Virus record (IMG/VR): IMGVR_UViG_3300006735_000018 | Span: 1 to 64,000 of that record | Direction: 5' to 3' (one strand) | Source of the DNA: a virus | Length of the DNA: 64,000 nucleotides | In this document: positions 1-64,000 of the stretch, piece by piece | How positions within the stretch are numbered: the first letter of the stretch is position 1 | How the letters are laid out: each line of letters opens with the position of its first letter | Made by a program: the position numbers and the translations under genes | Notes under the pieces: model-generated | Database searches by the model: none | What the model saw: the letters and a program-made list of their open reading frames with translations, nothing else | What the model was told of the DNA's origin: nothing

Positions 1-123
1 AATATAGACCTATCTCTTTCGTGATACTTGTATAATTTAAGATGTAAGTCTGAATAATGTACTATAGTTTTTATCATGTTATAATTATAGTAAAATTACC
101 ACATCTTTCAAATATTTATTAGT
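1..123. other. Left-edge intergenic leader
   Basis: No open reading frame is supported in these bases. They are strongly A/T-rich and form the leader of the first rightward gene. The last bases before its ATG contain AATATTTATTAG, one mismatch from the TATTTATA box seen before several leftward genes, but here only about 4 nt from the start codon. No convincing terminator or sigma-70-type promoter was found. Confidence 0.5.
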
Positions 124-2046
124 ATGAAGATTATTCTAAATGAAAAACAAATAAAATCATTGTCTTTGTTAGAAGAACAAAACAAACCAGTGATACCTCA
201 AGCTTGTAAAGCTTACTATAGTGATACTGAACCAACTTACTATGTAGACAACGCTCAAAATAGAAAATTAAATAGGGTTGGTAAAGAAAAGGGTGTTAAG
301 GTAATCATGTCTGATGAAATGCGTCCTGTTTTTGAGTTGTGTTATGAGTTAAACCGTAATCAACAAAGATATAAACAAAGTATTATGTTTCCTTTAGTTA
401 GTGCTATAGTAAACCATAAAAAAGATAAGTGGGTTGATGCTGTTGGTGAGAAGGAAATAAAGAGGGTTCACGATGTTTTAGATAAGTTACACGCTATAGA
501 CCCAAACAAACTATATAGATGGCCTGAACATTTAGATGATTTAACAGCAGGTAAAAGAGCTACATATAAAAATGGTACACCACTAGAATTTAAAGATAGA
601 CTAAAAGACCAAGCTTTTTTATATGATGTAGATGATAGTGATGTAAAACAATGGTTAAGTGTAAATAAACTCGATGGTAATTATGCTGATGCCTCCAAAT
701 TTATAACAGATATAATTTTACACTATTATGGTAGGGATACAGTTGCACAAATTATTGGGGAATTAAAATCTAATAATAAGTCCACTTTGTTGCGTGTTGT
801 TCAAGAGTTACAAACATATGAAGAAGGTGCTATATTTGATGCCTTTTTAAAAGACGATACTGAATATGATAAATGGGCAACATACTATAGTGAACAAGGT
901 GAACAAGTAGAAAATTTTGTTGCTGACGCATTAAGACAAAATGGGTATGAAATTATTCACCAAGGTGGGGGTGGTGACCCTATTGATGTATTATTAGGTA
1001 TTGATTTAATAGTCACTAAAGGTAGTAATATATACACATGTCAAGTTAAAAAGGTTGCTGCAATTGCTCATCAAGCAGAAACAACATTAAAGACTTGTGA
1101 AGAGGGTGGTGCGTATAGGATTGCTCCTGGTAGTCTTTCTTTAAGTATAAGACAAAAACAAAATTTAGATTGGGTTGGTTATGGTACTTTAGATGGGAAA
1201 GCAATTGTATCTGGAAGACAGCGTGAGGTTGAGGGAACATATCAAACTGGATTTTCTTGGGGTGATGGGAGTGATTTACCTGTCGGTAGAGGTTATTTCT
1301 TTATTGATGACCCTATAGCAACACTAAACATACCAAGGAAAGAATGTGAAAGTGAAGAAGAACCAGTTGTGGAATCCTCAATAAAAATTAAGATTACAGA
1401 ACATCAAGCTGAAAAATTAAAAGAAAAGGACATTGAGGAGAGAAGAATAAGAACAATGTTAAAAGATATGGTTGGACGAGCTCCTTGGTTGATTGAGGAG
1501 GGTTTTGAAGAGGAGTATTTTGGGCCTAAACAATCAGATGTATACGAAGGTTTTCCTAAATCGTATAGATGGGACAGAGAAGTAATGGAAGAAATTATAG
1601 AACCGGTATATAGATTATATGGGTATAGTGAAAATGAGAAACCATTTGTACTTGCTTTATTTAAACAAAATATGGCTAATAATCCAACTACAGAGGGAGA
1701 TGAGATGGGGTTTATGAAAGAGAATTTTGATGAGATAATAATACCTTCACCATTTCCATTTAAAACTAGTAATTTTAATTTAGGTGGTACTAGTAGACAG
1801 GGTGAATTGGATGGGTATTATAAAAAAGACATTGAGGAGGTTTTTGGTCCAGCTACATGGGACCAAGGTAGTGCCGATGATAAAGTACAGTTGGAGTGGG
1901 GAATTAAATTTCCTGATGGTACTCTAGCTACTATCTATGACTATAAACAATATGGCGTAGACCCTGATGATATTGATTACTGGAGTATTGGTGGTCATAG
2001 TGAATTAGCTGAATATTACGTCAAAAAAGCAATGGGTATAATCTAA
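124..2046 (+). CDS. Putative PD-(D/E)XK-like nuclease fused to a phage C-terminal domain
   Basis: The protein has 640 residues and I do not recognise it as a whole. Residues 250-315 look like a restriction-endonuclease fold: an acidic helix (E260, E263), then GIDLIV (D294) and CQVKK (Q307, K309), fitting a D-x(n)-(E/Q)xK site. The N-terminus (MKIILNEKQIKSL) and a second stretch near residue 420 (IKIKITEHQAEKL) are copies of a short motif also present in two other proteins of this phage. The C-terminal part (about 430-640) is acidic and ends in a compact domain with EWGIKFPDGT and IYDYK, which looks separable. The gene reads opposite to the tail and replication genes and is followed after 38 bases by a second nuclease gene. 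Nuclease activity is inference from fold-like motifs only; the role in infection is unknown. Confidence 0.5.
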   Translation: MKIILNEKQIKSLSLLEEQNKPVIPQACKAYYSDTEPTYYVDNAQNRKLNRVGKEKGVKVIMSDEMRPVFELCYELNRNQQRYKQSIMFPLVSAIVNHKKDKWVDAVGEKEIKRVHDVLDKLHAIDPNKLYRWPEHLDDLTAGKRATYKNGTPLEFKDRLKDQAFLYDVDDSDVKQWLSVNKLDGNYADASKFITDIILHYYGRDTVAQIIGELKSNNKSTLLRVVQELQTYEEGAIFDAFLKDDTEYDKWATYYSEQGEQVENFVADALRQNGYEIIHQGGGGDPIDVLLGIDLIVTKGSNIYTCQVKKVAAIAHQAETTLKTCEEGGAYRIAPGSLSLSIRQKQNLDWVGYGTLDGKAIVSGRQREVEGTYQTGFSWGDGSDLPVGRGYFFIDDPIATLNIPRKECESEEEPVVESSIKIKITEHQAEKLKEKDIEERRIRTMLKDMVGRAPWLIEEGFEEEYFGPKQSDVYEGFPKSYRWDREVMEEIIEPVYRLYGYSENEKPFVLALFKQNMANNPTTEGDEMGFMKENFDEIIIPSPFPFKTSNFNLGGTSRQGELDGYYKKDIEEVFGPATWDQGSADDKVQLEWGIKFPDGTLATIYDYKQYGVDPDDIDYWSIGGHSELAEYYVKKAMGII

Positions 2047-2084
2047 CCCTTTTCCTTACCTACATTTTTACTTATACTTAAAAT

Positions 2085-2849
2085 ATGGAAATTACAAGAG
2101 AATTAGCAAAATTTAATAATATAAAATTTCACGATAAGGAACATAAGTACTATATGGACGACACAAAAATGTCTTCTGTTACTCAACTTATTGGGAAATA
2201 TAAACAACCTTTTGATAGTGATTATTGGTCTGAAAAAAAAGCTAATGAACGAGGTATATTAAAAGAAGAAATACTTAAAGAATGGAAATACAAAGCTGAT
2301 TTTTCAACACAAAAAGGGTCAGCGTTTCACGCCTTTGCTGAAAATTATTTATTTAATAAAGTATTTCCATTTCCCGAAGAAGAAATGACTGAAGTTTTAG
2401 GTAGTACAGAAAACATGTTAGAGTGTAGAGCGGCTGTAAAAAAGATTATAGAGTTGTTTAAGAAGTTTTATGATGATTCTTATGGTAAACTAATACCTGT
2501 TAGAGCCGAGGTTGTTGTTGGTGATAAAGAATTAGGTTTATGTGGTATGATTGACCAACTATTTTGGAATGAAAAGTCTGGTAAGTTAGAAATATGGGAT
2601 TGGAAAACCAACAAGAAGATAGATGATAAAAATAAATGGCAACAATTTAAAGACCCTATTGGTCATCTAGATGTTTGTGAACTTAATACCTATTCTCTCC
2701 AACTTTCAACTTACAAATATATTGTTGAGAAAAATACTAATCTTAAATTAGGTGATTCTTATATTGTTTGGGTTAATGAGAAAAATGACAATTATAAAGT
2801 TTTTAAGTGTCATGATTTTAGAGAGGAAATAATGAATATTCTAAAGTAG
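2085..2849 (+). CDS. RecB/Cas4-like PD-(D/E)XK exonuclease
   Basis: This 254-residue protein shows the ordered motifs of the RecB/Cas4 branch of the PD-(D/E)XK nucleases: a histidine in KGSAFHAFAENYL (H82), the metal-binding aspartate in GLCGMIDQLF (D157) and the D-x-K core in EIWDWKTN (D172, K174). Members of this family degrade or trim DNA ends in recombination and replication, which fits the RuvC-like and primase genes on the other strand. It follows the preceding rightward gene by 38 bases and is probably co-transcribed with it. Its 3' end overlaps the end of the convergent primase gene by 9 bases. There is no helicase domain, so it is a stand-alone nuclease. The family is well supported; polarity and substrate cannot be read from the sequence. 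Confidence 0.8.
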   Translation: MEITRELAKFNNIKFHDKEHKYYMDDTKMSSVTQLIGKYKQPFDSDYWSEKKANERGILKEEILKEWKYKADFSTQKGSAFHAFAENYLFNKVFPFPEEEMTEVLGSTENMLECRAAVKKIIELFKKFYDDSYGKLIPVRAEVVVGDKELGLCGMIDQLFWNEKSGKLEIWDWKTNKKIDDKNKWQQFKDPIGHLDVCELNTYSLQLSTYKYIVEKNTNLKLGDSYIVWVNEKNDNYKVFKCHDFREEIMNILK

Positions 2850-3752
2850 TGTAATTTCTTTCAGTCCATCCACCCCTTTTAATTCAGCAACATCTTTATC
2901 TTTAGGCATTTTTATAAGTCTTACTTTACCATTAAGTTTACCACCATCTAATTTTCTATATAATTTTTGAGCATCATCCCAAGCATCCCCATCCAAACAA
3001 ATAATAATTTTTGACTTACATTTATCATAAAGTGTTGACCATAATTTATCTGATACTGTTTTTCCTAATATAGGTATAGAGTTTTCTAAAAATAACATAT
3101 CAAAAACACCCTCCACTAAATAAACGTCTTTATCCCAATCTATTTTAGATTCGTTGAATATTATTTCTTCTTTAGGGAATTCTGGGTTCTTATATTTCAT
3201 TTTATGGTTTATATAAGAACGTGCTACAAAATAATTAATCTTATCGTTTTCATCAAAAGATGGTATTATGACCCTACCCCTATAAATACCTTGTGTTGTA
3301 TACCCTATTGAGTGTTTTAACATGGTATCGTAAGATATGTTTCTTTTTAGTAAGTAGTTTATAGCTTCTTTATATGGGATAGTTAGTTTATTACCTTTTT
3401 CAAAAGATATATAATCTTCTGGTAATTTAATTTTTTCGTATTTTTTAGATTTTACTTTAAATTCATCAGGACTTATTAAATCCCAAGTTTGTTTTTGTTT
3501 TTTATTACCCCATTTCCAAAATAATTTATTTATACGACCATGGGTGTTGTGAGTTTCTGAACAAGACCAACATTTGTAAACACCCTTTACATAGTTTACT
3601 TCTAAATTACCCTTACCATCACCACCATCTAAACCTTTCATATCAGAACAAACAGGGCAATCAAAAGATATTTGTCCTTTACTATAATAATGATTTTTTG
3701 GATTTCCTAATATATCGGTTAGTAATTCTACTATAAGTTCTGATTCTTCCAT
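2841..3752 (-). CDS. DnaG-type DNA primase
   Basis: This 303-residue protein is a compact bacterial/phage primase that makes RNA primers for lagging-strand synthesis, working with the DnaB-like helicase encoded at 41-42 kb. The N-terminal zinc-binding domain has CPVC (C32, C35) and CWSC (C61, C64). A TOPRIM core follows with YLVEGVFDML (the catalytic glutamate, about residue 214) and CLDGDAWDD (the DxD metal site, about 250-258). There is no C-terminal helicase fusion, so it resembles T4 gp61 in architecture. It sits 35 bases after the RuvC-like gene and is the last leftward gene. It ends convergently, overlapping the plus-strand nuclease gene by 9 bases with no visible terminator hairpin. 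Confidence 0.9.
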   Translation of the reverse strand: MEESELIVELLTDILGNPKNHYYSKGQISFDCPVCSDMKGLDGGDGKGNLEVNYVKGVYKCWSCSETHNTHGRINKLFWKWGNKKQKQTWDLISPDEFKVKSKKYEKIKLPEDYISFEKGNKLTIPYKEAINYLLKRNISYDTMLKHSIGYTTQGIYRGRVIIPSFDENDKINYFVARSYINHKMKYKNPEFPKEEIIFNESKIDWDKDVYLVEGVFDMLFLENSIPILGKTVSDKLWSTLYDKCKSKIIICLDGDAWDDAQKLYRKLDGGKLNGKVRLIKMPKDKDVAELKGVDGLKEITLL

Positions 3753-3787
3753 AATATAAATTTAATAAAGAATCTATAGGTTATCAA

Positions 3788-4384
3788 TTACCAGAGTTTA
3801 TTTTTTTGCATATGTCCTAACACACAAGTGTAAGCGTCAGTCATATCATAATTCTCTTTTTTAAGTGTGTTGTTTCTGGTATAACTCCAATCTATATGTG
3901 GTTGTTGGTCGGATACCTTTTGCCAAATAATTTGTTTTTTATCACAACCTTTTTCATACCCACCAAATAAAACCTTTTTACCTTTTTTATTTTCAACAAA
4001 TAATTCAGGAAAAGCAAATTTTCTAGAGTTGTATGTTGAAATTAGTTCTGGGATAACACCCAGTACATCATGAATTGTTTTCATAATAAAAGCATTATAC
4101 CTCATTAAAACTGATACTGTAAAAATATTATTAGAGTTTAGTAAAGGTTCTTCTATAACAACTTTAGTAATACCAACTCCTTTATATTTTTCAACTACCT
4201 CTCTAAAAGAATCTGATTTTAATAATAATTGTTCAGTTTTAGATTCTGGTAGTGGTTTTAACTTTGGTGAAAAATGTGTTAATTCTAACAGCTCTTTTGT
4301 TGAATAATCAAACAGTGCCCAACCTATTGTTTTAGTTGACACGTCCAACCCTAATACCTTTGGTGTGTTTTTTACTTTTGCCAT
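3788..4384 (-). CDS. RuvC-like Holliday junction resolvase
   Basis: The protein has 198 residues from the ATG at 4384; a TTG two codons upstream would add two residues but is less likely. It has an RNase H-like resolvase fold: KVLGLDVSTKTIGWALF with catalytic D14, VVIEEP with a catalytic glutamate near residue 79, and a C-terminal acidic motif MTDAYTCVLGH with an aspartate near 184. RuvC-type enzymes cut four-way DNA junctions, and phages use them to resolve recombination intermediates or debranch DNA before packaging. It lies between the last fibre-like gene (11 bases upstream) and the primase (35 bases downstream), so a DNA-metabolism gene is appended to the adhesin run. The fold is well supported; junction specificity is inferred. 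Confidence 0.85.
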   Translation of the reverse strand: MAKVKNTPKVLGLDVSTKTIGWALFDYSTKELLELTHFSPKLKPLPESKTEQLLLKSDSFREVVEKYKGVGITKVVIEEPLLNSNNIFTVSVLMRYNAFIMKTIHDVLGVIPELISTYNSRKFAFPELFVENKKGKKVLFGGYEKGCDKKQIIWQKVSDQQPHIDWSYTRNNTLKKENYDMTDAYTCVLGHMQKNKLW

Positions 4385-4395
4385 AGACAAAATAT

Positions 4396-5616
4396 CTAGT
4401 ATTTAAACTTCAAAGTAAAGGTTTGTGTGGTATTTGCTGCCTTTGCTATAGGCCTATCTGGTTTAGCTACACCTATTAAATTATCTTGACTATCATATAA
4501 CCCTACTTCTGTTATATAAGCACTGTAATTTTGTGTGCCACCGGTAAGACTATAAACACCTGGAACTGATGTCATGGCTCCACCAGCACCATTTTGTATT
4601 TCTGGTGAGGCTGTTACATTTTCTGTGGAGAAAAATTCACCATTATTAGCAACACAATCAACACTTAATAACCATTCTTTTTCAAATGTAAAAAATTCAC
4701 ATCTAGCTGAAGTAGAAGATGTAAACGTAACTTGTGTCATTCCAGTGTAAGAACCCTCCCCTTGTGAACCGTATGGGTAACCTGTCGCACCACTAGATGA
4801 ACCAGAATAGAAAAACCATTCCACAATAGTAGGGTCAGTTATAACTAAAAATCCTTTATCTAGATAAGCAATACCTACTGGTTTGTCCCCACTTTGTGTA
4901 ACATTAACAGGTGGTTTTCTAGTTGTAGCATTAATACCCATATTGTAGTAGTTTGTATTACCATTTTCATAACCAACTGGTGGGTCTGAAGGTTCAGTAC
5001 CACTATCGTATGCCCAAGTTGTTGGGAATCCATCAGCCCAAGTAGTACAGCAACTATTTGATGGTGTGGTGTAATCACCGTCATTGTTAGTTACACTATC
5101 TGTAAATAAAAAAGCTATATTAGTACTTGGTTTACCTACGTCAGCACTAGTAGGGTTTACAGAATGACCGAATCCCGCAGCGTAAGCGTGGTTATCTGAG
5201 GACCAATTAGCTTCACTAATATAACTACTGTAAATATCTATTGTACCACCTGAAGCACCATTGGCCGTAGCACCATTAGTATACCCTGTAGGAATTACTA
5301 AATGTATGGTTCTACCATCTATTAATTCACCATAAGTATCTTTAGCTATTTTAACTACAATAGCTTCACTTTGATTTAAACCACTAAAATAAGAATTATT
5401 AGGTATTCCAGGCCACGTGTTTCCACTATTACTAGTAACAGGTAACTTAAAAGAACTATATAAATTTGAGAATTGTCTTCCGTTATCTGGGTTTCTTTGT
5501 ATTGTTGTAAATGTTAGATTACTACCACTAACTGTAGTATATCCGTTACCACTAAATGGTACAACATTATTTTCTATTTTTTTTGAACTGCTTGGTATTG
5601 TTTTTAATATAGGCAT
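4396..5616 (-). CDS. Distal tail fibre-like protein with TEIGL(Y/F)D C-terminus
   Basis: This 406-residue protein is rich in Ser, Thr, Gly, Asn and Tyr, with alternating hydrophobic residues typical of beta-structured fibre proteins. A central stretch (GIAYLDKGFLVITDP, about residues 240-265) resembles a core seen in other phage structural proteins. Its last 45 residues (YITEVGLYD...IGVAKP, ending TLKFKY) closely parallel the end of the 877-residue protein at 9168-11801, and resemble tail-collar/fibre C-terminal modules. It starts 2 bases after the 135-residue gene upstream and ends 11 bases before the resolvase gene. No signal peptide or membrane segment is visible. Placement in the fibre group rests on composition, neighbours and the shared C-terminus; receptor binding is inference. 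Confidence 0.6.
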   Translation of the reverse strand: MPILKTIPSSSKKIENNVVPFSGNGYTTVSGSNLTFTTIQRNPDNGRQFSNLYSSFKLPVTSNSGNTWPGIPNNSYFSGLNQSEAIVVKIAKDTYGELIDGRTIHLVIPTGYTNGATANGASGGTIDIYSSYISEANWSSDNHAYAAGFGHSVNPTSADVGKPSTNIAFLFTDSVTNNDGDYTTPSNSCCTTWADGFPTTWAYDSGTEPSDPPVGYENGNTNYYNMGINATTRKPPVNVTQSGDKPVGIAYLDKGFLVITDPTIVEWFFYSGSSSGATGYPYGSQGEGSYTGMTQVTFTSSTSARCEFFTFEKEWLLSVDCVANNGEFFSTENVTASPEIQNGAGGAMTSVPGVYSLTGGTQNYSAYITEVGLYDSQDNLIGVAKPDRPIAKAANTTQTFTLKFKY

Positions 5617-5618
5617 AA

Positions 5619-6026
5619 TTAACTGAATTTATCTACTTGTGGATTAATGCTAGGTACATATCTTAATGTGTCTCTACCTGCGAAAGTAAGACCCAATACA
5701 GTTCCTGGGTGGAACGTATTGTTTGCTGGTGTATCTAACTGGGTGGATTGAAATGCGTCTGGTGAATTTAAAATATCTTCTGTCAATACAAAAAATAATT
5801 TACTATGTTTCATTTTATTTGTTGATAGTGAGGTGTAATTAGAACTTTGTTTCCAACATTGTCTTTCACCCGCATAAGCTCCAACATTTTTTACCCCCGC
5901 CATTGTTTTATCGTCTTGGTATTTGTAAGGAGTTACATGTTCTAGACTAACTGGTGAATTAGTACTATGTGTTAATGGAGCTCCATTTACAAAGTTTTCA
6001 AACTGGTTATTACTATTTAAAGCCAT
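5619..6026 (-). CDS. Small hypothetical protein in the tail-fibre cluster
   Basis: This 135-residue protein is not recognised. It is polar, Asn- and Thr-rich, with no transmembrane segment, no signal peptide and a single cysteine. The middle (HSKLFFVLTEDILNSPDAF) could be a short helix. It lies 12 bases after the 700-residue fibre-like gene and 2 bases before the 406-residue fibre-like gene, so it is almost certainly co-transcribed with them. Likely roles are a fibre-associated structural protein or a small fibre chaperone, but nothing in the sequence decides between them. Confidence 0.5.
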   Translation of the reverse strand: MALNSNNQFENFVNGAPLTHSTNSPVSLEHVTPYKYQDDKTMAGVKNVGAYAGERQCWKQSSNYTSLSTNKMKHSKLFFVLTEDILNSPDAFQSTQLDTPANNTFHPGTVLGLTFAGRDTLRYVPSINPQVDKFS

Positions 6027-6038
6027 TTTAATTTTTTT

Positions 6039-8141
6039 TTATATAACTGTTCCTCCAGCTACAACTTTTCTAAATATCCTCTTACCTGTAGTAGCGTTAC
6101 CAGCTGTGGTAACGTCTGTTGGGTCTGAGGTATAAGCGTTTATGGTTTCTCCGTTTTCACCGTAAAACCTTGGTTTTCTATCACTATAAGCACTGGCTCC
6201 CACAGGTATAGTTCTATCGTAAACTCTCCAATATGGTACGTGTGGGTCTCCACTAGCAAAATCACTAAATCCTGAATAACCAATACTTTGTTTTGCAGCT
6301 CTTTTATTGTAAACTATAGTAACCTTACATGTAGCTGGTAAAGCTTTTGGGTTTTCTTCAGAATACAACTTAAACTCCATAGGTATTTTAACATTAAAGT
6401 CATCTATTTCTTCAGCACTTCCTTGTGTCCCTGTTCTTGCACTATATTGTGAAACATGAGTAGGGTAAGTGTTATTTCCGTTATTGTAATTATCAGCTAT
6501 CGCTTTGAAGAATTTATCACCTTCAATCATCATTCTTCCAAACCAATTATAATAGTGTTTACCATTTTTAACATCTTCAGCATTTATAGTGTATAGTTTT
6601 TCTACTGAAGGAACTGTATTACCTTCAACACCAATCATATTAGTACCAACAGTAACATTTGTATATTCTAGATTTGTACCCAATAATGAAAAAGTATCCA
6701 TTGTATGGTCAGTAAATGTGGATTGGTGATATTCAGGTATTGTTGGTAAGTTTGTTTTAATTAATTCTTTAATGTTGTCTGCTCTATTACCTTTTATTGG
6801 ATAATAGAAGTTTGAGTATTTTTTACTAGCACTACTATTAGAATTATCATAAGCTTGTTCATATAGATTTGAAACTTGGTTTATTTGTTCTTCTTCTTCA
6901 GTATTTGTATTAGGTGTTATTGGTGGTCTTGTTATAGCGTATTTTAAAGTAGGTAAAACTGTTTTAACAACACCATAAGTGTTTTTTGCCTGTAAATCTT
7001 GTTCATCATAACCTTTAACTGTTACTGGTGACCCTAAACCTGTAGGTACTTGAGCTGTTAGTTCAGGTGCATTTTCAAATTCAACCGGATGTACAAAACC
7101 TAAGAAATATTTAGTAGTGTCGTAATTATAATCAACACTATAATCTGGAAATGCAGATGGGTAATATTTGTATCCTGAATTAGTTCCCCAATTAACACCA
7201 CCACCTAAAACCAAATAACCAAATTCTGTAGTTGTAAATCCTATACCAGCTGGACCAGCACCTTGTTTAGTAGTTTTTTCACCACTAGAAAAAGCCACAG
7301 TAAATGGAGATGTGGAAACACCCACAGTATTACCTTTTAAAGTTTGTAAACCTGAATGTGTAGTTTTTTGTATAGTTTCGTAATTATTTCCTACACCTAT
7401 AGTACTACGTAATGATAATCTACCTGTTACCGCTGCCGCATTATTCATGTAGATTTGGTCTGATGAGGTTATAGAAATTTTTTCTTCAACTAAACCTAAA
7501 TTAGGATAATTAACATTAACACAATCCCAAAAATCAACAAATTGACCTCTATGTTTAGTATCTATCATTTCTAAAGCTGACTTAATATTTTGTTTACTCC
7601 AAGTTCCTGAAGATATGGAAGATGTACTTGAGAAAGAAGTTAGGAATGTATCATTAAATTGTGTATATGTAGAACTTCCACCACCACCTAAATTTTCATA
7701 TAACAATTTATGGTCTTCAGCGTAAATATGTGAAAGTAATTTACATAGAGCATAATAGTCATGCATATAAACCTCAACTTCTACATTTGAGTAGTAGGTT
7801 TTTTGACCTGTTAAATCTTTATCGATACCCACAACAACTTGAACATCTTCTTCTCCCCTATCTATAGGAGTAACTGTTTGGTGTAAGTATGATGAACATT
7901 TAAATCCGTCATTTATTCCACTTGCACAATCTACATGGTTACCACTAACATCAGGAATAAAACCAGCTTGTGAAACCGCTGTGTGTCCTGTATTAGTTGG
8001 TAGTCTATAGTCTATATCAGTATCTGATAGACTAAATTTTGATATTCTTGTTTTTAAATCCCCGCTTAATACGACGCCTCTACCGTAATTCGTTAGTTGT
8101 ACGTCTAAATAAACTGAAGATGCTGATGATACAAATCCCAT
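6039..8141 (-). CDS. Tail fibre-like protein with shared LTNYGR N-terminal domain
   Basis: The 700-residue protein begins with a domain (about residues 1-55: LDVQLTNYGRGVVLSGDL, then ISKFSLSDTDIDYRL) that recurs at the N-termini of the next two upstream genes (8203-9168 and 9168-11801). The rest is Asn-, Thr-, Ser-, Gly- and Tyr-rich with predicted beta character, as in elongated virion fibres. Three consecutive genes with a conserved N-terminus and divergent remainder suggest alternative fibre subunits docking on one virion site. It is preceded by a 61-base gap with no clear promoter. Fibre identity is inferred from architecture and position; no enzymatic motif was seen. Confidence 0.6.
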   Translation of the reverse strand: MGFVSSASSVYLDVQLTNYGRGVVLSGDLKTRISKFSLSDTDIDYRLPTNTGHTAVSQAGFIPDVSGNHVDCASGINDGFKCSSYLHQTVTPIDRGEEDVQVVVGIDKDLTGQKTYYSNVEVEVYMHDYYALCKLLSHIYAEDHKLLYENLGGGGSSTYTQFNDTFLTSFSSTSSISSGTWSKQNIKSALEMIDTKHRGQFVDFWDCVNVNYPNLGLVEEKISITSSDQIYMNNAAAVTGRLSLRSTIGVGNNYETIQKTTHSGLQTLKGNTVGVSTSPFTVAFSSGEKTTKQGAGPAGIGFTTTEFGYLVLGGGVNWGTNSGYKYYPSAFPDYSVDYNYDTTKYFLGFVHPVEFENAPELTAQVPTGLGSPVTVKGYDEQDLQAKNTYGVVKTVLPTLKYAITRPPITPNTNTEEEEQINQVSNLYEQAYDNSNSSASKKYSNFYYPIKGNRADNIKELIKTNLPTIPEYHQSTFTDHTMDTFSLLGTNLEYTNVTVGTNMIGVEGNTVPSVEKLYTINAEDVKNGKHYYNWFGRMMIEGDKFFKAIADNYNNGNNTYPTHVSQYSARTGTQGSAEEIDDFNVKIPMEFKLYSEENPKALPATCKVTIVYNKRAAKQSIGYSGFSDFASGDPHVPYWRVYDRTIPVGASAYSDRKPRFYGENGETINAYTSDPTDVTTAGNATTGKRIFRKVVAGGTVI

Positions 8142-8202
8142 AAGTTATATTGTTCTTATTATATAATTATTATAATTATTAGTTTTCATTAGTAAATAAA
8201 CT

Positions 8203-9168
8203 TTAGTAACGACCAACTCGTAAAGTTGAGTTGGTATTATTACCATTTCTATTGTTTTGATTACTTGGTAAAACTATTTTATTTGTTAAATTTTTCATTA
8301 AATTTTCACACATTTTTTTATTTCTATCTGTTAAAGGGTAAACTTGTTTATTAGCTGGACATATAAAGGTCTGAGTTACTTTTGGTTTAGGTATGTAACC
8401 TTCACACTTACACCCTAAACTTAACATCATAGTTTTAAAATTTTCTTTATCGTAATTTGTCATCTCACCTCTTAAACCACCATTTGTTTCATTTATTCCT
8501 TTTTTATAACATGAAACTACCCAACAAAAATCATCACAATTTATTTCACCCTCACCTGTAAAATCACCAATTTTAAAATTATCATCTGTAAAGTGTCTAG
8601 GGTTTTTAACATAGTTAAACATCTGAACCACATCCGTATATGTTGGGTACCCTGGTTTTACACCACCCTTATCACTTATATCATCTCTATATATTCCAAA
8701 TTGTGAACACTTACACCCATATTCGTTTAAACCTAAATTTCTTATATCAACACCCTTTTCAAAACAACCTTTAGATTCTAAGTCTTTTTTTGTTGAGTAC
8801 CACAGGTTTCCAGTTTTAGGTGGGTTATATAAAATAGTAGTACCGTCTGTAGTAGGCCCATCCAAAACGGCTAAATCACATACTTCTACACCATATCTAC
8901 CCCTAATATCTGGGTAGTTATAAAAACAATCACCAGATAATGAAACCATGTTTGGATTAACTGATAGTGATTGGTCGTAACAAGGACCATAAGATTGTGT
9001 AGAACTATTACCTGTAAATCTTCTATAATCTACATCACCATCCCTTAGTCCAAACTTTACAATTTGTTCCATAAGTCCACCTCCAGCATTACCTAGTAAT
9101 ACAGATTTACCATAATCTGTAAGACTTACCTCTAAAGTATTAGTATTTGCTGTAGATATAAATCCCAT
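8203..9168 (-). CDS. Fibre-like protein with LTDYG N-terminal domain and dockerin-like EF-hand segment
   Basis: The 321-residue protein shares its N-terminal domain (LEVSLTDYGKSVLLG, then IVKFGLRDGDVDYRRF, residues 11-51) with its two neighbours. Residues 201-252 read like a dockerin: a calcium-loop pattern GDFTGEGEINCDDF, then a helix and a weaker second half (MTNYDKENFKTMMLSLGC). Cysteines are frequent (about 15), unusual for a protein assembled in the cytoplasm. The start overlaps the end of the upstream fibre gene by 1 base. It is shorter than its paralogues, so it may be a compact decoy or adaptor fibre. The dockerin resemblance is by eye and moderate; calcium binding is inference. Confidence 0.55.
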   Translation of the reverse strand: MGFISTANTNTLEVSLTDYGKSVLLGNAGGGLMEQIVKFGLRDGDVDYRRFTGNSSTQSYGPCYDQSLSVNPNMVSLSGDCFYNYPDIRGRYGVEVCDLAVLDGPTTDGTTILYNPPKTGNLWYSTKKDLESKGCFEKGVDIRNLGLNEYGCKCSQFGIYRDDISDKGGVKPGYPTYTDVVQMFNYVKNPRHFTDDNFKIGDFTGEGEINCDDFCWVVSCYKKGINETNGGLRGEMTNYDKENFKTMMLSLGCKCEGYIPKPKVTQTFICPANKQVYPLTDRNKKMCENLMKNLTNKIVLPSNQNNRNGNNTNSTLRVGRY

Positions 9169-11801
9169 TAAAAATCTACTTTTATAACAAATTGTTGTGC
9201 ACTTTGTCTTCTAACAGGACTTTGTAATTTTCCTATAGCCATTAAATCCGGATGCCCATCTTTATTATCGAATAAACCTATCTCTGTAACATAACTAAAT
9301 GAAGGGTAGGTGCCATTTTTTTCATAATGACTTTCCCAAGTAGGGTTTAACGAAGTTCCTTGTCCAACAGTACCACCACCAAATTGTGTTGAGGCTAAAT
9401 TTACATTATATTTCATTTCATATATTGTAGCCATGATGTCGGTTTGTAATTGACCGTTAAAGAAATATTCGTCTCCAAACTGTAAAGTTTCTGGTCCAGT
9501 TAAATTAGCAGCTCCGGTTGTTGTTGATGCAGAAGGTATTGTTATATAATCGTTTAGTTGGTATGTTGTCGCTACTCTTTTTAGGTAATCTGTTAAATAA
9601 AACTTCGTAGAAGCACTACTTAATTGACACCCACTGAAAGGTACATTTGCTGTAGCACCTGTCCTAAACGTACTATTAGTACCACCTATTTGATTGGTTA
9701 CGTCAACTTTTTTCCATAAATTAGGGTTAGGGTCTTCACCTGGATTAACAACTTGATACAGTAAATGCATCCTGTTTGCTTGCCATCCTGTACCACCAGA
9801 CATATTACCTGGTCCACCTAAATCAAAAGGTTTTAGGTAAGGAAATTCTTCACCAAAATCAATTTCTAAATCAACTGGGTCAGCATTTGGTACGTTAGTT
9901 ACTGGGACATAATAGTTACAATGTAAACCAGTAGTATAACCACTATTACTTTCAAGTAAATAAGTTAAATAAAGTGTTTCATCAACAGAACTATTATTAA
10001 AGACACCAACATTAGATGTTTCTCCCGCACAATTTGTACCAGCTGGTATTTTAGTAACTCTAGGTGCTGGTAAAGTCCAACTCCTATTTGATTTATAAGA
10101 CATAGCTGCTACTAACTCTTCGTCATGAATCGTAACCATTTTTAAATCTGGCCAAACTTTACCTACCGGGTTAGGTCCCACTGTTGTTTGTCCTAAATTA
10201 GTAGTTTGCGGTCCAGCGTTATCATCGTATAGATAATAATATCTAAGACCATCATCATTCATATTATTATTAACTGTAGATTTCATTACATATGGTTGTG
10301 ATGGGAACATATCAAATCCAGCTGGGTCAGTATAGAAACATTGACCATATTCTGTCGCTCCCATACAACCTTGTTGTTCTGAAGTTCCATTTTTTAAACT
10401 ACTCACATATTTTTTATGCCACATTAAATTAGGCATACATATTCTAAAATTCTTAGCTTTACCTATGTCTATTTTTGTAGAAGTATCTTGTAGTTGTGCA
10501 AATTTTTCACCGTAAAAGTTGGATATAGTTTGATTTGTATAGTGTAAAATAGCAATTGTTTTTTGTCTTTTTGGTGTTACTACTCTAGGATTTTTATAAG
10601 AATCATAATACCATGAAGAACTTTTCATTGTTGGGTTATATGTGTCTGGAACAGTTCCAGTATCTACTTGACCTGTATTACTACGATATCCTAAATATTC
10701 TTTTGTACCACAGTACCCTGAAGAACCATAATAATCTACTGTTTCAAAACCTTCACCAACACTTGAGTCTCTGACCCCCGCTACTTGTTCTGTCCAGTTT
10801 ATATTCATATTCCAAATTTTAACATCTTTTACAGAAACATCACAATTATTTTCAAAAGACAATGAACCTGGGGACCAATAAGGTGTCGGTTGTGCGGCCC
10901 CATACCATGTCAACATTGGATTGGTTGATTGTGCAGAATAGGTACCCCCGGTAACATTAGGGAACACTTTTACACACGCCCCAACTAAAGTACCTGTTTT
11001 ACCTGAATATTGTTTTATATCTACAGCATAAGCTCCAGTTGAAGCCGAGTAATCCATAAAGTTTGGTAATGCCCTATCTAGTGTATACCATAAAGGTTTA
11101 GCTGTACTACCAGACCAAGAACTACCTGTTCTACCAGAGGTACTATTTCCACCAATAATTTGATAGTATAGTTGTGCTGAACCACCAGTACAAGGTAAAG
11201 CGTGACAACTAGTTGTGCCTGTAGCTCCACTCTGGAAAAAATATGTTACACCTAAAATATCACCAACAACAGGTGTGTAACCAGGTAATGTTCCAGCAGA
11301 AAACGCTTGATTTTGGAATGTATTTGCTGATAAAAGTGTTATTCTACTACCACCGGTCATAGCTGAAAGTGGGAAAAAGAAATTAGAGTTTAATGTATAT
11401 GCAGAACCTGTCATAGCTGAAAATGCACATGTTGTTCCAGTATTACCACTATAGAAACCTCTTTGTGCTGCTCTATTAAAAACTTCTTCATAATCATGTG
11501 CAGCTTGAGCGGCTCCAAACAACTGGTTAGGTGCCGTTCTAGTCATAGGTAGTGGATACTTTACGTGTGCCTTATTTTTTTCTGGAATTGGGTTTAAGTT
11601 TTGTGCGTTAAAATTAGCCTGCATTATATTAACCCCACTATTTAAAGATGGTAATCTACCATTACAATCATAACAGTATTCACTATCTCCTATTTGAAAT
11701 AGTTCTATGTTTAATTGTCCTTTAGATAATTTTTTTCTACCAGCGTCTGTAAGTTTTACAGATATTATTCCTTGTGACGTGTCTTTTAATATATAACTCA
11801 T
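9168..11801 (-). CDS. Large tail fibre-like protein (LTDAGR N-terminus, TEIGLFD C-terminus)
   Basis: This 877-residue protein combines two modules shared within the cluster. The N-terminus (GIISVKLTDAGRKKLSKG, IELFQIGDSEYCY, residues 11-45) matches the two downstream genes. The C-terminus (YVTEIGLFD...MAIGKLQSP, ending FVIKVDF) matches the 406-residue fibre-like protein. The long middle is Gly/Ser/Thr/Tyr-rich and beta-like. A plausible reading is an N-terminal attachment domain, a variable shaft or receptor-binding middle and a conserved C-terminal tip. It follows a 49-base gap with an AACAATATTTATA box 16 nt before the ATG, suggesting its own transcription start for the fibre set. Function is inferred from modularity and context. 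Confidence 0.6.
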   Translation of the reverse strand: MSYILKDTSQGIISVKLTDAGRKKLSKGQLNIELFQIGDSEYCYDCNGRLPSLNSGVNIMQANFNAQNLNPIPEKNKAHVKYPLPMTRTAPNQLFGAAQAAHDYEEVFNRAAQRGFYSGNTGTTCAFSAMTGSAYTLNSNFFFPLSAMTGGSRITLLSANTFQNQAFSAGTLPGYTPVVGDILGVTYFFQSGATGTTSCHALPCTGGSAQLYYQIIGGNSTSGRTGSSWSGSTAKPLWYTLDRALPNFMDYSASTGAYAVDIKQYSGKTGTLVGACVKVFPNVTGGTYSAQSTNPMLTWYGAAQPTPYWSPGSLSFENNCDVSVKDVKIWNMNINWTEQVAGVRDSSVGEGFETVDYYGSSGYCGTKEYLGYRSNTGQVDTGTVPDTYNPTMKSSSWYYDSYKNPRVVTPKRQKTIAILHYTNQTISNFYGEKFAQLQDTSTKIDIGKAKNFRICMPNLMWHKKYVSSLKNGTSEQQGCMGATEYGQCFYTDPAGFDMFPSQPYVMKSTVNNNMNDDGLRYYYLYDDNAGPQTTNLGQTTVGPNPVGKVWPDLKMVTIHDEELVAAMSYKSNRSWTLPAPRVTKIPAGTNCAGETSNVGVFNNSSVDETLYLTYLLESNSGYTTGLHCNYYVPVTNVPNADPVDLEIDFGEEFPYLKPFDLGGPGNMSGGTGWQANRMHLLYQVVNPGEDPNPNLWKKVDVTNQIGGTNSTFRTGATANVPFSGCQLSSASTKFYLTDYLKRVATTYQLNDYITIPSASTTTGAANLTGPETLQFGDEYFFNGQLQTDIMATIYEMKYNVNLASTQFGGGTVGQGTSLNPTWESHYEKNGTYPSFSYVTEIGLFDNKDGHPDLMAIGKLQSPVRRQSAQQFVIKVDF

Positions 11802-11817
11802 AATTTTTTTGTTTTAT

Positions 11818-11825
11818 TATAAATA
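11818..11825 (-). promoter_or_regulatory. TATTTATA box upstream of the fibre gene
   Basis: On the leftward strand this reads AACAATATTTATA and lies 16 nt before the ATG at 11801. The same 13 bases occur before the gene at 47392. It is a candidate phage-specific promoter core; activity is inference. Confidence 0.35.
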
Positions 11826-11850
11826 TTGTTTATAATTTTTTATTCTATTC

Positions 11851-14800
11851 TTAATAACCTCCAGAATTTGACCCAGGTCTCATCCTTCTAGTGTTATATG
11901 GTGAATAAAAAGTTGTTTTATCTATTGTAAATGTTATTGATTTAGTACTTCTTTCTGTACTAATTTCAGAACCATTTATAAGTGGATAATATCTTTTAGA
12001 TTGTACATTATAACTATAAGTTCCTGGTTCTGGTACGGAAATTATAAAATTAGTACTAATACTACCTTCTTTTGTTGTGTCAAATGTTTCTAATTCCTCT
12101 TGTACTATATTACCATTACTGTCAAATACAACTAATTTAAGTTCTTCTATAAGATAAATCTTTTTATCTATAGTGGCTCTAACTATAGGATTTTTAGTAC
12201 TGGCTAACCCAGTTACATTATACTGTGTTAAATAATACATAGATATCACATCTGAAGATATGAAATCAGTTGTACCATCCACAACGTAAGTTAAAAACTG
12301 TATTCTTTTTTCTGTAACTTTTTCAAAATCTACACCTTCCGTTAGTGTTTGTCCATTAAGTACCATTTGAATCCCACCTAATGCTGGGTATTCTAAATTA
12401 ATATAATAGTTAGCGGTATCTTTATACATAACACTGTTAGTGTCTGTAGTTACAGTACCAACTGTTAATCTTTGATTGTAATAGTTTCTATTACTTTTAG
12501 CTGGGTAAATAACTTGTATTATATCATTATTTTTAACAGTTCTAGGACCCATAATTAACCTAAAACCATTCCAATAATAATCACCAGTATTAAAAGCTTC
12601 TTGATTGTCACTGTAACTAGTGATAGTGACACTATTACTTTGTGTCATAGTAACTCCATTAACAACCACTTGTACATTACTTAATGGTGGATATGGCATT
12701 GTTAAAGCAGAATAAGTGAAAGCACTTTGTGACCCAGAAAAATCTGGAACATCACTAACTGTGATTCTTTTTGTAACCAATCTAACAGAACCCTCAGCTA
12801 AAGAACTATTATAATTAATTTGTTGATTTATTAAGTTTGGTTCTGATGGTGGTTGAACTAAGGCCATATAATAATCTGTATTTTCTATAGTTGTACCACC
12901 AACATTATCTAAATTATCTAACCAAATAGGGTCTTTAGTACTTTTATCTTTAAAAATATAAGAGGGTTTTATGATATATTCCCAAGTGTTCCCTGTAGGT
13001 AATCCAGACAAAGGTAATATAGTTGTTGAACTTAAAGCTATCCCAGTTTTTCTATCTTGTGGGTTAGATAATTCACTTAAGGTGTTAAAAAGATAACTAT
13101 ATGCTGGTTTATTTTTTACCCTACTTTGACTGTAATCATAAGCGTGAATATTTAATTTTAAAAAACATTTTTCTAGTAATATATCTGAAGTAAAACCAGA
13201 TGTGTTAGCTGTAATAATTGTTGTGTTACCAGTATAACCAGATAGGTTAATAATTTTTAAATTTTCTACATCTGTTTTTGGTTTAGTCAACCCTTCTAAT
13301 ACAGTGGTAGGTTCTTTAAATGTTTGTAAAGTTGCGGAAGCTTTTGGTCTTATACTTGGTACTGTTAACTCTGAGTTACACCTAGGATTAAAGTCACAGT
13401 TTTTTGAATTTTCAACATTGTTATTACCTACTACCTCATCTAAAGTTTGTGATTGTATTGATATATTTGGATTATAGGTTGTAGTCTCTGTTAATGTTAT
13501 AGCGGAAGTATTTGATATAAAGGTGTTAGATGTAGGTGTTACAGTATAATTTGCAGCTGTACCTGTAAATCCAACCCCATAAAATGTACCGAAACTTGAG
13601 TTGGCCATGTAACCAGTTCTTGTACCTCCTAAAAATCTTTGTAATTCAGTTCCACTAACCCAAGTAGGTGCACTTTCTGAACTTCCTGACCAAGTATTAC
13701 TGTCTGTCAAATCAAAATTAATTTCGTGATATGTTTGAAATACGTTTGAAGCTCCAATATCTACAGTTGCACCAGTCGCGTAAGTGTTAGACTTTTCTCC
13801 CATTGTTGGTGTCATTTGGATTTTAAACCTTTCTCCTTCATCACCGCTTCTTGTAACTCTAACTTTAATAGCTCCTTGGGTTGTCATATACCCGCTTTGA
13901 GTATAAGGACTTCTATGTGCTGTAGCTGGACTAACAACATCCCTAGGTCCATTTCTTAAAACTACATGACTAAATTCTTTGTATTGCGTGGTAACATAGG
14001 TTGTTTCTCCTGGGTCTAGACCGGCCTCATATTCTCGTAATAAACTAAGTAATATCTCCTCATAAATCCTCATAAAAATTTCATCTTCAGAAAAGGTCCT
14101 ATAGAGGTCTTCATAACTGTATTTATCAAGTGTATCATCCAACGTACCACCATAACCTTCAGCTACTTCTGGATTTTCTTCAAAAAACTGACTAATTGCT
14201 TGTTGTTTTGCTCTTTCTACTATTTCTTGAATCACCCTATCATCAGCCTCTTCTGGATTTCCTTGAATTATTTCTCGTCCGTATGCGTCCTGTTGGAATG
14301 CTCTAGCTGATTGTCCTCTATTAAAGTTAATAGATGTTCCACTAGTTTGGTCAATATCTAATGTTAGATAATGGGTAGCACCACTTTGACCATAGGTACC
14401 TTCAGTATCTCTAAAGTAAGCTAAAACTACCGAAGCTGAACCACGATTATTAAATTGTGTTGCTCCACTTTGGAATAAATAAACATCGTGTGTGTAGTCT
14501 AAGTAACTACAAGAACTTATTAAGGATACTGGTCTTGGTGTTACTGTAGTTGCTGAATTACTAGATAACCTATATGTGGTTTGACAATAGTTATTTTCTA
14601 ATTTACTAGCATATATTTTATAGTCTTTAACTACGTCGGATTCACCAATATAAGGAAATATATTATCAGCTCCTGCGTGAGCCAACATAATATATTTAAA
14701 TGTATTACTATTTTGTGTTAATAGTTCTGAAGAAACCGGGTCACCTTTAGTACCTCTATCAGCTAAAGGATTAAATGTTACCCAAGCATAGTCACTATCT

Positions 14801-15840
14801 GTGTTTCCTGTCGTAGTATCCCAAACAAAAAACTTATTTAGGTATCTATGATAATAATAGGTACCTCTATAATTGTTACCCTCTATTGTGGCACCTGTTA
14901 AATCTTTTTGTGTTACAGCTACCACTGGGTCACCACCCACAACACCACTAGGACCACAATTCCAACCCTCTTGACATTCACTACTACCACTCACCCCTAA
15001 ATACCACCATCTACCCGTATCTGTAGTTCTAGCTGTATTTGGGTTTACGTCTGGGTATCTCATTACACCACCGCTGGCAGAATTACCAGTAAAAAACCAG
15101 TGACCTACCCCATCTAAAACGTGACTATAATTATTTAAACCAGTAGTATATAAATTTGTACCTGTTGTAATCCCATTTCCACCATAATAAACTTTAGAGT
15201 TGGCAAAATGTGAATTTATTGTATAAGCGGATGTTATAGCTGAAAGTCTAAAAGCTGGGTTACTTGTTGCGGAAACACTTATAGTTGAAGCTGTACATTC
15301 TGAATCTGTAACTTTAAAATGTCTAGTTAAACTTTGTTCTCTACCTATACTCAACAAATATTGACCATTTGTTAAATCTTTAAATACTACAGGTGTTTGT
15401 GTGTCAGCAGTTGCAACTGTTCTTTGTCTTAATAAACTACCATCTTTATATAGGGAATAGTTAAAAGTAGACGCTGTATATTGTCCAAATAAATTATTAG
15501 TACCAGACGAATAAACTGTAACTTCACAATATTGGTTTGTATTTGTAACACAAGAATACGATGTTACGTCAGCAGAAAATGATGGATTGGTGTAAGCTGA
15601 AAGGTTAACATTTGTAGTACCAACATTACCATTTGAATCTGTAATTGTAGCCTTGTAAAGACCTTCGGCTAAATTATCCAAGTCCCATTGTGTTGATGTT
15701 ACATAACCATTTACAGTAGCTCCTGACCAACTAACAGTCCAAGGAGCAGTACCACCACTAACATCTACAATTGTTATAGCACCAACTGATTCTCCTGAAA
15801 CTGTTGGTGTTACATAATATTCGTTAAGAAAAGCACTCAT
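11851..15840 (-). CDS. Giant adhesin-like virion protein with N-terminal SprB-like repeat
   Basis: This 1329-residue protein starts with an immunoglobulin-like segment (about residues 10-85) that follows the SprB repeat pattern: GAITIVDVSGGTAPWTVSW, then NLAEGLYKATITDSNG. SprB repeats are characteristic of Bacteroidota gliding and surface adhesins. A second similar domain may follow (VTSYSCVTNTNQYCEVTV). The middle includes a polar, coiled helical stretch (about 520-610), and the C-terminal third is beta-rich with a proline/arginine-rich end. It is separated by 12 bases from the gene upstream. No signal peptide is present, consistent with a virion component rather than a secreted protein. A role in host-surface contact is inferred from the repeat type and neighbours. 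Confidence 0.6.
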   Translation of the reverse strand: MSAFLNEYYVTPTVSGESVGAITIVDVSGGTAPWTVSWSGATVNGYVTSTQWDLDNLAEGLYKATITDSNGNVGTTNVNLSAYTNPSFSADVTSYSCVTNTNQYCEVTVYSSGTNNLFGQYTASTFNYSLYKDGSLLRQRTVATADTQTPVVFKDLTNGQYLLSIGREQSLTRHFKVTDSECTASTISVSATSNPAFRLSAITSAYTINSHFANSKVYYGGNGITTGTNLYTTGLNNYSHVLDGVGHWFFTGNSASGGVMRYPDVNPNTARTTDTGRWWYLGVSGSSECQEGWNCGPSGVVGGDPVVAVTQKDLTGATIEGNNYRGTYYYHRYLNKFFVWDTTTGNTDSDYAWVTFNPLADRGTKGDPVSSELLTQNSNTFKYIMLAHAGADNIFPYIGESDVVKDYKIYASKLENNYCQTTYRLSSNSATTVTPRPVSLISSCSYLDYTHDVYLFQSGATQFNNRGSASVVLAYFRDTEGTYGQSGATHYLTLDIDQTSGTSINFNRGQSARAFQQDAYGREIIQGNPEEADDRVIQEIVERAKQQAISQFFEENPEVAEGYGGTLDDTLDKYSYEDLYRTFSEDEIFMRIYEEILLSLLREYEAGLDPGETTYVTTQYKEFSHVVLRNGPRDVVSPATAHRSPYTQSGYMTTQGAIKVRVTRSGDEGERFKIQMTPTMGEKSNTYATGATVDIGASNVFQTYHEINFDLTDSNTWSGSSESAPTWVSGTELQRFLGGTRTGYMANSSFGTFYGVGFTGTAANYTVTPTSNTFISNTSAITLTETTTYNPNISIQSQTLDEVVGNNNVENSKNCDFNPRCNSELTVPSIRPKASATLQTFKEPTTVLEGLTKPKTDVENLKIINLSGYTGNTTIITANTSGFTSDILLEKCFLKLNIHAYDYSQSRVKNKPAYSYLFNTLSELSNPQDRKTGIALSSTTILPLSGLPTGNTWEYIIKPSYIFKDKSTKDPIWLDNLDNVGGTTIENTDYYMALVQPPSEPNLINQQINYNSSLAEGSVRLVTKRITVSDVPDFSGSQSAFTYSALTMPYPPLSNVQVVVNGVTMTQSNSVTITSYSDNQEAFNTGDYYWNGFRLIMGPRTVKNNDIIQVIYPAKSNRNYYNQRLTVGTVTTDTNSVMYKDTANYYINLEYPALGGIQMVLNGQTLTEGVDFEKVTEKRIQFLTYVVDGTTDFISSDVISMYYLTQYNVTGLASTKNPIVRATIDKKIYLIEELKLVVFDSNGNIVQEELETFDTTKEGSISTNFIISVPEPGTYSYNVQSKRYYPLINGSEISTERSTKSITFTIDKTTFYSPYNTRRMRPGSNSGGY

Positions 15841-15852
15841 ATTTTATCAGTT

Positions 15853-18800
15853 TTAATATCCATAACCTCCTCCAGAACTTGTTCCATTACCTCCGGTATT
15901 AGTGTCATAATTTATTGTTACAGAACCAACAGAGTTGGTTATATTATTATTATTTCTTTCACCTCTTATAGGTGAAAGAGTGTCGTGTGGTTCAACAGTG
16001 TGTATAGCTCCAACCATTGGTACACCATCATGTATATGATAAAAGCCAACATAAACATCACCACTAGGAAGTAAATATTCATCACCACTTGTATATAAAT
16101 TACTTTCGTCACCTAAACAAGAACTTGTAAACACTTTTGGTTCACAACTTCTATTAACCCCAGCACAATAATTTTCTGCTTTATCTTCACATTCATCACA
16201 ATCTAATATAGAGGTATCTGTAACCAAATCTGTTGTACCGTAAAATGGATGTGTAGGTACATTTGATTTTTTATCTTTACAAACACAATAAAACTTACAT
16301 TTAAAACCTTCATCTGATTTAAACTGTGTTAAAGGTTCAGCTCTTGTTGTTTTTATTATTATCGGTTGACCATCTATTAATATTTGATTATCTACATTAT
16401 CAACTTTTTCTTTTATTTTTATTTCACTCTCAATTAATTCAAATTTTTCATCTAACGTTGGTGTAAAACAAGGTGTATATAATTTTTCGTCTGGGGTTAC
16501 TACTACAAAATGTTCTTTATCAATTCCTCTAACATTAGATATTATATTTTTTATAACGTAACTATGACTAATTTGTGGAAATTTGTAATTACAAAGAATA
16601 GAATCTTTTTGGTCATATCTAGGTAAATTAAATACTAGTATACCAGATTTAATTTCAACCATATCTTTGTTGTTTGGTAAGTAGTAATCTGTCAGACTGT
16701 TAGTTTCTAGTTGGTTAACCCAGTTATTTGTAGCTTTTGGTGATTCTATATTTAATTCTAGTTTTTTATCATCTTTTTTATTGTCTACAAATGTTAAATT
16801 ATTAAAGGTTTCTGAATTTATACTTGGTGGTTTAATAGGTGAGTAACCTTTATCTATAATATACAAAGACCCTAGTGAGGTTTGTTTTATAGTCTCATTT
16901 CTATCATTTATATATTCTTCAGGTTCAGAAAGTTTTTGAGGGTTCATAAAAAACTTTTTTTCCATATTACTAGTTCTACCTGTGGTTGGACTATATTTTG
17001 TAATTCTATAAAATGGTGATTGTATAGGATTACCCGATAAATCTATTTTATTACCTAAATTCATCTCTATGTAAGCGTTACCACCAGTTACTTTAGATGT
17101 TACATTAAAAGTTGTATTATATTTTAAAGAAACTGTTTCACCACTTTTTAAAGAAATTAATCCAGTATTTAAACTTACGGGTATACTAGCGTGGAATACT
17201 GTATTTGCTGATGTTCCAGAAGCGTAACAATTACTATAACCACTCATACTGTTTTGTACTATATTAGTTTGATTTAAAAGGTATTGATTGGCTGATGTAT
17301 TAGTTAAAGGACTGGCACCAATAACTGTACTTAGTAAATTACTAGTAACACCACTTGTTGTTTCTTTTTCTATAAACACTTCAAAATTAAAATCTAAAAT
17401 ACCAGTATTATTATTTAAACCATTTTTACCTGGAAAATAAACACCATTAGTGTCTTTTTTAACGGTTTCACCTTCTGTTAACCCCCTTTCAATTATAGAA
17501 GAATTTATTAACCTTTTAAGTTCGTATTCTGTACTTGGGTATCCTATACTTTCAGTTGAACCTGAAACATAATTAGTAGTTATGTATTCACACCATTTAG
17601 TGTCTGTGTATTTAACATCTAGATAAGCCTGGTATTGGAATTTGTAGGTTCCTCCACTTAAACTTTTATAAATCATATAATTTTTAGGGTCACCACTTTG
17701 TATTATTACGGCTCCCTCACCTGAAAGTGATAAAGTAGTACCTGTTTGTGCTGATAAATTTTGCCAAGAATTATAAGGTACCCAACTAGGAGAATTTACA
17801 CCTATAAAAGGTTGGTGTTCTATTCTGTTTATATTAGTTATTGGTATTGATATACCTGTTTGTTCTGTGGTAGCTGTATACCCATTTCCAGAAAAATATA
17901 TATCATACGTGTTATTTCCTGTGATTGCTCCAGACGTATAACCAGTATACATAGTAGCCGCTGAAAAGGATTCTTTTATTGTTGAAAATGTTGTACCAAA
18001 AAAGTCATTTCTTAGGTCTTTTATTGGTGCGTAGTATTCTTTTTCACAAGTCCAACACTTACCAAAATTATTATCTATTTTTGTTTTTTTACAGGCTTCT
18101 ACACAATTTTCTAATGAAGAATTAACTAATATTGTTGTTAACTTATCATTTGTATCGTTAGAGTACATACACTTACAATTAGTACCATCCCATAAATTCT
18201 TTTTACTATATTCGTTAACCTTAGTTTCTTTAGAAGGACAAATAGTCATAGTTTTTAAAGAACCACCAGAACTATATTCTACCCTTAAATCGTTAAAATA
18301 ATCATTATTAGACCTTGAAATCCAATCACTAATATTATTATATAATCTAGGTTTTTTACCACCATCACCAGCGTAAGTTTCTAAATTAGCTATTTGATTT
18401 TCTTTTAAAGATTGTTCAAAACTATCTAAATGTTCTGCAGAATAAAAACTTACTTCTATACATCTTTCTAAATCACTAAAGTATTGATTATTACGTAATT
18501 CTGAAACCCAATTTAAAGGGTATTTTCTCAATCCTTTATCAAAATAAGGTGTAGATGGTTCTATTATGTTACCGTCTAATTTTCTAGAAACATTATAAGG
18601 TATTTCTTTAACACTATTTTTAATAAAATTACCTATATTAAGTTTATAGTTTTCATCATTTTTAACTATGTAAACATCAGAAGATTTTAAATAGTAATCT
18701 GTATACTCTTGGTTTAATCCTTGGAAGTATTCTAGATAGTTAAATTTTACTTGTCCTAGTTCTAGGTCTTTACTTTCCATTTTAACATAACTGGTAGGTG

Positions 18801-19500
18801 CTGTAGTTAAAGTTCTAATCCTTCTAGGTTCAACTAAGGTTACCGTATCAACATCACCTGTTTTATCTTTAAAATATTTTTTTACAATATTAGCATTTGG
18901 TTTTGGTACGTTTAATTTAAAAAATATAGTAGTTATCGGACCTGTAGTACTAAAAGCTCTTAAATCTACATCAAAACCTAAATTAGAGTATACTTTAAAT
19001 AAATCAGTATCCTCACTAATATGTGGTAATAACATTTCTATTTGATGTATTTTACCTTCCCTAGGTCTATTAAATTTATGTAAGGCGGATTTTTCGTTTG
19101 GTGAATATATTTCACTAGTAGATAGTAGAGATTTATGTATTTTGTTTCCTATTTGTTTTAGAGATAATGTCCTATCATTTTCTATATTTAGTCTTATTAT
19201 AAAATCTGATAAAAATGGTTTTTTAGTTAGTTTGTATTCACCTAACTTAAAGTTTTCCTTTTTAAAATATAAAAAAGCTTCTAGTATTTTTTTACCTTGA
19301 TATATTTGGTACATTTGTACTGGACTATTCACATCATAATCCATTGTTATAAATTGACTTTTATTGTATTTTCTACCACTTACAGTTCCGGTAGCATAAA
19401 CCTTAACTTGTAACGAATCCATTACTTGTCTTAAATCAATGTTTTTAGTATATCTTACAACATCTTTACTATTTTTTATATTTTTTTCTATAGTATCCAT
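15853..19500 (-). CDS. Large baseplate/fibre-associated structural protein, cysteine-rich C-terminal region
   Basis: This 1215-residue protein is not assignable to a named family. The N-terminal third is a lysine-rich alpha/beta region. The centre is Ser/Thr/Gly/Tyr-rich and fibre-like. The C-terminal 150 residues have a cysteine cluster (CKFYCVCKDKK, CDECEDKAENYC, CEPKVFTSSC), then a compact motif YVGFYHIHDGVPMVGAIHT and a glycine-rich tail. The ATG overlaps the last base of the upstream 1148-residue gene, so the two are translationally adjacent. Position between the connector-like gene upstream and the SprB-like adhesin suggests a distal tail or fibre scaffold. Histidines in the YHIH/HT motif could bind metal, but this is untested. 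Confidence 0.5.
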   Translation of the reverse strand: MDTIEKNIKNSKDVVRYTKNIDLRQVMDSLQVKVYATGTVSGRKYNKSQFITMDYDVNSPVQMYQIYQGKKILEAFLYFKKENFKLGEYKLTKKPFLSDFIIRLNIENDRTLSLKQIGNKIHKSLLSTSEIYSPNEKSALHKFNRPREGKIHQIEMLLPHISEDTDLFKVYSNLGFDVDLRAFSTTGPITTIFFKLNVPKPNANIVKKYFKDKTGDVDTVTLVEPRRIRTLTTAPTSYVKMESKDLELGQVKFNYLEYFQGLNQEYTDYYLKSSDVYIVKNDENYKLNIGNFIKNSVKEIPYNVSRKLDGNIIEPSTPYFDKGLRKYPLNWVSELRNNQYFSDLERCIEVSFYSAEHLDSFEQSLKENQIANLETYAGDGGKKPRLYNNISDWISRSNNDYFNDLRVEYSSGGSLKTMTICPSKETKVNEYSKKNLWDGTNCKCMYSNDTNDKLTTILVNSSLENCVEACKKTKIDNNFGKCWTCEKEYYAPIKDLRNDFFGTTFSTIKESFSAATMYTGYTSGAITGNNTYDIYFSGNGYTATTEQTGISIPITNINRIEHQPFIGVNSPSWVPYNSWQNLSAQTGTTLSLSGEGAVIIQSGDPKNYMIYKSLSGGTYKFQYQAYLDVKYTDTKWCEYITTNYVSGSTESIGYPSTEYELKRLINSSIIERGLTEGETVKKDTNGVYFPGKNGLNNNTGILDFNFEVFIEKETTSGVTSNLLSTVIGASPLTNTSANQYLLNQTNIVQNSMSGYSNCYASGTSANTVFHASIPVSLNTGLISLKSGETVSLKYNTTFNVTSKVTGGNAYIEMNLGNKIDLSGNPIQSPFYRITKYSPTTGRTSNMEKKFFMNPQKLSEPEEYINDRNETIKQTSLGSLYIIDKGYSPIKPPSINSETFNNLTFVDNKKDDKKLELNIESPKATNNWVNQLETNSLTDYYLPNNKDMVEIKSGILVFNLPRYDQKDSILCNYKFPQISHSYVIKNIISNVRGIDKEHFVVVTPDEKLYTPCFTPTLDEKFELIESEIKIKEKVDNVDNQILIDGQPIIIKTTRAEPLTQFKSDEGFKCKFYCVCKDKKSNVPTHPFYGTTDLVTDTSILDCDECEDKAENYCAGVNRSCEPKVFTSSCLGDESNLYTSGDEYLLPSGDVYVGFYHIHDGVPMVGAIHTVEPHDTLSPIRGERNNNNITNSVGSVTINYDTNTGGNGTSSGGGYGY

Positions 19501-22500
19501 TATCTGTTATTGTAGTCTTTTTCTAAATTAAATTTATACCCCCAAGGTTCTTGTTTATTTTTACTTAGAGGTAATGTCCTTTTTACTCTAAACATTATAT
19601 TGTTATTCATTTGACTAATAATATTATAAGCTCCATTAATTGTGGAGTCATTACTTGCAAATCTTTCTGTTATTAAATTTATACTATTATTTACACCAGG
19701 GTTAGAAGTTGTAGCTGAATGACCATTATAATCTATAAATGAAGGCCACACAGATTTACACGTAGCACTTAGAGGTCTCATTTGTAAAACCATACTATTT
19801 TCTGGTAGTGAACAACAATCACAAGGTTTGGTAATTGTTGTTGTAGATTTAGGTTCTATTTTAGTTTCTGTACTACCTGTATTTTGACACCCAAAAGAAC
19901 ATGTACTACCCGTATTTGGACTTGTTAGTCCAATCATTGGTAATGTTCTATCATGTGGTGTAGGTCCACCAGTACCACCACCTTGGTCATATGTACAACT
20001 ACCATCATCACTATTAGCTAGTGGGTTAAAGTTATTTGCTGATGGGTCTGTACATCCACCAACATAATTAGGTTTTTGTGGGTTATTAAAACCAGGTAAC
20101 GGAAATACCGGATAATGTTTATATGAAAATTTATCTCTGTGAAAAATTGCGTTTTCTACTTTTAAACCACCTTGCCATAATGTGGTCGCTGGTACTAATT
20201 GTTCAATAATTCTAATCCAATAGGTACCTAAACTTTGAGAATATTCTAACATTTTTTGGTACGTATATTGGTTGTTTTCACCACATACTTCAGCTAAATA
20301 ATCAATATATAATTTTTGTAACAGTGGATAACCCCCTGTTTTACCATCATCTATAGTTTGTCTATTTCTAACATTTATAAAAGTCCTCCAAAAAGTATTT
20401 ACAAACTCTTTAAATGAGTAATTTTTAGCATTTAGTAATGTTACAGTATTATCAACACCACCAGCTTGTGGAAATGGTAATGGTAGTGGACCACCACTAA
20501 ATGGACAACCACTTAATATAGATTGTTGCCAAACATCATAAACTAAAGCCTGACCTATATTTAAAAATATATCAACATTTTTAACATTCAAAATATACTT
20601 TTCATCACAAGTATGGTAATCCGCATATCTTACATTTTCAAAACTATAGTTTCTTTCTTCATTTTTACTATCAATTGTAATCCAAGATTTTTTATCATCA
20701 ACAACAGGTGTTAACCCAAAACCAATATCCATATAAGGAAACCTTCTAAACCTTTCAAGGTATGGTGCTCCAGGGTCGTTAGATGTTACTCCAGGTGGTA
20801 AATCACCGAAAAAACCACCCCAACTAAATTGGTTTAGTTTTGTCACTACTTTTGGTGTACATCCAGATAAAACCGAATTATCCACGTCAATTATAGTTTC
20901 ACCGTGGTGTTCATCCGTTTCTTCAAACCAACCAGCACCTCTTTGGAAATAGTAGTGTGTTGTTTCTCTAGGTTTGGTAGGATAACCTTGGTCATCTATA
21001 GGGTAATCTCCCCTTACAAACCCATGTGAACTGGTTATTGATGATAATTGTGTTAGATTAGTTACTGGGTCTAATATGTATTGTTGTGTTGTACTTACAC
21101 CACCAGATATTTGTTGGAATTGACTTAGGAATCCTGGAGTTGAGTCGTCATCACACCCTAGTATTTCTATGGCTTGTTGTATTTGTATAATATTTGAACT
21201 TATAGGTGTAGTTCCTGGGCCAAACTGAGATACTTTAGATTTAGGATTTACCCCTGGATGTGGTTTTTCACACCTTTGGTCTACAGGGTCCCAAATCATA
21301 CCTGGTGGGCATTTTTTAGGCCCTATGTTTGTTGATGCGTTTAATAAAGCGAATAACCTATCACACCTAGGGTCTTTAGGTGTGTTTGGTTTACCCATTC
21401 TAATTCTACAATCTGCTAATACAACATATTCATTAAACTCGGTTAAAGCTTCAGGTGCTCCTATAAACCTAAATAAAAACTCAATAGCTTTTCTTGTACC
21501 TTTAGATTTAAATAAATAAGAAGTATTCATTAAAATTCTTCTATATATTTCAATATCTAATTCCGCCGGTGTCATACCTATAGACTCACCAGAGTATTGT
21601 GGTTCATATCTATCTAATACTGTATCTAAAAACTGTTCTCTAGTTGTTGTGGAAGGAGTTTTCCAACCCAACATTTTTGCAAAATTTCTAAGTAGTTGGT
21701 TAGGTATGTTGTTTTTACTGTCATAAGTTACATTATTCATGTAAGCTATACCATCAATAAACTTTTTAGTGTCGTCAAAACTTCTACCGTAAATCTGTAA
21801 TGTTTTTTCTACTTTTCTGTCACCAGAATCAAAATCTTTTAAGGCTCCTGTTGTTAAAAATCTAGAAACTAAATTAGTTTTATAATTATCTAATTCATCA
21901 CCTATACTAACTAAACTTTCTAAATAACTTGTATACTTTTCTGTACTTACATCTATGTTCCACAAATCTTGTTTTTCCCAAGTTATATTTTGTTTTAAAC
22001 TATAATTTCTACCATTATCTGTTTGTCTAGGTAAATTTATTTCAGCTGTATATTGTGGTGCACTTTTTTGATTTAGTAAAAAAGATTCTACAGAATCAAA
22101 ATTGTTAAATTGTGTTTGTGTCTCAAAATTATTAGGTTTTATATAAAATTTAGTGTTTGATGTTGTGGCTGTTTTCCCAAATGGAGAACCTGATATTACT
22201 ATTACTAAATTATTATCACCATCTTCTATAGGTGTGTAGTCCACTACTGGGTATTCTGTAGTACCACTACCACTTAAACTAAGACTATATTTTTTATACT
22301 CTAAAGAAAAATTTCTTAATGGTGATATCTTACCTGTTTTTGCTTTAAGTGTGGTTGTTGTAATTTTACCGGTGGTAGGGTCATCTATTAAATAATCCAT
22401 TTTTAAAGAATTATCTAACTCTATTTCACCAGCTGTTGTAAATTCTATATCAAATGGGTTGGATACTTTGAGTTTAGAAATAGTTAATGTTGTCCTATCA

Positions 22501-22946
22501 TATATTGTATCATATGACATAGAATCTATAGTATTTCCAGTAGAACCATAAACTTGGTTTATTCCATTAAAGTGTAAGGCTGCTGGGAAAAAATTAACTA
22601 TTTGTTGTACTGCTACTCTAAACCTATCTTTTAAAGAACCGTATAATACAAAATTAGTAACATCACTATTATCGTAATTAAACTCAACTAATAAACTATT
22701 ATTTAAATTAGCTGTTATTAGATGAGTGTCACCAGCACTTAATTGTTCTAAAGTTATTGGACCTGAAAACCCGCCTAAATCAAAATTTCTGGAATGTCTA
22801 GCACTAGAATTATCATCTATAGAAAAATTACCAAGAGTCATTTGTGCTGACCCCTGAGTATACTGGAATCCCACTAAATCATCACTAAAAGTGCCCGCTC
22901 CACTTGGTGGTGCTGGTGGGTAGTAAAATTTCTTTTTGTTTGCCAT
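19500..22946 (-). CDS. Baseplate-to-fibre connector-like protein with a GCTDP cysteine repeat
   Basis: This 1148-residue protein contains, around residues 470-495, the stretch SYLFKSKGTRKAIEFLFRFI, like the TKGT(R/K)xAI core of phage tail protein I-type baseplate components that connect fibres to the wedge. The N-terminal 400 residues are beta-rich with repeated S-x-S-G motifs. Near residues 960-985 there is one complete copy of the GCTDPSANNFNP...DDGSCTY repeat common in marine Bacteroidota surface proteins. The protein ends in a cysteine-containing segment and a basic tail. It starts 2 bases after the preceding gene. The connector role is inferred from the core motif and position; the repeat is seen directly. 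Confidence 0.6.
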   Translation of the reverse strand: MANKKKFYYPPAPPSGAGTFSDDLVGFQYTQGSAQMTLGNFSIDDNSSARHSRNFDLGGFSGPITLEQLSAGDTHLITANLNNSLLVEFNYDNSDVTNFVLYGSLKDRFRVAVQQIVNFFPAALHFNGINQVYGSTGNTIDSMSYDTIYDRTTLTISKLKVSNPFDIEFTTAGEIELDNSLKMDYLIDDPTTGKITTTTLKAKTGKISPLRNFSLEYKKYSLSLSGSGTTEYPVVDYTPIEDGDNNLVIVISGSPFGKTATTSNTKFYIKPNNFETQTQFNNFDSVESFLLNQKSAPQYTAEINLPRQTDNGRNYSLKQNITWEKQDLWNIDVSTEKYTSYLESLVSIGDELDNYKTNLVSRFLTTGALKDFDSGDRKVEKTLQIYGRSFDDTKKFIDGIAYMNNVTYDSKNNIPNQLLRNFAKMLGWKTPSTTTREQFLDTVLDRYEPQYSGESIGMTPAELDIEIYRRILMNTSYLFKSKGTRKAIEFLFRFIGAPEALTEFNEYVVLADCRIRMGKPNTPKDPRCDRLFALLNASTNIGPKKCPPGMIWDPVDQRCEKPHPGVNPKSKVSQFGPGTTPISSNIIQIQQAIEILGCDDDSTPGFLSQFQQISGGVSTTQQYILDPVTNLTQLSSITSSHGFVRGDYPIDDQGYPTKPRETTHYYFQRGAGWFEETDEHHGETIIDVDNSVLSGCTPKVVTKLNQFSWGGFFGDLPPGVTSNDPGAPYLERFRRFPYMDIGFGLTPVVDDKKSWITIDSKNEERNYSFENVRYADYHTCDEKYILNVKNVDIFLNIGQALVYDVWQQSILSGCPFSGGPLPLPFPQAGGVDNTVTLLNAKNYSFKEFVNTFWRTFINVRNRQTIDDGKTGGYPLLQKLYIDYLAEVCGENNQYTYQKMLEYSQSLGTYWIRIIEQLVPATTLWQGGLKVENAIFHRDKFSYKHYPVFPLPGFNNPQKPNYVGGCTDPSANNFNPLANSDDGSCTYDQGGGTGGPTPHDRTLPMIGLTSPNTGSTCSFGCQNTGSTETKIEPKSTTTITKPCDCCSLPENSMVLQMRPLSATCKSVWPSFIDYNGHSATTSNPGVNNSINLITERFASNDSTINGAYNIISQMNNNIMFRVKRTLPLSKNKQEPWGYKFNLEKDYNNR
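19991..20062 (-). repeat. Single GCTDPSANNFNP-type protein repeat
   Basis: These bases encode one copy of the GCTDPxAxNxNPxAxxDDGSC repeat, within the 1148-residue connector-like protein. The same pattern occurs several times in the 995-residue protein at 23883-26870. Confidence 0.75.
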
Positions 22947-22948
22947 TA

Positions 22949-23881
22949 TTAACTAATTATCGTACCAAATTGTTTACTAAAGTCTATTTGATTACCTCTA
23001 TCCTGTCTAACTTCAAATAATTTTTCATCAAACTGGTCTCTAATCTCAAATAAATTATATTGTTTATAAATGTTATTAACACCTGATAAATCATACATTG
23101 TATATATTCCATCTTCTATAGATTTTGTTTGATTACCGTATAAACCGATAGCTAAGGTGTCGAAATCATGGTCGGCCATTTCAATCTCTAAAACTACAGG
23201 ATTAAAGTAGGTGTTTGTTATTATAATATTTTGTCCTGCTTTACCAATATCTGGTATTGCGTTTGGTTGGTTAGTTGGTGCACTACTAGGTGATAGTGTT
23301 AAAAACACCAAATTAGATGGTGAATCCGTATAAGCGTATCTAGGTGATACTTTATTAGGATTCGCTGCTGTATTTTGTACTCTTTCACAATAAAAACTAG
23401 AAGTCACTATTCTAAAAAAGTTAGGTATTTTAGTTCCGTTAGCTTCAGAATTCATATATTCTATCCTATACCCAACTAACCCACTATTGACAAATCTATT
23501 TTTAAATTGTGCTGGCACCTGAGTTAAATCAATAACTAACCCCTTTACATTAGGTAATGCTGATAATATACCACAATCTAATATTTTTGTTCTAATTTCA
23601 ACTGGTCTAATAAAAACAGTATAATAACCCTTATTACTAAAAATGGTTGATGGTAGGTTTAATGAGTACAACCCCCCTAAAATAGTACTACCAGCCACAG
23701 CATTTGGTCTATTTAAAGCTGTTGTACCATTATGTACATGATATGTTAAATTTGCGGTGGATAAAGTCCCTAAAGTAAATGGACTACCAGCGTCTCTAGT
23801 AGCTTGATAATGATATATAATCTCTACATCATTTGGTGATACGTCTGCGGGTCTTTTAATCCCGTAATTTCCTAAAGCCAT
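22949..23881 (-). CDS. Conserved-looking tail structural protein of unknown role
   Basis: The 310-residue protein has a regular beta-rich composition without repeats, membrane segments or a signal peptide. It begins MALGNYGIKRPADVSPNDVE and contains a central YRIEYMNSEANG segment. The C-terminus (FEIRDQFDEKLFEVRQDRG) is charged and may be helical. Genes on both sides are large virion proteins, separated by 2 bases downstream and 1 base upstream, so it is probably a stoichiometric baseplate or fibre-base component. I do not recognise the family and assign no biochemical function. Confidence 0.5.
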   Translation of the reverse strand: MALGNYGIKRPADVSPNDVEIIYHYQATRDAGSPFTLGTLSTANLTYHVHNGTTALNRPNAVAGSTILGGLYSLNLPSTIFSNKGYYTVFIRPVEIRTKILDCGILSALPNVKGLVIDLTQVPAQFKNRFVNSGLVGYRIEYMNSEANGTKIPNFFRIVTSSFYCERVQNTAANPNKVSPRYAYTDSPSNLVFLTLSPSSAPTNQPNAIPDIGKAGQNIIITNTYFNPVVLEIEMADHDFDTLAIGLYGNQTKSIEDGIYTMYDLSGVNNIYKQYNLFEIRDQFDEKLFEVRQDRGNQIDFSKQFGTIIS

Positions 23882-23882
23882 A

Positions 23883-26870
23883 TTATTCTTGTATTAAAAT
23901 ATTATAATATCCATAACCATGAAGTTCTAATTCTCCGATTGTGGATGTTTGAGCTAGTCTCTGAGGTCTTTCAAAAACAGAAACTTTCCCTCTTTCAATA
24001 AATACATCTGAGTGTGTTTCTGGTTTCTGAACTACATTCATTAAAAACTCTTCTTTTGTTAATCTAGGCATACAACCTCCTCTGCCTTGTTCTGGGTATA
24101 TACACGAACCATCATCAATACAGTCTAAAGACACAAAATTTAATGCAAGAGGGTCTGTACAACAATATATATCCAATGGTGTACACCCATCTTTTTGTGA
24201 TGCTCCATATATAGGATTAGAAGCGTAACCTGAAGAAACTGTTGTAACATTACCTATTGGTGTCCCAACATTTATCCCTAAGGTGCTTATATCTAAGTCA
24301 TAAACTTCCGCTCCGTTTACTTGAGCTTGAGAGGCGTACCAATTTAATGTACCACCAACATCCCAAGTAAATAACCCAAATAGATAAGGTAATGTCGCGT
24401 AACTTTGTACTTGAGCTTCGTACCAAGATGAAGCTGTACCGTCGGTCATACCCATTTGTGAACCACCCATTGCTGTTTTAGTAAATTTACCAACTCTACC
24501 AGAACTACCTGGAATAGGTCCGTCATAATAAGTAATAACTAAATCACCAGCCCCACTATCGTATATGATATCACCAATACTATAACCAGACATTGTTGTT
24601 GTAGCATCAATTGATGGGTAAGTTGTGTTAGGTAGTACAAATAATTCTGTTTCTACACCGGTATTTGTAGTTATATCTATTTCTATAACTTTTTTACCAG
24701 CAGCTATTAAAGTATTATTGTCTTTTGCAACTAAACCGTTACCTATATGATAAAGTCCGTCACCATTATCATTAATTGGTGTCATGTTTGGGTGATGATA
24801 ACCGTTAGCACATATTTCAGAAATATCAATATCTCTACTAAACGCATATGTAAATGGGTTTAATGTTATATCATACTCCCTTATAAGTCCTTGATTTCTT
24901 GGTGTTACCCCATCAGGCATAACGCCGTCAAAAATATCGTTATAATTACCATCCTGTACTCTACAACTATATAACCATAGTTTATTACTAGTATTGGCTA
25001 TATCCCAAGAACCAGTACCGGTTTTACCTGCCGCATTTTCATCAAATAAACTATCTTTAAATAACCAGTTTAACTGATTTGGGTTTGTGTCAGGTGGTCC
25101 ATAAAAATACACATTACCTTCCTTATCGTTCATAAAAATAGCACATTCCTCTAATCCTTGTGGTTGACAGATATCATTACAATCAGCTAGTGCAGCCAAA
25201 CAACTAGGAGAATCATTACAAGGGCCAAATAAATTAGGGTCTGCCCAATTGTATGGTGCTATTAAAGATGATGTGTACACATCTATACAACAATCAAACC
25301 CTGGTGTACATCCCGGATTAGTATCTATAGTACAAACATAACCACCTTCACAGGTACACATATTTGGATTGTGTTGGTCGGCATTAGGGTCAGCGTTACA
25401 ACCCACACAGTCAATACCTGGTGTACATCCTGGTGGAAAATTACTATTAACTGAAGGCCCACTAGCTGGTGGACAAAGATGTAATCCGTTATCACACACA
25501 CAATCAACAAATGGTGTACATCCTGGTGGTTGTGGTACTGGATTTACCAAAATACTTACACCATCAACACAACACCCATCATCCATACATCCCACTACTG
25601 GTGGGTCTATACAATTATCAGGAACACAAGGTCCTGATGGTGTTGTACCTTTATCGGTTATAACATTAAACATACCATTACAAGAAAGTCCATAATTTTG
25701 AGCGTTAGGGTCGTCACAACCTAAATACTCACAACATTCTAAACCATCTGGTGTTGGGAATTGACATCCATGAGCAGCAGGATTATAATTGGTCGCGTCT
25801 GGGTCAGTACAACCAACGTAATAACAATCATTAGTCCAACATGTAGTTGGGTTTGGTGGAACTAGGTTACCACCAGTTGCCGGTATAACTGGATTACCAA
25901 AACAATCATCACCAAAATTGGCTACACATCCTAACGGTCCTGGTATAGGACCACTTGCTGTTATTATTGGTGTACCTATATCACATGGTGTTGTAACATT
26001 ATCACTACAACCTGGATAATTACAACAACTTGTGTCTGTTGGTCCACCTGTAACCCAACTACCATTAGAAATTGTACCACACCCATTAGTGTTTGGGGGT
26101 GAGTAATTTAAAGCACTGGAATCTGGACAACCAGGATAATAACAACAACCGTCGTCTAGGGTTGGTGTTACTGGATTACCTGCACAATTTTTTTCATAAT
26201 TAATAGCGAAAGGGTCTGTACAACCTAATATATTTTCAACACAACTATTACAATTTGTTTCTACTACAGTTATTGGGTCACCACCTATCGCATGTAAATT
26301 TAACTCTGTATAATTTATAGATGTACCACCTGGGTATGAATTACCTGAACCATCCACAAAAGCTGTTGGGCAGGTAACTTGTCCTGTGTTCCAAGTAGTT
26401 TCATCAACAATATCTATAATTTCAATACAACCATCTATTACACCAGGACTTCCAATTCCAGCAACAATTAACCATTGTGCTCCAGGAAAACCTGTGTTAT
26501 AATTTATATTTGGTAATGCATTATAATACTCTCCCTGAGCACAATTTCCATTAGGACATGTTGGTCCTACCACACATGGTTGTGAGGGTCCATAACCGGC
26601 ACAACCATTATAGTTTCCGTTAACATTAGTATTATTAAGATTTGGTTCATTCCAATCTACGAATAATGAATTTTCCATAGCAAAACAACCTATGGTTTGA
26701 TTGATAACCGGACAACATTGCCCAAATGGACAAGAGGGGTCTTGGGTTGTGCCTAGAACAACTCTACCCACTATACCTACTTTTGCACCTATACCATTAT
26801 TAACTGGTGCAACAGCGTTAGGTCCTTCACTATTAAACTCTACTAAATTCCATGGTGCTGTAATTGGCAT
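23883..26870 (-). CDS. Cysteine-rich adhesin-like virion protein with GCTDP repeats and propeller-like region
   Basis: This 995-residue protein is built from modules. After an N-terminal region of about 210 residues come several degenerate repeats of GCTDPxAxNYxxxxxGC (about 215-400), then PGCTPxxDC units (about 448-530), a region with beta-propeller-like repeats (about 560-880: KLWLYSCRVQDG, GLVAKDNNTLIAAGKKVIEI), and a last CTDPLALNF...DDGSCIY copy near 905-930. The C-terminus (RGGCMPRLTKEEF to the end) is a distinct short domain. GCTDP repeats are typical of secreted Bacteroidota proteins and usually form disulphides, so their presence in a virion protein suggests domain capture from a host. 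It has no signal peptide. Receptor or matrix binding is a reasonable inference. Confidence 0.6.
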   Translation of the reverse strand: MPITAPWNLVEFNSEGPNAVAPVNNGIGAKVGIVGRVVLGTTQDPSCPFGQCCPVINQTIGCFAMENSLFVDWNEPNLNNTNVNGNYNGCAGYGPSQPCVVGPTCPNGNCAQGEYYNALPNINYNTGFPGAQWLIVAGIGSPGVIDGCIEIIDIVDETTWNTGQVTCPTAFVDGSGNSYPGGTSINYTELNLHAIGGDPITVVETNCNSCVENILGCTDPFAINYEKNCAGNPVTPTLDDGCCYYPGCPDSSALNYSPPNTNGCGTISNGSWVTGGPTDTSCCNYPGCSDNVTTPCDIGTPIITASGPIPGPLGCVANFGDDCFGNPVIPATGGNLVPPNPTTCWTNDCYYVGCTDPDATNYNPAAHGCQFPTPDGLECCEYLGCDDPNAQNYGLSCNGMFNVITDKGTTPSGPCVPDNCIDPPVVGCMDDGCCVDGVSILVNPVPQPPGCTPFVDCVCDNGLHLCPPASGPSVNSNFPPGCTPGIDCVGCNADPNADQHNPNMCTCEGGYVCTIDTNPGCTPGFDCCIDVYTSSLIAPYNWADPNLFGPCNDSPSCLAALADCNDICQPQGLEECAIFMNDKEGNVYFYGPPDTNPNQLNWLFKDSLFDENAAGKTGTGSWDIANTSNKLWLYSCRVQDGNYNDIFDGVMPDGVTPRNQGLIREYDITLNPFTYAFSRDIDISEICANGYHHPNMTPINDNGDGLYHIGNGLVAKDNNTLIAAGKKVIEIDITTNTGVETELFVLPNTTYPSIDATTTMSGYSIGDIIYDSGAGDLVITYYDGPIPGSSGRVGKFTKTAMGGSQMGMTDGTASSWYEAQVQSYATLPYLFGLFTWDVGGTLNWYASQAQVNGAEVYDLDISTLGINVGTPIGNVTTVSSGYASNPIYGASQKDGCTPLDIYCCTDPLALNFVSLDCIDDGSCIYPEQGRGGCMPRLTKEEFLMNVVQKPETHSDVFIERGKVSVFERPQRLAQTSTIGELELHGYGYYNILIQE
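25265..26226 (-). repeat. Tandem cysteine-repeat block (GCTDP and PGCTP units)
   Basis: The block encodes about 320 residues of cysteine-rich repeats. Three near-identical DNA units on the plus strand, GGTGTACATCC(T/C)GG at 25303, 25420 and 25513, encode PGCTP. The longer GCTDP units are more diverged. The near-identity of the three short units suggests recent internal duplication. Confidence 0.6.
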
Positions 26871-26889
26871 ATCTTATATTTTTTTTATT

Positions 26890-29800
26890 TTATCCATCAC
26901 AAGGTGCCCAACATGAGGTGGAGGTTAATTTTGAATCGGCTGGATTCAACGGTGGTGCTACATTAATCAACGGTGGTGTGTTACACACAAATGCCGTACA
27001 AGGATGGTCACCAAGTGGATTTTGACTTAAGTCTTCACACACAGATATATCAGTCGTTGTACTACAGTCAAAATTACCAATCCAAGGACCAGAAATAAGA
27101 GCAAAGGTTCCATTATCTTGACATACCGGATTAGGGTCGTAAAAATATTTAAACTGACTATCATTGGGGTTGTTACTACCAGCGTATGGGAAAGAAATAG
27201 TTACATCATAATATAGATATGGGTATGATGGGTCATAATATGTAAATGGCCATTGTGAACTTGGGTTTGCCTGACATGGTCCACATCCTTGACCACATTG
27301 TGTTGTTAAACTTCCATTACAAGCGACATCATCAGAACCAGAACATCCTTGAGAATTTTGAATAGCATCCATAGCTAAATAATTAATAGCTGTACCTCCT
27401 AGTGCTACGTGAGCAGGATTTATAGGGTCAGGTGATGAGTTAATAAAAATTTGTGTACAAGTACCACCTATACACATATACGCGTTTTCTTCTTCACAGT
27501 TATCACCACAACCCATTATATCAATTGGTGGAGGTGGTGGATTGACAAATGGATTTGTTCCACCACCAATTATATCATTAGATGGAGCACAAAAACTTCC
27601 TTGTGTGGTACCTACAGAATCGTATTGGGTACATACTCCTGTAACATCATCACAGGCATATGATATACAATTTTGTTCACAACTTAATTGGTCCGCAAAA
27701 CCTCCTGAAACACCAGAATTTGTCATACTAATACAATATTGTCCACCATAAGAACCACTACCTAAAGGTACTTGTACCCCTTGTGGTGTGACATTACACA
27801 TACAGAACCACTCTTCTAGGTTATTTGAACAATCCGCTTGACAGTCACCAATATTTGCGTGAGCTATACCTGTTGTAGCGTTACCGGGTACTGGACCTGG
27901 AACACCACTTACCTGAGCAACTCCTTGACAAGTATAAGTACCACTATTATCAACACAATACCAATCATAAACTGTTGTAGACCCACCACAACTATTAGTA
28001 CAACTAACTAAATCTGGATAGAAACCAACCGGTGTTGGTTGACAACTAGAAGTATTTGTTGAACTATCAAAAACACAATTATATCTAGTGTTAGTTGTAG
28101 TACAAGCTCCTGCGGCTACAGCAGCTTGACATAACGCTAAAGCTGTTGGTCCATTATAGGTTGCTGTTGCCCAACCAGGAGCTAGTGGTGAAACTTGTAC
28201 ACAAGTTCCTTCATCACATTCATAATGCATGTCAGGACCAGTTGTTGGTACACAAGGACTATTAATACAATCATTTAAAGCGTTAGCTGTACTTGGTGGG
28301 CTACCCACAAAGCTAGCGTTATTATAATACGTACTATTAGGTGAAATTAATACACAGGTACCGTCTATACAGTTATATCTGGCTGGTAATGAATCTTCTA
28401 TAACACATGAACCTTGACAAACTCTCCAGAAATCAGAAGTTACATCTAGTACATCTGGTGGGTTACCCCCTGAAATTACACTACTAATAGCGAAAAAACA
28501 ACAACCATCATAGTACACATAATCTCCAGGTTCATAATCTTCATCAACATCCCAAACACCCCTATCTGTTGTAACACTCAATGTTATATAAGAAGAGTTT
28601 GAATAGTATATTTGATTGGCGTTACAAATGTCACAAGCTCCTTGTAAAGAATACCCACATTGTCTAGTTAAAAAATCATCAATATTCATACCAAACCCTT
28701 GAGTTTGGAAAACTGTAGTACCATTTATGTGGTCAAACATTTGAAATACTTCAGTACCATTTGTAATCGTGTATGCTGTTCCTGTTGGTGTTACCGCATC
28801 TACTGTACCTTCTAAATTATCAACTGTAGTTCCATCTGGTAATATTGATTGTCCAGCTACACTAACCGTATTTCCTATAACATAACCAGGTGGCAGTCCT
28901 GGTGAAAACGCGTTATTATATGACTGTAAAGAAGTTAACATACTATCAGTGGTACCATTTATTGGGTATGGTGTTGGTCCGTAATTAGAGGTTAAATAAC
29001 CATGTATGTCTAAACCACTATCCAAAGGTCCCCAATCAGAAGTTTCATAATCCATACTAACTGGTGTTGAGAATCCTGGTGGGGTAAATGTGTAGGTTTG
29101 ACCAGTATTAAAAACCCCAGCCCATACATCAGCTCCCGTTAAAAATGGTATAGCTACTTGGTGTGACACTGAACTGGTACCCCAAGGTCCTACCATTCTA
29201 ACATTTACAGTATAAACCCCATTATTTGTATAAGTGTGTACTACAGTATCTAATGGTGCTGTTACAGTTACTGGTGCAGCTAAAGGGTCACCCCAATCTA
29301 CAGTATATTGTATATTTTCTAACCATTTAAAAAATCTAAATTCAGTACTGTTTGTTAAACTAACCGTTTTTTTTGTTGGGTCAAGTGGGTCCCCAACCAC
29401 AACAAAGTTAGAAAAATTGTCCGAATGTTCCATTTCACCATCCCACATAGAGTAATGACCTATATCGTTTAGGTCTTGGTCTAATAGTATGACTAACTGT
29501 GAATCATTACTATTTCTACCTGTTCTATTACAACATTTACACCAATCGTTTGGGTCTGTAAATGGGTCTGGTGCCTTTTGTATTCTTAGAGGAAATGATT
29601 TTTCTGTAAAAAGTTTTTTCTTAGCTCGTTGTGTTCTTTCTTCACATTTAAGGCAATATTCATTTTGTTTTTCAAAGTCTAAAGCATAAAATTTTTCACA
29701 ATCATCTAAAATTAGTCCACAACAATTAGTATTTTTATCAGGACAACAAACATTTAAAGAACCAGCATAACAATCTAAACAAGCATCTATTACAGCTTGT

Positions 29801-29958
29801 GCGTTACCCAAATCACTACATGTTTTACAGTCTGGTGAAATTGGTGTTGGTGTTACTGGTAAAGTTCTTCTAACCCCAACTAATTTTTTATCTTCACAAG
29901 GTTCTGTCCATTTTCCTGGTATATTACCAGTCCATATTTTATATCTATAAATTTCCAT
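26890..29958 (-). CDS. Cysteine-rich repeat adhesin with PKD-like domain
   Basis: The 1022-residue protein has a cysteine-dense N-terminus (CxxC pairs between residues 44 and 145), a PKD-like immunoglobulin fold at about 195-275 (YTVDWGDPLAAPV, HTYTNNGVYTVNVRMVG), and from about 515 to 880 a run of repeats of the form YxCxxxxCxxxxxxxxxxYxxxxxCxxxC, for example RYNCIDGTCV, HYECDEGTCV, RYNCVFDSS and WYCVDNSG. PKD and cysteine repeats are common in Bacteroidota extracellular proteins and suggest binding to polysaccharide or protein surfaces. There is no signal peptide; the gene abuts the upstream structural gene by 1 base and is in a run of virion genes. A host-recognition role is inferred. Confidence 0.6.
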   Translation of the reverse strand: MEIYRYKIWTGNIPGKWTEPCEDKKLVGVRRTLPVTPTPISPDCKTCSDLGNAQAVIDACLDCYAGSLNVCCPDKNTNCCGLILDDCEKFYALDFEKQNEYCLKCEERTQRAKKKLFTEKSFPLRIQKAPDPFTDPNDWCKCCNRTGRNSNDSQLVILLDQDLNDIGHYSMWDGEMEHSDNFSNFVVVGDPLDPTKKTVSLTNSTEFRFFKWLENIQYTVDWGDPLAAPVTVTAPLDTVVHTYTNNGVYTVNVRMVGPWGTSSVSHQVAIPFLTGADVWAGVFNTGQTYTFTPPGFSTPVSMDYETSDWGPLDSGLDIHGYLTSNYGPTPYPINGTTDSMLTSLQSYNNAFSPGLPPGYVIGNTVSVAGQSILPDGTTVDNLEGTVDAVTPTGTAYTITNGTEVFQMFDHINGTTVFQTQGFGMNIDDFLTRQCGYSLQGACDICNANQIYYSNSSYITLSVTTDRGVWDVDEDYEPGDYVYYDGCCFFAISSVISGGNPPDVLDVTSDFWRVCQGSCVIEDSLPARYNCIDGTCVLISPNSTYYNNASFVGSPPSTANALNDCINSPCVPTTGPDMHYECDEGTCVQVSPLAPGWATATYNGPTALALCQAAVAAGACTTTNTRYNCVFDSSTNTSSCQPTPVGFYPDLVSCTNSCGGSTTVYDWYCVDNSGTYTCQGVAQVSGVPGPVPGNATTGIAHANIGDCQADCSNNLEEWFCMCNVTPQGVQVPLGSGSYGGQYCISMTNSGVSGGFADQLSCEQNCISYACDDVTGVCTQYDSVGTTQGSFCAPSNDIIGGGTNPFVNPPPPPIDIMGCGDNCEEENAYMCIGGTCTQIFINSSPDPINPAHVALGGTAINYLAMDAIQNSQGCSGSDDVACNGSLTTQCGQGCGPCQANPSSQWPFTYYDPSYPYLYYDVTISFPYAGSNNPNDSQFKYFYDPNPVCQDNGTFALISGPWIGNFDCSTTTDISVCEDLSQNPLGDHPCTAFVCNTPPLINVAPPLNPADSKLTSTSCWAPCDG

Positions 29959-30887
29959 TATGGGTTTATATATTCATAAAATTTTATAGGTGTAGTAAAA
30001 TCTCCACCTACTTGAGGACCCAAACCACTATTAGCGTTATATAAATTTATATCGTATTCATTAAACATGTATGTAAAATCTGTAGGGTCAAAAGTTAATT
30101 GATAGTAATAGTATTCTGGAATACTTAGTTTGTAAGTATTTAGTGGTTGTATTTTATTTATAAATTTATGTATTTTTCCTGTTTCAGCATTAAAAAACTT
30201 ACAAGACATATAGAATACATTATATTTTACTAATTCTCTATTCTTTAACCACTGTATATAATAATTTTCGGTATTTCTACCTATAGATGCAAATTCAAAC
30301 CTAGAGGATTCTAATTTATCATAGTAGTATGGTGGTCCATTATAGATACCATCTTGTAAATCTTCTATTTCTTTATCTCTATAAGCTAGTGGGTCATAGT
30401 TTATTGAGGTATCATCGTTAGATATTTCTAGTAATGAAGAATAAGGTCCTGTTTCGGTAAAACTTTTTCCATTGTTAGCAGGATTTATTATAGAAAAATA
30501 CAACCTTTGTCTTTGTGGGTCTGGTGTGTCATAAAAATCAAATTTAAAAAAACTTCTAGTAAAATTACTTTTTCTATCTATAATATCTGGGTGACTTATA
30601 CCTACAACCGAATAATCTGGAATGTAATCTAGTGGGTCAGCTGTTGCTGTGGAAACCATACTAAATTGCATATCATAAAATATGTGTTTTTCTGGATGTT
30701 CGGTTTTAGGTGAATATCTAGTAGTTTCAAAATCTTGTGTTATATTAATATTGTCCTGCATTTCTGACCTTTCATACAGTTCAACTAATTGTTCTCTACC
30801 TAAAGATTCATCAAAATCATTAGCTATAGGGAATGAAACTTTTTTATCAGTTTCACTTCTTAATATTCTCATTCTATTCACAGTCAT
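29958..30887 (-). CDS. Baseplate-region structural protein of unknown role
   Basis: The 309-residue protein is rich in Tyr, Asp and Asn, with no repeats, cysteine clusters or hydrophobic segments. A second ATG at 30872 would begin one base after the stop of the preceding gene, whereas the first ATG at 30887 overlaps it by 14 bases; both are possible. The end overlaps the start of the 1022-residue adhesin by 1 base. It is compact and acidic compared with its neighbours, as expected of a baseplate adaptor. I do not recognise the family. Confidence 0.45.
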   Translation of the reverse strand: MTVNRMRILRSETDKKVSFPIANDFDESLGREQLVELYERSEMQDNINITQDFETTRYSPKTEHPEKHIFYDMQFSMVSTATADPLDYIPDYSVVGISHPDIIDRKSNFTRSFFKFDFYDTPDPQRQRLYFSIINPANNGKSFTETGPYSSLLEISNDDTSINYDPLAYRDKEIEDLQDGIYNGPPYYYDKLESSRFEFASIGRNTENYYIQWLKNRELVKYNVFYMSCKFFNAETGKIHKFINKIQPLNTYKLSIPEYYYYQLTFDPTDFTYMFNEYDINLYNANSGLGPQVGGDFTTPIKFYEYINP

Positions 30888-32610
30888 CTGCCGGTAAACT
30901 TATATAAGGTGGTGTTAGGTAATCTTTATCGATAATTATTGGTTTTATCTTAAAAATTACATTTGTGTATGGATAATGTGCCCCATTTACAAAAGGATAA
31001 TTTACCCCATTAGTTTCAGATTCGTAAAAACCTATAGGTAACATTTCTCTCCATCTAAATTGATTTTCGTAATTTGAGTAGGTTGCGTATTGTGAAACAA
31101 ATTCAAAATTATCATGTACCGAAGGTGCTTCTGATAATTTTCTAATAGGTATTCTATGGTGTGGTTGGTAGTAGTACCCTCCTTGTATTTCATTAAAACT
31201 ATTACCGTCTAGACCTGAATCGTAAAAAGAAAATCCGTCAGTTAAAATATCGTTATATGTTAATTTATGATAAACTTCAGATACTATTCTTTCACCTATG
31301 TCCCATTTATTGTACTCTACAAAAGCACCCGTAAAGGTATCACCACTCTGTGGTAAGTTCCAAGGTGTTGTAAGATTTGGTTCTATGTTATTATTTGGAT
31401 ATGGGTCTACAATTCCTGTTGGTTTAAAGTTCCAATCCCAACCGATACCTACAGGACTACCATTTTTAGTTTTCCAAATTCTAGTTTCATTAACAGCAAA
31501 AACACTTAAATATAAATCTAGAATAGGTCTTCCTAAGTTATCAGAATAATCACTAACATCTAAATCATTATTAAAATTCCACAAATATGATTTATAATCA
31601 CTTTTAGTAACTATATGTTCTATACCTAGAGTTGGTGCATCTTCATCCCTAAAATTTTTTTCTCTTTTAGAAAAAATACCAAACTCAAAACCAGTCCTAT
31701 CTAAAACATCGTCTGTTGGTTTTGTTAAAATTTTATGTGAATGAACATAATAATCTGATAGTGTTTCACTTACATTACTTGGGTCTATTAATCTTTTAAA
31801 TACACCAAAGTCACTATTAGTAACAGTTATAGTAGAATCTTGTAGTAGAACAGTAAACACTTTTTGTTCACTACCTAAGGTTTCATCACCTAATGAAAAA
31901 ATAGGTAATGTAGTTTTACCATTTAACATAGTGACCAAATTAACCCCACCCATTGTAGCGATAGTACCTGTTGTCTGTAAAACGATGTATTCACCCTCAT
32001 TTAGTCCATGATTTACTGGACAAGTAAACTTTACACCACTTTTACCTTGTATCTTAACATTTTCAACAAAAAATGGTATACCGTCACCAGCTTGAAATGT
32101 TATTCCAGAATAACTAACAACACCACTATCATCTTTTGATGAAATGGTATATTCCATTGGGTAGTCGGACACACTATCATGTATGTAAGATTCATATATT
32201 ACCCAATTATCCTTTTTTGCTTTTATTTCTTGGTAGTTATGTGCTGAAGTTAATGCTGTATATGTTATAAAGTCAAAAAAGCTACTTGCTGGATACCCAC
32301 ACGCAGCTGTAGATGCGGAAGGTATTATAGGGTCATAGTAAAGATGGTTAGAAACAAATAATGGGTCATAACTACAACCAGAAATAACATTATCATATAA
32401 AACATTTATTTTACCATATAATCTGTAAATATAACTTTCTTCTCGTTCTCTAATATATTGGTCTGCTAAATTTAATACTAAATTTCTTTCCCCTTCAATT
32501 AAAGTTCTAGTAGTGGACTCTAAAGAATATGGAATTCTTAAATTCTTATCTTGAGCACCTATATATTTTTGGGAACCTCTAACTATATGTAAACTTTCTG
32601 GATATCTCAT
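30874..32610 (-). CDS. Baseplate-region structural protein of unknown role
   Basis: The 578-residue protein opens with MRYPESLHIVRGSQKYIGAQ and a helical arginine-rich stretch (LNLADQYIREREESYIYRLY, about residues 40-65), followed by beta-rich sequence. The start overlaps the last base of the 1164-residue baseplate gene, and the end overlaps the next gene by up to 14 bases, so it is in a tightly packed structural transcript. Position after gp25, gp6 and the 1164-residue protein matches where T4-like phages place outer wedge proteins, but no residue-level similarity to gp7, gp8 or gp10 could be recognised by eye. Confidence 0.45.
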   Translation of the reverse strand: MRYPESLHIVRGSQKYIGAQDKNLRIPYSLESTTRTLIEGERNLVLNLADQYIREREESYIYRLYGKINVLYDNVISGCSYDPLFVSNHLYYDPIIPSASTAACGYPASSFFDFITYTALTSAHNYQEIKAKKDNWVIYESYIHDSVSDYPMEYTISSKDDSGVVSYSGITFQAGDGIPFFVENVKIQGKSGVKFTCPVNHGLNEGEYIVLQTTGTIATMGGVNLVTMLNGKTTLPIFSLGDETLGSEQKVFTVLLQDSTITVTNSDFGVFKRLIDPSNVSETLSDYYVHSHKILTKPTDDVLDRTGFEFGIFSKREKNFRDEDAPTLGIEHIVTKSDYKSYLWNFNNDLDVSDYSDNLGRPILDLYLSVFAVNETRIWKTKNGSPVGIGWDWNFKPTGIVDPYPNNNIEPNLTTPWNLPQSGDTFTGAFVEYNKWDIGERIVSEVYHKLTYNDILTDGFSFYDSGLDGNSFNEIQGGYYYQPHHRIPIRKLSEAPSVHDNFEFVSQYATYSNYENQFRWREMLPIGFYESETNGVNYPFVNGAHYPYTNVIFKIKPIIIDKDYLTPPYISLPADDCE

Positions 32611-35600
32611 TATATTACTACGTAATCATCTGTGCTTTCTTTTTCTAATGGTACATACTTCTTAACAAATGTATCATAAGAAGTTGCTCCAGGTATTAAA
32701 CCAAAATAATAATGATAACCCATACCTAAAGATACTCTAGATTGTGGTTGATTTGCTGTTATAGGTGTTGTAGGTAAAGGTGTCCCGTTATTTGTTTGCC
32801 AAGTAAATATATCTTGTATGTTACCAAAAGCTATATCACTTTCGTTTGTTGCCCAATCCCCATCATACCATTGGGTACTACCATACCCACCACCATTTTT
32901 ATCCCAAGGAAAGAATGGTACTATTTGAGAGGTGTTGTTATTAACTTCAACTATACATTCTCTAATGTGTTCGGCTGAAGGATTTATAGTATCACCACTA
33001 CTTAATTGTACTGTCATTTCAACACTATCGTCTGAAGAACCTCCAGCACCTGGTACACTTACCGACCTATTTATCCAAGCGGCTTCTCCTTCAAATTGCC
33101 ATCCAAGTTGCCAAGTTGGATTACTTGGACTTATTTGTGCTGTAGAAGGCCAACTACTGTCCCACATGGTAGAACCATTAGCCCATGTGTTTCCACCAGA
33201 TGGTGGATAATCCCAACCCATGTTATCCGCTGTATATCTTGTAGCTGGGTCACAATCTGGCGGGTTACATAACACAGCAAAATAATTTATTTCAGCGGTA
33301 TCTGGTGCTTCATATTCTACCACACCTACCTCATTAAATTGTGATAGTATAGAAGCCATACCACCATTAAGTTCTCTTCTTCTACCTGGTTGTGACCAAG
33401 TTTCATTTCTTCTAAATGGTGTTCTTAAGTTTATTAAATCAAAAGCACTATTATTGTAGTTAACTATTTCATTTATAGCGTCAAATAAAAAATCACCCGC
33501 TCCATTAAATGTAGTACTTCCAATATTAGGTGCGACAGAACAACCTTCACTAGCACCTCCACTATTAGTACATATTTCACCTATATTAGTTTTTACTGGA
33601 CCTAAATCCATTATTGTAGTTGGCCAATGTAGATTTCTATTATTTGCTCCAGCAGCCTTTTCCTGACCTAAAGTAGCCATATACCCTATTGGTCCACCTA
33701 TTAAAAACCCAACTAATGGTGGTATACTAGCGTCAAAGAAAGGACTACCACGAAACACACCAGTTCCTGTGGCAAAATCATAACTATAAGGTGTACATCT
33801 ATAATAATATTGTTGGTCCCTTGTATGGAAATATACTATTTCGTCACAATGTTGTGACCTATACTTACCCTCAACTTTACTAGGTCTAATTTTAGCTCTA
33901 AATTGAAATGCGTATAATACCCCACCAACATAGTTATTTGACCAAAAATAATTCATTAGTCCGTCACACATAGACCTAAATAAATTTTCTCTTTTTCTCC
34001 AATCTATAATCATAGCTACCTTTGTAGGTTCTGAATTAAAAATACTTCCTATAGCACTTAAAATATTATCCCAATCAATACTATAACAACCTTGGTCTAA
34101 AGCTTTATCGTCATTTGTTGGTGTATTACACTCTAAGTAGTCATTATCGTCATCCCCTTCATCGTCGCAACCCACTAAACCACCACAACAATCTTGGTTT
34201 GCACTACCATTTACAGCGGTAGTGTAACAACCACATTTATCACACTCTGGATATTTTGTTAATCTTAAAAATAAACAACCAAAAATATCACTACAAGAAA
34301 CACTTAAACCGTTGGCTGCTTGTTCACAAGGACATGTGTTACAAGTACAATGTCTCTTTCTTTTCCTTTTACTCCAAAAATAAATTACATTACAAAGAAC
34401 ACATATAATACCCATAACCACACGGTAAATTAAATCTATTATAATCATAATTATAGCAACTATGGTACACACTAAAACCATAATAAAATATAGCATGGTG
34501 TATATTCCTTGTAAAAATCTTGTTATAAATTGATTGATTACAATTGCAAAATTAACATTTTTGTTAGCTGAGTTCATTGGGAATGGTGCTGCTTGTCCAG
34601 CACAACTATCTTCTTGTCTTGGTGCTATTTCTTTTACCCCTATAAAAGCATCTTTAGCTCTATGTTTCCAATGGTTATGAAATGATGTTAGGGTATATAC
34701 TTTAGAATATTCAAATTCATAAAAAACATCATTACATGATAGGATATCACCACTATCAACAGATGCTTCCGCGTAATCATAATAATTTACAGAAAAAGCA
34801 TAACTTCTTTGGTCTACAATTGTAGTTTGTGGTGGGTTTACACCTAAAATATTATATGGGAATGTGCTAGTAAAATCGACACCTTCTTTTGAGTGTTCTT
34901 TAATTTGTGGAACTAAAAAAGCTCCTCTTTTTCTTTGTCTTGCTGTACCAGTTGTTTCTAATGGTTTAATCCTAAATCTATATTTCCCTTTTGTTGGTAT
35001 TCCTATTCCTGGTTTTTTAGATATTTCTTGTTCACCAAATTCGTTTGTTATCACATAATCTAAATTCATTGGTACGTTAACTAGAAAGGCTCCATTTTCA
35101 TCAATTGTATACCCACCATTAATGTCAAATCTTTCTAAAACAGGCACCAATTCTGTTTGTCCTGGATTATTTGTATAACCAGTAGGTCTAACATCTTCTT
35201 TAAAAAATGGTGTCCACCTTATAGATTCTAAACTTCCTTGTGCGGGAGCTAAATTACAAAGTTCACCCATATCTCTTTTAGGTTTACAGTTTTTATTAAC
35301 TGATGACCTTTCTGTGTCAGTAACTAGTGAACCCATAAAAACAGCTGTAGGTTTTATTTCTACACTTCCAGATTCTCTTAAATCAAAATCGGCTCTAGTT
35401 ATTGTAGCTCCACATCCAGAATCTGCATCACCCCACAAAGGTTTTACATCTATAGATTTTGATAACATAACTATTTGTGGTAAAGCGTCTAGATTTGGGT
35501 CTGTTTTAAATTCTGCTCCATTAAAAGAAGCTTCTGGTTCTCCTTGTAATTTAAAATCTTCAGGTACCATTGAAAAACATCCTATGTCAGATAGGTCGAC

Positions 35601-36104
35601 ATTCATAACTAAAGTGTGTTCACCTAAAGGTACACCATAAATCATAAAGTCACCACTATCATTTGTTTTGGCTGTGTATTTGTAATATTTGTCATACACA
35701 TAAGAAACTTCTTGGTTAAGTAATGCGTTATCTAGGGATGGAAAACTACCTGTAGATTGGTGTCCGTTATAGTTTGGTACACTGGATAATAAATTATACC
35801 TATAACCTTCTTCATTTCTATAGTTTTGTGTTTTATAAGGATATAAGGCACTTATTACTGGATTTTCTTCATCCTCACTATCTAAAGGTACGAATACAGA
35901 TACTTTAGCGTTTGGTAGTCCGAAACCACCGTTAACTAGAACTCTACCACATACAACACCAAAATTAGAGCAGTCCTTTGGGTAAACATCTGTTTGATGT
36001 AACCTTAGACTTAATATTTCTAATAAATCAAAATCTTGATTTAAATCTAAAGTGATTTCTTTATCTACACCGATTTCGGTTCTAACTCTTAAACTTTTTA
36101 GCAT
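32610..36104 (-). CDS. Large baseplate protein with internal membrane-like segment and Cys-rich module
   Basis: The 1164-residue protein starts with wedge-like sequence and carboxypeptidase-regulatory/transthyretin-like beta folds: GRVLVNGGFGLPNAKVSVFV near residue 50 and TNDSGDFMIYGVPLGEHTLV near 150. At about 530-575 there is a long hydrophobic run (MLYFIMVLVCTIVAIIMIII, then VVMGIICVLCNVIYFW). This is followed at once by a basic cluster (SKRKRKRH) and a dense cysteine module (CTCNTCPCE, CDKCGCY, DCCGG) of about 70 residues. The remainder is aromatic-rich. The gene follows gp6 with a 73-base gap. Membrane helices are unusual in a baseplate protein and could act in envelope penetration; this is inference. 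Confidence 0.6.
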   Translation of the reverse strand: MLKSLRVRTEIGVDKEITLDLNQDFDLLEILSLRLHQTDVYPKDCSNFGVVCGRVLVNGGFGLPNAKVSVFVPLDSEDEENPVISALYPYKTQNYRNEEGYRYNLLSSVPNYNGHQSTGSFPSLDNALLNQEVSYVYDKYYKYTAKTNDSGDFMIYGVPLGEHTLVMNVDLSDIGCFSMVPEDFKLQGEPEASFNGAEFKTDPNLDALPQIVMLSKSIDVKPLWGDADSGCGATITRADFDLRESGSVEIKPTAVFMGSLVTDTERSSVNKNCKPKRDMGELCNLAPAQGSLESIRWTPFFKEDVRPTGYTNNPGQTELVPVLERFDINGGYTIDENGAFLVNVPMNLDYVITNEFGEQEISKKPGIGIPTKGKYRFRIKPLETTGTARQRKRGAFLVPQIKEHSKEGVDFTSTFPYNILGVNPPQTTIVDQRSYAFSVNYYDYAEASVDSGDILSCNDVFYEFEYSKVYTLTSFHNHWKHRAKDAFIGVKEIAPRQEDSCAGQAAPFPMNSANKNVNFAIVINQFITRFLQGIYTMLYFIMVLVCTIVAIIMIIIDLIYRVVMGIICVLCNVIYFWSKRKRKRHCTCNTCPCEQAANGLSVSCSDIFGCLFLRLTKYPECDKCGCYTTAVNGSANQDCCGGLVGCDDEGDDDNDYLECNTPTNDDKALDQGCYSIDWDNILSAIGSIFNSEPTKVAMIIDWRKRENLFRSMCDGLMNYFWSNNYVGGVLYAFQFRAKIRPSKVEGKYRSQHCDEIVYFHTRDQQYYYRCTPYSYDFATGTGVFRGSPFFDASIPPLVGFLIGGPIGYMATLGQEKAAGANNRNLHWPTTIMDLGPVKTNIGEICTNSGGASEGCSVAPNIGSTTFNGAGDFLFDAINEIVNYNNSAFDLINLRTPFRRNETWSQPGRRRELNGGMASILSQFNEVGVVEYEAPDTAEINYFAVLCNPPDCDPATRYTADNMGWDYPPSGGNTWANGSTMWDSSWPSTAQISPSNPTWQLGWQFEGEAAWINRSVSVPGAGGSSDDSVEMTVQLSSGDTINPSAEHIRECIVEVNNNTSQIVPFFPWDKNGGGYGSTQWYDGDWATNESDIAFGNIQDIFTWQTNNGTPLPTTPITANQPQSRVSLGMGYHYYFGLIPGATSYDTFVKKYVPLEKESTDDYVVI

Positions 36105-36177
36105 TGCGTGGGTTTATATCATAAATAGTTGTTATTGCAAAACTAAGAATAGGTTTAGGATTAAATTATGTAAATAA

Positions 36178-38031
36178 TTATGAAAAGTTTGGCCTGTTGA
36201 TTTGTTTAACACGTACACGAATATCAATATCTGGATATCTTACCTGTGGCATTTCATCTGGTTGGAAGAATAGTGTTTGGTCTACCACCCCTATTTGGTA
36301 TGTAGAACTAATTGTGGAACCTGAAACTAGTGGTTGTGACGTGATTGAATTGGAGTACGTCCCACCTACTTCGTTGTATACTCTGATATCTATAACATTT
36401 AACACACCTGGTTGTTCCGACACTCTAGCGTAAAGATTACTAAGACTAATAGTTTCCCCTAATTCATGAGAATCTATATCAAAAAAGTTTTTTACAGATT
36501 CTATAACATTAGAAACAACTTGTCCTTGATTTACATCGGTGGTTATTACTACATCTATATCTAAACTTAAATCGATTACTTTACCAGAAGATACTTCTAT
36601 ATAATCATTTAACATCCTATAGTTAGACAAATACTCAGATACGTTATTTTTTAAAGTAGAACTAACATTAGATGTTAAAGCTCCATTAGGTGAGTAGGAT
36701 AATAGACTAAGTTTTACTTTATTCTCTATTTCTGTAACACCAACTTTTGCTGCCGCACCAAAGTGAGCCGGCATTGTTCTTACTCTAGCTATATAATCAT
36801 TTATAGTGACCGCTCTATTTTGTGCTGCAAAGTTAAAGGTAACATAATTTCTAACTTCTTCGGTAGACATTTGGTCGTCACCACCTAAAGCTGATGTTAC
36901 GTTTGTAACTTGTAGACTATTAGATACGTTATTGTTAATTAGGGATACTGGTCCTGAAACTACAAAATCTATAAGACCTAACGAATTTATCGCTCCAGCT
37001 CCTAAATTAGAGGCTTTTCCACCACCAACCCTATACTGTATGAATAGTGTACTATTTGGTTTTGGTATTGTACCTAAAGAAATATTATTTATAAATTTAT
37101 TTAAATTTATATTAATCCCATATTTTGAAAACTCATCTAATAATTTTTGTGAATTGTTATTTCCACTACCAAAAGTTAAAAAAAAGAAACCTTCGGGAGT
37201 AAATTCCGTTATGAATTTATTATCAGTTCTTATATATTTACCAATTTTTAAACCAGGGTCATCAGCTGGAGTCGATTCATCTATTTCAAAAACTTCAGAT
37301 TCTGCCAATGCTTGCATTTCATACCATTTATTTTCTCTAGCTGTTATAAATTCTAAAGCTGAAGGTAAATTTGTATAACCTAAACCTTCTTTTTGTATTA
37401 CAGAAGTCACACCAAGTACATTTCTTTCTGGTAAAAATAATTTTAAAAATGGTTTACTATCTATATCGGTAATTTCTTTTTTAAACACTTTAGTTACACC
37501 ATTTACAACCACCTCTCTTTTAGTAATTGTGTAGTTTTGAATTATACCATTACTATTATAGTTTGGTACTTTGGTTCTATTTACAGCCCCTTCTACATTG
37601 TATTGTGATGAAAAGTCACAATCATTTACCAATTCAAATACTTGACCACCACCTCTTACTTGAGCTCCTCTTCTTAAAAAACCTAAATATCTACTATCTT
37701 CTTTATCCCCTCTTGCTGGGACCACAATAGAAAAATCACATAATGTTATAGATGGTCTATTTCCTGGTATTTTAAGCCCATAAGTTCTAGCTATATTAAA
37801 AATAGAACTTCTTTCCTGTGCATAATCTAAAACAGTTTCTTGTAACGACCTATCAATACTAAAATGTAAATTGTCAGCTACAGCAGCATTTAAATCTAAA
37901 AATACTGAAAATATAGAAGCGTCATTAGAATTTTTTATTAAATCTGGATAATATATATTTGTTAGTCTAAGTAGTTCATTTCTTAAACCTAGAAAATCTC
38001 TTTCTGTGTAAGCTATTTTTTTCTCTGCCAT
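36178..38031 (-). CDS. Baseplate wedge protein, gp6/baseplate J family
   Basis: At 617 residues this matches the size and layout of T4 gp6-type wedge proteins, which form the conserved ring of the contractile baseplate. Supporting motifs include the N-terminal AYTERDFLGLRNELLRLTNI and the C-terminal half ALGGDDQMSTEEVRNYV followed by NRAVTINDYIARVRTMPAHF, typical of the baseplate J core. It begins one base after the gp25-like gene, the same order as in many contractile phages and tailocins. It would interact with gp25 and the gp53-like protein to bind the sheath-tube complex. The call is strong on motif and synteny. Confidence 0.85.
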   Translation of the reverse strand: MAEKKIAYTERDFLGLRNELLRLTNIYYPDLIKNSNDASIFSVFLDLNAAVADNLHFSIDRSLQETVLDYAQERSSIFNIARTYGLKIPGNRPSITLCDFSIVVPARGDKEDSRYLGFLRRGAQVRGGGQVFELVNDCDFSSQYNVEGAVNRTKVPNYNSNGIIQNYTITKREVVVNGVTKVFKKEITDIDSKPFLKLFLPERNVLGVTSVIQKEGLGYTNLPSALEFITARENKWYEMQALAESEVFEIDESTPADDPGLKIGKYIRTDNKFITEFTPEGFFFLTFGSGNNNSQKLLDEFSKYGININLNKFINNISLGTIPKPNSTLFIQYRVGGGKASNLGAGAINSLGLIDFVVSGPVSLINNNVSNSLQVTNVTSALGGDDQMSTEEVRNYVTFNFAAQNRAVTINDYIARVRTMPAHFGAAAKVGVTEIENKVKLSLLSYSPNGALTSNVSSTLKNNVSEYLSNYRMLNDYIEVSSGKVIDLSLDIDVVITTDVNQGQVVSNVIESVKNFFDIDSHELGETISLSNLYARVSEQPGVLNVIDIRVYNEVGGTYSNSITSQPLVSGSTISSTYQIGVVDQTLFFQPDEMPQVRYPDIDIRVRVKQINRPNFS

Positions 38032-38032
38032 G

Positions 38033-38539
38033 TTATAAATTTATAATTATAAAATCTCTTGTACCAAACACATCATCTTTTATACTATAATCTATAAAAA
38101 TTTTAGTAGTATATTCTTCAGTACCATCACCAGCTATTCTATATATTCTATCATCTAAGTCGGTGTCCAAGGTACTATCATTAGAAACTAATGATGGGTG
38201 GTTGGATGAATTATTTTTTCTTTCTTCTTCTCTAACGTCTTCCAAATTTTGTAATTTTATTTCATTAACAATTATATTTGGTATGTATTTTTGAATTACG
38301 TCTCTAAGTTCTGAGTCTATAGCTTGAAATGTTGTGGTGTCTAGTGGTTCAAAAATGTACTCGTATAATCTTGTACCAAAATCTGGTAAAAAGTACCTAG
38401 ACCCCTTTCTTGTTAATATAAGGTGTATCAAATCAGCTTTAGTTTCTTCCGCTACTGTAGTTGTTGTTTTTAAAAAAAAACCACTATCACTATCTTGGAA
38501 GGGAAAAGCTATACCATATCTTTCTCTAGCTATTGTCAT
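38033..38539 (-). CDS. Baseplate wedge protein gp25 (GpW/gp25 lysozyme-like fold)
   Basis: This 168-residue protein carries the gp25 signature: an N-terminal RYGIAFPFQDS segment, a helix with DLIHLILTRKGSRYFLPDFG, then TRLYEYIFEPLDTTT and an IQKYIPNIIVNEIKL strand. gp25 bridges gp6 to the sheath and is needed for sheath nucleation. It is slightly longer than T4 gp25 (132 residues), with an acidic insertion (about 108-135) before the C-terminal strand. It is followed after one base by gp6. The gene marks the return from replication genes to tail genes on this strand. Confidence 0.9.
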   Translation of the reverse strand: MTIARERYGIAFPFQDSDSGFFLKTTTTVAEETKADLIHLILTRKGSRYFLPDFGTRLYEYIFEPLDTTTFQAIDSELRDVIQKYIPNIIVNEIKLQNLEDVREEERKNNSSNHPSLVSNDSTLDTDLDDRIYRIAGDGTEEYTTKIFIDYSIKDDVFGTRDFIIINL

Positions 38540-38563
38540 ATTAAATAAATACTATAGTTTAAA

Positions 38564-38773
38564 TTATCTATTAACTCTTTGAAACATTCCTTCTAGGATT
38601 TCTTCTATTGCTGATATAACAGCGTACTCGTCATTACCCCAGTTGGACTTATGACGTTCAATAAGTCTTTCAACTATATATTTAACGTCTTTATCTAATA
38701 ATTCCCATTTTCTATCATCCTGGGGTTGCCAGTATGACTCCTCTCTTAATATTTTTTTAATTAGTTTGTCCAT
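38564..38773 (-). CDS. Small conserved-looking protein, unknown function
   Basis: Starting at the ATG at 38773 gives 69 residues; an upstream GTG at 38791 would add six very hydrophobic residues and is less likely. The sequence MDKLIKKILREESYWQ is followed by a helical region (VKYIVERLIERHKSNWG) and EYAVISAIEEILEGMF. The ATG lies inside the last codons of the DUF5522-like gene, overlapping it by 17 bases, as in a coupled operon. No motif identifies a function. Position between nucleotide metabolism and baseplate genes is uninformative. Confidence 0.5.
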   Translation of the reverse strand: MDKLIKKILREESYWQPQDDRKWELLDKDVKYIVERLIERHKSNWGNDEYAVISAIEEILEGMFQRVNR

Positions 38774-38996
38774 TATTATTATAAATATCACATCTAAGTT
38801 CTTTATTTAACTTAAGGTGTGGTGGCCAAAAAGGACAGTGTCTACAACCACTACCACAACAACTTCCTCTTCTTTTATGATACTCTTCTGTCATTACCAT
38901 AACACCTCCTTCCCAATAAAAATCTTTAGGTTGTAATTTAGGTTTTAAAAATTCCTTATAGTGTAACTCACTAATCCAATCGTCATTCCTTTTCAT
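38757..38996 (-). CDS. DUF5522-like cysteine-rich small protein
   Basis: The 79-residue protein contains EEYHKRRGSCCGSGCRHCPF, which matches the short cysteine signature of the DUF5522 family, small proteins common in cellular bacteria including Bacteroidota and of unknown function. The four cysteines and histidine could bind a metal. Compared with cellular versions it has an N-terminal extension of about 35 residues (MKRNDDWISELHYKEF...). It overlaps the preceding zinc-ribbon ORF by 14 bases and the next ORF by 17 bases. Presence in a phage suggests capture from a host and a role in take-over physiology, but no function is known. Confidence 0.65.
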   Translation of the reverse strand: MKRNDDWISELHYKEFLKPKLQPKDFYWEGGVMVMTEEYHKRRGSCCGSGCRHCPFWPPHLKLNKELRCDIYNNNGQTN

Positions 38997-39159
38997 TTTT
39001 CACTTCTTTTACTTCTTCTTTATGCCCACAACTAGGACAAGTTATTTTATTTTTTAATATGTCATTAGAAAACAAATGGTAGTCAGCAATTGACCACCAT
39101 TTATTACACTTACCACAATTAAAGTGGTATAATATTTCTTTACTAAATTTGTGTTTCAC
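38983..39159 (-). CDS. Small zinc-ribbon protein (GTG start)
   Basis: This 58-residue ORF starts at a GTG inside the end of the ribonucleotide reductase gene and stops within the start of the DUF5522-like gene. It reads KHKFSKEILYHFNCGKCNKW near the start and later TCPSCGHKEE, giving two CxxC knuckles (C15/C18 and C41/C44) about 23 residues apart, as in zinc-ribbon proteins. The rest is lysine-rich. The overlap pattern on both sides and the intact knuckles support real coding. Similar stand-alone ribbons bind nucleic acid or proteins; which applies here is unknown. Confidence 0.6.
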   Translation of the reverse strand: MKHKFSKEILYHFNCGKCNKWWSIADYHLFSNDILKNKITCPSCGHKEEVKEVKNEKE

Positions 39160-41062
39160 TTAGTTCTGTTTCTTTTTCGTTTTTTTCTAAAGATTTTAAA
39201 TCAACGTCAATTTCACATTGGCCACCTGAACAAGCTAGTTCACCAGATAAATCTGTATTATCATCTAACTCAACAACTTTAGTTAAATCTACATTAGTTA
39301 ATGATTTCATCATTTCATTATATTTTTCTTTAGTAATATCTTCAAATGGTGCTTGAGTATATGTTCCTCCATTATATGGTAAAACAGAAAGACCATTATA
39401 ATATTTTCTATTTTCCCACATCCATTCACCAGCTGAATCCCATTCGTTTTCTCTTAATGAAATAGTTGCTGATACATTGTGTGAGTTTGAACCTTTTCTG
39501 TGTCCACTTCTAACCCACTCTGTAGCAATTTTTTTAACTCTCTCTAACAAATCAAAAGGAGATTCTGTTCTCATAATTGCACCTTCTGGGGCTTTTTGTG
39601 GGACAGATATTACTGCGGTATCATGTGGTCTAAAATATTCATCTTCAACCAGTTCTGGGTGGTTTAATTTTAAGTAAGTGTAAATAGCTTCATTCTTGCC
39701 AACTCTAACTCTTCTAATATAATAATCATTATGCCAAGCATGGATACCTGATGATGTACCTAAAGTTAAAGAGGTTGTTCCTGCGGGTTTAACAGTTGTT
39801 GTTCTAGCTGCTGGATTTATACCTAATAATTTAGAAACTCTAGTATTTTCTCTTTTTACTAAACTTGCAGCTTTTTTAGTGTCATAATTAAGTACCTTAC
39901 CAGAACCAATACCTGTCATCGACACACCTATAAGAGCATCTTTTTCAGTGGTTTCTCTCCAAACATCTCTTAGATAGTGGAATGCTGTATACCCAGCTTG
40001 AAGTGTTCCGATAAATGCAGCTACTTTAACTCTTTCGTTTAAATCTTCTTGAGATTCTATATTTGAAACATTTACCTCACACAAGTTACAGAATTGGTAC
40101 GGTCTTAAAGCTATTTCACAACATGGATTAGTTCCCCAATCTTTATCATTATTTAGATAGATTCCTGGTTCACCAGAATTAGATAACTCAACTCTTTTCC
40201 ATAAGTCCATAAAAAATTCTTTAGTAATTTTATGTCTCATTAATACAGCGGAGTTGTTAGCTCTACCTCTTTGGGGGTTTAGTTCCCACCAATTACCAGC
40301 TTTACAACCAATCATAAGGTCATCATCAGCTGAAAATAAACTAATTAAAGCTGCACGTCTAATACCACCCGCTAATACAGCATCTGCTATATAACATACA
40401 ATATCATGGACTTCTATAGTTGTAAGTTGGTCTCCGTTTTCTTTACCAGATAATATACCTTCAATTTTTACTAAACATTCTTTTAATGGTTGTGGTCCTG
40501 GGGCTTTACCTCCTGATGTTATTAATCTTGCACCTTTTGCTCTAATATCAGAATAATCAAATTCTATTCTTGAACCCCCACCATTCATATATGATTTCAT
40601 AAGAACTTTAATAGAATCTGCCCAACCTTCAATAGAATCTCCAATTAAAAATCTTCGTTTTCTTTTTGGATATGGCTTTTGTATAACTGGTAATTTAGCA
40701 ACGTGATGTTTTTGTACAGAGTATCCTACACCTGTTCCACCTAATAATAAGAACATACACTCACTAAAACTATCGATATGGTCAATAGGCATATAAGCAC
40801 AATTGTATATTCTATTAGGAGATATCTCAATTGGTTTTCCACCAAATTGCATTGACCTCATTGATGGTAATACTTTTTTATTGTACACAAATTTATACTT
40901 ATCCTCTATTTCATCTTTTAGATGTGGATATTTTTTAATGTGCATATTTTTATTCCTAGTAACTAACTCTTCCCAAGTTTCTCGTCTCTCTAGTTCTGGT
41001 AGATATTTTGCGTACTTCATGTAGACAGTAATATCAGATAAAATTTTGTTTGAAATTTCCAT
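39143..41062 (-). CDS. nrdJ: Adenosylcobalamin-dependent (class II) ribonucleoside-triphosphate reductase
   Basis: The 639-residue protein reduces ribonucleotides to deoxyribonucleotides for phage DNA synthesis using vitamin B12. Family features visible are KVLPSMRSMQFGGKPIE, NRIYNCAYMPIDHIDSF with one active-site cysteine region, LLLGGTGVGYSVQ, FCNLCEVNVSN near residue 325, the phosphate-site-like TTTVKPAGTTSLTLGTSSGI, and a C-terminal SGGQCEIDVD. It is a single-subunit form, and no class I small subunit (nrdB) is seen nearby. It follows the helicase gene by 16 bases. Overlap of its end with the zinc-ribbon ORF suggests coupled translation. The class II assignment rests on recognition of the single-chain family rather than on a direct cobalamin motif. 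Confidence 0.8.
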   Translation of the reverse strand: MEISNKILSDITVYMKYAKYLPELERRETWEELVTRNKNMHIKKYPHLKDEIEDKYKFVYNKKVLPSMRSMQFGGKPIEISPNRIYNCAYMPIDHIDSFSECMFLLLGGTGVGYSVQKHHVAKLPVIQKPYPKRKRRFLIGDSIEGWADSIKVLMKSYMNGGGSRIEFDYSDIRAKGARLITSGGKAPGPQPLKECLVKIEGILSGKENGDQLTTIEVHDIVCYIADAVLAGGIRRAALISLFSADDDLMIGCKAGNWWELNPQRGRANNSAVLMRHKITKEFFMDLWKRVELSNSGEPGIYLNNDKDWGTNPCCEIALRPYQFCNLCEVNVSNIESQEDLNERVKVAAFIGTLQAGYTAFHYLRDVWRETTEKDALIGVSMTGIGSGKVLNYDTKKAASLVKRENTRVSKLLGINPAARTTTVKPAGTTSLTLGTSSGIHAWHNDYYIRRVRVGKNEAIYTYLKLNHPELVEDEYFRPHDTAVISVPQKAPEGAIMRTESPFDLLERVKKIATEWVRSGHRKGSNSHNVSATISLRENEWDSAGEWMWENRKYYNGLSVLPYNGGTYTQAPFEDITKEKYNEMMKSLTNVDLTKVVELDDNTDLSGELACSGGQCEIDVDLKSLEKNEKETELSETQI

Positions 41063-41078
41063 ATTTTTTATTTTTATT

Positions 41079-42452
41079 TTATTTATTTAGTAGTTTTTCT
41101 CTTCTTTCTAGAGCGTCCATAACTCTTTTTCGATTTCTTTGTGTTTTGTCCTCTTCAAAACCTAAGAATGTTTGTGTAGATTCGGTATTAATTTCCAATG
41201 TAGCATTGTCAAATGTACAGTTTTCAAATATAATACCATCTTGACCTAATCTAGACTTAGTTATAGCGATAGTAGCTAAACCAAGTTCTTTTTGTTGTAA
41301 TGTTTTTGCCACTGAAATTATGACATGTCCAACTTGAGCTTTCTTTATAGACCCACCCATTTGGTCTGTAGTAACCACTTCTGAAGAAATAGAAGACCTA
41401 TTACCTTGTGCTGCTGTCCAACCAACTAGATTTAACTCATGACACATAGCTTCATATTTTCTCATAACAGAACCTTCACCTTTCCATTCATCATTAAAAC
41501 TTCTATCTGGGATTACACAATCTATGTAATCTAAAACTACAATATCTAAATTTACACCCTCTGAAGTTATTTTTCTAATTTGATTTTTTATTTGTGCGAT
41601 AGTAAACTCGTCTGAAGCTAACTTTTTTAATATTAGTTTACCTCCATTTTTTTTCATCTCATCAGCCTTAGAGAGTACTTTTTCTTTATTTTCACTAAGT
41701 TTTTGTGGTTCTATACCAGTCCAACAAGTAAAGTGCTTTCTTTGTATAATTTTAGGGTTGTCTTCAAAAAATATTTGTAAGACATTATATCCCATATTAA
41801 AAGCGGTATTAGCGAATCTTGTTAGTATTGTAGTTTTACCCACACCTGTTGGTGCTAATATAACACCTAACTCACCTTTTGCTAGTCCACCATTCAATAA
41901 ATTGTCGATGCCGTCTATGCCAGTAGGGATTGGGTGTCTATAATCATCTTTTAAAACATCTTCTAGATTTTGAAATACTTCTACCGTTCCTTCGTCACCC
42001 TCACCAATACTAATAGCTTCTCTTATATATTCCTCACACTTATCATAACTTTCAAATTCACCTTTTTCTAGTATAGTTTCTACTTTTCTAATAGCTTTTT
42101 TTAACTCTTGTTGTTTACAAAATTTTATAGTTTTTTCCTTTATAAATAAGTGGTCTTCAAAAGAAGCTTCCTTTACGTCCCTTAACATATCAATAACACA
42201 TTTTTTAGCCATTTCAGAAGAAATTTCTAATTGTGTTAATTGTTCTATACCTTCAAAAGATGGAATACTCTGGTACTTTTCGTAATACTCTTTCATCATT
42301 TGCATAATTAATTTAAAGTATTGGTTATCAAAATATTTTGATTGTATACTATCAATTATAGATTGTGCAAATAATTTATCTGTTATAATTAGATTTAATA
42401 TTTTTAGTTGGAAGTTATATCCTAGGTATCCAAAATTCTCGGTGTTTGTCAT
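41079..42452 (-). CDS. DnaB-type replicative helicase
   Basis: The 457-residue protein is a RecA-fold hexameric helicase of the DnaB/T4 gp41 group, the motor of the phage replisome. An N-terminal helical domain (about 1-160) is followed by TGIDGIDNLLNGGLAKGELG, the Walker A motif APTGVGKT at 200-207 and the Walker B region DIVVLDYIDCVIP near 305-315. DnaB-like motif 3 and 4 signatures (GWTAAQGNRSS, AQVGHVIISVAKT) follow. It works with the DnaG-type primase encoded at the left end. The gene follows a 36-base gap that contains a one-mismatch copy of the recurrent TATTTATA box. Confidence 0.9.
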   Translation of the reverse strand: MTNTENFGYLGYNFQLKILNLIITDKLFAQSIIDSIQSKYFDNQYFKLIMQMMKEYYEKYQSIPSFEGIEQLTQLEISSEMAKKCVIDMLRDVKEASFEDHLFIKEKTIKFCKQQELKKAIRKVETILEKGEFESYDKCEEYIREAISIGEGDEGTVEVFQNLEDVLKDDYRHPIPTGIDGIDNLLNGGLAKGELGVILAPTGVGKTTILTRFANTAFNMGYNVLQIFFEDNPKIIQRKHFTCWTGIEPQKLSENKEKVLSKADEMKKNGGKLILKKLASDEFTIAQIKNQIRKITSEGVNLDIVVLDYIDCVIPDRSFNDEWKGEGSVMRKYEAMCHELNLVGWTAAQGNRSSISSEVVTTDQMGGSIKKAQVGHVIISVAKTLQQKELGLATIAITKSRLGQDGIIFENCTFDNATLEINTESTQTFLGFEEDKTQRNRKRVMDALERREKLLNK

Positions 42453-42488
42453 ATAATGTTGTTTAGAAATAAATATTAAAATTACTAA

Positions 42489-42917
42489 TTAAAGTTGCTT
42501 ATCTAGGTAGTAAGTCTCAGGATTTCTTAATGACAAAACGTCAGTTAACTCTCTTAATATATAAGAAATTTGTGGTCTTATATCTACGGAGTATCTTACT
42601 CTTGGTGGATAAAGGTTGGCAGAGAATATTCTTTCCATTATTACATAGTTTCCTTTTTTAATCGTTATCGTAAAAACTTCATTTTCTTCCTGTAATTTTG
42701 ACACATCTTCTTTAAAAAATTCATCAATAACATCTATAGTTTTTGAGATTAATTGTTCGTTTATGATTGTTTTTATGTATTTAACACTTTCATACAGGTC
42801 AACGGAACGAGTTGTTTTAGGGTTATGGTTTCTAACTGTAAAAAATCTTTGACATATAATATTATCATTTATAGATAATACGAATTCAAACTTTTCTTTT
42901 TCTTCAAATTGTTTCAT
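42489..42917 (-). CDS. Replication-block hypothetical protein
   Basis: The 142-residue protein is not recognised. It alternates beta strands and charged helices: EKFEFVLSINDNIICQRFF, a helix around ESVKYIKTIINEQL, and a near-repeat of the strand pattern in the second half (VFTITIKKGNYVIMERIFSA). The two halves look like a duplicated small alpha/beta unit. It sits between the exonuclease gene (1 base) and the helicase gene (36 bases), so a helper role in replication, such as a helicase loader or replisome adaptor, is possible. Nothing in the sequence proves this. Confidence 0.5.
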   Translation of the reverse strand: MKQFEEKEKFEFVLSINDNIICQRFFTVRNHNPKTTRSVDLYESVKYIKTIINEQLISKTIDVIDEFFKEDVSKLQEENEVFTITIKKGNYVIMERIFSANLYPPRVRYSVDIRPQISYILRELTDVLSLRNPETYYLDKQL

Positions 42918-42918
42918 T

Positions 42919-43929
42919 TTATAAAATTTTTTTAAATTTATTTTTTTCTATTCTAGTTAAAGTTAAAAATGGTTTAGTAAAATTTAAGAAAGATTCATCA
43001 GAATTTCCAATAAAATTAAATAAACCATCTTCCATCATCATCCTTAATAGATTTTTATATGAACGCCCTTCTGGGTCCATGTTTTCATTTATTAATTGTT
43101 TAATTTCTATTTGTTCTTTTTTTGGTAACAACGATGTTCCCAAATCAACTAAAAATGTATTTCTAACAAAAAAATCTTCGCCTAATTCTCCTTCTTTTGT
43201 TATACCTTTTACAATATTTTTTAGTCTAAAATTTTTATCTCCTTTTTCGTATTTATTTTTACAAATCGATAAAAACTCTTTAAGTTCTATTTTTTTATTT
43301 TTTATTTCAGGTACTAAATTAATTAATGTTTTTATACCAACATTTTTAATACCACTTATATCGTCAGATGAGTCCCCACATATAATTTTAATTAATTTTA
43401 TATTTTCTACAGGAACTATATGTTTTTCAAATTTAATCTTATCACCTTTTTTAACTATTTCTAAATTGTTTAGTAGTTTTAAATTTGTGTTTGTGGATAC
43501 TAGTTGGGTTAAATCTCTATCGTTAGATAATATTGTAATTTTTTCTTTAGTATTTTGTGAACTGTAAAAAGCTATACAGTCGTCGGCTTCATGACCTTCA
43601 AATTCACACTGTCTAATAAAAATTTCTTCTAAGTATTGTTGTACTCTTACTTTTTGTAAGTATAAAGATTCACGTTTTTCGTCAGTTAATCTTTTATTAA
43701 TTCTTTTAGCTTTATATTGTGGATATAACTTTCTTCTACTTTCATAGTTTTTTTTACCATCCCAAGCAACAACAATTTTATTAAAATTATATTCTGTTAT
43801 TAATTTTTTTATTGTATTAAGAAAATAAAATACGGCACCTAGATTAGTGTCTTTATTTTGGAAATTTTTTAGTCCGTGAAATCCTAATTGTAGTAATGAG
43901 TTTCCGTCAACAAGAAGAGTTTTAGTCAC
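42919..43929 (-). CDS. 5'-3' exonuclease (T4 RNase H / FEN-like)
   Basis: This 336-residue protein begins at a GTG and carries the ordered metal-site motifs of the 5'-nuclease family: LVDGNSLLQLGFHG near the start, VVAWDGKKNYESRRKLYPQY, FEGHEADDCIAFY, LSNDRDLTQLVS, and the helix-hairpin-helix-like ICGDSSDDISGIKNVGIKT. These enzymes remove RNA primers and flaps from Okazaki fragments. Length fits T4 RNase H (305 residues) with a lysine-rich C-terminal extension. It follows the FKBP gene by 24 bases. No polymerase domain is fused. Confidence 0.9.
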   Translation of the reverse strand: MTKTLLVDGNSLLQLGFHGLKNFQNKDTNLGAVFYFLNTIKKLITEYNFNKIVVAWDGKKNYESRRKLYPQYKAKRINKRLTDEKRESLYLQKVRVQQYLEEIFIRQCEFEGHEADDCIAFYSSQNTKEKITILSNDRDLTQLVSTNTNLKLLNNLEIVKKGDKIKFEKHIVPVENIKLIKIICGDSSDDISGIKNVGIKTLINLVPEIKNKKIELKEFLSICKNKYEKGDKNFRLKNIVKGITKEGELGEDFFVRNTFLVDLGTSLLPKKEQIEIKQLINENMDPEGRSYKNLLRMMMEDGLFNFIGNSDESFLNFTKPFLTLTRIEKNKFKKIL

Positions 43930-43953
43930 TTTTTTATAATTAAAGGTTAAACA

Positions 43954-44388
43954 CTATTTTTCTACTTCTAAAAGTTCTATTTCAAAATTTAAATCTTTAC
44001 CAGCTAGTGGGTGATTCATATCTAAAGTTACCTCTGTTTTAGTAACTTCTAATATTGTAGCTGTAGCTGGTTTACCACTTTTAGTATTCCCCTTTATTCT
44101 TTCATCAATAATAAATCTAAAGTCTTTTGGGAATTCATTTCTTGGTGTTTTTAGTACAGCTTCTTCTAAGTATTCACCGTACGCGTCTTTAACTGGAATA
44201 TGTATCTTTTTTTTATCACCAACAGACATAGTTCTTACAGTATTTTCAAAATCTTTTAAAACTATACCATTACCAGTTGTAAACTCTAAAGGTTCTTTTC
44301 TTTTTATAGAATTGTCAAATTCAGAACCATCTTTTAATGTACCTACATAATGTACTTTAACTTTTTTACCTAAACCTATATTATTCAT
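43954..44388 (-). CDS. FKBP/SlyD-type peptidyl-prolyl isomerase
   Basis: Starting at the ATG at 44388 gives 144 residues, with an 8-base overlap with the end of uvsX; an upstream start would add a lysine run and overlap more. The fold is clear: VKVHYVGTLKDGSEFDNS, LEFTTGNGIVLKDFENTV, VGDKKKIHIPVKDAYGEY, then an inserted flap domain and the closing DMNHPLAGKDLNFEIELLEV typical of SlyD-like FKBPs. These proteins isomerise prolyl bonds and act as folding chaperones in the cytoplasm. The histidine-rich metal-binding tail of E. coli SlyD is absent. Placement inside the replication operon is unusual and suggests a chaperone for a phage protein. Confidence 0.85.
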   Translation of the reverse strand: MNNIGLGKKVKVHYVGTLKDGSEFDNSIKRKEPLEFTTGNGIVLKDFENTVRTMSVGDKKKIHIPVKDAYGEYLEEAVLKTPRNEFPKDFRFIIDERIKGNTKSGKPATATILEVTKTEVTLDMNHPLAGKDLNFEIELLEVEK

Positions 44389-45385
44389 TTTCTTTTTCTT
44401 CTTTTGTATCGAATTCACCACCAACACCTAGTTGTTCAGACCAAAAGGTAGCGTATTCTTGTTTATATTTTTCTATTGATTTCTTTTCTTCCGAAGTTTC
44501 TTTGCCAGCTAAAAAACCGTGAGGTGTTATTAAAATTTTACCATCCTCATAACCTAAACCATTAACATGATTTTTCATAATTGTTATTTTTGTTCTAGTT
44601 GCAAATTTAACTTTTCTTTTTTCTTTAACAGCTGAAATATTTGTTGTTCCAGCATTTTTTTGATTTCCAAACCTAAATACTAATGTAGAATTTAACCACA
44701 AAGCTTCACCCCCTTTTGCTTTAATTTTAGGTTGACCAAAAGGGTTATCTGGTAATTCTACCCATGGTTGATTTACCACTACTAGTGTATTTGTATATTT
44801 TGAGTCTTCTCTTCTAGATTTACCAATCCTTTGGTTGATTCCCATACCAATCTTGTCCGCAAATACGGCCGCGTTGTGCATTTTACCACCTTTTCCATCA
44901 AATGTCATTTTACATGGTATTGAACCTACGGAATCCCATAAAAATAATAAGTCGTAGTCTAGTTCACCTTTTTCTTGAGCGTCTAATAAAGAATTTATAT
45001 AATCTGTAATTTGTTCTATATATTCAAAGTCGTTATTGAATAGAAAAAATCCTTCCCAGTCTATTTCACCTGTACTTTCATCCACCACTTCCTCACAATC
45101 AAAACCTAATAACTTAGCGTAATTAAATCCCCACTTCTGTTCAGTTATTATTATTACTGGTAATACACCTTTTTTCTGTGCATCAACAGCTGTTTTAATA
45201 AGTGCTGTAGTCTTACCGGTATCTGAATGACCTAAAAACATTTGTAAATGGCCCATAGCTGGACCAGGTATTCCCGTTGCGTCAAGGAATGCTGGTCCTA
45301 GGTCAAAAAATTTGTCTGATTTAAATTTAGCCTTTTTAGAGAATTTACTCTTTATGTCTGAAAAACTTCTTTTCTTTAATGCCAT
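44381..45385 (-). CDS. uvsX: UvsX/RecA-like recombinase
   Basis: This 334-residue protein is a RecA-fold strand-exchange protein of the phage UvsX type. Walker A is GHSDTGKT at residues 52-59, and Walker B lies in YDLLFLWDSVGSIP near 147. The loop GINQRIGKSRREDSKYTNTL and the strand TLVVVNQPWVELP follow, with KAKGGEALWLNSTLVF as a RecA-core feature. It would load on ssDNA coated by the gp32-like protein encoded just upstream (11 bases) and drive recombination-dependent replication. The C-terminus is acidic and lysine-rich. Strong by motif and synteny. Confidence 0.88.
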   Translation of the reverse strand: MALKKRSFSDIKSKFSKKAKFKSDKFFDLGPAFLDATGIPGPAMGHLQMFLGHSDTGKTTALIKTAVDAQKKGVLPVIIITEQKWGFNYAKLLGFDCEEVVDESTGEIDWEGFFLFNNDFEYIEQITDYINSLLDAQEKGELDYDLLFLWDSVGSIPCKMTFDGKGGKMHNAAVFADKIGMGINQRIGKSRREDSKYTNTLVVVNQPWVELPDNPFGQPKIKAKGGEALWLNSTLVFRFGNQKNAGTTNISAVKEKRKVKFATRTKITIMKNHVNGLGYEDGKILITPHGFLAGKETSEEKKSIEKYKQEYATFWSEQLGVGGEFDTKEEKENE

Positions 45386-45396
45386 TTATATATTTT

Positions 45397-46263
45397 TTAA
45401 AACGGTAAATCTTCGTCTGCTTGTTGGTTTGCTTGTGGGTCTGTAGTTGTATTTGTACTACTCATATCCACAGTACTATTTGTTTTAGCGTTTGGGTCAT
45501 CGTAAGTGTATTTTTTTAATTCACTATCCCAAACTGGGTCTAACCCTTTAGAGATTGCCTCTAGGTACTCAACAGGTTTTTGTGAATAAACATCTTTCCA
45601 AGTTCTTTCATCAGAAGTCCATTCTGTACCCTTAGCGTTATCTTCTGTTAACTTACCTGGGTCTTCATACATTACCGAAGATACTGTTGTATATTCCCCT
45701 CTTCCTCCTGGTAATGGAACAGCTTGTAAAATAAGAATTAAATCTCTACCCTCATTAACATCTGTAATATCACCTTTATTTCTCCAAATAGGAATAATTT
45801 TATCGATTGGTCCGTCACCTTTCCAATTATGTTTAAATCTCCAAAATTTTACACCATCTTCCTCCTTATCTCTATCAATAACTTTTACTATGTAAAATTT
45901 TTGTGAACGATACTGTCTTGCTAATTCTTTTGATTGTTCGTCACCAGCTAATTTAAGTGCTTCTTCCACTTCATTTAATGGGCTTCTTTCACCTGTTGGT
46001 TTTCCAGAAGAATCTTTTCCTGGGTCATAAATTTTCATCCATCTACCTTGTACTTGTGTGTTGTGAAAAAACACTTCTTTAAATGGTGAACTACCATCTG
46101 TGGTAGGTAGAATTCTAATTCTTTTTTCACCTGATTTAACACCTTTAGGTAGTGCTACGGTAAAATATTGTTTTAATCTGTCTTCGTCTGACATTCTTGG
46201 TTTTGAAGATGTTGCCTGTTTGTTTTTTTCGTATTGGGCTAATACAGCGTCTAATGAACTCAT
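45397..46263 (-). CDS. gp32-like single-stranded DNA-binding protein
   Basis: The 288-residue protein has the features of a phage ssDNA-binding protein: an N-terminal helix-rich lead, a beta-rich core (KRIRILPTTDGSSPFKEVFF, FYIVKVIDRDKEEDGVKFWR, LILILQAVPLPGG), and a disordered, Gln/Asn/Thr-rich linker ending in the acidic DEDLPF tip that in SSB and gp32 recruits partners. It would coat ssDNA in replication and recombination with UvsX, which is encoded next. It has its own Bacteroidetes-type promoter and follows a strong terminator. The zinc ligands of T4 gp32 are not evident. Confidence 0.75.
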   Translation of the reverse strand: MSSLDAVLAQYEKNKQATSSKPRMSDEDRLKQYFTVALPKGVKSGEKRIRILPTTDGSSPFKEVFFHNTQVQGRWMKIYDPGKDSSGKPTGERSPLNEVEEALKLAGDEQSKELARQYRSQKFYIVKVIDRDKEEDGVKFWRFKHNWKGDGPIDKIIPIWRNKGDITDVNEGRDLILILQAVPLPGGRGEYTTVSSVMYEDPGKLTEDNAKGTEWTSDERTWKDVYSQKPVEYLEAISKGLDPVWDSELKKYTYDDPNAKTNSTVDMSSTNTTTDPQANQQADEDLPF

Positions 46264-46298
46264 AATTTATATTTTTTTTTAATAATTAATTTCTTTAA

Positions 46299-46329
46299 TA
46301 AAGGTAACTAACTTATTCCGGGTTGTCAA
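46299..46329 (-). promoter_or_regulatory. Bacteroidetes-type promoter for the SSB gene
   Basis: On the leftward strand this reads TTG (46329-46327), 20 bases, then TACCTTTA (46306-46299). The Bacteroidetes primary sigma consensus is TTG-N19-21-TAnnTTTG, so only the last base differs. The -33 box is embedded in TTGACA. It lies between the terminator at 46353 and the SSB start at 46263, with an A-rich leader and no clear Shine-Dalgarno. Confidence 0.65.
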
Positions 46330-46352
46330 TTATATGGGTATAAATAATTCCA

Positions 46353-46378
46353 TAAAAAAAGCCCTTTGTTAGGGCTTT
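46353..46378 (-). terminator. Rho-independent terminator after the tail block
   Basis: On the leftward strand AAAGCCCT-AACAA-AGGGCTTT forms an 8-bp stem and is followed by a T run. It lies 27 bases beyond the stop of the 251-residue gene and separates the hub/tail transcript from the SSB promoter. Confidence 0.85.
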
Positions 46379-46404
46379 AAATATATACTATTTTTTTTAT
46401 AGGG

Positions 46405-47160
46405 TCAAACGTTAAAACTTTTTTGTATCTCTGTTTCAGAATAATTATCAACGTCTTCAGGTGTTAATATGTATTCTTCTTTACCTTGTTCTTTATATTT
46501 GTCTTGGTTATCATTCCAAAAATCAGATAGTGATTGGTCAAAAGGTCCAGAATCCTGTTTTCTTAAATCTAACTTTTCTTCTTCACTTTTTGGTCTATAC
46601 TTTTCTATTTTTTGTTCTAGACTACTAATTTGATTCATTAGTTGGTCCATTCCTGTTAATTTTTCTTCCATACCATCTAACATAGACATTAAGGATTCTA
46701 ACTTATCATTAGTTTCTGATGTATTTTTTTCCAAAGTTTCTTGATTACTAACTAAATCAGTAACCTCAACTTCTGTAGTATTTTCATCTTCTTTTTCTGG
46801 AGCTCCTGGTATTGCTGGTGGAGGTGTAGTTGGTAGTGTAGTTGGTGCTGCTGGTGGAGTAGGTGGTGCTGCTGGAATATTCTCGTCTGTTGGGGCGTCA
46901 CCTGTTTCCATCTCAACTTCAGCGTCACCTAAACCTAATTCATCAAAACTAGTAGTATCTTCATCATCTTCAGTTTCAACATCAGCTTCAACATCTTCCT
47001 GTTCACCTAATTCTGTTTTACCTAATATTCTTTCAACATGACTTCCCATACCTAAATTACCAAAACCACCCAAGTTTTGTTCACTAAGATTTTGAGAATT
47101 ATAACCAATTTGATTAAATCTTTTTAACTCATTTAATAATTTTTTTTCTAAATTATCCAT
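46405..47160 (-). CDS. Acidic proline-rich protein with coiled coil, unknown function
   Basis: The 251-residue protein is strongly acidic. Residues 50-85 are a Glu/Asp/Thr-rich run; 90-120 is a Pro/Ala/Thr low-complexity linker (PAAPPTPPAAPTTLP); 130-190 is a predicted coiled coil (DKLESLMSMLDGMEEKL, LMNQISSLEQKIEKY). The N-terminus (LEKKLLNELKRFN) is a short amphipathic helix. It overlaps the preceding 79-residue gene by 8 bases and is followed by a terminator. A scaffold or tail-assembly partner is possible given composition and location after the hub protein; this is inference. Confidence 0.5.
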   Translation of the reverse strand: MDNLEKKLLNELKRFNQIGYNSQNLSEQNLGGFGNLGMGSHVERILGKTELGEQEDVEADVETEDDEDTTSFDELGLGDAEVEMETGDAPTDENIPAAPPTPPAAPTTLPTTPPPAIPGAPEKEDENTTEVEVTDLVSNQETLEKNTSETNDKLESLMSMLDGMEEKLTGMDQLMNQISSLEQKIEKYRPKSEEEKLDLRKQDSGPFDQSLSDFWNDNQDKYKEQGKEEYILTPEDVDNYSETEIQKSFNV

Positions 47161-47392
47161 TTAATAATTGTTTTACTTGACCGTTAGGGGATTCAACTTT
47201 TACTTTTCTATTTACTCTAATTTCGTTTTCTACTCTCTCAATTAAACCATCTCTACTTCTTATAGTGTAACAAATTCCAGTATCTAAATCACAAACTTCT
47301 TGACCTTCAGGTGAGTTACCATTTTCAACTATATTGTTTGTATTTTTACCTAAAAAATTACCTAATTTTTGTCTTAAATTGTCTGTTATCAT
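47153..47392 (-). CDS. Small hypothetical protein after the hub/lysin gene
   Basis: The 79-residue protein is not recognised. It has two cysteines (CDLDTGICYTI) and a lysine/arginine-rich C-terminal half (RVNRKVKVESPNGQ). It follows the 2106-residue gene by 57 bases, has the AACAATATTTATA box 14 nt upstream, and overlaps the 251-residue gene by 8 bases. The CDLDTGICYTI segment could form a hairpin. No function is assigned. Confidence 0.45.
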   Translation of the reverse strand: MITDNLRQKLGNFLGKNTNNIVENGNSPEGQEVCDLDTGICYTIRSRDGLIERVENEIRVNRKVKVESPNGQVKQLLNG

Positions 47393-47406
47393 AATATTCT
47401 TTATTA

Positions 47407-47414
47407 TATAAATA
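47407..47414 (-). promoter_or_regulatory. TATTTATA box upstream of the small gene at 47392
   Basis: The leftward strand reads AACAATATTTATATAATAAAG, 14 nt before the ATG. The first 13 bases are identical to the box before 11801. Confidence 0.35.
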
Positions 47415-47449
47415 TTGTTAATATAAATAAAATCTTTTATACTCTATAT

Positions 47450-50400
47450 TTAAACACTTTGTTCATTTCCAAGATAGTCACTACTAAAACTATTAGGGTT
47501 TAGATATGACTTAATTTCTTTAAGATTTTCATTTAACTGATACTTTATTATTTCATAATGTAAGTGAACACCAGTAGAATATCCAGTAGTACCCATAACA
47601 CCTATTTTAGTATTTTTATTAATACTCGAATTTACACCACTATTTGTTATAGTTTCTTCTTTTATATGAGCTAATATAAATTTATATCGAGTAACCGCTC
47701 CCGCAACATATGCCGATAAATCAGTTGGTTTGATGAGAATTTTTTCGATAACTATATGATTTCCATAACCTCCACCACATTTTTTTGCTGTTGCACTAGA
47801 ACCAGGTTTACACCCACTAATTTTACCTGTTATTATACCCGTTATTGGTGATAATAAGTCTATGTCTGTACCTCTAAATTCTGATTTAGGTGAATAATCT
47901 ATTCCTTTGTGTGGTCTTTGACCAATAACCGCACCCGTTGACTCATCAACAATGTCTCTTTGTACCCAGAATGATTGGGCTTCTGTTGGTGTTACTATTT
48001 TACTTAGGTCTACAGGGTCTACTACAGCAAAAGTTAAAGTACTTATATCATCATCACTAATTGTTAACTCTTCAGGTACTGTTAAATTGTGTGGGTCTAG
48101 GTGTGGTGTTGTACTAGATACTGGTGTTTCCTCTAAATCACTATCCATACTTTTAAGTAATGTTTCTTGTATTGAGGATATTAAATCTGTTATTTTAGGT
48201 AGACTAGGTATTCCCACTCTAACACCATTAAAAGTTGTTGACATATCATTAGGTGTAATAGTATGGTTTACATCCATTATCAAATATGGGCCACTAAACA
48301 TAGGTAAATATCTTAGTTGAAAGTATGTTGTTGGTTGTATTAAAGCGTTACCCATAGAAGTTACTTGACATTTATAAGACCTAGATTTATATAGGTTAAA
48401 TAAATTTAGTGAATTAGTGGAAACTTTGGACCCACTGGCCACCTTACCCATATCTTCTAAAATTCTAAAAGATTCACTTGTGTTTGGAAATTCTGACTGG
48501 TCTAACCCAATACTTTCAAAAATTTGTTGATTTGGTATACCAAAATCTACAGCGAAGGCTACAACCTTATTATTTAAATCTTTTTCTTCTTGCCCTTGTG
48601 GTATTGGTTGACATAGTGGGTTTGGACTTACCCTATTTAACACAAAGGTATCATTATTATAACCGTAGGTTGATGTTTTCACATCTAGACTGGTTGATGG
48701 TGGTCCTACATATTGACAGAGATATTTAGGTGATGATAATGTATAGTCAACTGTTTTAAAAGCACCAAACATAGCGTTACCTTGACCCTGTGTGTCGTGT
48801 TCCTCCATATTATAAAAATTAACATAAGAAGGTAGGGGTATAAAATTAAAAAAGTTTTTAGCACACAAAGTACTTACAAAACCACCTATAGTTTGTTTAA
48901 CTGACGTAGATGGGTTATCTGTAAATGGCGTATCTAACCCTAAAAATTGGTATATGTCTATAACCGCGTCATTACCAATATCTATATTACCCCTATCTAA
49001 GAACATAAATTTTTCAAATTGTGTATTATAAGAAGGTAGAGCCTTAGAGTTTGTTGGTGTTGGTGCATTCAAATCTTCTCCTTGAACTTGAGTACCTGAT
49101 ATCCATTTATCGTTAAATGTTTTAAATACTTGGTATAACTCTAATTTAAGATTGTCCGCAACAATTTTAGGTCTACCATCATCTTTACCACCATCATTAT
49201 TATTAGAATTATTTAATCCTTTTGTTGGGTCTAGTTTTGCTACCTGTTTGAATAATTCATTAACATAGTATTTATCATAACTTATAAGATTATCTAAATA
49301 GGTATTTAATCTGTTAGAAAATTCTGATTTTGACAATCCGTTAACCGCTGTTGGGTTTGTACGTAAAGTTTCTGTTAGATATTGTTTAAGTATTGGTGCG
49401 AATTGTCGTGCTAGGGTTGGTGAGATATTGAAGTTTTTAAAGAAGTCAAAACATATAGCTGTAGCGTTATTGTGTGCAATATCAATACCCACATCTCTTT
49501 TAGGTAAAACAGTTCGACTAATAATAAACGTAAAGGTAATATCAGGGGTACCACCCGGATATAGTGATGCGTCATAACTTTTCAACTCCATTACTGGAAT
49601 TAAAGGTGCTTTATCTAATATATAATACATTAATTGTTTTGTAGATATTTTAGGACCACCAGGTCCTGTAGGACTTACAACAATATCCCAACCATTAACA
49701 GAACCATGTTTATATATTACTTTTTGTTTTAAAAATATTCTACTTATAGTTAAGAAATTTTTATACTGTGTTTTAGCAATATCTATAGTTTTATGTGTTA
49801 AATTACCGTTTGGTCTGGCGTCAATATCTACCTCAGCGTCTATACTATTTTTATCTACAACCATTAATTTTTTAAATATAGATTTAAAGGTTGTAAACTC
49901 ACCTTCTACTACTGTAGCGTTTGGATTTGTTGGTTCACAAAAATTTAAAAATTGTGTTTCAAACTCATTTAAAACCTGTTCAGGAAAAATAGAAAGTATT
50001 TCTGTGATATCATCATAATTGGTGGTTGTATTATCAGTATTGTTAATATTCCAAGCTTGTTGATTTGGTTGGGTGGTGTCTATTCTTTTAAAGTAATTAC
50101 TGCTAGGTACTCTCCCATATAACCCACCATATTGTAATGGTATACTTCCTGGTTGTGTAACATCAAACGCCCCATAACCAGCTCCACCCCATAAAAATCT
50201 TGCACTACCATCAAAACCAGCTGTATTTATATTGTCCTCCATGAAACTTAAATCGGTATTAACTAAAGCACCAGCTGAAGGATATAATATATAATATGGG
50301 TCTGTAGCTGGGTCTATTTCTGTAATTCCTTGTGTACCCACATTAGTGGAGTCTATAAAAGTGGAATAAAAATTATATTCTATACCGTTTTTAGAAAAGG

Positions 50401-53400
50401 TTAAATCTTCTTCTTTTTCAAGTTCCATACCACCAGCTACTATACCTGTAAACATATTATTTACATTAGTTGAACCTGGTACCCAACTACCAACACTAGG
50501 TAGTATAGTTTTATCAGTAACAATTGTATGTACAGCATTTATTAGTCTAGGCCAAAAACCTAAGGTTATTTCTTCAGTATTTAAACCTGGTAATATATTA
50601 CCATTATATGACCAATCATACCAACCCATACCATTTGCAAATGATGGGTCCGCATACCACTCATTACACCTAATATTACCATCTATTCCGGTTCCACCAC
50701 CATCACCACCACCTAATCCACAAAATGTACTATTTTCAGGAGCTATAGGACCATTTTTATATTCATGCCATATGGAACCTATTTTTAAAATAAACGAATA
50801 TGGTAGTTCATGATAACCAGCTAATTGTTTTATAGCTTGAGCTACATAAGCTCCATATTGGTGTTTACCTTGGTATTCTGTTATTACTTTTTCTAATGTA
50901 CTAGTAACTGGTAGAGAATTTAAAAAGAGGTATGCCGCATCTTTGTAGGGTTCTGGGTTACCAATTTGTTCTTCTGTAAAAGCTTTATATATTGCATTAG
51001 CAAACCAAGGTGTATTCATCATAGAAACTATTTGTGATGAAAATGAGTTTGAGGTATAGTTTATACCGTCAGTAGTACTTTGTAATTCAATGGTAGGTTC
51101 TTTAGTTGTGTAGTATTGTTCCCAGTTATCAAAAGTGGTAAATGTACTAACATAATCCCAATCACCCTCAACAACCTCTAACAAACTACCATAAACAGTA
51201 TCTACATCCCAATTTAAATTAGTATAATATTGACATGATTTACGAAATCCAACGTCGTCTCCAATTGCTCTTGTCGCATAAACATTTGTTTGTGTGTCTA
51301 TTTGTAAAACATCTATTTCAAAGAATTTTTCAGCGGTTACATTGGCTGAATCAGACAATTTGCTCCTTAAACTAGTTAAATTACCAATATTAAATGGATA
51401 AAAATCAAACCACCAATCTTGTGTTTTTTTACTTTCTAGAAAAAGTTTTTGATACTTTACATAACTACCATTTTCAGTAAATATTTCAACAACACTAGAT
51501 TCCGGGTACAACCCATAAGATGTGTCAATTATGTCGTTTGGTTTTGAATTAAAACTACTTAGATATGGGGTGTTAATATGTCCATTTTCCCATAATAAAA
51601 ATTTATCCTGTGAGTCTTCTGATAAAATATTTATTAAAGAATTATAGTCTATGTTATTATCTTTAAAAAATTCTTGTAAATTAAAATCACTTTCAATAGC
51701 CACCATTAAATTTTTAGCATCATTTTGTGCAGCTTCTAATAATGTATCAACAATTTGTGATGGTTTAGATTTATAACCTGTAATACCCACATAATTAGTG
51801 AAGTCACTTGCCCTATCTAATATTTCCCATAATATACTATTTTTAACAGTGTAACTATAAGCCTTTTCTATAAAAGGAAATTGTCTTACAGATAAAGCTA
51901 TTTGTCCAGTATACCTTACTTCATTATCAGATTGAAATGGTACTTGGTTGACTCTGGAGTGAATTGCTTTTGTATATTCTTCTATGAACTCTACTTCAGG
52001 CCACCATAAAGCATTTTGTGCGTTAGTTTCTGAAAGACTACCGGCAGCTCCTGGATATTGTAAAACATATCTATTTTCATTGTCGTCATATTGATAGTAT
52101 TGTGGCCAAGGAAAAACCTCCTTACCACCCTTAACACTATCTTCATATCCTTTCTTATTTGTTATTACGGACTTTACCCTTTCTGGTGTTGTTCTCTGTT
52201 CAAACGCCTTTGTATGAACTCTATCCATCAACCTTAAATAGGTGTCAACACCTGCAATAACAACACTCATTAAATTCCTAATTGATGGGTAAAATGATAG
52301 ACTTTGTTGGAATACTGTTTTTAGTTTATCACTAGCTTCAGTTTGTGCTTTTTTATAATTTTTTTCAAATTCTTCCAATACTCTACCATAAACACCCCCA
52401 AAACTTTTTGGTGAATCAAATAAAACGTACCAACCTTTGGAGTCTGGTTTTAATTTACTAATATCGTTAGAATTTGTATTTACAGCTCTTTGGTTTTCTA
52501 CAGTAAAATCTTTAATTAAATTTACAGCCTCTTTTCCAGTTAAACCAAAAGTAACATTATCCCCCAATTGTTTTTTGTAACCCTCTATTATATATTTTAA
52601 TTTAGATTCAGCATTACTAATGTATTCATCTGTGATTTCTTTAAGTCTAAAAGCGTGAGCTACTACTTTTTTATCATCACTATCTGGATTACCAGTAGAA
52701 CCCAATGTCATATCTAATAATTCTTCACGACTTTCATCTATAAAGTTTTCCATCCAACCATTAGTACCTCTTATAGCGTTCCAAAAATTTTTTAAGTGTT
52801 CTTGATATGTTTTTTGGTCATTACTAAATCTTAAGTCTGCTTTACTAAAGTTTTTTTTAAGGTTATCGGTAAAACCCTCAACCTTACCTATCAATTCAAA
52901 AATTGTGAGGTGTGGAAAATCTTGTGGTATTAATTTCTTTTTTTTATATATCCCATAAACATCATCCATAATTTTTCTACCTAATCCTTTAGGTGTTTCT
53001 TCATTGTTTGATTGTTTAACTACTGGGTATAGGTAAGGAGCTAACATAGCTTGTTGTAGATTAATATCATTTAATAAAGCTATGTGATTACCGATAAAAG
53101 TACCTGTAACATTATAGTCACCAGAATTACTATCAAAATTAGCTTGGAAGTTTGTCATAGCTAATTGATACTTTACAGCTTTACCGTAGTAACCCTTTAC
53201 GGTTAACTCAAATTGTGGATAGGGTAAGTGAAAAAATGCTGTGTAAGGTGTGTTTGTCTCTGCTTGTTCAAATAAAGTTTTACCTCTAACGTCAGTAAAA
53301 TTTATAGTAACTTGTGGGACAAATGAAGAACTTATTTTTATATCTATGTTTGTTATACCAAAACCCTGAAAATCACTTTTATTTTCTATACTTTTAGTAA

Positions 53401-53770
53401 AAAAAGTTTGTCCTTGTTCGTTAGTATCTTCGGTACGTACTATTTTATTTACCGATGGGTCGGTAAACGCGTCTGTCCAATCACTATCTAAAGATTTTTT
53501 ATTTTTAGGTTTTAAAAAGTTTATTTCACCATCAAATAAATCAACCTTAACTCCACTATCAGAAGCCCCCTTACCTTGAATTAGTTTAGACCTAGGTATT
53601 ACTCTAGCTGTTAAATTTACATATATAACTAAGTCTTCGTGTCTAACTAGTCTATCTTCAATACTTTGTCCGTCAGCACTCTGTATCTTATTAGGGTCTA
53701 TTAGAATTAGATTATCACAAACTTGTTTTGTATAAACACTTTCACTAGCGTTAAGAATATCATCTGCCAT
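47450..53770 (-). CDS. Giant baseplate hub protein with C-terminal M23 peptidase (tail lysin)
   Basis: This 2106-residue protein is the largest in the window. The N-terminal region (about 140-270) has a hub-like beta domain: GFGITNIDIKISSSFVPQVT, then PQFELTVKGYYGKAVKYQL. A long helical segment (about 270-560) and a very long central region follow. The C-terminus (about 1950-2085) is a complete M23/LytM peptidase: RPHKGID gives H1954 and D1958, LAHI gives H2035, and HLHYEI gives H2069 and H2071. M23 enzymes cut peptidoglycan cross-links, so the hub probably drills the wall during injection. It replaces the separate gp27/gp5 pair of T4 with one chain. The start overlaps the gp53-like gene by 11 bases. 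Confidence 0.75.
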   Translation of the reverse strand: MADDILNASESVYTKQVCDNLILIDPNKIQSADGQSIEDRLVRHEDLVIYVNLTARVIPRSKLIQGKGASDSGVKVDLFDGEINFLKPKNKKSLDSDWTDAFTDPSVNKIVRTEDTNEQGQTFFTKSIENKSDFQGFGITNIDIKISSSFVPQVTINFTDVRGKTLFEQAETNTPYTAFFHLPYPQFELTVKGYYGKAVKYQLAMTNFQANFDSNSGDYNVTGTFIGNHIALLNDINLQQAMLAPYLYPVVKQSNNEETPKGLGRKIMDDVYGIYKKKKLIPQDFPHLTIFELIGKVEGFTDNLKKNFSKADLRFSNDQKTYQEHLKNFWNAIRGTNGWMENFIDESREELLDMTLGSTGNPDSDDKKVVAHAFRLKEITDEYISNAESKLKYIIEGYKKQLGDNVTFGLTGKEAVNLIKDFTVENQRAVNTNSNDISKLKPDSKGWYVLFDSPKSFGGVYGRVLEEFEKNYKKAQTEASDKLKTVFQQSLSFYPSIRNLMSVVIAGVDTYLRLMDRVHTKAFEQRTTPERVKSVITNKKGYEDSVKGGKEVFPWPQYYQYDDNENRYVLQYPGAAGSLSETNAQNALWWPEVEFIEEYTKAIHSRVNQVPFQSDNEVRYTGQIALSVRQFPFIEKAYSYTVKNSILWEILDRASDFTNYVGITGYKSKPSQIVDTLLEAAQNDAKNLMVAIESDFNLQEFFKDNNIDYNSLINILSEDSQDKFLLWENGHINTPYLSSFNSKPNDIIDTSYGLYPESSVVEIFTENGSYVKYQKLFLESKKTQDWWFDFYPFNIGNLTSLRSKLSDSANVTAEKFFEIDVLQIDTQTNVYATRAIGDDVGFRKSCQYYTNLNWDVDTVYGSLLEVVEGDWDYVSTFTTFDNWEQYYTTKEPTIELQSTTDGINYTSNSFSSQIVSMMNTPWFANAIYKAFTEEQIGNPEPYKDAAYLFLNSLPVTSTLEKVITEYQGKHQYGAYVAQAIKQLAGYHELPYSFILKIGSIWHEYKNGPIAPENSTFCGLGGGDGGGTGIDGNIRCNEWYADPSFANGMGWYDWSYNGNILPGLNTEEITLGFWPRLINAVHTIVTDKTILPSVGSWVPGSTNVNNMFTGIVAGGMELEKEEDLTFSKNGIEYNFYSTFIDSTNVGTQGITEIDPATDPYYILYPSAGALVNTDLSFMEDNINTAGFDGSARFLWGGAGYGAFDVTQPGSIPLQYGGLYGRVPSSNYFKRIDTTQPNQQAWNINNTDNTTTNYDDITEILSIFPEQVLNEFETQFLNFCEPTNPNATVVEGEFTTFKSIFKKLMVVDKNSIDAEVDIDARPNGNLTHKTIDIAKTQYKNFLTISRIFLKQKVIYKHGSVNGWDIVVSPTGPGGPKISTKQLMYYILDKAPLIPVMELKSYDASLYPGGTPDITFTFIISRTVLPKRDVGIDIAHNNATAICFDFFKNFNISPTLARQFAPILKQYLTETLRTNPTAVNGLSKSEFSNRLNTYLDNLISYDKYYVNELFKQVAKLDPTKGLNNSNNNDGGKDDGRPKIVADNLKLELYQVFKTFNDKWISGTQVQGEDLNAPTPTNSKALPSYNTQFEKFMFLDRGNIDIGNDAVIDIYQFLGLDTPFTDNPSTSVKQTIGGFVSTLCAKNFFNFIPLPSYVNFYNMEEHDTQGQGNAMFGAFKTVDYTLSSPKYLCQYVGPPSTSLDVKTSTYGYNNDTFVLNRVSPNPLCQPIPQGQEEKDLNNKVVAFAVDFGIPNQQIFESIGLDQSEFPNTSESFRILEDMGKVASGSKVSTNSLNLFNLYKSRSYKCQVTSMGNALIQPTTYFQLRYLPMFSGPYLIMDVNHTITPNDMSTTFNGVRVGIPSLPKITDLISSIQETLLKSMDSDLEETPVSSTTPHLDPHNLTVPEELTISDDDISTLTFAVVDPVDLSKIVTPTEAQSFWVQRDIVDESTGAVIGQRPHKGIDYSPKSEFRGTDIDLLSPITGIITGKISGCKPGSSATAKKCGGGYGNHIVIEKILIKPTDLSAYVAGAVTRYKFILAHIKEETITNSGVNSSINKNTKIGVMGTTGYSTGVHLHYEIIKYQLNENLKEIKSYLNPNSFSSDYLGNEQSV

Positions 53771-54077
53771 AATATAAGAAATGTTTATCTAATTCACTTT
53801 TGTAGTCTTGTAAACTAACTGTTAGTGGGAAAGGTACTCTAATTATTCTACCGTCAGTTATATTCCATTCTTGTCCACCATATTCTGGATTTGCTTGTAA
53901 TATTAACCAACCAAAATAAGGTGTGTTGTATATTTGTTGAGATATTTTATCTAGTCTGCTTCGTCCTACTTTATAGACTAGGTATTTATCTGAACTTTTT
54001 TTAGGTATGTTTATCAACGGTACGGTTCTCGATTGTCCATTAACCTCAAAATCTTTATATCTGTTATAATATGACAT
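53760..54077 (-). CDS. LysM-like baseplate wedge protein (gp53 family)
   Basis: The 105-residue protein fits the gp53/LysM tail-protein pattern: YLVYKVGRSRLDKISQQIYN, then FGWLILQANPEYGG and an arginine-rich strand DGRIIRVPFPL. T4 gp53 is a wedge protein contacting the hub, and related LysM tail proteins (XkdP-like) sit at the hub-tube joint. It is shorter than T4 gp53 (196 residues), retaining essentially the core. It lies 1 base after the 363-residue gene and overlaps the giant hub gene, a position consistent with that role. Confidence 0.75.
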   Translation of the reverse strand: MSYYNRYKDFEVNGQSRTVPLINIPKKSSDKYLVYKVGRSRLDKISQQIYNTPYFGWLILQANPEYGGQEWNITDGRIIRVPFPLTVSLQDYKSELDKHFLYYGR

Positions 54078-54078
54078 T

Positions 54079-55170
54079 TTACGTAATACTTATATTTTTT
54101 CTTATTTTTAGGTTATAACTACTATTATTGGTACCCATAATTGTAGAATCGAAAAACCTTCTAACTAATGATAACTCACTATTACTTTGTGTAAAGGTAA
54201 CTTCGAAGTTATCTACAGCTTTAGGTATAGATTTAACTTTTTCTAATTGTTCTGGAATTTCTGTTTTACCAAAATGTTTTTCGTATTTTTTTGTATCGTA
54301 ATTTAAAAGTGTTATCGAAAATTTTAATAAATTTATTCTAAATTTTTCTGATATTTCTTTTTTTACCCCATCACTATATTTTCTTTTTACTTTGGTTAAC
54401 TCTTTTATTAATTCATTATTTCTATAAAAAATTAAATTTTCAGCATAACTATATCTAACATGGGAATCCATATATCTAATAATTTCGTCAGTCATTAATT
54501 TATCCATAAAGAATAAGTATTCGTTTGGGTAGGTTAACTTATTTGTGTATTCTGGTGTTACAGAACCAAACATATAAGAACAAAAATTACCTATAGTATT
54601 TGTTGTTGCGGAAACATCACTTAATAAGTTAGTGGTGCTAGTTCCTGTGGTTAAAGTATAACTTACCAAACCATTATTAGAACTACCAGTTAGATACCCA
54701 CCAACATTTGCAAAAACTAAATTAAGTTTGTCTATATTTTTAGATAAATCTAATTGTCTATCTCTTAATTCTACTAAAAACTCAACTAATAAAGTTCTTA
54801 ACTCTTTCCAAGAACTTTTAGAATGTTTTAATAAAACTTTTTTAACATATTCTCTGTCTAAATCACTACTTCCAAAAGGTAGTTCTTGTTGTATACCTGT
54901 TGTTTCAGCTGTTATAGAGTTTTTTAATTCCACATATTTTTCATCTAACCTTTTTAAAGAATCCTGTGGAAAACCTACTAGGTTTATACTCCTATTCATT
55001 ATATTGCCCCATTCATAACTTACATATCTAAAAGTTTCTTCTAAAACACCATGTCCTTGTTGATTGTATAAATCTATAAAACTAGTATTTAAAAATTCAC
55101 TGTAATTTTTTGAGCTAGTTAAAAAATTATTATAAAGTACTTTATATTTTGATTCTCCTGTAAGTGCCAT
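54079..55170 (-). CDS. Tail/baseplate protein of unknown role
   Basis: The 363-residue protein is mostly helical and charged. An N-terminal region includes YKVLYNNFLTSSKNYSEFLN and a helix-rich segment (VKKVLLKHSKSSWKELRTLL). A threonine/serine-rich loop (about 170-195) separates it from a second helical half ending in a beta strand (SELSLVRRFF). It abuts the 1001-residue cap-like gene by 1 base and the gp53-like gene by 1 base. In contractile tails this position usually holds hub-tube or wedge assembly proteins, but no family is recognised. Confidence 0.45.
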   Translation of the reverse strand: MALTGESKYKVLYNNFLTSSKNYSEFLNTSFIDLYNQQGHGVLEETFRYVSYEWGNIMNRSINLVGFPQDSLKRLDEKYVELKNSITAETTGIQQELPFGSSDLDREYVKKVLLKHSKSSWKELRTLLVEFLVELRDRQLDLSKNIDKLNLVFANVGGYLTGSSNNGLVSYTLTTGTSTTNLLSDVSATTNTIGNFCSYMFGSVTPEYTNKLTYPNEYLFFMDKLMTDEIIRYMDSHVRYSYAENLIFYRNNELIKELTKVKRKYSDGVKKEISEKFRINLLKFSITLLNYDTKKYEKHFGKTEIPEQLEKVKSIPKAVDNFEVTFTQSNSELSLVRRFFDSTIMGTNNSSYNLKIRKNISIT

Positions 55171-58100
55171 TATTCTGTTTCTAGATGTCCTTCACCACCT
55201 CCTTCAGTATCCCCCTCAGAGGTTACTGTTGGTCCTTCTGGTTTTTTAAAGAAGTTAACGAAATTATCAGCTATTTGGTCTAGTGACATTGTAGCCTCTG
55301 GTATAGTTTGAGGTTGAGCTCTTTCATCGTAAAGTTCTGTATTCGCAAAGTAACTAAACGATAAAGCGTTTTGTAATTTACTAACTGGACCTTCAAGACT
55401 TTGTCCACCAATAAATTTAAAGTTAGTTTGTACACTAACAATCATTGGTTGTACCCCCACACCTTCTGGGTTTAAGTCTAAAAGATTTTCATCATAAGAA
55501 TAACTAACAGAATCAAATACAACTTTAGAATGGTAAAAATCACCTATTCTTAACACACATACCGGTGGTGGTCCAAAAGCTGTGTTATCAGCATCTACAA
55601 CACTAGTCCCTTGTTCTGTCACAGTAGGTATTGTTTTACCTGGTCTTACACATTGTAACATAAAAGTTAATCTAGAGTTAAGTCCTTCTGGTGTCATAGA
55701 ATGAAAAGCTGGGTGAAAAAATTTCAAATTATCTCTTAGTGACTGGTATACAAAGGGGTATTGTTCTCTTAAAAAGGTAAAGTAGTTTGCTTCACCTAAC
55801 AATTTTCTAATAACACTAGTTATGGTATTTCTTTTATCTTGTGCTCCAATTCTAAATCCACCAGTAACTGTACCTTGGTCTACATTATCAACATTAATTT
55901 GAGCATTTTCAGCATCAGTCTCTTGATTATTTTCTATATTCTGTGCTTCTTCTGTAGTTAAATGACCACCCATATCTTGTTCTTCTGATAAATTATTTAA
56001 AACAGTATCCTCAGCGTCATTATGTACATCATTGGTAACCTCTTGGGACCCACCTACTACAGCTGTCTGTAAAGCGTTAAGTACATCTAAACCTATATTC
56101 GGGTATTGTTGTGCTAGTTGGTATATGTCAAATTTTCTACATCCAGCAAAAAAAGCTTCCAATACAGCATCTGCCTCCGCATCACTCATACCTTTTAACT
56201 GCATATCCACTATAGCGTTTAGTGTTGATGGATGGTCAACAACTATCTTCCAAGATAACGTACCTAACCTTTCTGTGTGGTTGTATGTGTATATAGGTTC
56301 CGGTCTACCTAAAAAATTAGTACTACTCCAACTAGCAGAGTTTGTATCCCCTACTTGTATATCATATGGTGGAAACCACATTATTCTACCACCGTTTGGT
56401 CCTTTTTCTGAAGCTGGTAAATTGCTTTGTTCTCCGGTACCTCTCCATGATAAATTTTCAATAGAGAACATATATTTTTTAACTTTAGTACCTTCAGGCA
56501 TACTTGTAGATTTACCACCATCTCTATTTGTTGGTGCTATATTTAAATTAAATGTAGAATCTAATATAGAATTTGTATTTTTCCATTGATTACCTTCAGA
56601 CCTAACTAAATTACTATATGTGGAATATGTTCTATCTTTAGTCCAAGCTCTACAATATTCCACACAATTCCAAACTACCTCACCTGGTGTAAATGAAGTT
56701 ACTCTAGAACCTTTAGATATGTTTTTATATCCATCATTAAATACCTTAGAAACTTGGTCTATCGCGTTACCAGCATGTTTCCATTTTGCCCCACCGTAAG
56801 CCGGTGCAGAATCCATAAGATTTTGGGTGTAGTCTAATAATCCCCCCTTTTTCTTAGGTTTTAAATCTGACCTTGTTGAGTAGAATTGCATTGATTGTTC
56901 ACCTGAAGATATTGAATTTCTTCCGTACCAAGTGAATCCACCCTCTATGGTACCACCATCTGTTAATGCTTTCCCTAAAGGCCCTATTTGGTAGTATCTC
57001 CATAAAGCTCTACCTTCCACATTATCAAACTCTTTATAAACTTCGGAAGGACCATAAACTAAAGCTCTAATTTCTCTACCAAAAACATCTTTAGGTGTAG
57101 CTTCTATAGGTGACTGTATTAGACTAGGTTCTGTATTTTTACTACCCACATAATAGTGAGCTATTGGTGCTTTTACCGATGGGTCTACCTGTACTCTAGT
57201 GTAATCAGGTCTAAATATATTGTAGTTAAGATTATTAAATAACTGAGACTGTTGGTCTTTCCCCATAAATTCTATAAACTTGTCAGATGGTGAAGGTACA
57301 CTAGATGGTGTGTTAGGTAATGGGTTAGACCCTGTTATACCATTCCATATACCATTTAAAATATTACCCGCTTGTGTAAAAAAGTCATCTTGTGAAATAT
57401 TATTAGCTCCTTGACCAACAATACTATTAATATTTAAAGGCATGGCTGGTGTAGTATAAAATCCTGGTATTGGTGATTGTATAGAGTATACACCTTCTAA
57501 TCTAGATAGGTAGTCTGACTTTGGTGGTATTATTGACCCAGGTGATGTTGTTATATTTAGAGTAGCGTCACCATTTTCACTTATATTAAAATCAAACTTA
57601 GCTAGATTAAAACCTAAATTATCTTTTAAATATGGAAATGAAGACTTTATCAACATAGAGTCATCCAAAACCATAGAATTTAAGGTCACTAATTGTCCAT
57701 TATTACTATTAACGGATTGCATTATTTCAATAGCTGTGTAATCGGAATATCTAAAAGAATCAAAAGATAGCCCTGGAACAAACCCTTGTGGTTGTAGTGT
57801 GTTAGGACTTATGTATTGTAGTTGAGCTTCGGTAACTAAATTAACCACGTTTATTGATAGTGGGTCTCCGTAGCCACTTTGTGGCCCATATTTGTTTACT
57901 AAGAACTGTGTTTCCTTTAAAGGAATTCCGTTCATATCATTAACATCTTCAGGTATTGGGGAATCTTTAACAGAAACCCAATTTTGTGATGACACAACTA
58001 CACTACCTGGTTGTTGGTCACCGTTTGGTGGAATTGGGTTTCCTCTATTTAAATAAGAACCATCGAGATTTCTAGCAAGTAAAGCTTCTCTAAGTTTTTG

Positions 58101-58175
58101 CGTACTTAAAACAGAAATATTAAAATCTCCTTGAGCAAATGGGTATGTGATTCCTGTATTTTTACCTACTGACAT
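55170..58175 (-). CDS. Large tail-tube-cap / baseplate structural protein
   Basis: The 1001-residue protein ends in a region (about 850-965) with VCVLRIGDFYHSKVVFDSVS, LLDLNPEGVGVQPMIVSVQT and KLQNALSFSYFANTELYD, a beta-rich module like the gp48/gp54 tube-initiator group that starts the inner tail tube on the hub. The N-terminal 250 residues hold QFLVNKYGPQSGYGDPL and beta sequence. The middle has an acidic, disordered insertion (about 720-770). It lies right after the tape measure gene, matching the place of tube-cap genes. It is far larger than T4 gp54 (320 residues), so extra domains are present. The cap assignment is inferred. Confidence 0.6.
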   Translation of the reverse strand: MSVGKNTGITYPFAQGDFNISVLSTQKLREALLARNLDGSYLNRGNPIPPNGDQQPGSVVVSSQNWVSVKDSPIPEDVNDMNGIPLKETQFLVNKYGPQSGYGDPLSINVVNLVTEAQLQYISPNTLQPQGFVPGLSFDSFRYSDYTAIEIMQSVNSNNGQLVTLNSMVLDDSMLIKSSFPYLKDNLGFNLAKFDFNISENGDATLNITTSPGSIIPPKSDYLSRLEGVYSIQSPIPGFYTTPAMPLNINSIVGQGANNISQDDFFTQAGNILNGIWNGITGSNPLPNTPSSVPSPSDKFIEFMGKDQQSQLFNNLNYNIFRPDYTRVQVDPSVKAPIAHYYVGSKNTEPSLIQSPIEATPKDVFGREIRALVYGPSEVYKEFDNVEGRALWRYYQIGPLGKALTDGGTIEGGFTWYGRNSISSGEQSMQFYSTRSDLKPKKKGGLLDYTQNLMDSAPAYGGAKWKHAGNAIDQVSKVFNDGYKNISKGSRVTSFTPGEVVWNCVEYCRAWTKDRTYSTYSNLVRSEGNQWKNTNSILDSTFNLNIAPTNRDGGKSTSMPEGTKVKKYMFSIENLSWRGTGEQSNLPASEKGPNGGRIMWFPPYDIQVGDTNSASWSSTNFLGRPEPIYTYNHTERLGTLSWKIVVDHPSTLNAIVDMQLKGMSDAEADAVLEAFFAGCRKFDIYQLAQQYPNIGLDVLNALQTAVVGGSQEVTNDVHNDAEDTVLNNLSEEQDMGGHLTTEEAQNIENNQETDAENAQINVDNVDQGTVTGGFRIGAQDKRNTITSVIRKLLGEANYFTFLREQYPFVYQSLRDNLKFFHPAFHSMTPEGLNSRLTFMLQCVRPGKTIPTVTEQGTSVVDADNTAFGPPPVCVLRIGDFYHSKVVFDSVSYSYDENLLDLNPEGVGVQPMIVSVQTNFKFIGGQSLEGPVSKLQNALSFSYFANTELYDERAQPQTIPEATMSLDQIADNFVNFFKKPEGPTVTSEGDTEGGGEGHLETE

Positions 58176-58190
58176 ATTTTATTCTTTTAA

Positions 58191-58198
58191 TATAAATA
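58191..58198 (-). promoter_or_regulatory. TATTTATA box upstream of the cap-like gene
   Basis: The leftward strand reads TCTATTTATATTAAAAG, with the core 15 nt before the ATG at 58175. It is a member of the recurrent upstream box; promoter activity is inferred. Confidence 0.35.
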
Positions 58199-58217
58199 GA
58201 TTAGGTTATAATTTTAA

Positions 58218-60398
58218 TTATGATGGTGTAGTAACATTTAAACCAGCTAGACTAGTACCTATAGCCTGTATTACTGTTGGGTCTAGTGCTGACATTATTT
58301 GTTTTGGTGTTAGTCTTATTGTATTACCATCATACATAATTTCTAAAGGGTTGAATACGACGTTAACCGTGTTACCCCCACCACCAGTAGTACTGTTGTT
58401 TATATAATTAGATATAACGTTTTGTCCTTCTGGTGTGTTTTCTAAATAACTATTTATCATATTAGGGTCATACCCTGGATAAGCTCCACCTGTGGCCGCC
58501 CCACCAGTAGAACTACCTCTTTCTGTATTTCTCATAGATTCATCAAGAGCTGGTGATACTGGACTACCAGACATACCTGGAACTCTATCTAAGAAATTTG
58601 GGATAAATTCACCAAAATCACCCATTATGTCCACTAAATTATTACCAGTCGCTCCAGTTCCTGCGGTAACCCCACCTAAACCTTCACCAAGTAAAAAATT
58701 ACCTAATCCAGATTGAGCTAGTTCACCAGCAAAATCTTTAGCTGTAGTACCTAATAATCCAGATGCTGCAGCTTGTGTCATTAAATTTTGTATTATAGCT
58801 GTATTTGCTGCCATACCCTCTTGTACCGAAAGTTGGGCCTTGTTAACATCTTCTAGGTTCATTGTATCCTTTTGGGATTGTTTTTGTATTTTTGCTAGTA
58901 GTTCTCCACCATCTTTCGCAAAAACCTCACCTAATTCATCAAAAGATAATTCTTTATCACCAAGAGTTAACGAAAACGTACCGTCAGGATTAATGTCAGC
59001 CATAGAAGCTATTAATTCTTTATCCTCTTGACTAAGTTCTGGTATACCACCTAATTTACCAATTGCTTGTGTTCTTTTAGCGGCTTTAATTGCTGTTTCT
59101 GCAAGATTATTATAATCTTGACCTGTAGCTTCAGCTATAGATTTTAACCTCATTCTTTCCCCTGGTGATATACCAAACTCACCCGTTTCTTTATTAAAGG
59201 TTACCGCACTTTCTGCTGTTTTTACAATAGCATCCTGTAGACCCTCGACATCATTTTGAGCCATATACATTAACTGGAATGGGTCTAATAGTTCACTAGC
59301 GGCACCACCAATCATTTGTAATTTTGAAGCCATTTCAATCGCACCTTCAGGTGTAAAAGCTTTGTCTGCCATCTGTAACGCGTTTTCGAAATTATAACCC
59401 AATACTTGAGCTTTAGCTACCATTTCAGATAAACCGTTTACACCGTTTTGAAAACCGTAAGTGTTTATCTTATCTATGTTAGCTTCTACTTGTGGTAAGA
59501 ATTTTGAAACTACAGCACCAAATCTACCAGCTGTAGCTATAGCGTCTTTAGTAATTTCTACAGCTTCTTTGGAACCGATACCAATTCTATCAAACTGTGC
59601 TATAGTATTTGACATATCAATGTCGTATATTTCTTCTAGTTTTGCTGCACCGACTATAGCTTCTTTTGGTAATATAAAAGCCCTACCGGTATCTTCGGCT
59701 GTTTCTTTTAACATCTTCATAGCGTCGTTAGCGGTTAAAGCCCAACCCATAAAGTCCGCTGAAGCATCGGTTACAGTTTTTATAATATCATCCATGAAGA
59801 CTTCATCCATCCCCATAGTGTTTATTATATCTTTACGCATTTGGTCGGTTAAAGATATAATATCCAAGTATGTACCTAAAGCTTCAGTACTTTTAAACTC
59901 ACCCTGGGCCCCTTGAGCAATTAAGTCAGTCATGTTTTGCATCATCTGCATAGACTCACCTAAAGTTAAATCAGCTTGACTTCTGGCTTGTGATAGTTCT
60001 TTTAACATTTTACCCAGTTCGGTAGATGTTGTAGAAAAATCATTGTAGTCTGACCTTCCAGGGTCATCAGTATCAATACCCTTTCTTCTTAAGTAATCTG
60101 CTACCGCTCTATCAAAACTAGACTGAGTTACTGTAACGTCACCACCACTTTCATCTTTTAAGATTACTTGGTATGATGGTAATGGATTTTTTATTCCTAA
60201 TTTTTTTGCTAATTCTAATGAAACTATATTACCTTTAGGTCCTAATTTTTTAATGGATTTTACCCTAGCAGTATAATTTGGTTCATCTACTGTGTTAAAA
60301 ATACCTAAGGGTACACCTAATTCTGGATGTGAGGCTAAATAGGGTTTACCGTGTGATAGAAACCCCTCAATATGAAGTTGTTTACTTGTATTAAACAT
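58218..60398 (-). CDS. Tail tape measure protein
   Basis: This 726-residue protein is helix-rich with typical tape-measure composition: alanine-rich helical repeats (AIVKTAESAVTFNKETG, DYNNLAETAIKAAKRTQAIG), glycine-rich loops near the C-terminus (GGVTAGTGATGNN, TGGAATGG), and a short beta C-terminus (VNVVFNPLEIMYDGNTIRL). Tape measure proteins set tail length and help pass DNA into the cell. At about 0.15 nm per residue, 726 residues would span roughly 110 nm (rule of thumb). It follows the gp26/gp51-like pair, as expected for a chaperone-tape-measure order. The first 80 residues (MFNTSKQLHIEGFLSHGKPY...) are atypical and may be a separate domain. Confidence 0.75.
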   Translation of the reverse strand: MFNTSKQLHIEGFLSHGKPYLASHPELGVPLGIFNTVDEPNYTARVKSIKKLGPKGNIVSLELAKKLGIKNPLPSYQVILKDESGGDVTVTQSSFDRAVADYLRRKGIDTDDPGRSDYNDFSTTSTELGKMLKELSQARSQADLTLGESMQMMQNMTDLIAQGAQGEFKSTEALGTYLDIISLTDQMRKDIINTMGMDEVFMDDIIKTVTDASADFMGWALTANDAMKMLKETAEDTGRAFILPKEAIVGAAKLEEIYDIDMSNTIAQFDRIGIGSKEAVEITKDAIATAGRFGAVVSKFLPQVEANIDKINTYGFQNGVNGLSEMVAKAQVLGYNFENALQMADKAFTPEGAIEMASKLQMIGGAASELLDPFQLMYMAQNDVEGLQDAIVKTAESAVTFNKETGEFGISPGERMRLKSIAEATGQDYNNLAETAIKAAKRTQAIGKLGGIPELSQEDKELIASMADINPDGTFSLTLGDKELSFDELGEVFAKDGGELLAKIQKQSQKDTMNLEDVNKAQLSVQEGMAANTAIIQNLMTQAAASGLLGTTAKDFAGELAQSGLGNFLLGEGLGGVTAGTGATGNNLVDIMGDFGEFIPNFLDRVPGMSGSPVSPALDESMRNTERGSSTGGAATGGAYPGYDPNMINSYLENTPEGQNVISNYINNSTTGGGGNTVNVVFNPLEIMYDGNTIRLTPKQIMSALDPTVIQAIGTSLAGLNVTTPS

Positions 60399-60412
60399 AT
60401 AGTCCTTTAAAC

Positions 60413-60420
60413 TATAAATA
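60413..60420 (-). promoter_or_regulatory. TATTTATA box upstream of the tape measure gene
   Basis: The leftward strand reads AAATATTTATAGTTTAAAGG, 14 nt before the ATG at 60398. It begins just after the stop of the gp51-like ORF. Confidence 0.3.
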
Positions 60421-60421
60421 T

Positions 60422-60583
60422 TTACCTTCTGCTTTTATTACGAGCTTGTTCGATTTCTTTATTTCTTTTCTCTATTTCTTCTACAAATTTATCTAAATAA
60501 AATCTCCTTTCAAATATTGGCATATTTAAAATATCTTCTCTAGTAAAATTAAAGTTTTTTGTTAAGTAGTAAATCTCTCCCAA
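60422..60583 (-). CDS. gp51-like baseplate/tail assembly ORF, possibly reached by +1 frameshift
   Basis: This 53-codon ORF (from TTG at 60583) reads GEIYYLTKNFNFTREDILNM, then PIFERRFYLDKFVEEIEKRN and a basic tail. The DILNMPxxERRFYxD pattern is that of small phage tail-assembly proteins of the gp51 type. There is no ATG before the conserved region. The reading frame is open back to 60622, overlapping the end of the gp26-like gene by 29 bases in the +1 frame. It may start at TTG, or be made as a C-terminal extension of the gp26-like protein by +1 slippage. It directly precedes the tape measure gene. Coding is well supported by the motif; the start mechanism is open. Confidence 0.6.
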   Translation of the reverse strand: MGEIYYLTKNFNFTREDILNMPIFERRFYLDKFVEEIEKRNKEIEQARNKSRR

Positions 60584-60593
60584 CAGGGCATAC

Positions 60594-61352
60594 CTATAGC
60601 CCGAAGAAAGGACGAAAAAAGTTCAAACCGAAATTAATATTGTATGTTATTTTTTCACCAGAAGGTGCGATAGCTACTTTACTAACATCTAAACCTGGTT
60701 CTACAGAAGTTAAAAACTTTTTAATTTCTTGAGCGTCTCTTAAAGGTAAAGTATGGATTGTGCTAGATATAGTCATTGGGTCTTTTTCACCACTAATTTC
60801 TACAATACTTTTTTCCAAACGTTTAGTAGCCATAGGTTTTACTTTCATACCTTCATAACTTTTTTCTAACTCTGATAATTCTAATTTATCTTGTGGTGTC
60901 AATAATCTTAATTTACAAACCTTACCTGAAACTGGTAGTTTATATTCAAATAAACCGTCTTTGTCTGGTTCTACAGTAACTTCTTTAGTTTTTAAAACAG
61001 ATAAGTCTTCAACGTGTTCAAACTCTTTACCTGTTTTTGGGTCTGTTAATTTAAATCTATATTCTGGACCAAAACCTGTATTTCTTAGAAAAACAAAAAT
61101 AGCTTGTTTATCACATTCAGCTAAATTCATTACATCAACATCTTTATCTAAAACTTTTGCCTTTAATAGCGTATCCATTAACTCACCTGATTGGGATAGA
61201 CTAGGTGATGTTAAAATATTTTCATCAGCTGCTGTTAAATAAGCTACCTTTAAAGTTTTTTTATTATTAGCGTAAAAAATACCTTTAGATGGTAATTCTA
61301 CAATATCGTAAGATATGTTAGGTGAAATTTCTGGTGTTTGCATGTTTTCCAT
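60594..61352 (-). CDS. T4 gp26-like baseplate/tail assembly chaperone
   Basis: From the ATG at 61352 the protein has 252 residues; a TTG at 61373 and a second ATG at 61343 are alternatives. It carries the T4 gp26/T4_baseplate signature: YDIVELPSKGIFYANNKKTL, KVAYLTAADENILTSPSLSQ, then AECDKQAIFVFLRNTGFGPE. The central half (about 105-155) is a beta insertion (LTDPKTGKEFEHVEDLSVLK). It precedes the gp51-like ORF and tape measure, so it probably acts as a tail chaperone comparable to the G/GT pair of siphophages. The last codons contain AAC TTT TTT CGT, a candidate +1 slip site. Confidence 0.75.
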   Translation of the reverse strand: MENMQTPEISPNISYDIVELPSKGIFYANNKKTLKVAYLTAADENILTSPSLSQSGELMDTLLKAKVLDKDVDVMNLAECDKQAIFVFLRNTGFGPEYRFKLTDPKTGKEFEHVEDLSVLKTKEVTVEPDKDGLFEYKLPVSGKVCKLRLLTPQDKLELSELEKSYEGMKVKPMATKRLEKSIVEISGEKDPMTISSTIHTLPLRDAQEIKKFLTSVEPGLDVSKVAIAPSGEKITYNINFGLNFFRPFFGL

Positions 61353-61436
61353 TCTATATAGTTTTATTAACAATAATATAAAAATTATTTATTAAGTGAA
61401 TAAAAATTCACAAATATCTACTATAAGTAGTATAAA

Positions 61437-61462
61437 ACAAAAAACCCACATAATTGTGGGTT
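61437..61462 (-). terminator. Rho-independent terminator after the tail tube gene
   Basis: On the leftward strand AACCCACA-ATTA-TGTGGGTT forms an 8-bp stem followed by TTTTTG and more T. It lies 26 bases past the stop of the tube gene and would separate high-level tube mRNA from the chaperone/tape measure transcript. Confidence 0.85.
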
Positions 61463-61487
61463 CTTTAAATATATTTTTAAAATTAAA

Positions 61488-61976
61488 TTAGTAAACTAAT
61501 ATACATCTATCTGGTCTTAATGTTGCTGCTATGTTAGCCATACCTTCATCACTATAAGATAAATCGTTAAAATTAACATCGGTTAAGAAACAACCTTGTA
61601 ATACCCATTTTTCTACAACAACACCTGTTGGGTCTAACATCTCTAAATCTAGATTCTTTTTATATCCTGCAGCATAACCCATTCTACCAGTTACCGACTC
61701 AGCGTGTAATCTAACCCACTCCATAAGTGCTTGTGAAGCAGAAGGACCAATAGGGTCTCTAAACGTAACATTTATTGTGTTCCAAGTAAATCTACCAGCT
61801 ACGTAAGTTGATGTGTTTAGAAAAGGTATCTCTACGGAACCTATAGTAACTTGTGGTCTTGATGTACTTTCTACGTACCATTCGTTAATACCCAGTGAAG
61901 AATCAAATCTCATTATAAACCTATTCTTTTTCTTTGGTTCATAAGGTACGGGCATTTTCATTAATAAATCGGCCAT
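61488..61976 (-). CDS. Tail tube protein, gp19 family
   Basis: At 162 residues this matches T4 gp19 (163 residues). Features include PYEPKKKNRFIMRFDSSLGI, STSRPQVTIGSVEIPFLNTS, TFRDPIGPSASQALMEWVRL and YKKNLDLEMLDPTGVVVEKW, then LQGCFLTDVNFNDLSYSDEG, the classic order of the T4-like tube fold. It polymerises as hexameric rings inside the sheath. It has a 100-base A/T-rich gap upstream and a strong terminator downstream, so it may be transcribed as a monocistronic abundant mRNA. High confidence. Confidence 0.92.
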   Translation of the reverse strand: MADLLMKMPVPYEPKKKNRFIMRFDSSLGINEWYVESTSRPQVTIGSVEIPFLNTSTYVAGRFTWNTINVTFRDPIGPSASQALMEWVRLHAESVTGRMGYAAGYKKNLDLEMLDPTGVVVEKWVLQGCFLTDVNFNDLSYSDEGMANIAATLRPDRCILVY

Positions 61977-62076
61977 ATTGTTTTAATTTTTAATTTTTGT
62001 TATTTGTTAATAAATATAATGTACTTTAATTATTTACTCTATATATCTATAAATATATCGTTGCAGCAAAATAATA

Positions 62077-62937
62077 TTAATCATCTATTTTAGATACTAT
62101 AATTTTGTTTTTTTCTCCTTTTGAGGTATCATATATAAAAAAGTTTACTCCAGGATATTCTATTTGTAATTCTTTATCAATAAAATCAATAATAGCTTCT
62201 ATATTTCTTCTATCGTCATCACTAAAACCAATACTTAATCTATCATATTCACCATTAGTTAGTTTTTTAACACCTTCTACTACTTTTTTAACATAATCTC
62301 TTAAAGCTATTTTTTTACCTTCTTCTGGTCTGTCAGCGTCAGAATCTAAACCAAATTTATCTTTAAATTCTGTGGATGTTACGGGAGAATAATCATTTTG
62401 TGATAAATAAAAATCTATTTTTTCTTCCATATTCATGTCTTGTGTTGATGGGTATGTTTTTTCTATGTTTTCTAACATAAATTTTACTTCTTTTGGTTCA
62501 AATGTCATTCCAATTAATAACCTAACCCCCTCTTTAATTGCATGTGGTGGTGTACCTCTAGCTGTTATTATTGAAAATGGATTAGCGTAAATTAACGACT
62601 CTTTAAATTTTTCAAAACTAGGGGCAAACTTTTTATCCTCTATTGCCTTTTTAACATCTGTTATAAATGTTTGTGGCTCTGCAAAATCCATAAAAGAATA
62701 ATCCGTCAATCTATAGTCTGAATCATCACGAACTATAGCAAAATCTTCAGTACTAACATTTACCGGTACCCAGTCAAAACCATCTTTTTTTTCCATCTTA
62801 ATTTCTGTAGGCATATAAAGGATATTATCGTCCCAATCAAAAGAGTATCCTCTTATTTTATCGGTTGTTATTACCTCACCAATCTCACTTACAAGTTTTG
62901 TAAATTGTTTTTCTGTTATTATTAGGTTTTTAGACAT
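62077..62937 (-). CDS. HAD-superfamily hydrolase/phosphatase
   Basis: The 286-residue protein shows the HAD order: motif I YSFDWDDNIL (D34, D36), motif II FSIITARGTP (T125), a lysine in KKIALRDYVKKVVEG, and motif IV IGFSDDDRRN (D240-D242). HAD phosphatases in phages include 3'-phosphatases, nucleotidases and sugar-phosphate enzymes. The N-terminal leader NLIITEKQFTKLVSEIG is one of the repeated short motifs of this phage. It sits between the sheath and tube genes, an odd place for an enzyme. Substrate cannot be predicted; the fold call is firm. Confidence 0.75.
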   Translation of the reverse strand: MSKNLIITEKQFTKLVSEIGEVITTDKIRGYSFDWDDNILYMPTEIKMEKKDGFDWVPVNVSTEDFAIVRDDSDYRLTDYSFMDFAEPQTFITDVKKAIEDKKFAPSFEKFKESLIYANPFSIITARGTPPHAIKEGVRLLIGMTFEPKEVKFMLENIEKTYPSTQDMNMEEKIDFYLSQNDYSPVTSTEFKDKFGLDSDADRPEEGKKIALRDYVKKVVEGVKKLTNGEYDRLSIGFSDDDRRNIEAIIDFIDKELQIEYPGVNFFIYDTSKGEKNKIIVSKIDD

Positions 62938-62941
62938 ATAC

Positions 62942-62949
62942 TATAAATA
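62942..62949 (-). promoter_or_regulatory. TATTTATA box upstream of the HAD gene
   Basis: The leftward strand reads AAAATATTTATAGTATATG; the box is only 4 nt from the ATG at 62937. It is in the same family of boxes but at a spacing unlike the others, so a promoter role here is doubtful. Confidence 0.25.
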
Positions 62950-62961
62950 TTTTAAATAGAT

Positions 62962-62990
62962 AAAAAAAAACGTGATGAAAAAACATCACG
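62962..62990 (-). terminator. Rho-independent terminator after the proline/cysteine-rich gene
   Basis: On the leftward strand CGTGATG-TTTTTT-CATCACG forms a 7-bp stem followed by nine T. It lies 30 bases beyond the stop at 63020 and would end the sheath transcript before the HAD gene. Confidence 0.85.
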
Positions 62991-63019
62991 TTAATTTATT
63001 GGTATTTTATAACAATCCT

Positions 63020-63778
63020 TTAACCTTTAATTGGATTATATGCCGTCCCCGCTTTATTGACTCTATTAAACCATTTTTTCATGCCTCTAATCTCTGATTC
63101 TGAAATAGGGTTTGTAGTTTTCAATTTTCTACCTTCGTAAGTTACATTGCCTTGTGTTGGTGGCGTTGGTTTTCCCTTACAAGGTACTTCTGGACAAGAT
63201 TTAGGACATTTTTTTCCAGGTACAAGACTGTATGGTTTTTGGCCTCTACATTTACAACACTTTTTCTTAGCAGATGATGTTGTTGGGTCTTCTGGGTCAA
63301 ATCCATGTCCGTCAGTACTGCTTCCACGTCCACTTTTTGTAGCTTGTTCCCCCATTTCTATTGCATTTGTTACAAGTTCATCAGGGTTTAAAGACGAACA
63401 CCCTTGTGGTGTCATTATTTGCCCAGGAGGACACGGAGCTTTTTGGCCAGTCAATGGTTTTGGTCTTGCTGGTGGAGTTTCACCAAATCCTTTAGGTTTT
63501 TCACCCATCTTACCCCTAGGTGTTGGGTCAGTTGGTGTTGGTTTAAGTGATGAAGGTTTTTTTCCCATTCTACCACCGATACCACTAGGGGTTGGGTTAG
63601 TAGGTGTTGGTTTATATATACTAGGTTTTTCGTCTCTTTTTTCGTTTATAAGTTTAATTAACCTTTGTAATTGTTCTTCACTAACTACCACTTTTTGTTT
63701 TTTACCTTTAGTGTAAGTTTTTTTATTAGTTTTTGGTAAACCTACCTCCTCTGAAAGTAATCTTTTTTTAAATTTCAT
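63020..63778 (-). CDS. Proline-rich, cysteine-containing protein adjacent to tail sheath
   Basis: This 252-residue protein is not recognised. The N-terminus is basic, with VVVSEEQLQRLIKLINEKRD, another copy of the short (S/T)E-x-Q-x3-L motif. Residues 50-110 are a low-complexity repeat of (Y/L)KPTPT(N/D)PTP units separated by GKMGEKP-like linkers. The second half has cysteine pairs (KKKCCKCRGQK, KKCPKSCPEVPCK) and a basic C-terminus. It lies 9 bases after the sheath stop and is followed by a terminator. A virion-associated or capsid-targeted protein is possible; no enzymatic motif is seen. Confidence 0.5.
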   Translation of the reverse strand: MKFKKRLLSEEVGLPKTNKKTYTKGKKQKVVVSEEQLQRLIKLINEKRDEKPSIYKPTPTNPTPSGIGGRMGKKPSSLKPTPTDPTPRGKMGEKPKGFGETPPARPKPLTGQKAPCPPGQIMTPQGCSSLNPDELVTNAIEMGEQATKSGRGSSTDGHGFDPEDPTTSSAKKKCCKCRGQKPYSLVPGKKCPKSCPEVPCKGKPTPPTQGNVTYEGRKLKTTNPISESEIRGMKKWFNRVNKAGTAYNPIKG

Positions 63779-63787
63779 AATTGTCTA

Positions 63788-64000
63788 TTATATGTCTTCA
63801 AATGAAGCTCCTGTTGGAGTTATTAGGAATTCAATAAATATGAATTCTAGTGCTCTTGTTGGTTTGATGTAAATCTTACCGTTCATTTCATTTCTATCGA
63901 TTTCTTCTGGGTCATCTGATAATACAACTCTAAAGTCTGTTAAACCTCTATCTCTTCTTATAGAGTCTAAAATTGGGTTAACTAAGTCTAGGAATTGTTG
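63788..64000 (-). CDS. Tail sheath protein C-terminus (gp18), partial
   Basis: Only the last 70 codons are in the window; the gene continues past the right edge. The encoded end is typical of contractile sheath proteins: a helix FLDLVNPILDSIRRDRGLTD, a strand FRVVLSDDPEE, then DRNEMNGKIYIKPTRALEFI and a closing FLITPTGASFEDI. In the T4 family this C-terminal region contributes strands to the sheath mesh. It is followed after 9 bases by the proline-rich gene. High confidence on fold; nothing can be said of the N-terminus. Confidence 0.85.
   Translation of the reverse strand, partial: QQFLDLVNPILDSIRRDRGLTDFRVVLSDDPEEIDRNEMNGKIYIKPTRALEFIFIEFLITPTGASFEDI

Follow-up and report, generated by a model that had tools for sequence, protein, structure and literature searches.

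Gene neighbourhood and family of P0001

The 64-kb window, by which we mean the whole stretch of DNA analysed here, is part of a 92,962-base IMG/VR virus record (~93 kb) that carries a contractile-tail gene set, including a sheath (phrog_23 2e-52) and gp25-like and gp6-like wedge genes, as well as genes for a helicase, a recombinase and a ribonucleotide reductase. The protein considered here, P0001, follows the gp6-like gene (Table 1), and the plus strand opposite its ORF (32610-36104) contains stops throughout. The gp25- and gp6-like genes directly upstream bear out the first-pass annotation, which had placed this ORF in the baseplate region. P0001 lies inside the gp25-gp6-gp7 cluster and is conserved with it, the gene context of a contractile-phage baseplate component, and a gp6 homologue is also present in the contigs of distant P0001 relatives (L038, L044, L053, L062). 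Judged by this gene position, P0001 is a putative baseplate component in the broad sense. Searches of PHROG, NCBIfam and the PDB (by sequence and by sequence profile) returned no match, and the sole Pfam match was sub-threshold (fn3_3, E 0.066). P0001 does not fit the description of a tail tape-measure protein, a long and largely helical product encoded after the tube gene: its gene lies between those for gp6 and gp7, its N-terminus is modelled as beta-sandwich, and the tape-measure candidate is a different gene (58218..60398).

Table 1. Positions in the window of P0001, its parts and the tail genes discussed in the text
Feature	Position	Strand	Remarks
P0001, baseplate-region protein	32610..36104	minus	ATG ORF, 1164 aa
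N-terminal region of P0001, residues 1-475	34680..36104	minus	two modelled beta-sandwich domains (~46-249, ~252-475)
Predicted continuous hydrophobic helix of P0001, residues 519-577	34374..34550	minus	59 residues, ~88 Å if straight; hydropathy, AF2
KRKRKRH basic run of P0001, residues 579-585	34350..34370	minus	only in closest relatives
P-x-C-x2-C-x-C motif of P0001 (PECDKCGC), residues 619-626	34227..34250	minus	78/81 dereplicated TM-type proteins
C-terminal part of P0001, residues 641-1164	32613..34184	minus	sequence and length vary within the family
gp25-like wedge protein	38033..38539	minus	phrog_261 1e-15, PF04965 2e-10
gp6-like (Baseplate_J) wedge protein	36178..38031	minus	directly upstream of P0001; phrog_219 8e-19, PF04865 7e-7
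578-aa protein	30874..32610	minus	directly downstream of P0001; similar-size ORFs follow P0001 homologues in distant relatives
309-aa protein	29958..30887	minus	next gene after the 578-aa ORF; similar-size ORFs at same position in distant relatives
gp7-like wedge homologue	19500..22946	minus	hmmsearch 1.3e-9, KSKGT-type motif
Tape-measure candidate	58218..60398	minus	726 aa, no Cys, no TM-like segment (minimum 8.1)

P0001 has hundreds of relatives, nearly all from uncultured phages. A single-sequence search with P0001 recovered 64 loci. A profile of the N-terminal region matched at least 600 stretches in IMG/VR, together with 8 loci in GTDB genomes, and a further 170 stretches, on contigs of up to 412 kb, were confirmed with a query taken from the rumen/gut large-phage branch. 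The GTDB matches (Bacteroidota, Paludibacteraceae and other MAGs, and one Prochlorococcus single-cell assembly) give no more than a hint of the host. Cultured relatives were sought among 50,697 phage records with five tblastn queries (window, L055, L064, L152, L148), none of which found a match at 0.01. One BFVD entry, A0A8S5LA66 from Myoviridae sp. ctPuP5, belongs to the family (32% identity over 560 columns, E 8e-47); listed with 994 residues and likewise uncharacterised, it adds no function. On the evidence of sequence, P0001 represents a previously undescribed and uncharacterised baseplate protein family that is abundant in uncultured contractile-tailed phages, and it thereby flags a baseplate family missing from phage annotation.

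Structure was modelled with AF2 on residues 1-701 using 102 sequences (mean pLDDT 78.7); a full-length model from 34 sequences reached a pLDDT of 39 and was used for the helix alone, its C-terminal part being too low in confidence. The N-terminal region contains residues that are invariant across the 102 relatives and was mostly modelled at pLDDT 80-96. Its Foldseek and VIA-align matches (pilins, carboxypeptidase, teneurin) are weak, with Z below 8, and do not constitute functional evidence; the best match of residues 46-249 to transthyretin or carboxypeptidase-regulatory-like folds (Z 6.7, 81 aligned residues) falls below the clear level of the tool.

The hydrophobic segment and the cysteines

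The long hydrophobic stretch reported in the first-pass annotation is real. The 19-residue Kyte-Doolittle mean exceeds 1.6 over residues 530-578, with a maximum of 3.19, and the best 19-mer (residues 538-556) has an apparent insertion energy of -5.6 on a Hessa-type scale without position weighting, compared with a lowest value of -2.9 and a mean minimum of +4.3 in 5000 composition-preserving shuffles of P0001. A 45-residue score of 0.8 likewise lies beyond the lowest shuffled value of 5.9. P0001 is the sole genuine-looking long ORF of the 93-kb contig with such a segment, the remaining matches being short ORFs that are mostly antisense to longer genes.

Absence from close relatives, which the first-pass annotation had named as a refuting observation, is not seen: every close relative whose sequence extends to the segment has it. 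For comparison across the family, members were sorted by hydrophobic segment and cysteine motif, not from a tree, into three groups: TM-type, large-phage and short. In the TM-type group, the broad branch of the window with full-length members of ~1130-2090 aa, all 81 dereplicated proteins carry a segment scoring 1.0 or lower and 78 carry P-x-C-x2-C-x-C. The segment is weaker in the rumen/gut large-phage branch (median 0.1; 1.0 or lower in 24/39; motif in 1/39), where the helix at the same place is shorter, more charged and amphipathic and contains a conserved Lys. It is absent from the short branch (median 10.5; 1.0 or lower in 0/7), where a helix on an adjacent same-strand ORF was looked for and not found.

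The first-pass annotation had proposed two helices forming a hairpin, a part of its description that our analysis does not support. AF2 models residues 519-577 as one helix (pLDDT ~77-83), and the family-average hydropathy of these residues peaks at 100 degrees per residue, a strength equalled in none of 5000 permutations, the phase being 58 degrees for the N-terminal half of the segment and 48 for the C-terminal half; the same period is found in marine and other TM-type sets taken separately. Because the hydropathy phase should be interrupted in a hairpin, one continuous helix (~88 Å if straight) is favoured. This continuity and shared phase, in both halves and in two branches separately, would also suit a buried structural helix that forms a long hydrophobic bundle with its own copies or with baseplate neighbours, stiffens the baseplate and never meets lipid. 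We regard this, the main rival reading, as a real possibility short of an even one. The opposite face of the TM-type helix is, however, nearly free of charge, which would be unusual for a soluble bundle: charged residues make up 3-4% of the segment at the median in this branch, one face is ~81% I/L/V/F and the other weakly polar (N, T, Y, G, S, A, C).

Conservation bears on the same question from two sides. No mapped domain is less conserved in sequence than the segment, with an identity of 0.15-0.27 compared with 0.40-0.61 in domain 1; dN/dS within the segment is 0.13-0.37. The sequence data indicate that the segment is held to a pattern in which hydrophobic character is kept and sequence is free, a combination that counts against a buried structural helix. 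The hydrophobic face is, if anything, slightly better conserved (correlation 0.45 over all rows, but 0.06-0.20 within clades), and as a test of lipid-exposed versus buried surfaces this conservation moment leans, without deciding, to buried packing, as do the Lys-containing amphipathic version in the large-phage branch and the existence of phages without the helix. Hydrophobicity conserved without sequence would also be accounted for if the segment held P0001 and the growing baseplate at the inner membrane during assembly, with no role in entry, and a single TM-like segment in a structural protein made inside the cell would be expected to target it to a membrane. We consider such anchored assembly improbable, as the free virion would then expose hydrophobic helices.

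A basic run and a cysteine-dense region do follow the hydrophobic stretch, as first described. Of the 33 cysteines of P0001, 14 fall within 90 residues from position 586, whereas no more than 13 did so in any of 5000 shuffles. A role for KRKRKRH is not supported, given its restricted occurrence, and the dense cluster is not conserved as such: most cysteines are confined to close relatives, and P-x-C-x2-C-x-C alone is general. This motif may be a putative disulfide or metal (zinc or Fe-S) site, and as part of the buried-helix reading, at the same tentative level, it would act as a staple of either kind. Cysteine-linked structures are known from phage Milano, for which a disulfide-linked baseplate and tail are described in the part of the report cited (PMC10811340). 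Milano and P0001 share cysteine-rich structural proteins in a contractile tail, putative in the case of P0001, and differ in that no hydrophobic helix is reported in that part of the Milano account (PMC10811340).

Cysteine-richness in the operon reaches beyond P0001. Two neighbouring proteins of 995 and 1022 aa (23883-26870 and 26890-29958, minus) contain 63 and 62 cysteines and gave no family match above the cut-off. A 79-aa protein (38757-38996, minus) with a GSCCGSGCRHCPF Cys motif had no NCBIfam match.

Comparison with gp7 of T4

The location of P0001 directly after gp6 is that of gp7 in T4, and T4 gp7 carries one TM-like segment of its own (residues 888-906, -0.2 on the same scale; L243 7061-10159). 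This was the lowest score among 19 T4 tail proteins, followed by gp29 at 2.0, and a GenBank note on gp7 states that its 'C-terminus is predicted integral membrane domain'. These parallels would fit P0001 as the gp7/Tri2 wedge subunit, with its helix in the gp6-gp7 core bundle. The phage, however, has a gp7-like gene of its own, detected with a profile of the proteins that occupy the gp7 position in immuto, Mel-JY01 and LR756508, and P0001 is therefore not gp7. When P0001 relatives were compared by profile with the proteins at the gp7 position in immuto and Mel-JY01, no match emerged, and no P0001 homologue was detected by this means after gp6 in immuto, Mel-JY01 or LR756508. We reject the gp7 assignment, which we rate as very improbable; gene order and profile evidence identify P0001 as an additional protein, encoded between gp6 and gp7. 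The earlier statement that P0001 has no T4 counterpart holds for sequence searches (T4, 50,697 phage records) and needs amending in that T4 gp7 also has one TM-like segment, though this is far weaker and shorter and the two proteins show no detected sequence relation.

Tape measures and the proposed membrane role

Passage of contractile-phage DNA across the inner membrane is, to our knowledge, poorly understood, and the TM segments of tape measures are a usual suspect. Tape-measure candidates were identified by position and by homology to other such candidates, the criteria being absence of cysteine and a location after the tube gene and before a conserved protein of ~1000 aa. None of the tape measures of nine TM-type phages (window, G004, G005, G007, G010, G011, G023, G030, G039) has a TM-like segment, their minimum scores being 7.0-10.7. 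The opposite arrangement occurs in the L154 phage, which has a short P0001 homologue without the helix and a tape measure homologous to that of the window (1.5e-22) in which the shared core is followed immediately by four TM-like segments, and in immuto and Mel-JY01, whose tape measures have 4 and 3 TM-like segments and in neither of which a P0001 homologue was detected. Seventeen large phages are intermediate, with tape-measure minima mostly of 2-8 and one score of 0.8 at the first residue of the ORF that may be a start-site artefact; by eye, helix strength and tape-measure hydrophobicity follow no trend in this branch. The tape measures of the L062 and L065 phages were searched for and not located.

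The hypothesis of a contrast arose from the window contig together with immuto and Mel-JY01, and was then tested in the further phages. Occurrence of the helix in P0001 versus TM-like segments in the tape measure is a suggestive contrast among few independent lineages, compared without a tree, in which the TM-type phages share ancestry and the opposite cases number three. Related phages differing in this way nonetheless form a natural contrast that gives testable predictions on which protein contacts lipid. Neither a buried helix nor anchored assembly would explain it.

Possible precedents for such a membrane role come from lambda and T5. The lambda tail-tip plug protein gpI has hydrophobic helices (PMC11101478); it is a much smaller protein of a siphophage tail with two separate helices, whereas P0001 has 1164 aa and one long helix in a contractile tail, and we liken the two by function, not by sequence. 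In T5, a 46-residue hydrophobic stretch of pb2 has been proposed to enter the outer membrane and form a channel there, a separate tip protein anchors to the membrane, and pb3 is the hub (PMC10038345). The T5 stretch lies in the tape measure, whereas here it lies in a baseplate-region protein and the tape measure is without TM-like segments.

The conserved helix property, the gene position and the tape measures without TM-like segments in the carriers are directly established. We posit, as an evenly balanced proposition, that the P0001 helix becomes inserted in the host envelope, either as an anchor or as a channel, and substitutes for the membrane segments of the tape measure. We rank a membrane-active role first since such segments are lacking from the tape measures of TM-type phages; this role is also favoured by hydrophobicity beyond that of shuffled sequences and by retention of the segment in 81/81 TM-type proteins despite low identity. 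The N-terminal beta-sandwich region would dock next to the gp25/gp6 wedge of the baseplate, with the near charge-free helix and the cysteine motif kept shielded in the virion. Upon attachment or contraction, several copies of P0001 might present their helices at the host envelope. The hydrophobic face would there meet the lipid of one or other membrane, and the opposite, weakly polar side (N, T, Y, G, S, C) would pack together or line a passage. The helices could then anchor the tail tip or form a channel, and so take over the task of tape-measure TM segments in other phages. That the channel or anchor has moved from the tape measure to a multi-copy baseplate protein, whose long helices form a pore around the tube tip, is a more tentative version of the proposal.

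Several observations count against insertion. A helix of 88 Å far exceeds the bilayer core, the hydrophobic face is, if anything, slightly better conserved, as expected of a packed interior more than of a surface exposed to lipid, and the helix of the large-phage branch is shorter and more charged, with a conserved Lys. The segment of T4 gp7 also scores -0.2, and one such score is therefore no proof of insertion; a weakly polar face suits pore lining and packing alike, and the sequence data thus do not decide between them.

Three further large proteins of this phage were noted. The tail sheath protein is unusually large at 1369 aa (G000 63788-67897; L066 3789-7898; minus, partly outside the window), with the phrog_23 match mainly confined to its last ~310 residues. 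A 1329-aa protein (11851-15840, minus) has a sub-threshold match (E 0.0025) to the Por_Secre_tail sorting domain, which is typical of Bacteroidota. A 2106-aa protein (47450-53770, minus), in which a TM-like segment was looked for and not found, has a C-terminal M23-peptidase-like region and is conserved in seven related contigs, with lengths of ~1870-2160 aa.

What the first reader, a model, noticed from the sequence alone, without database searches (positions are those of the whole stretch)
60422..61352. Candidate +1 programmed frameshift joining gp26-like and gp51-like tail chaperones
The gp51-like ORF lacks an ATG before its conserved region and is open in the +1 frame back into the end of the gp26-like gene (to 60622). 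The upstream frame contains AAC TTT TTT CGT at about 60623-60612, where tRNA-Phe could slip from TTT to TTC. The order chaperone, out-of-frame extension, tape measure mirrors the G/GT arrangement of siphophages. This would place the gp26/gp51 pair of contractile tails in the same assembly logic. A TTG start at 60583 is the simpler alternative.
Basis: partly seen in the sequence, partly recalled or inferred. Interest (0 to 1): 0.75.

Follow-up and report, generated by a model that had tools for sequence, protein, structure and literature searches.

The report
Frameshift-made phage tail assembly chaperone
A marine virus of bacteria appears to make two versions of a tail-building helper protein by having a fixed share of ribosomes skip one base at a conserved slippery spot; the two-version strategy is known, but this forward-skipping form, shared by a large group of environmental phages, seems undescribed.

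Summary
At window 60623-60612 (minus strand) the gp26-like gene reads AAC TTT TTT CGT, and the gp51-like ORF lies in the +1 frame, open from 60622, with no ATG before 60523. In 87 non-redundant relatives (most 41-80% identical, some under 30%) the second ORF is always in the +1 frame and open through the same Phe codons. The slip codon is TTT in 85/85 with a Phe pair. The next Arg codon is CGN in 72/72, against 17% elsewhere in these genes. The TTG alternative fails: relative L006 has no start codon there. Cyanophage/KVP40-type relatives instead carry a -1 heptamer TTTTTT[C/T] with gp51 in the -1 frame (61 of 62). T4 gp51 aligns along the whole fusion and T4 gp26 along the short form, so T4 encodes both forms as separate genes. 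Best explanation: programmed +1 frameshifting makes the short and long tail assembly chaperone (lambda G/GT logic). Prior art: Vladimirov et al. 2022 identified T4-like chaperone genes, and later papers cite it for poly-T -1 signals and the two-gene form. Apparently new is the clade-wide +1 version at a UUU_CGN site like influenza PA-X. No protein evidence was available.

The parts
60594..61352 (-). gp26-like gene, short form (TAC-N), 252 aa
   Evidence: phrog_150 baseplate hub E=4e-9; PF12322 23.6 bits, just under cut-off 24.5; AlphaFold model pLDDT 86 matches annotated phage baseplate hub / T4-like hub assembly proteins in BFVD, E down to 1e-26
60612..60623 (-). shift site AAC TTT TTT CGT: P-site TTT re-pairs on TTC, A-site rare CGT
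   Evidence: sequence; conservation statistics over 87 non-redundant relatives
60594..60616 (-). overlap read in both frames, nucleotide-invariant in 6 relatives
60422..60613 (-). +1-frame gp51-like tail (TAC-C), 63 aa after the slip; together with 246 aa of gp26 gives a predicted 309-aa fusion
   Evidence: phrog_634 E=0.001, DUF6760 E=0.0036; three-helix AlphaFold model pLDDT 91.5; conserved FxLSSxYR..E..YL..D..MP..RR in 29-31 loci
60583..60585 (-). TTG codon, the rejected alternative start
   Evidence: not conserved: L006 has CTT TTA at this place and no ATG/GTG/TTG from the upstream stop to the MPVFERR motif
61488..61976 (-). tail tube gene (gp19-like) upstream
   Evidence: phrog_4542 tail tube E=8e-32
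58218..60398 (-). following gene, 726 aa, in the tape-measure position; identity unconfirmed
   Evidence: position only; no family hit; weak BLASTP to annotated or positional tape measures, E=0.007-0.008 for a single comparison

Best explanation
The locus makes a tail assembly chaperone in two forms from one mRNA. Most ribosomes stop at 60596 and give the short form (gp26-like, TAC-N, 252 aa). A minority stall with tRNA-Phe on UUU in the P site and the rare Arg codon CGU in the A site; the tRNA re-pairs one base forward on UUC and reading continues GUC CUU UCU..., giving a 309-aa fusion (TAC-NC) with a helical gp51-like domain. By analogy with lambda gpG/gpGT, many short copies would coat the tape measure and the few fused copies would bring in tube subunits. 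Shown: the anatomy, its conservation, and the homology to T4 gp26/gp51. Inferred: that shifting occurs, its ratio, and the chaperone function.
For: Phase: second ORF in the +1 frame and open through the slip codons in 85/85 with a Phe pair, plus two with a single TTT C (LR756508, immuto). Slip codon TTT 85/85 (body 79%, p=2e-9); A-site Arg CGN 72/72 (body 17%, p about 1e-56), including CGG 27 and CGC 16, which are 2% and 0.8% of body Arg codons; base after TTT is C or T in 83/85. CGN versus AGR is not dictated by the downstream +1 reading, since the first Arg base only changes the +1 codon on which the slipped tRNA sits. The base before the T-run is T in 2/85 against 19.9 expected, as if avoiding a -1 heptamer. 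The search patterns that found the relatives lay outside the junction. No ATG from the upstream stop to 12 codons past the slip in 57/85. +1 rather than -2: TTC TTT (3 cases), TTT CTA and TTT CTT allow re-pairing only forward. In-frame homologue: T4 gp51 matches phrog_150 (E=3e-84) and phrog_634 over 147-246 (E=1e-23), T4 gp26 matches phrog_150 and not phrog_634; both are PF12322; T4 gp51 aligns across the junction.
Against: No expression data. Structure around the site is weak and heterogeneous (no RNAalifold consensus). Relatives are not independent, so p-values are nominal. Many relatives have an ATG, GTG or TTG somewhere in the +1 ORF (only 10 of 85 have none), so internal starts are not excluded everywhere. 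No solved structure matches either domain. The tape measure is not identified.
Confidence: 0.9

Rival explanations
1. gp51 is a separate small protein started at the TTG (60583), perhaps by translational coupling after the gp26 stop.
For: TTG is present with AGG 9 bases upstream; Ackermannviridae relatives have gp51 ATGs close to or overlapping the gp26 stop and no clear shift site; 12 of 85 relatives have an ATG within 12 codons of the site.
Against: L006, 80% identical, has CTT TTA there and no ATG/GTG/TTG until the MPVFERR motif. The conserved +1-frame residues LSSxYR begin upstream of the TTG, right after the Phe pair, and overlap the gp26 end. It does not explain TTT 85/85 or CGN 72/72.
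Confidence: 0.04
2. The shift goes two bases back (-2) rather than one forward; the product would hold one more Phe.
For: TTT TTT allows a -2 re-pairing of tRNA-Phe in most members; the first Phe is TTT in 82 of 85.
Against: TTC TTT (3 members), AAC TTT CTA and AGC TTT CTT do not allow a -2 match but do allow +1. The rare A-site codon fits +1.
Confidence: 0.04
3. Transcriptional slippage on the T-run gives mRNAs with altered length.
For: A run of 6-8 T is present in most members.
Against: TTC TTT CGN, TTT CTA and TTT CTT members lack the long run yet keep the +1 phase. Slippage does not explain the CGN requirement or the lack of T before the run.
Confidence: 0.02

Closest known systems
T4-like tail assembly chaperones (Vladimirov, Gautam, Davidson 2022, Virology 566:9-15; not readable here, known from citations in PMC12846349 and PMC10885494 and from memory)
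   Same: Same gene pair (gp26/gp51), same short/long logic; poly-T frameshift signals reported in T4-like TAC-N genes; some T4-like phages use two genes instead.
   Different: The signals cited are -1. The window's clade is +1 with TTT TTT CGN and is too divergent to be called T4-like by DNA or close protein similarity; I could not check whether that paper covers it.
Lambda gpG/gpGT (-1, widely conserved in long-tailed phages; PMC5009743)
   Same: Overlapping ORFs after the tube gene; [quoted passage not shown]
   Different: Opposite direction, different site, no detectable sequence or structural relation found here.
Influenza A PA-X shift site UCC_UUU_CGU (+1; PMC8310308, PMC5009743)
   Same: UUU in the P site, CGU as a seldom-used A-site codon, +1.
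   Different: Unrelated gene; the preceding codon here is UUU, and all four CGN codons and UGG occur in the A site.
HSTV-2 haloarchaeal myovirus, probable +1 tail frameshift (PMC5009743)
   Same: A contractile-tailed virus with a likely +1 shift in the tail chaperone genes.
   Different: Site and gene relation not compared here.
Two-gene G/GT form in phage 0305phi8-36 (PMC2147016)
   Same: Long and short forms as separate paralogous genes, as in T4 26/51.
   Different: That form does without frameshifting; the window keeps it.

Membership tests
Frameshifted tail assembly chaperone (G/GT-type) | overlapping ORFs, second without its own start, in a fixed shifted frame | tested here: met
[quoted passage not shown]
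   TTT 85/85, CGN 72/72
Frameshifted tail assembly chaperone (G/GT-type) | position between tube gene and tape measure gene | tested here: inconclusive
   tube gene upstream; next gene not identified as tape measure
Frameshifted tail assembly chaperone (G/GT-type) | short and fused proteins made in a fixed ratio | not testable with these tools
   needs mass spectrometry or a reporter
Frameshifted tail assembly chaperone (G/GT-type) | binds tape measure and tube protein, absent from the virion | not testable with these tools
   needs binding assays and virion proteomics
T4 gp26/gp51 (phrog_150, phrog_634, PF12322) | profile match of gp26-like | tested here: met
   phrog_150 E=4e-9 over 8-254; PF12322 23.6 bits, below cut-off 24.5; tree places it with gp26 relatives
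T4 gp26/gp51 (phrog_150, phrog_634, PF12322) | profile match of gp51-like | tested here: inconclusive
   phrog_634 E=0.001 over profile 72-120, weak but in the right place
PA-X-type +1 shift site | UUU in P site, rare CGN in A site, +1 phase | tested here: met
   window AAC UUU UUU CGU; CGT 0.14% of codons

The most novel reading that the evidence does not exclude
A large, undescribed clade of contractile-tailed phages uses +1 frameshifting at UUU_UUU_CGN, a homologue of the -1 site of cyanophage/KVP40-type relatives. The same Phe-Phe hinge in one protein family has thus been used for both shift directions, steered by the base before the T-run (T required for -1, avoided for +1) and by a rare A-site codon, and lost by gene duplication in the T4 lineage.
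Probability: 0.55. Interest if true: 0.65.

Novelty: new variant of a known kind. Interest (0 to 1): 0.5.

Why it matters
Annotation pipelines miss the second ORF or call it a hypothetical gene, so a core tail assembly protein is missing or misnamed in many phage genomes. +1 sites are hard to recognise; about 85 natural variants of one site with a clear rule (UUU then a rare CGN, no U before the run) give a ready test set for +1 frameshifting in bacteria. The comparison of +1, -1 and duplicated forms in one family makes the evolution of shift direction directly testable.

Tried and rejected
DNA similarity to named phages: none. Foldseek and PDB profile searches gave no solved relative. Consensus RNA structure across the +1 set: none, although window-wise folding z-scores peak just at the site. 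One DUF6760 genome search, for a possible link to extracellular contractile injection systems, rang nowhere. No tRNA genes in the window. Full text of Vladimirov et al. 2022 is not held.

Full report
Observation. The window is part of a 92,962-base IMG/VR virus record. On its minus strand the tail tube gene (61488-61976, phrog_4542, E=8e-32) is followed by a gp26-like gene, ATG 61352 to TAG 60594, ending ...GLNFFRPFFGL*. Its last codons read AAC TTT TTT CGT CCT TTC TTC GGG CTA TAG. The +1 frame is open from 60622 and reads TFF VLSSGYRYALLGEIYYLTKNFNFTREDILNMPIFERRFYLDK..., ending at 60422. There is no ATG before 60523.

Close relatives. Six IMG/VR loci were found with the gp26-like protein; five reach the junction, and their junction DNA TTTTTTCGTCCTTTCTTCGGGCTATAGG is unchanged. 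In six sequences (window, L002, L003, L005, L006 and L021), codons of invariant residues are identical in all six for 8 of the last 10 codons against 39 of 135 elsewhere (Fisher p=0.002). In L006 the TTG of the window is TTA and no ATG/GTG/TTG occurs between the upstream stop and the MPVFERR motif, so the simpler start-codon account fails there.

Distant relatives. Phages at 26-30% identity (Microcystis phage Mel-JY01, Flavobacterium phage immuto, Listeria phage LIS04, Streptococcus phage GXN1, metagenomic LR756508) all have the second ORF in the +1 frame, open back to the same Phe codons. Eighty more IMG/VR loci (41-72% identity) and eight metagenome-assembled contigs, several binned as Flavobacteriales, show the same in nearly every readable case. 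The search patterns lay in the middle of gp26, so junction conservation is not a search artefact.

Statistics on 87 +1 members kept at 90% identity or less. 85 have two Phe codons, the other two a single TTT followed by C. The slip codon is TTT in 85/85 (79% in gene bodies). The next codon, where Arg, is CGN in 72/72 (17% in bodies); CGG and CGC, nearly absent from bodies, make up 43 of the 72. The +1 ORF is open through the site in 85/85. The codon before the T-run ends in T in 2 cases against 19.9 expected. In the window itself CGT is 0.14% of codons, CGC and CGG do not occur, and none of 44 other in-frame TTT-TTT/TTC-TTT pairs is followed by CGN. These tests treat sequences as independent, which they are not fully, so p-values are nominal; the pattern is nevertheless nearly without exception.

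Direction. Members with TTC TTT, TTT CTA and TTT CTT can re-pair tRNA-Phe only forward, so +1 is preferred over -2. The site UUU_CGU with a slow A-site codon is that of influenza PA-X (PMC8310308).

The other half of the family. In cyanophages (P-SSM2, Bellamy, P-TIM68, S-N03), KVP40, Atu_ph07, Desulfovibrio phage 7757, Rhizobium phage RHph_I1_9 and 80 IMG/VR loci, gp51 lies in the -1 frame. Of 62 non-redundant members examined, 61 carry T TTT TT[C/T] 0-8 codons (58 of them 0-1) before the gp26 stop; the codon before ends in T in 61/61 across six amino acids (39.6 expected). Folding z-scores dip right after the site in this set and around the site in the +1 set. The requirement for T in one group and its avoidance in the other argue that both sites are real and kept apart. 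In this set an ATG within 12 codons is common (41 of 61), so an extra independent start is possible there; 13 of 61 have no ATG, GTG or TTG at all.

T4. T4 gp26 and gp51 are both PF12322/phrog_150, and gp51 also matches phrog_634 over 147-246. In an HMM of virtual -1 fusions T4 gp51 aligns through the junction, and T4 gp26 ends at it (GLKEFFELL). The gp26 and gp51 proteins of T4 and 44RR form one clade (99/77) next to KVP40 inside the -1 group, although these branches are long. T4 therefore carries both forms as separate genes.

Prior art. A review states that G-T frameshifting is conserved in long-tailed phages except T4 (PMC5009743), and T4 gp51 was described as essential and of unknown function (PMC3004832). 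Vladimirov et al. 2022 (Virology 566:9-15) identified the T4-like chaperone genes; it is not held, but later papers cite it for poly-T -1 signals in T4-like TAC-N genes (PMC12846349) and for the two-gene short/fused form (PMC10885494). From memory its abstract names genes 26 and 51. So the chaperone identity, the -1 form and the T4 duplication are known. What I did not find described is the +1 clade and its site rule.

Exceptions. Ackermannviridae relatives lack a clear slippery heptamer; in Vibrio phage 207E48.1 the gp51 ATG overlaps the gp26 stop, so frameshifting is not universal in the family. Atu_ph07 and LR756511 (both -1) fall on the +1 side of the tree, but the first is a long branch.

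Structure. The short form models well (pLDDT 86) and matches annotated phage baseplate hub and T4-like hub assembly proteins in BFVD (E to 1e-26), with nothing in the PDB. The tail is three helices (pLDDT 91.5) with no PDB match.

Verdict. Programmed +1 frameshifting producing short and long tail assembly chaperones: supported by comparative evidence at about 0.9; protein-level proof is missing.

Noticed in passing
L191-L193 (Vibrio phages D531 and 207E48.1, Aeromonas phage phiA8-29): Ackermannviridae-type gp26/gp51 pairs lack a clear slippery heptamer (CTT TTC or CTT TTT); in 207E48.1 the gp51 ATG overlaps the gp26 stop: possible secondary loss of frameshifting.
   Followed up: partly
+1 set, 12 bases upstream of the slip codon (for example L033, L060, L087): The conserved Gly codon is GGG in 67 of about 79 members although GGG is 16% of Gly codons in these genes; with GTN GAN it resembles a Shine-Dalgarno-like stretch. 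The window clade has GGT instead.
   Followed up: partly
L013 (LR756511.1): A -1 type member (T TTT TTC, shift site about 16 codons before the gp26 stop) that falls beside +1 phages of Firmicutes hosts in the tree: a possible switch of shift direction.
   Followed up: partly
window 60422-60613: The gp51-like tail weakly matches DUF6760 (E=0.003), which I recall from extracellular contractile injection system clusters; those may hold the same chaperone domain.
   Followed up: partly
window 47450-53770: 2106-aa ORF in the tail region with a C-terminal metallo-endopeptidase-like stretch; it could be a tail-tip or tape-measure-like protein.
   Followed up: no
window 55170-58175: 1001-aa ORF after the 726-aa gene without any convincing family match in Pfam or PHROGs.
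   Followed up: no
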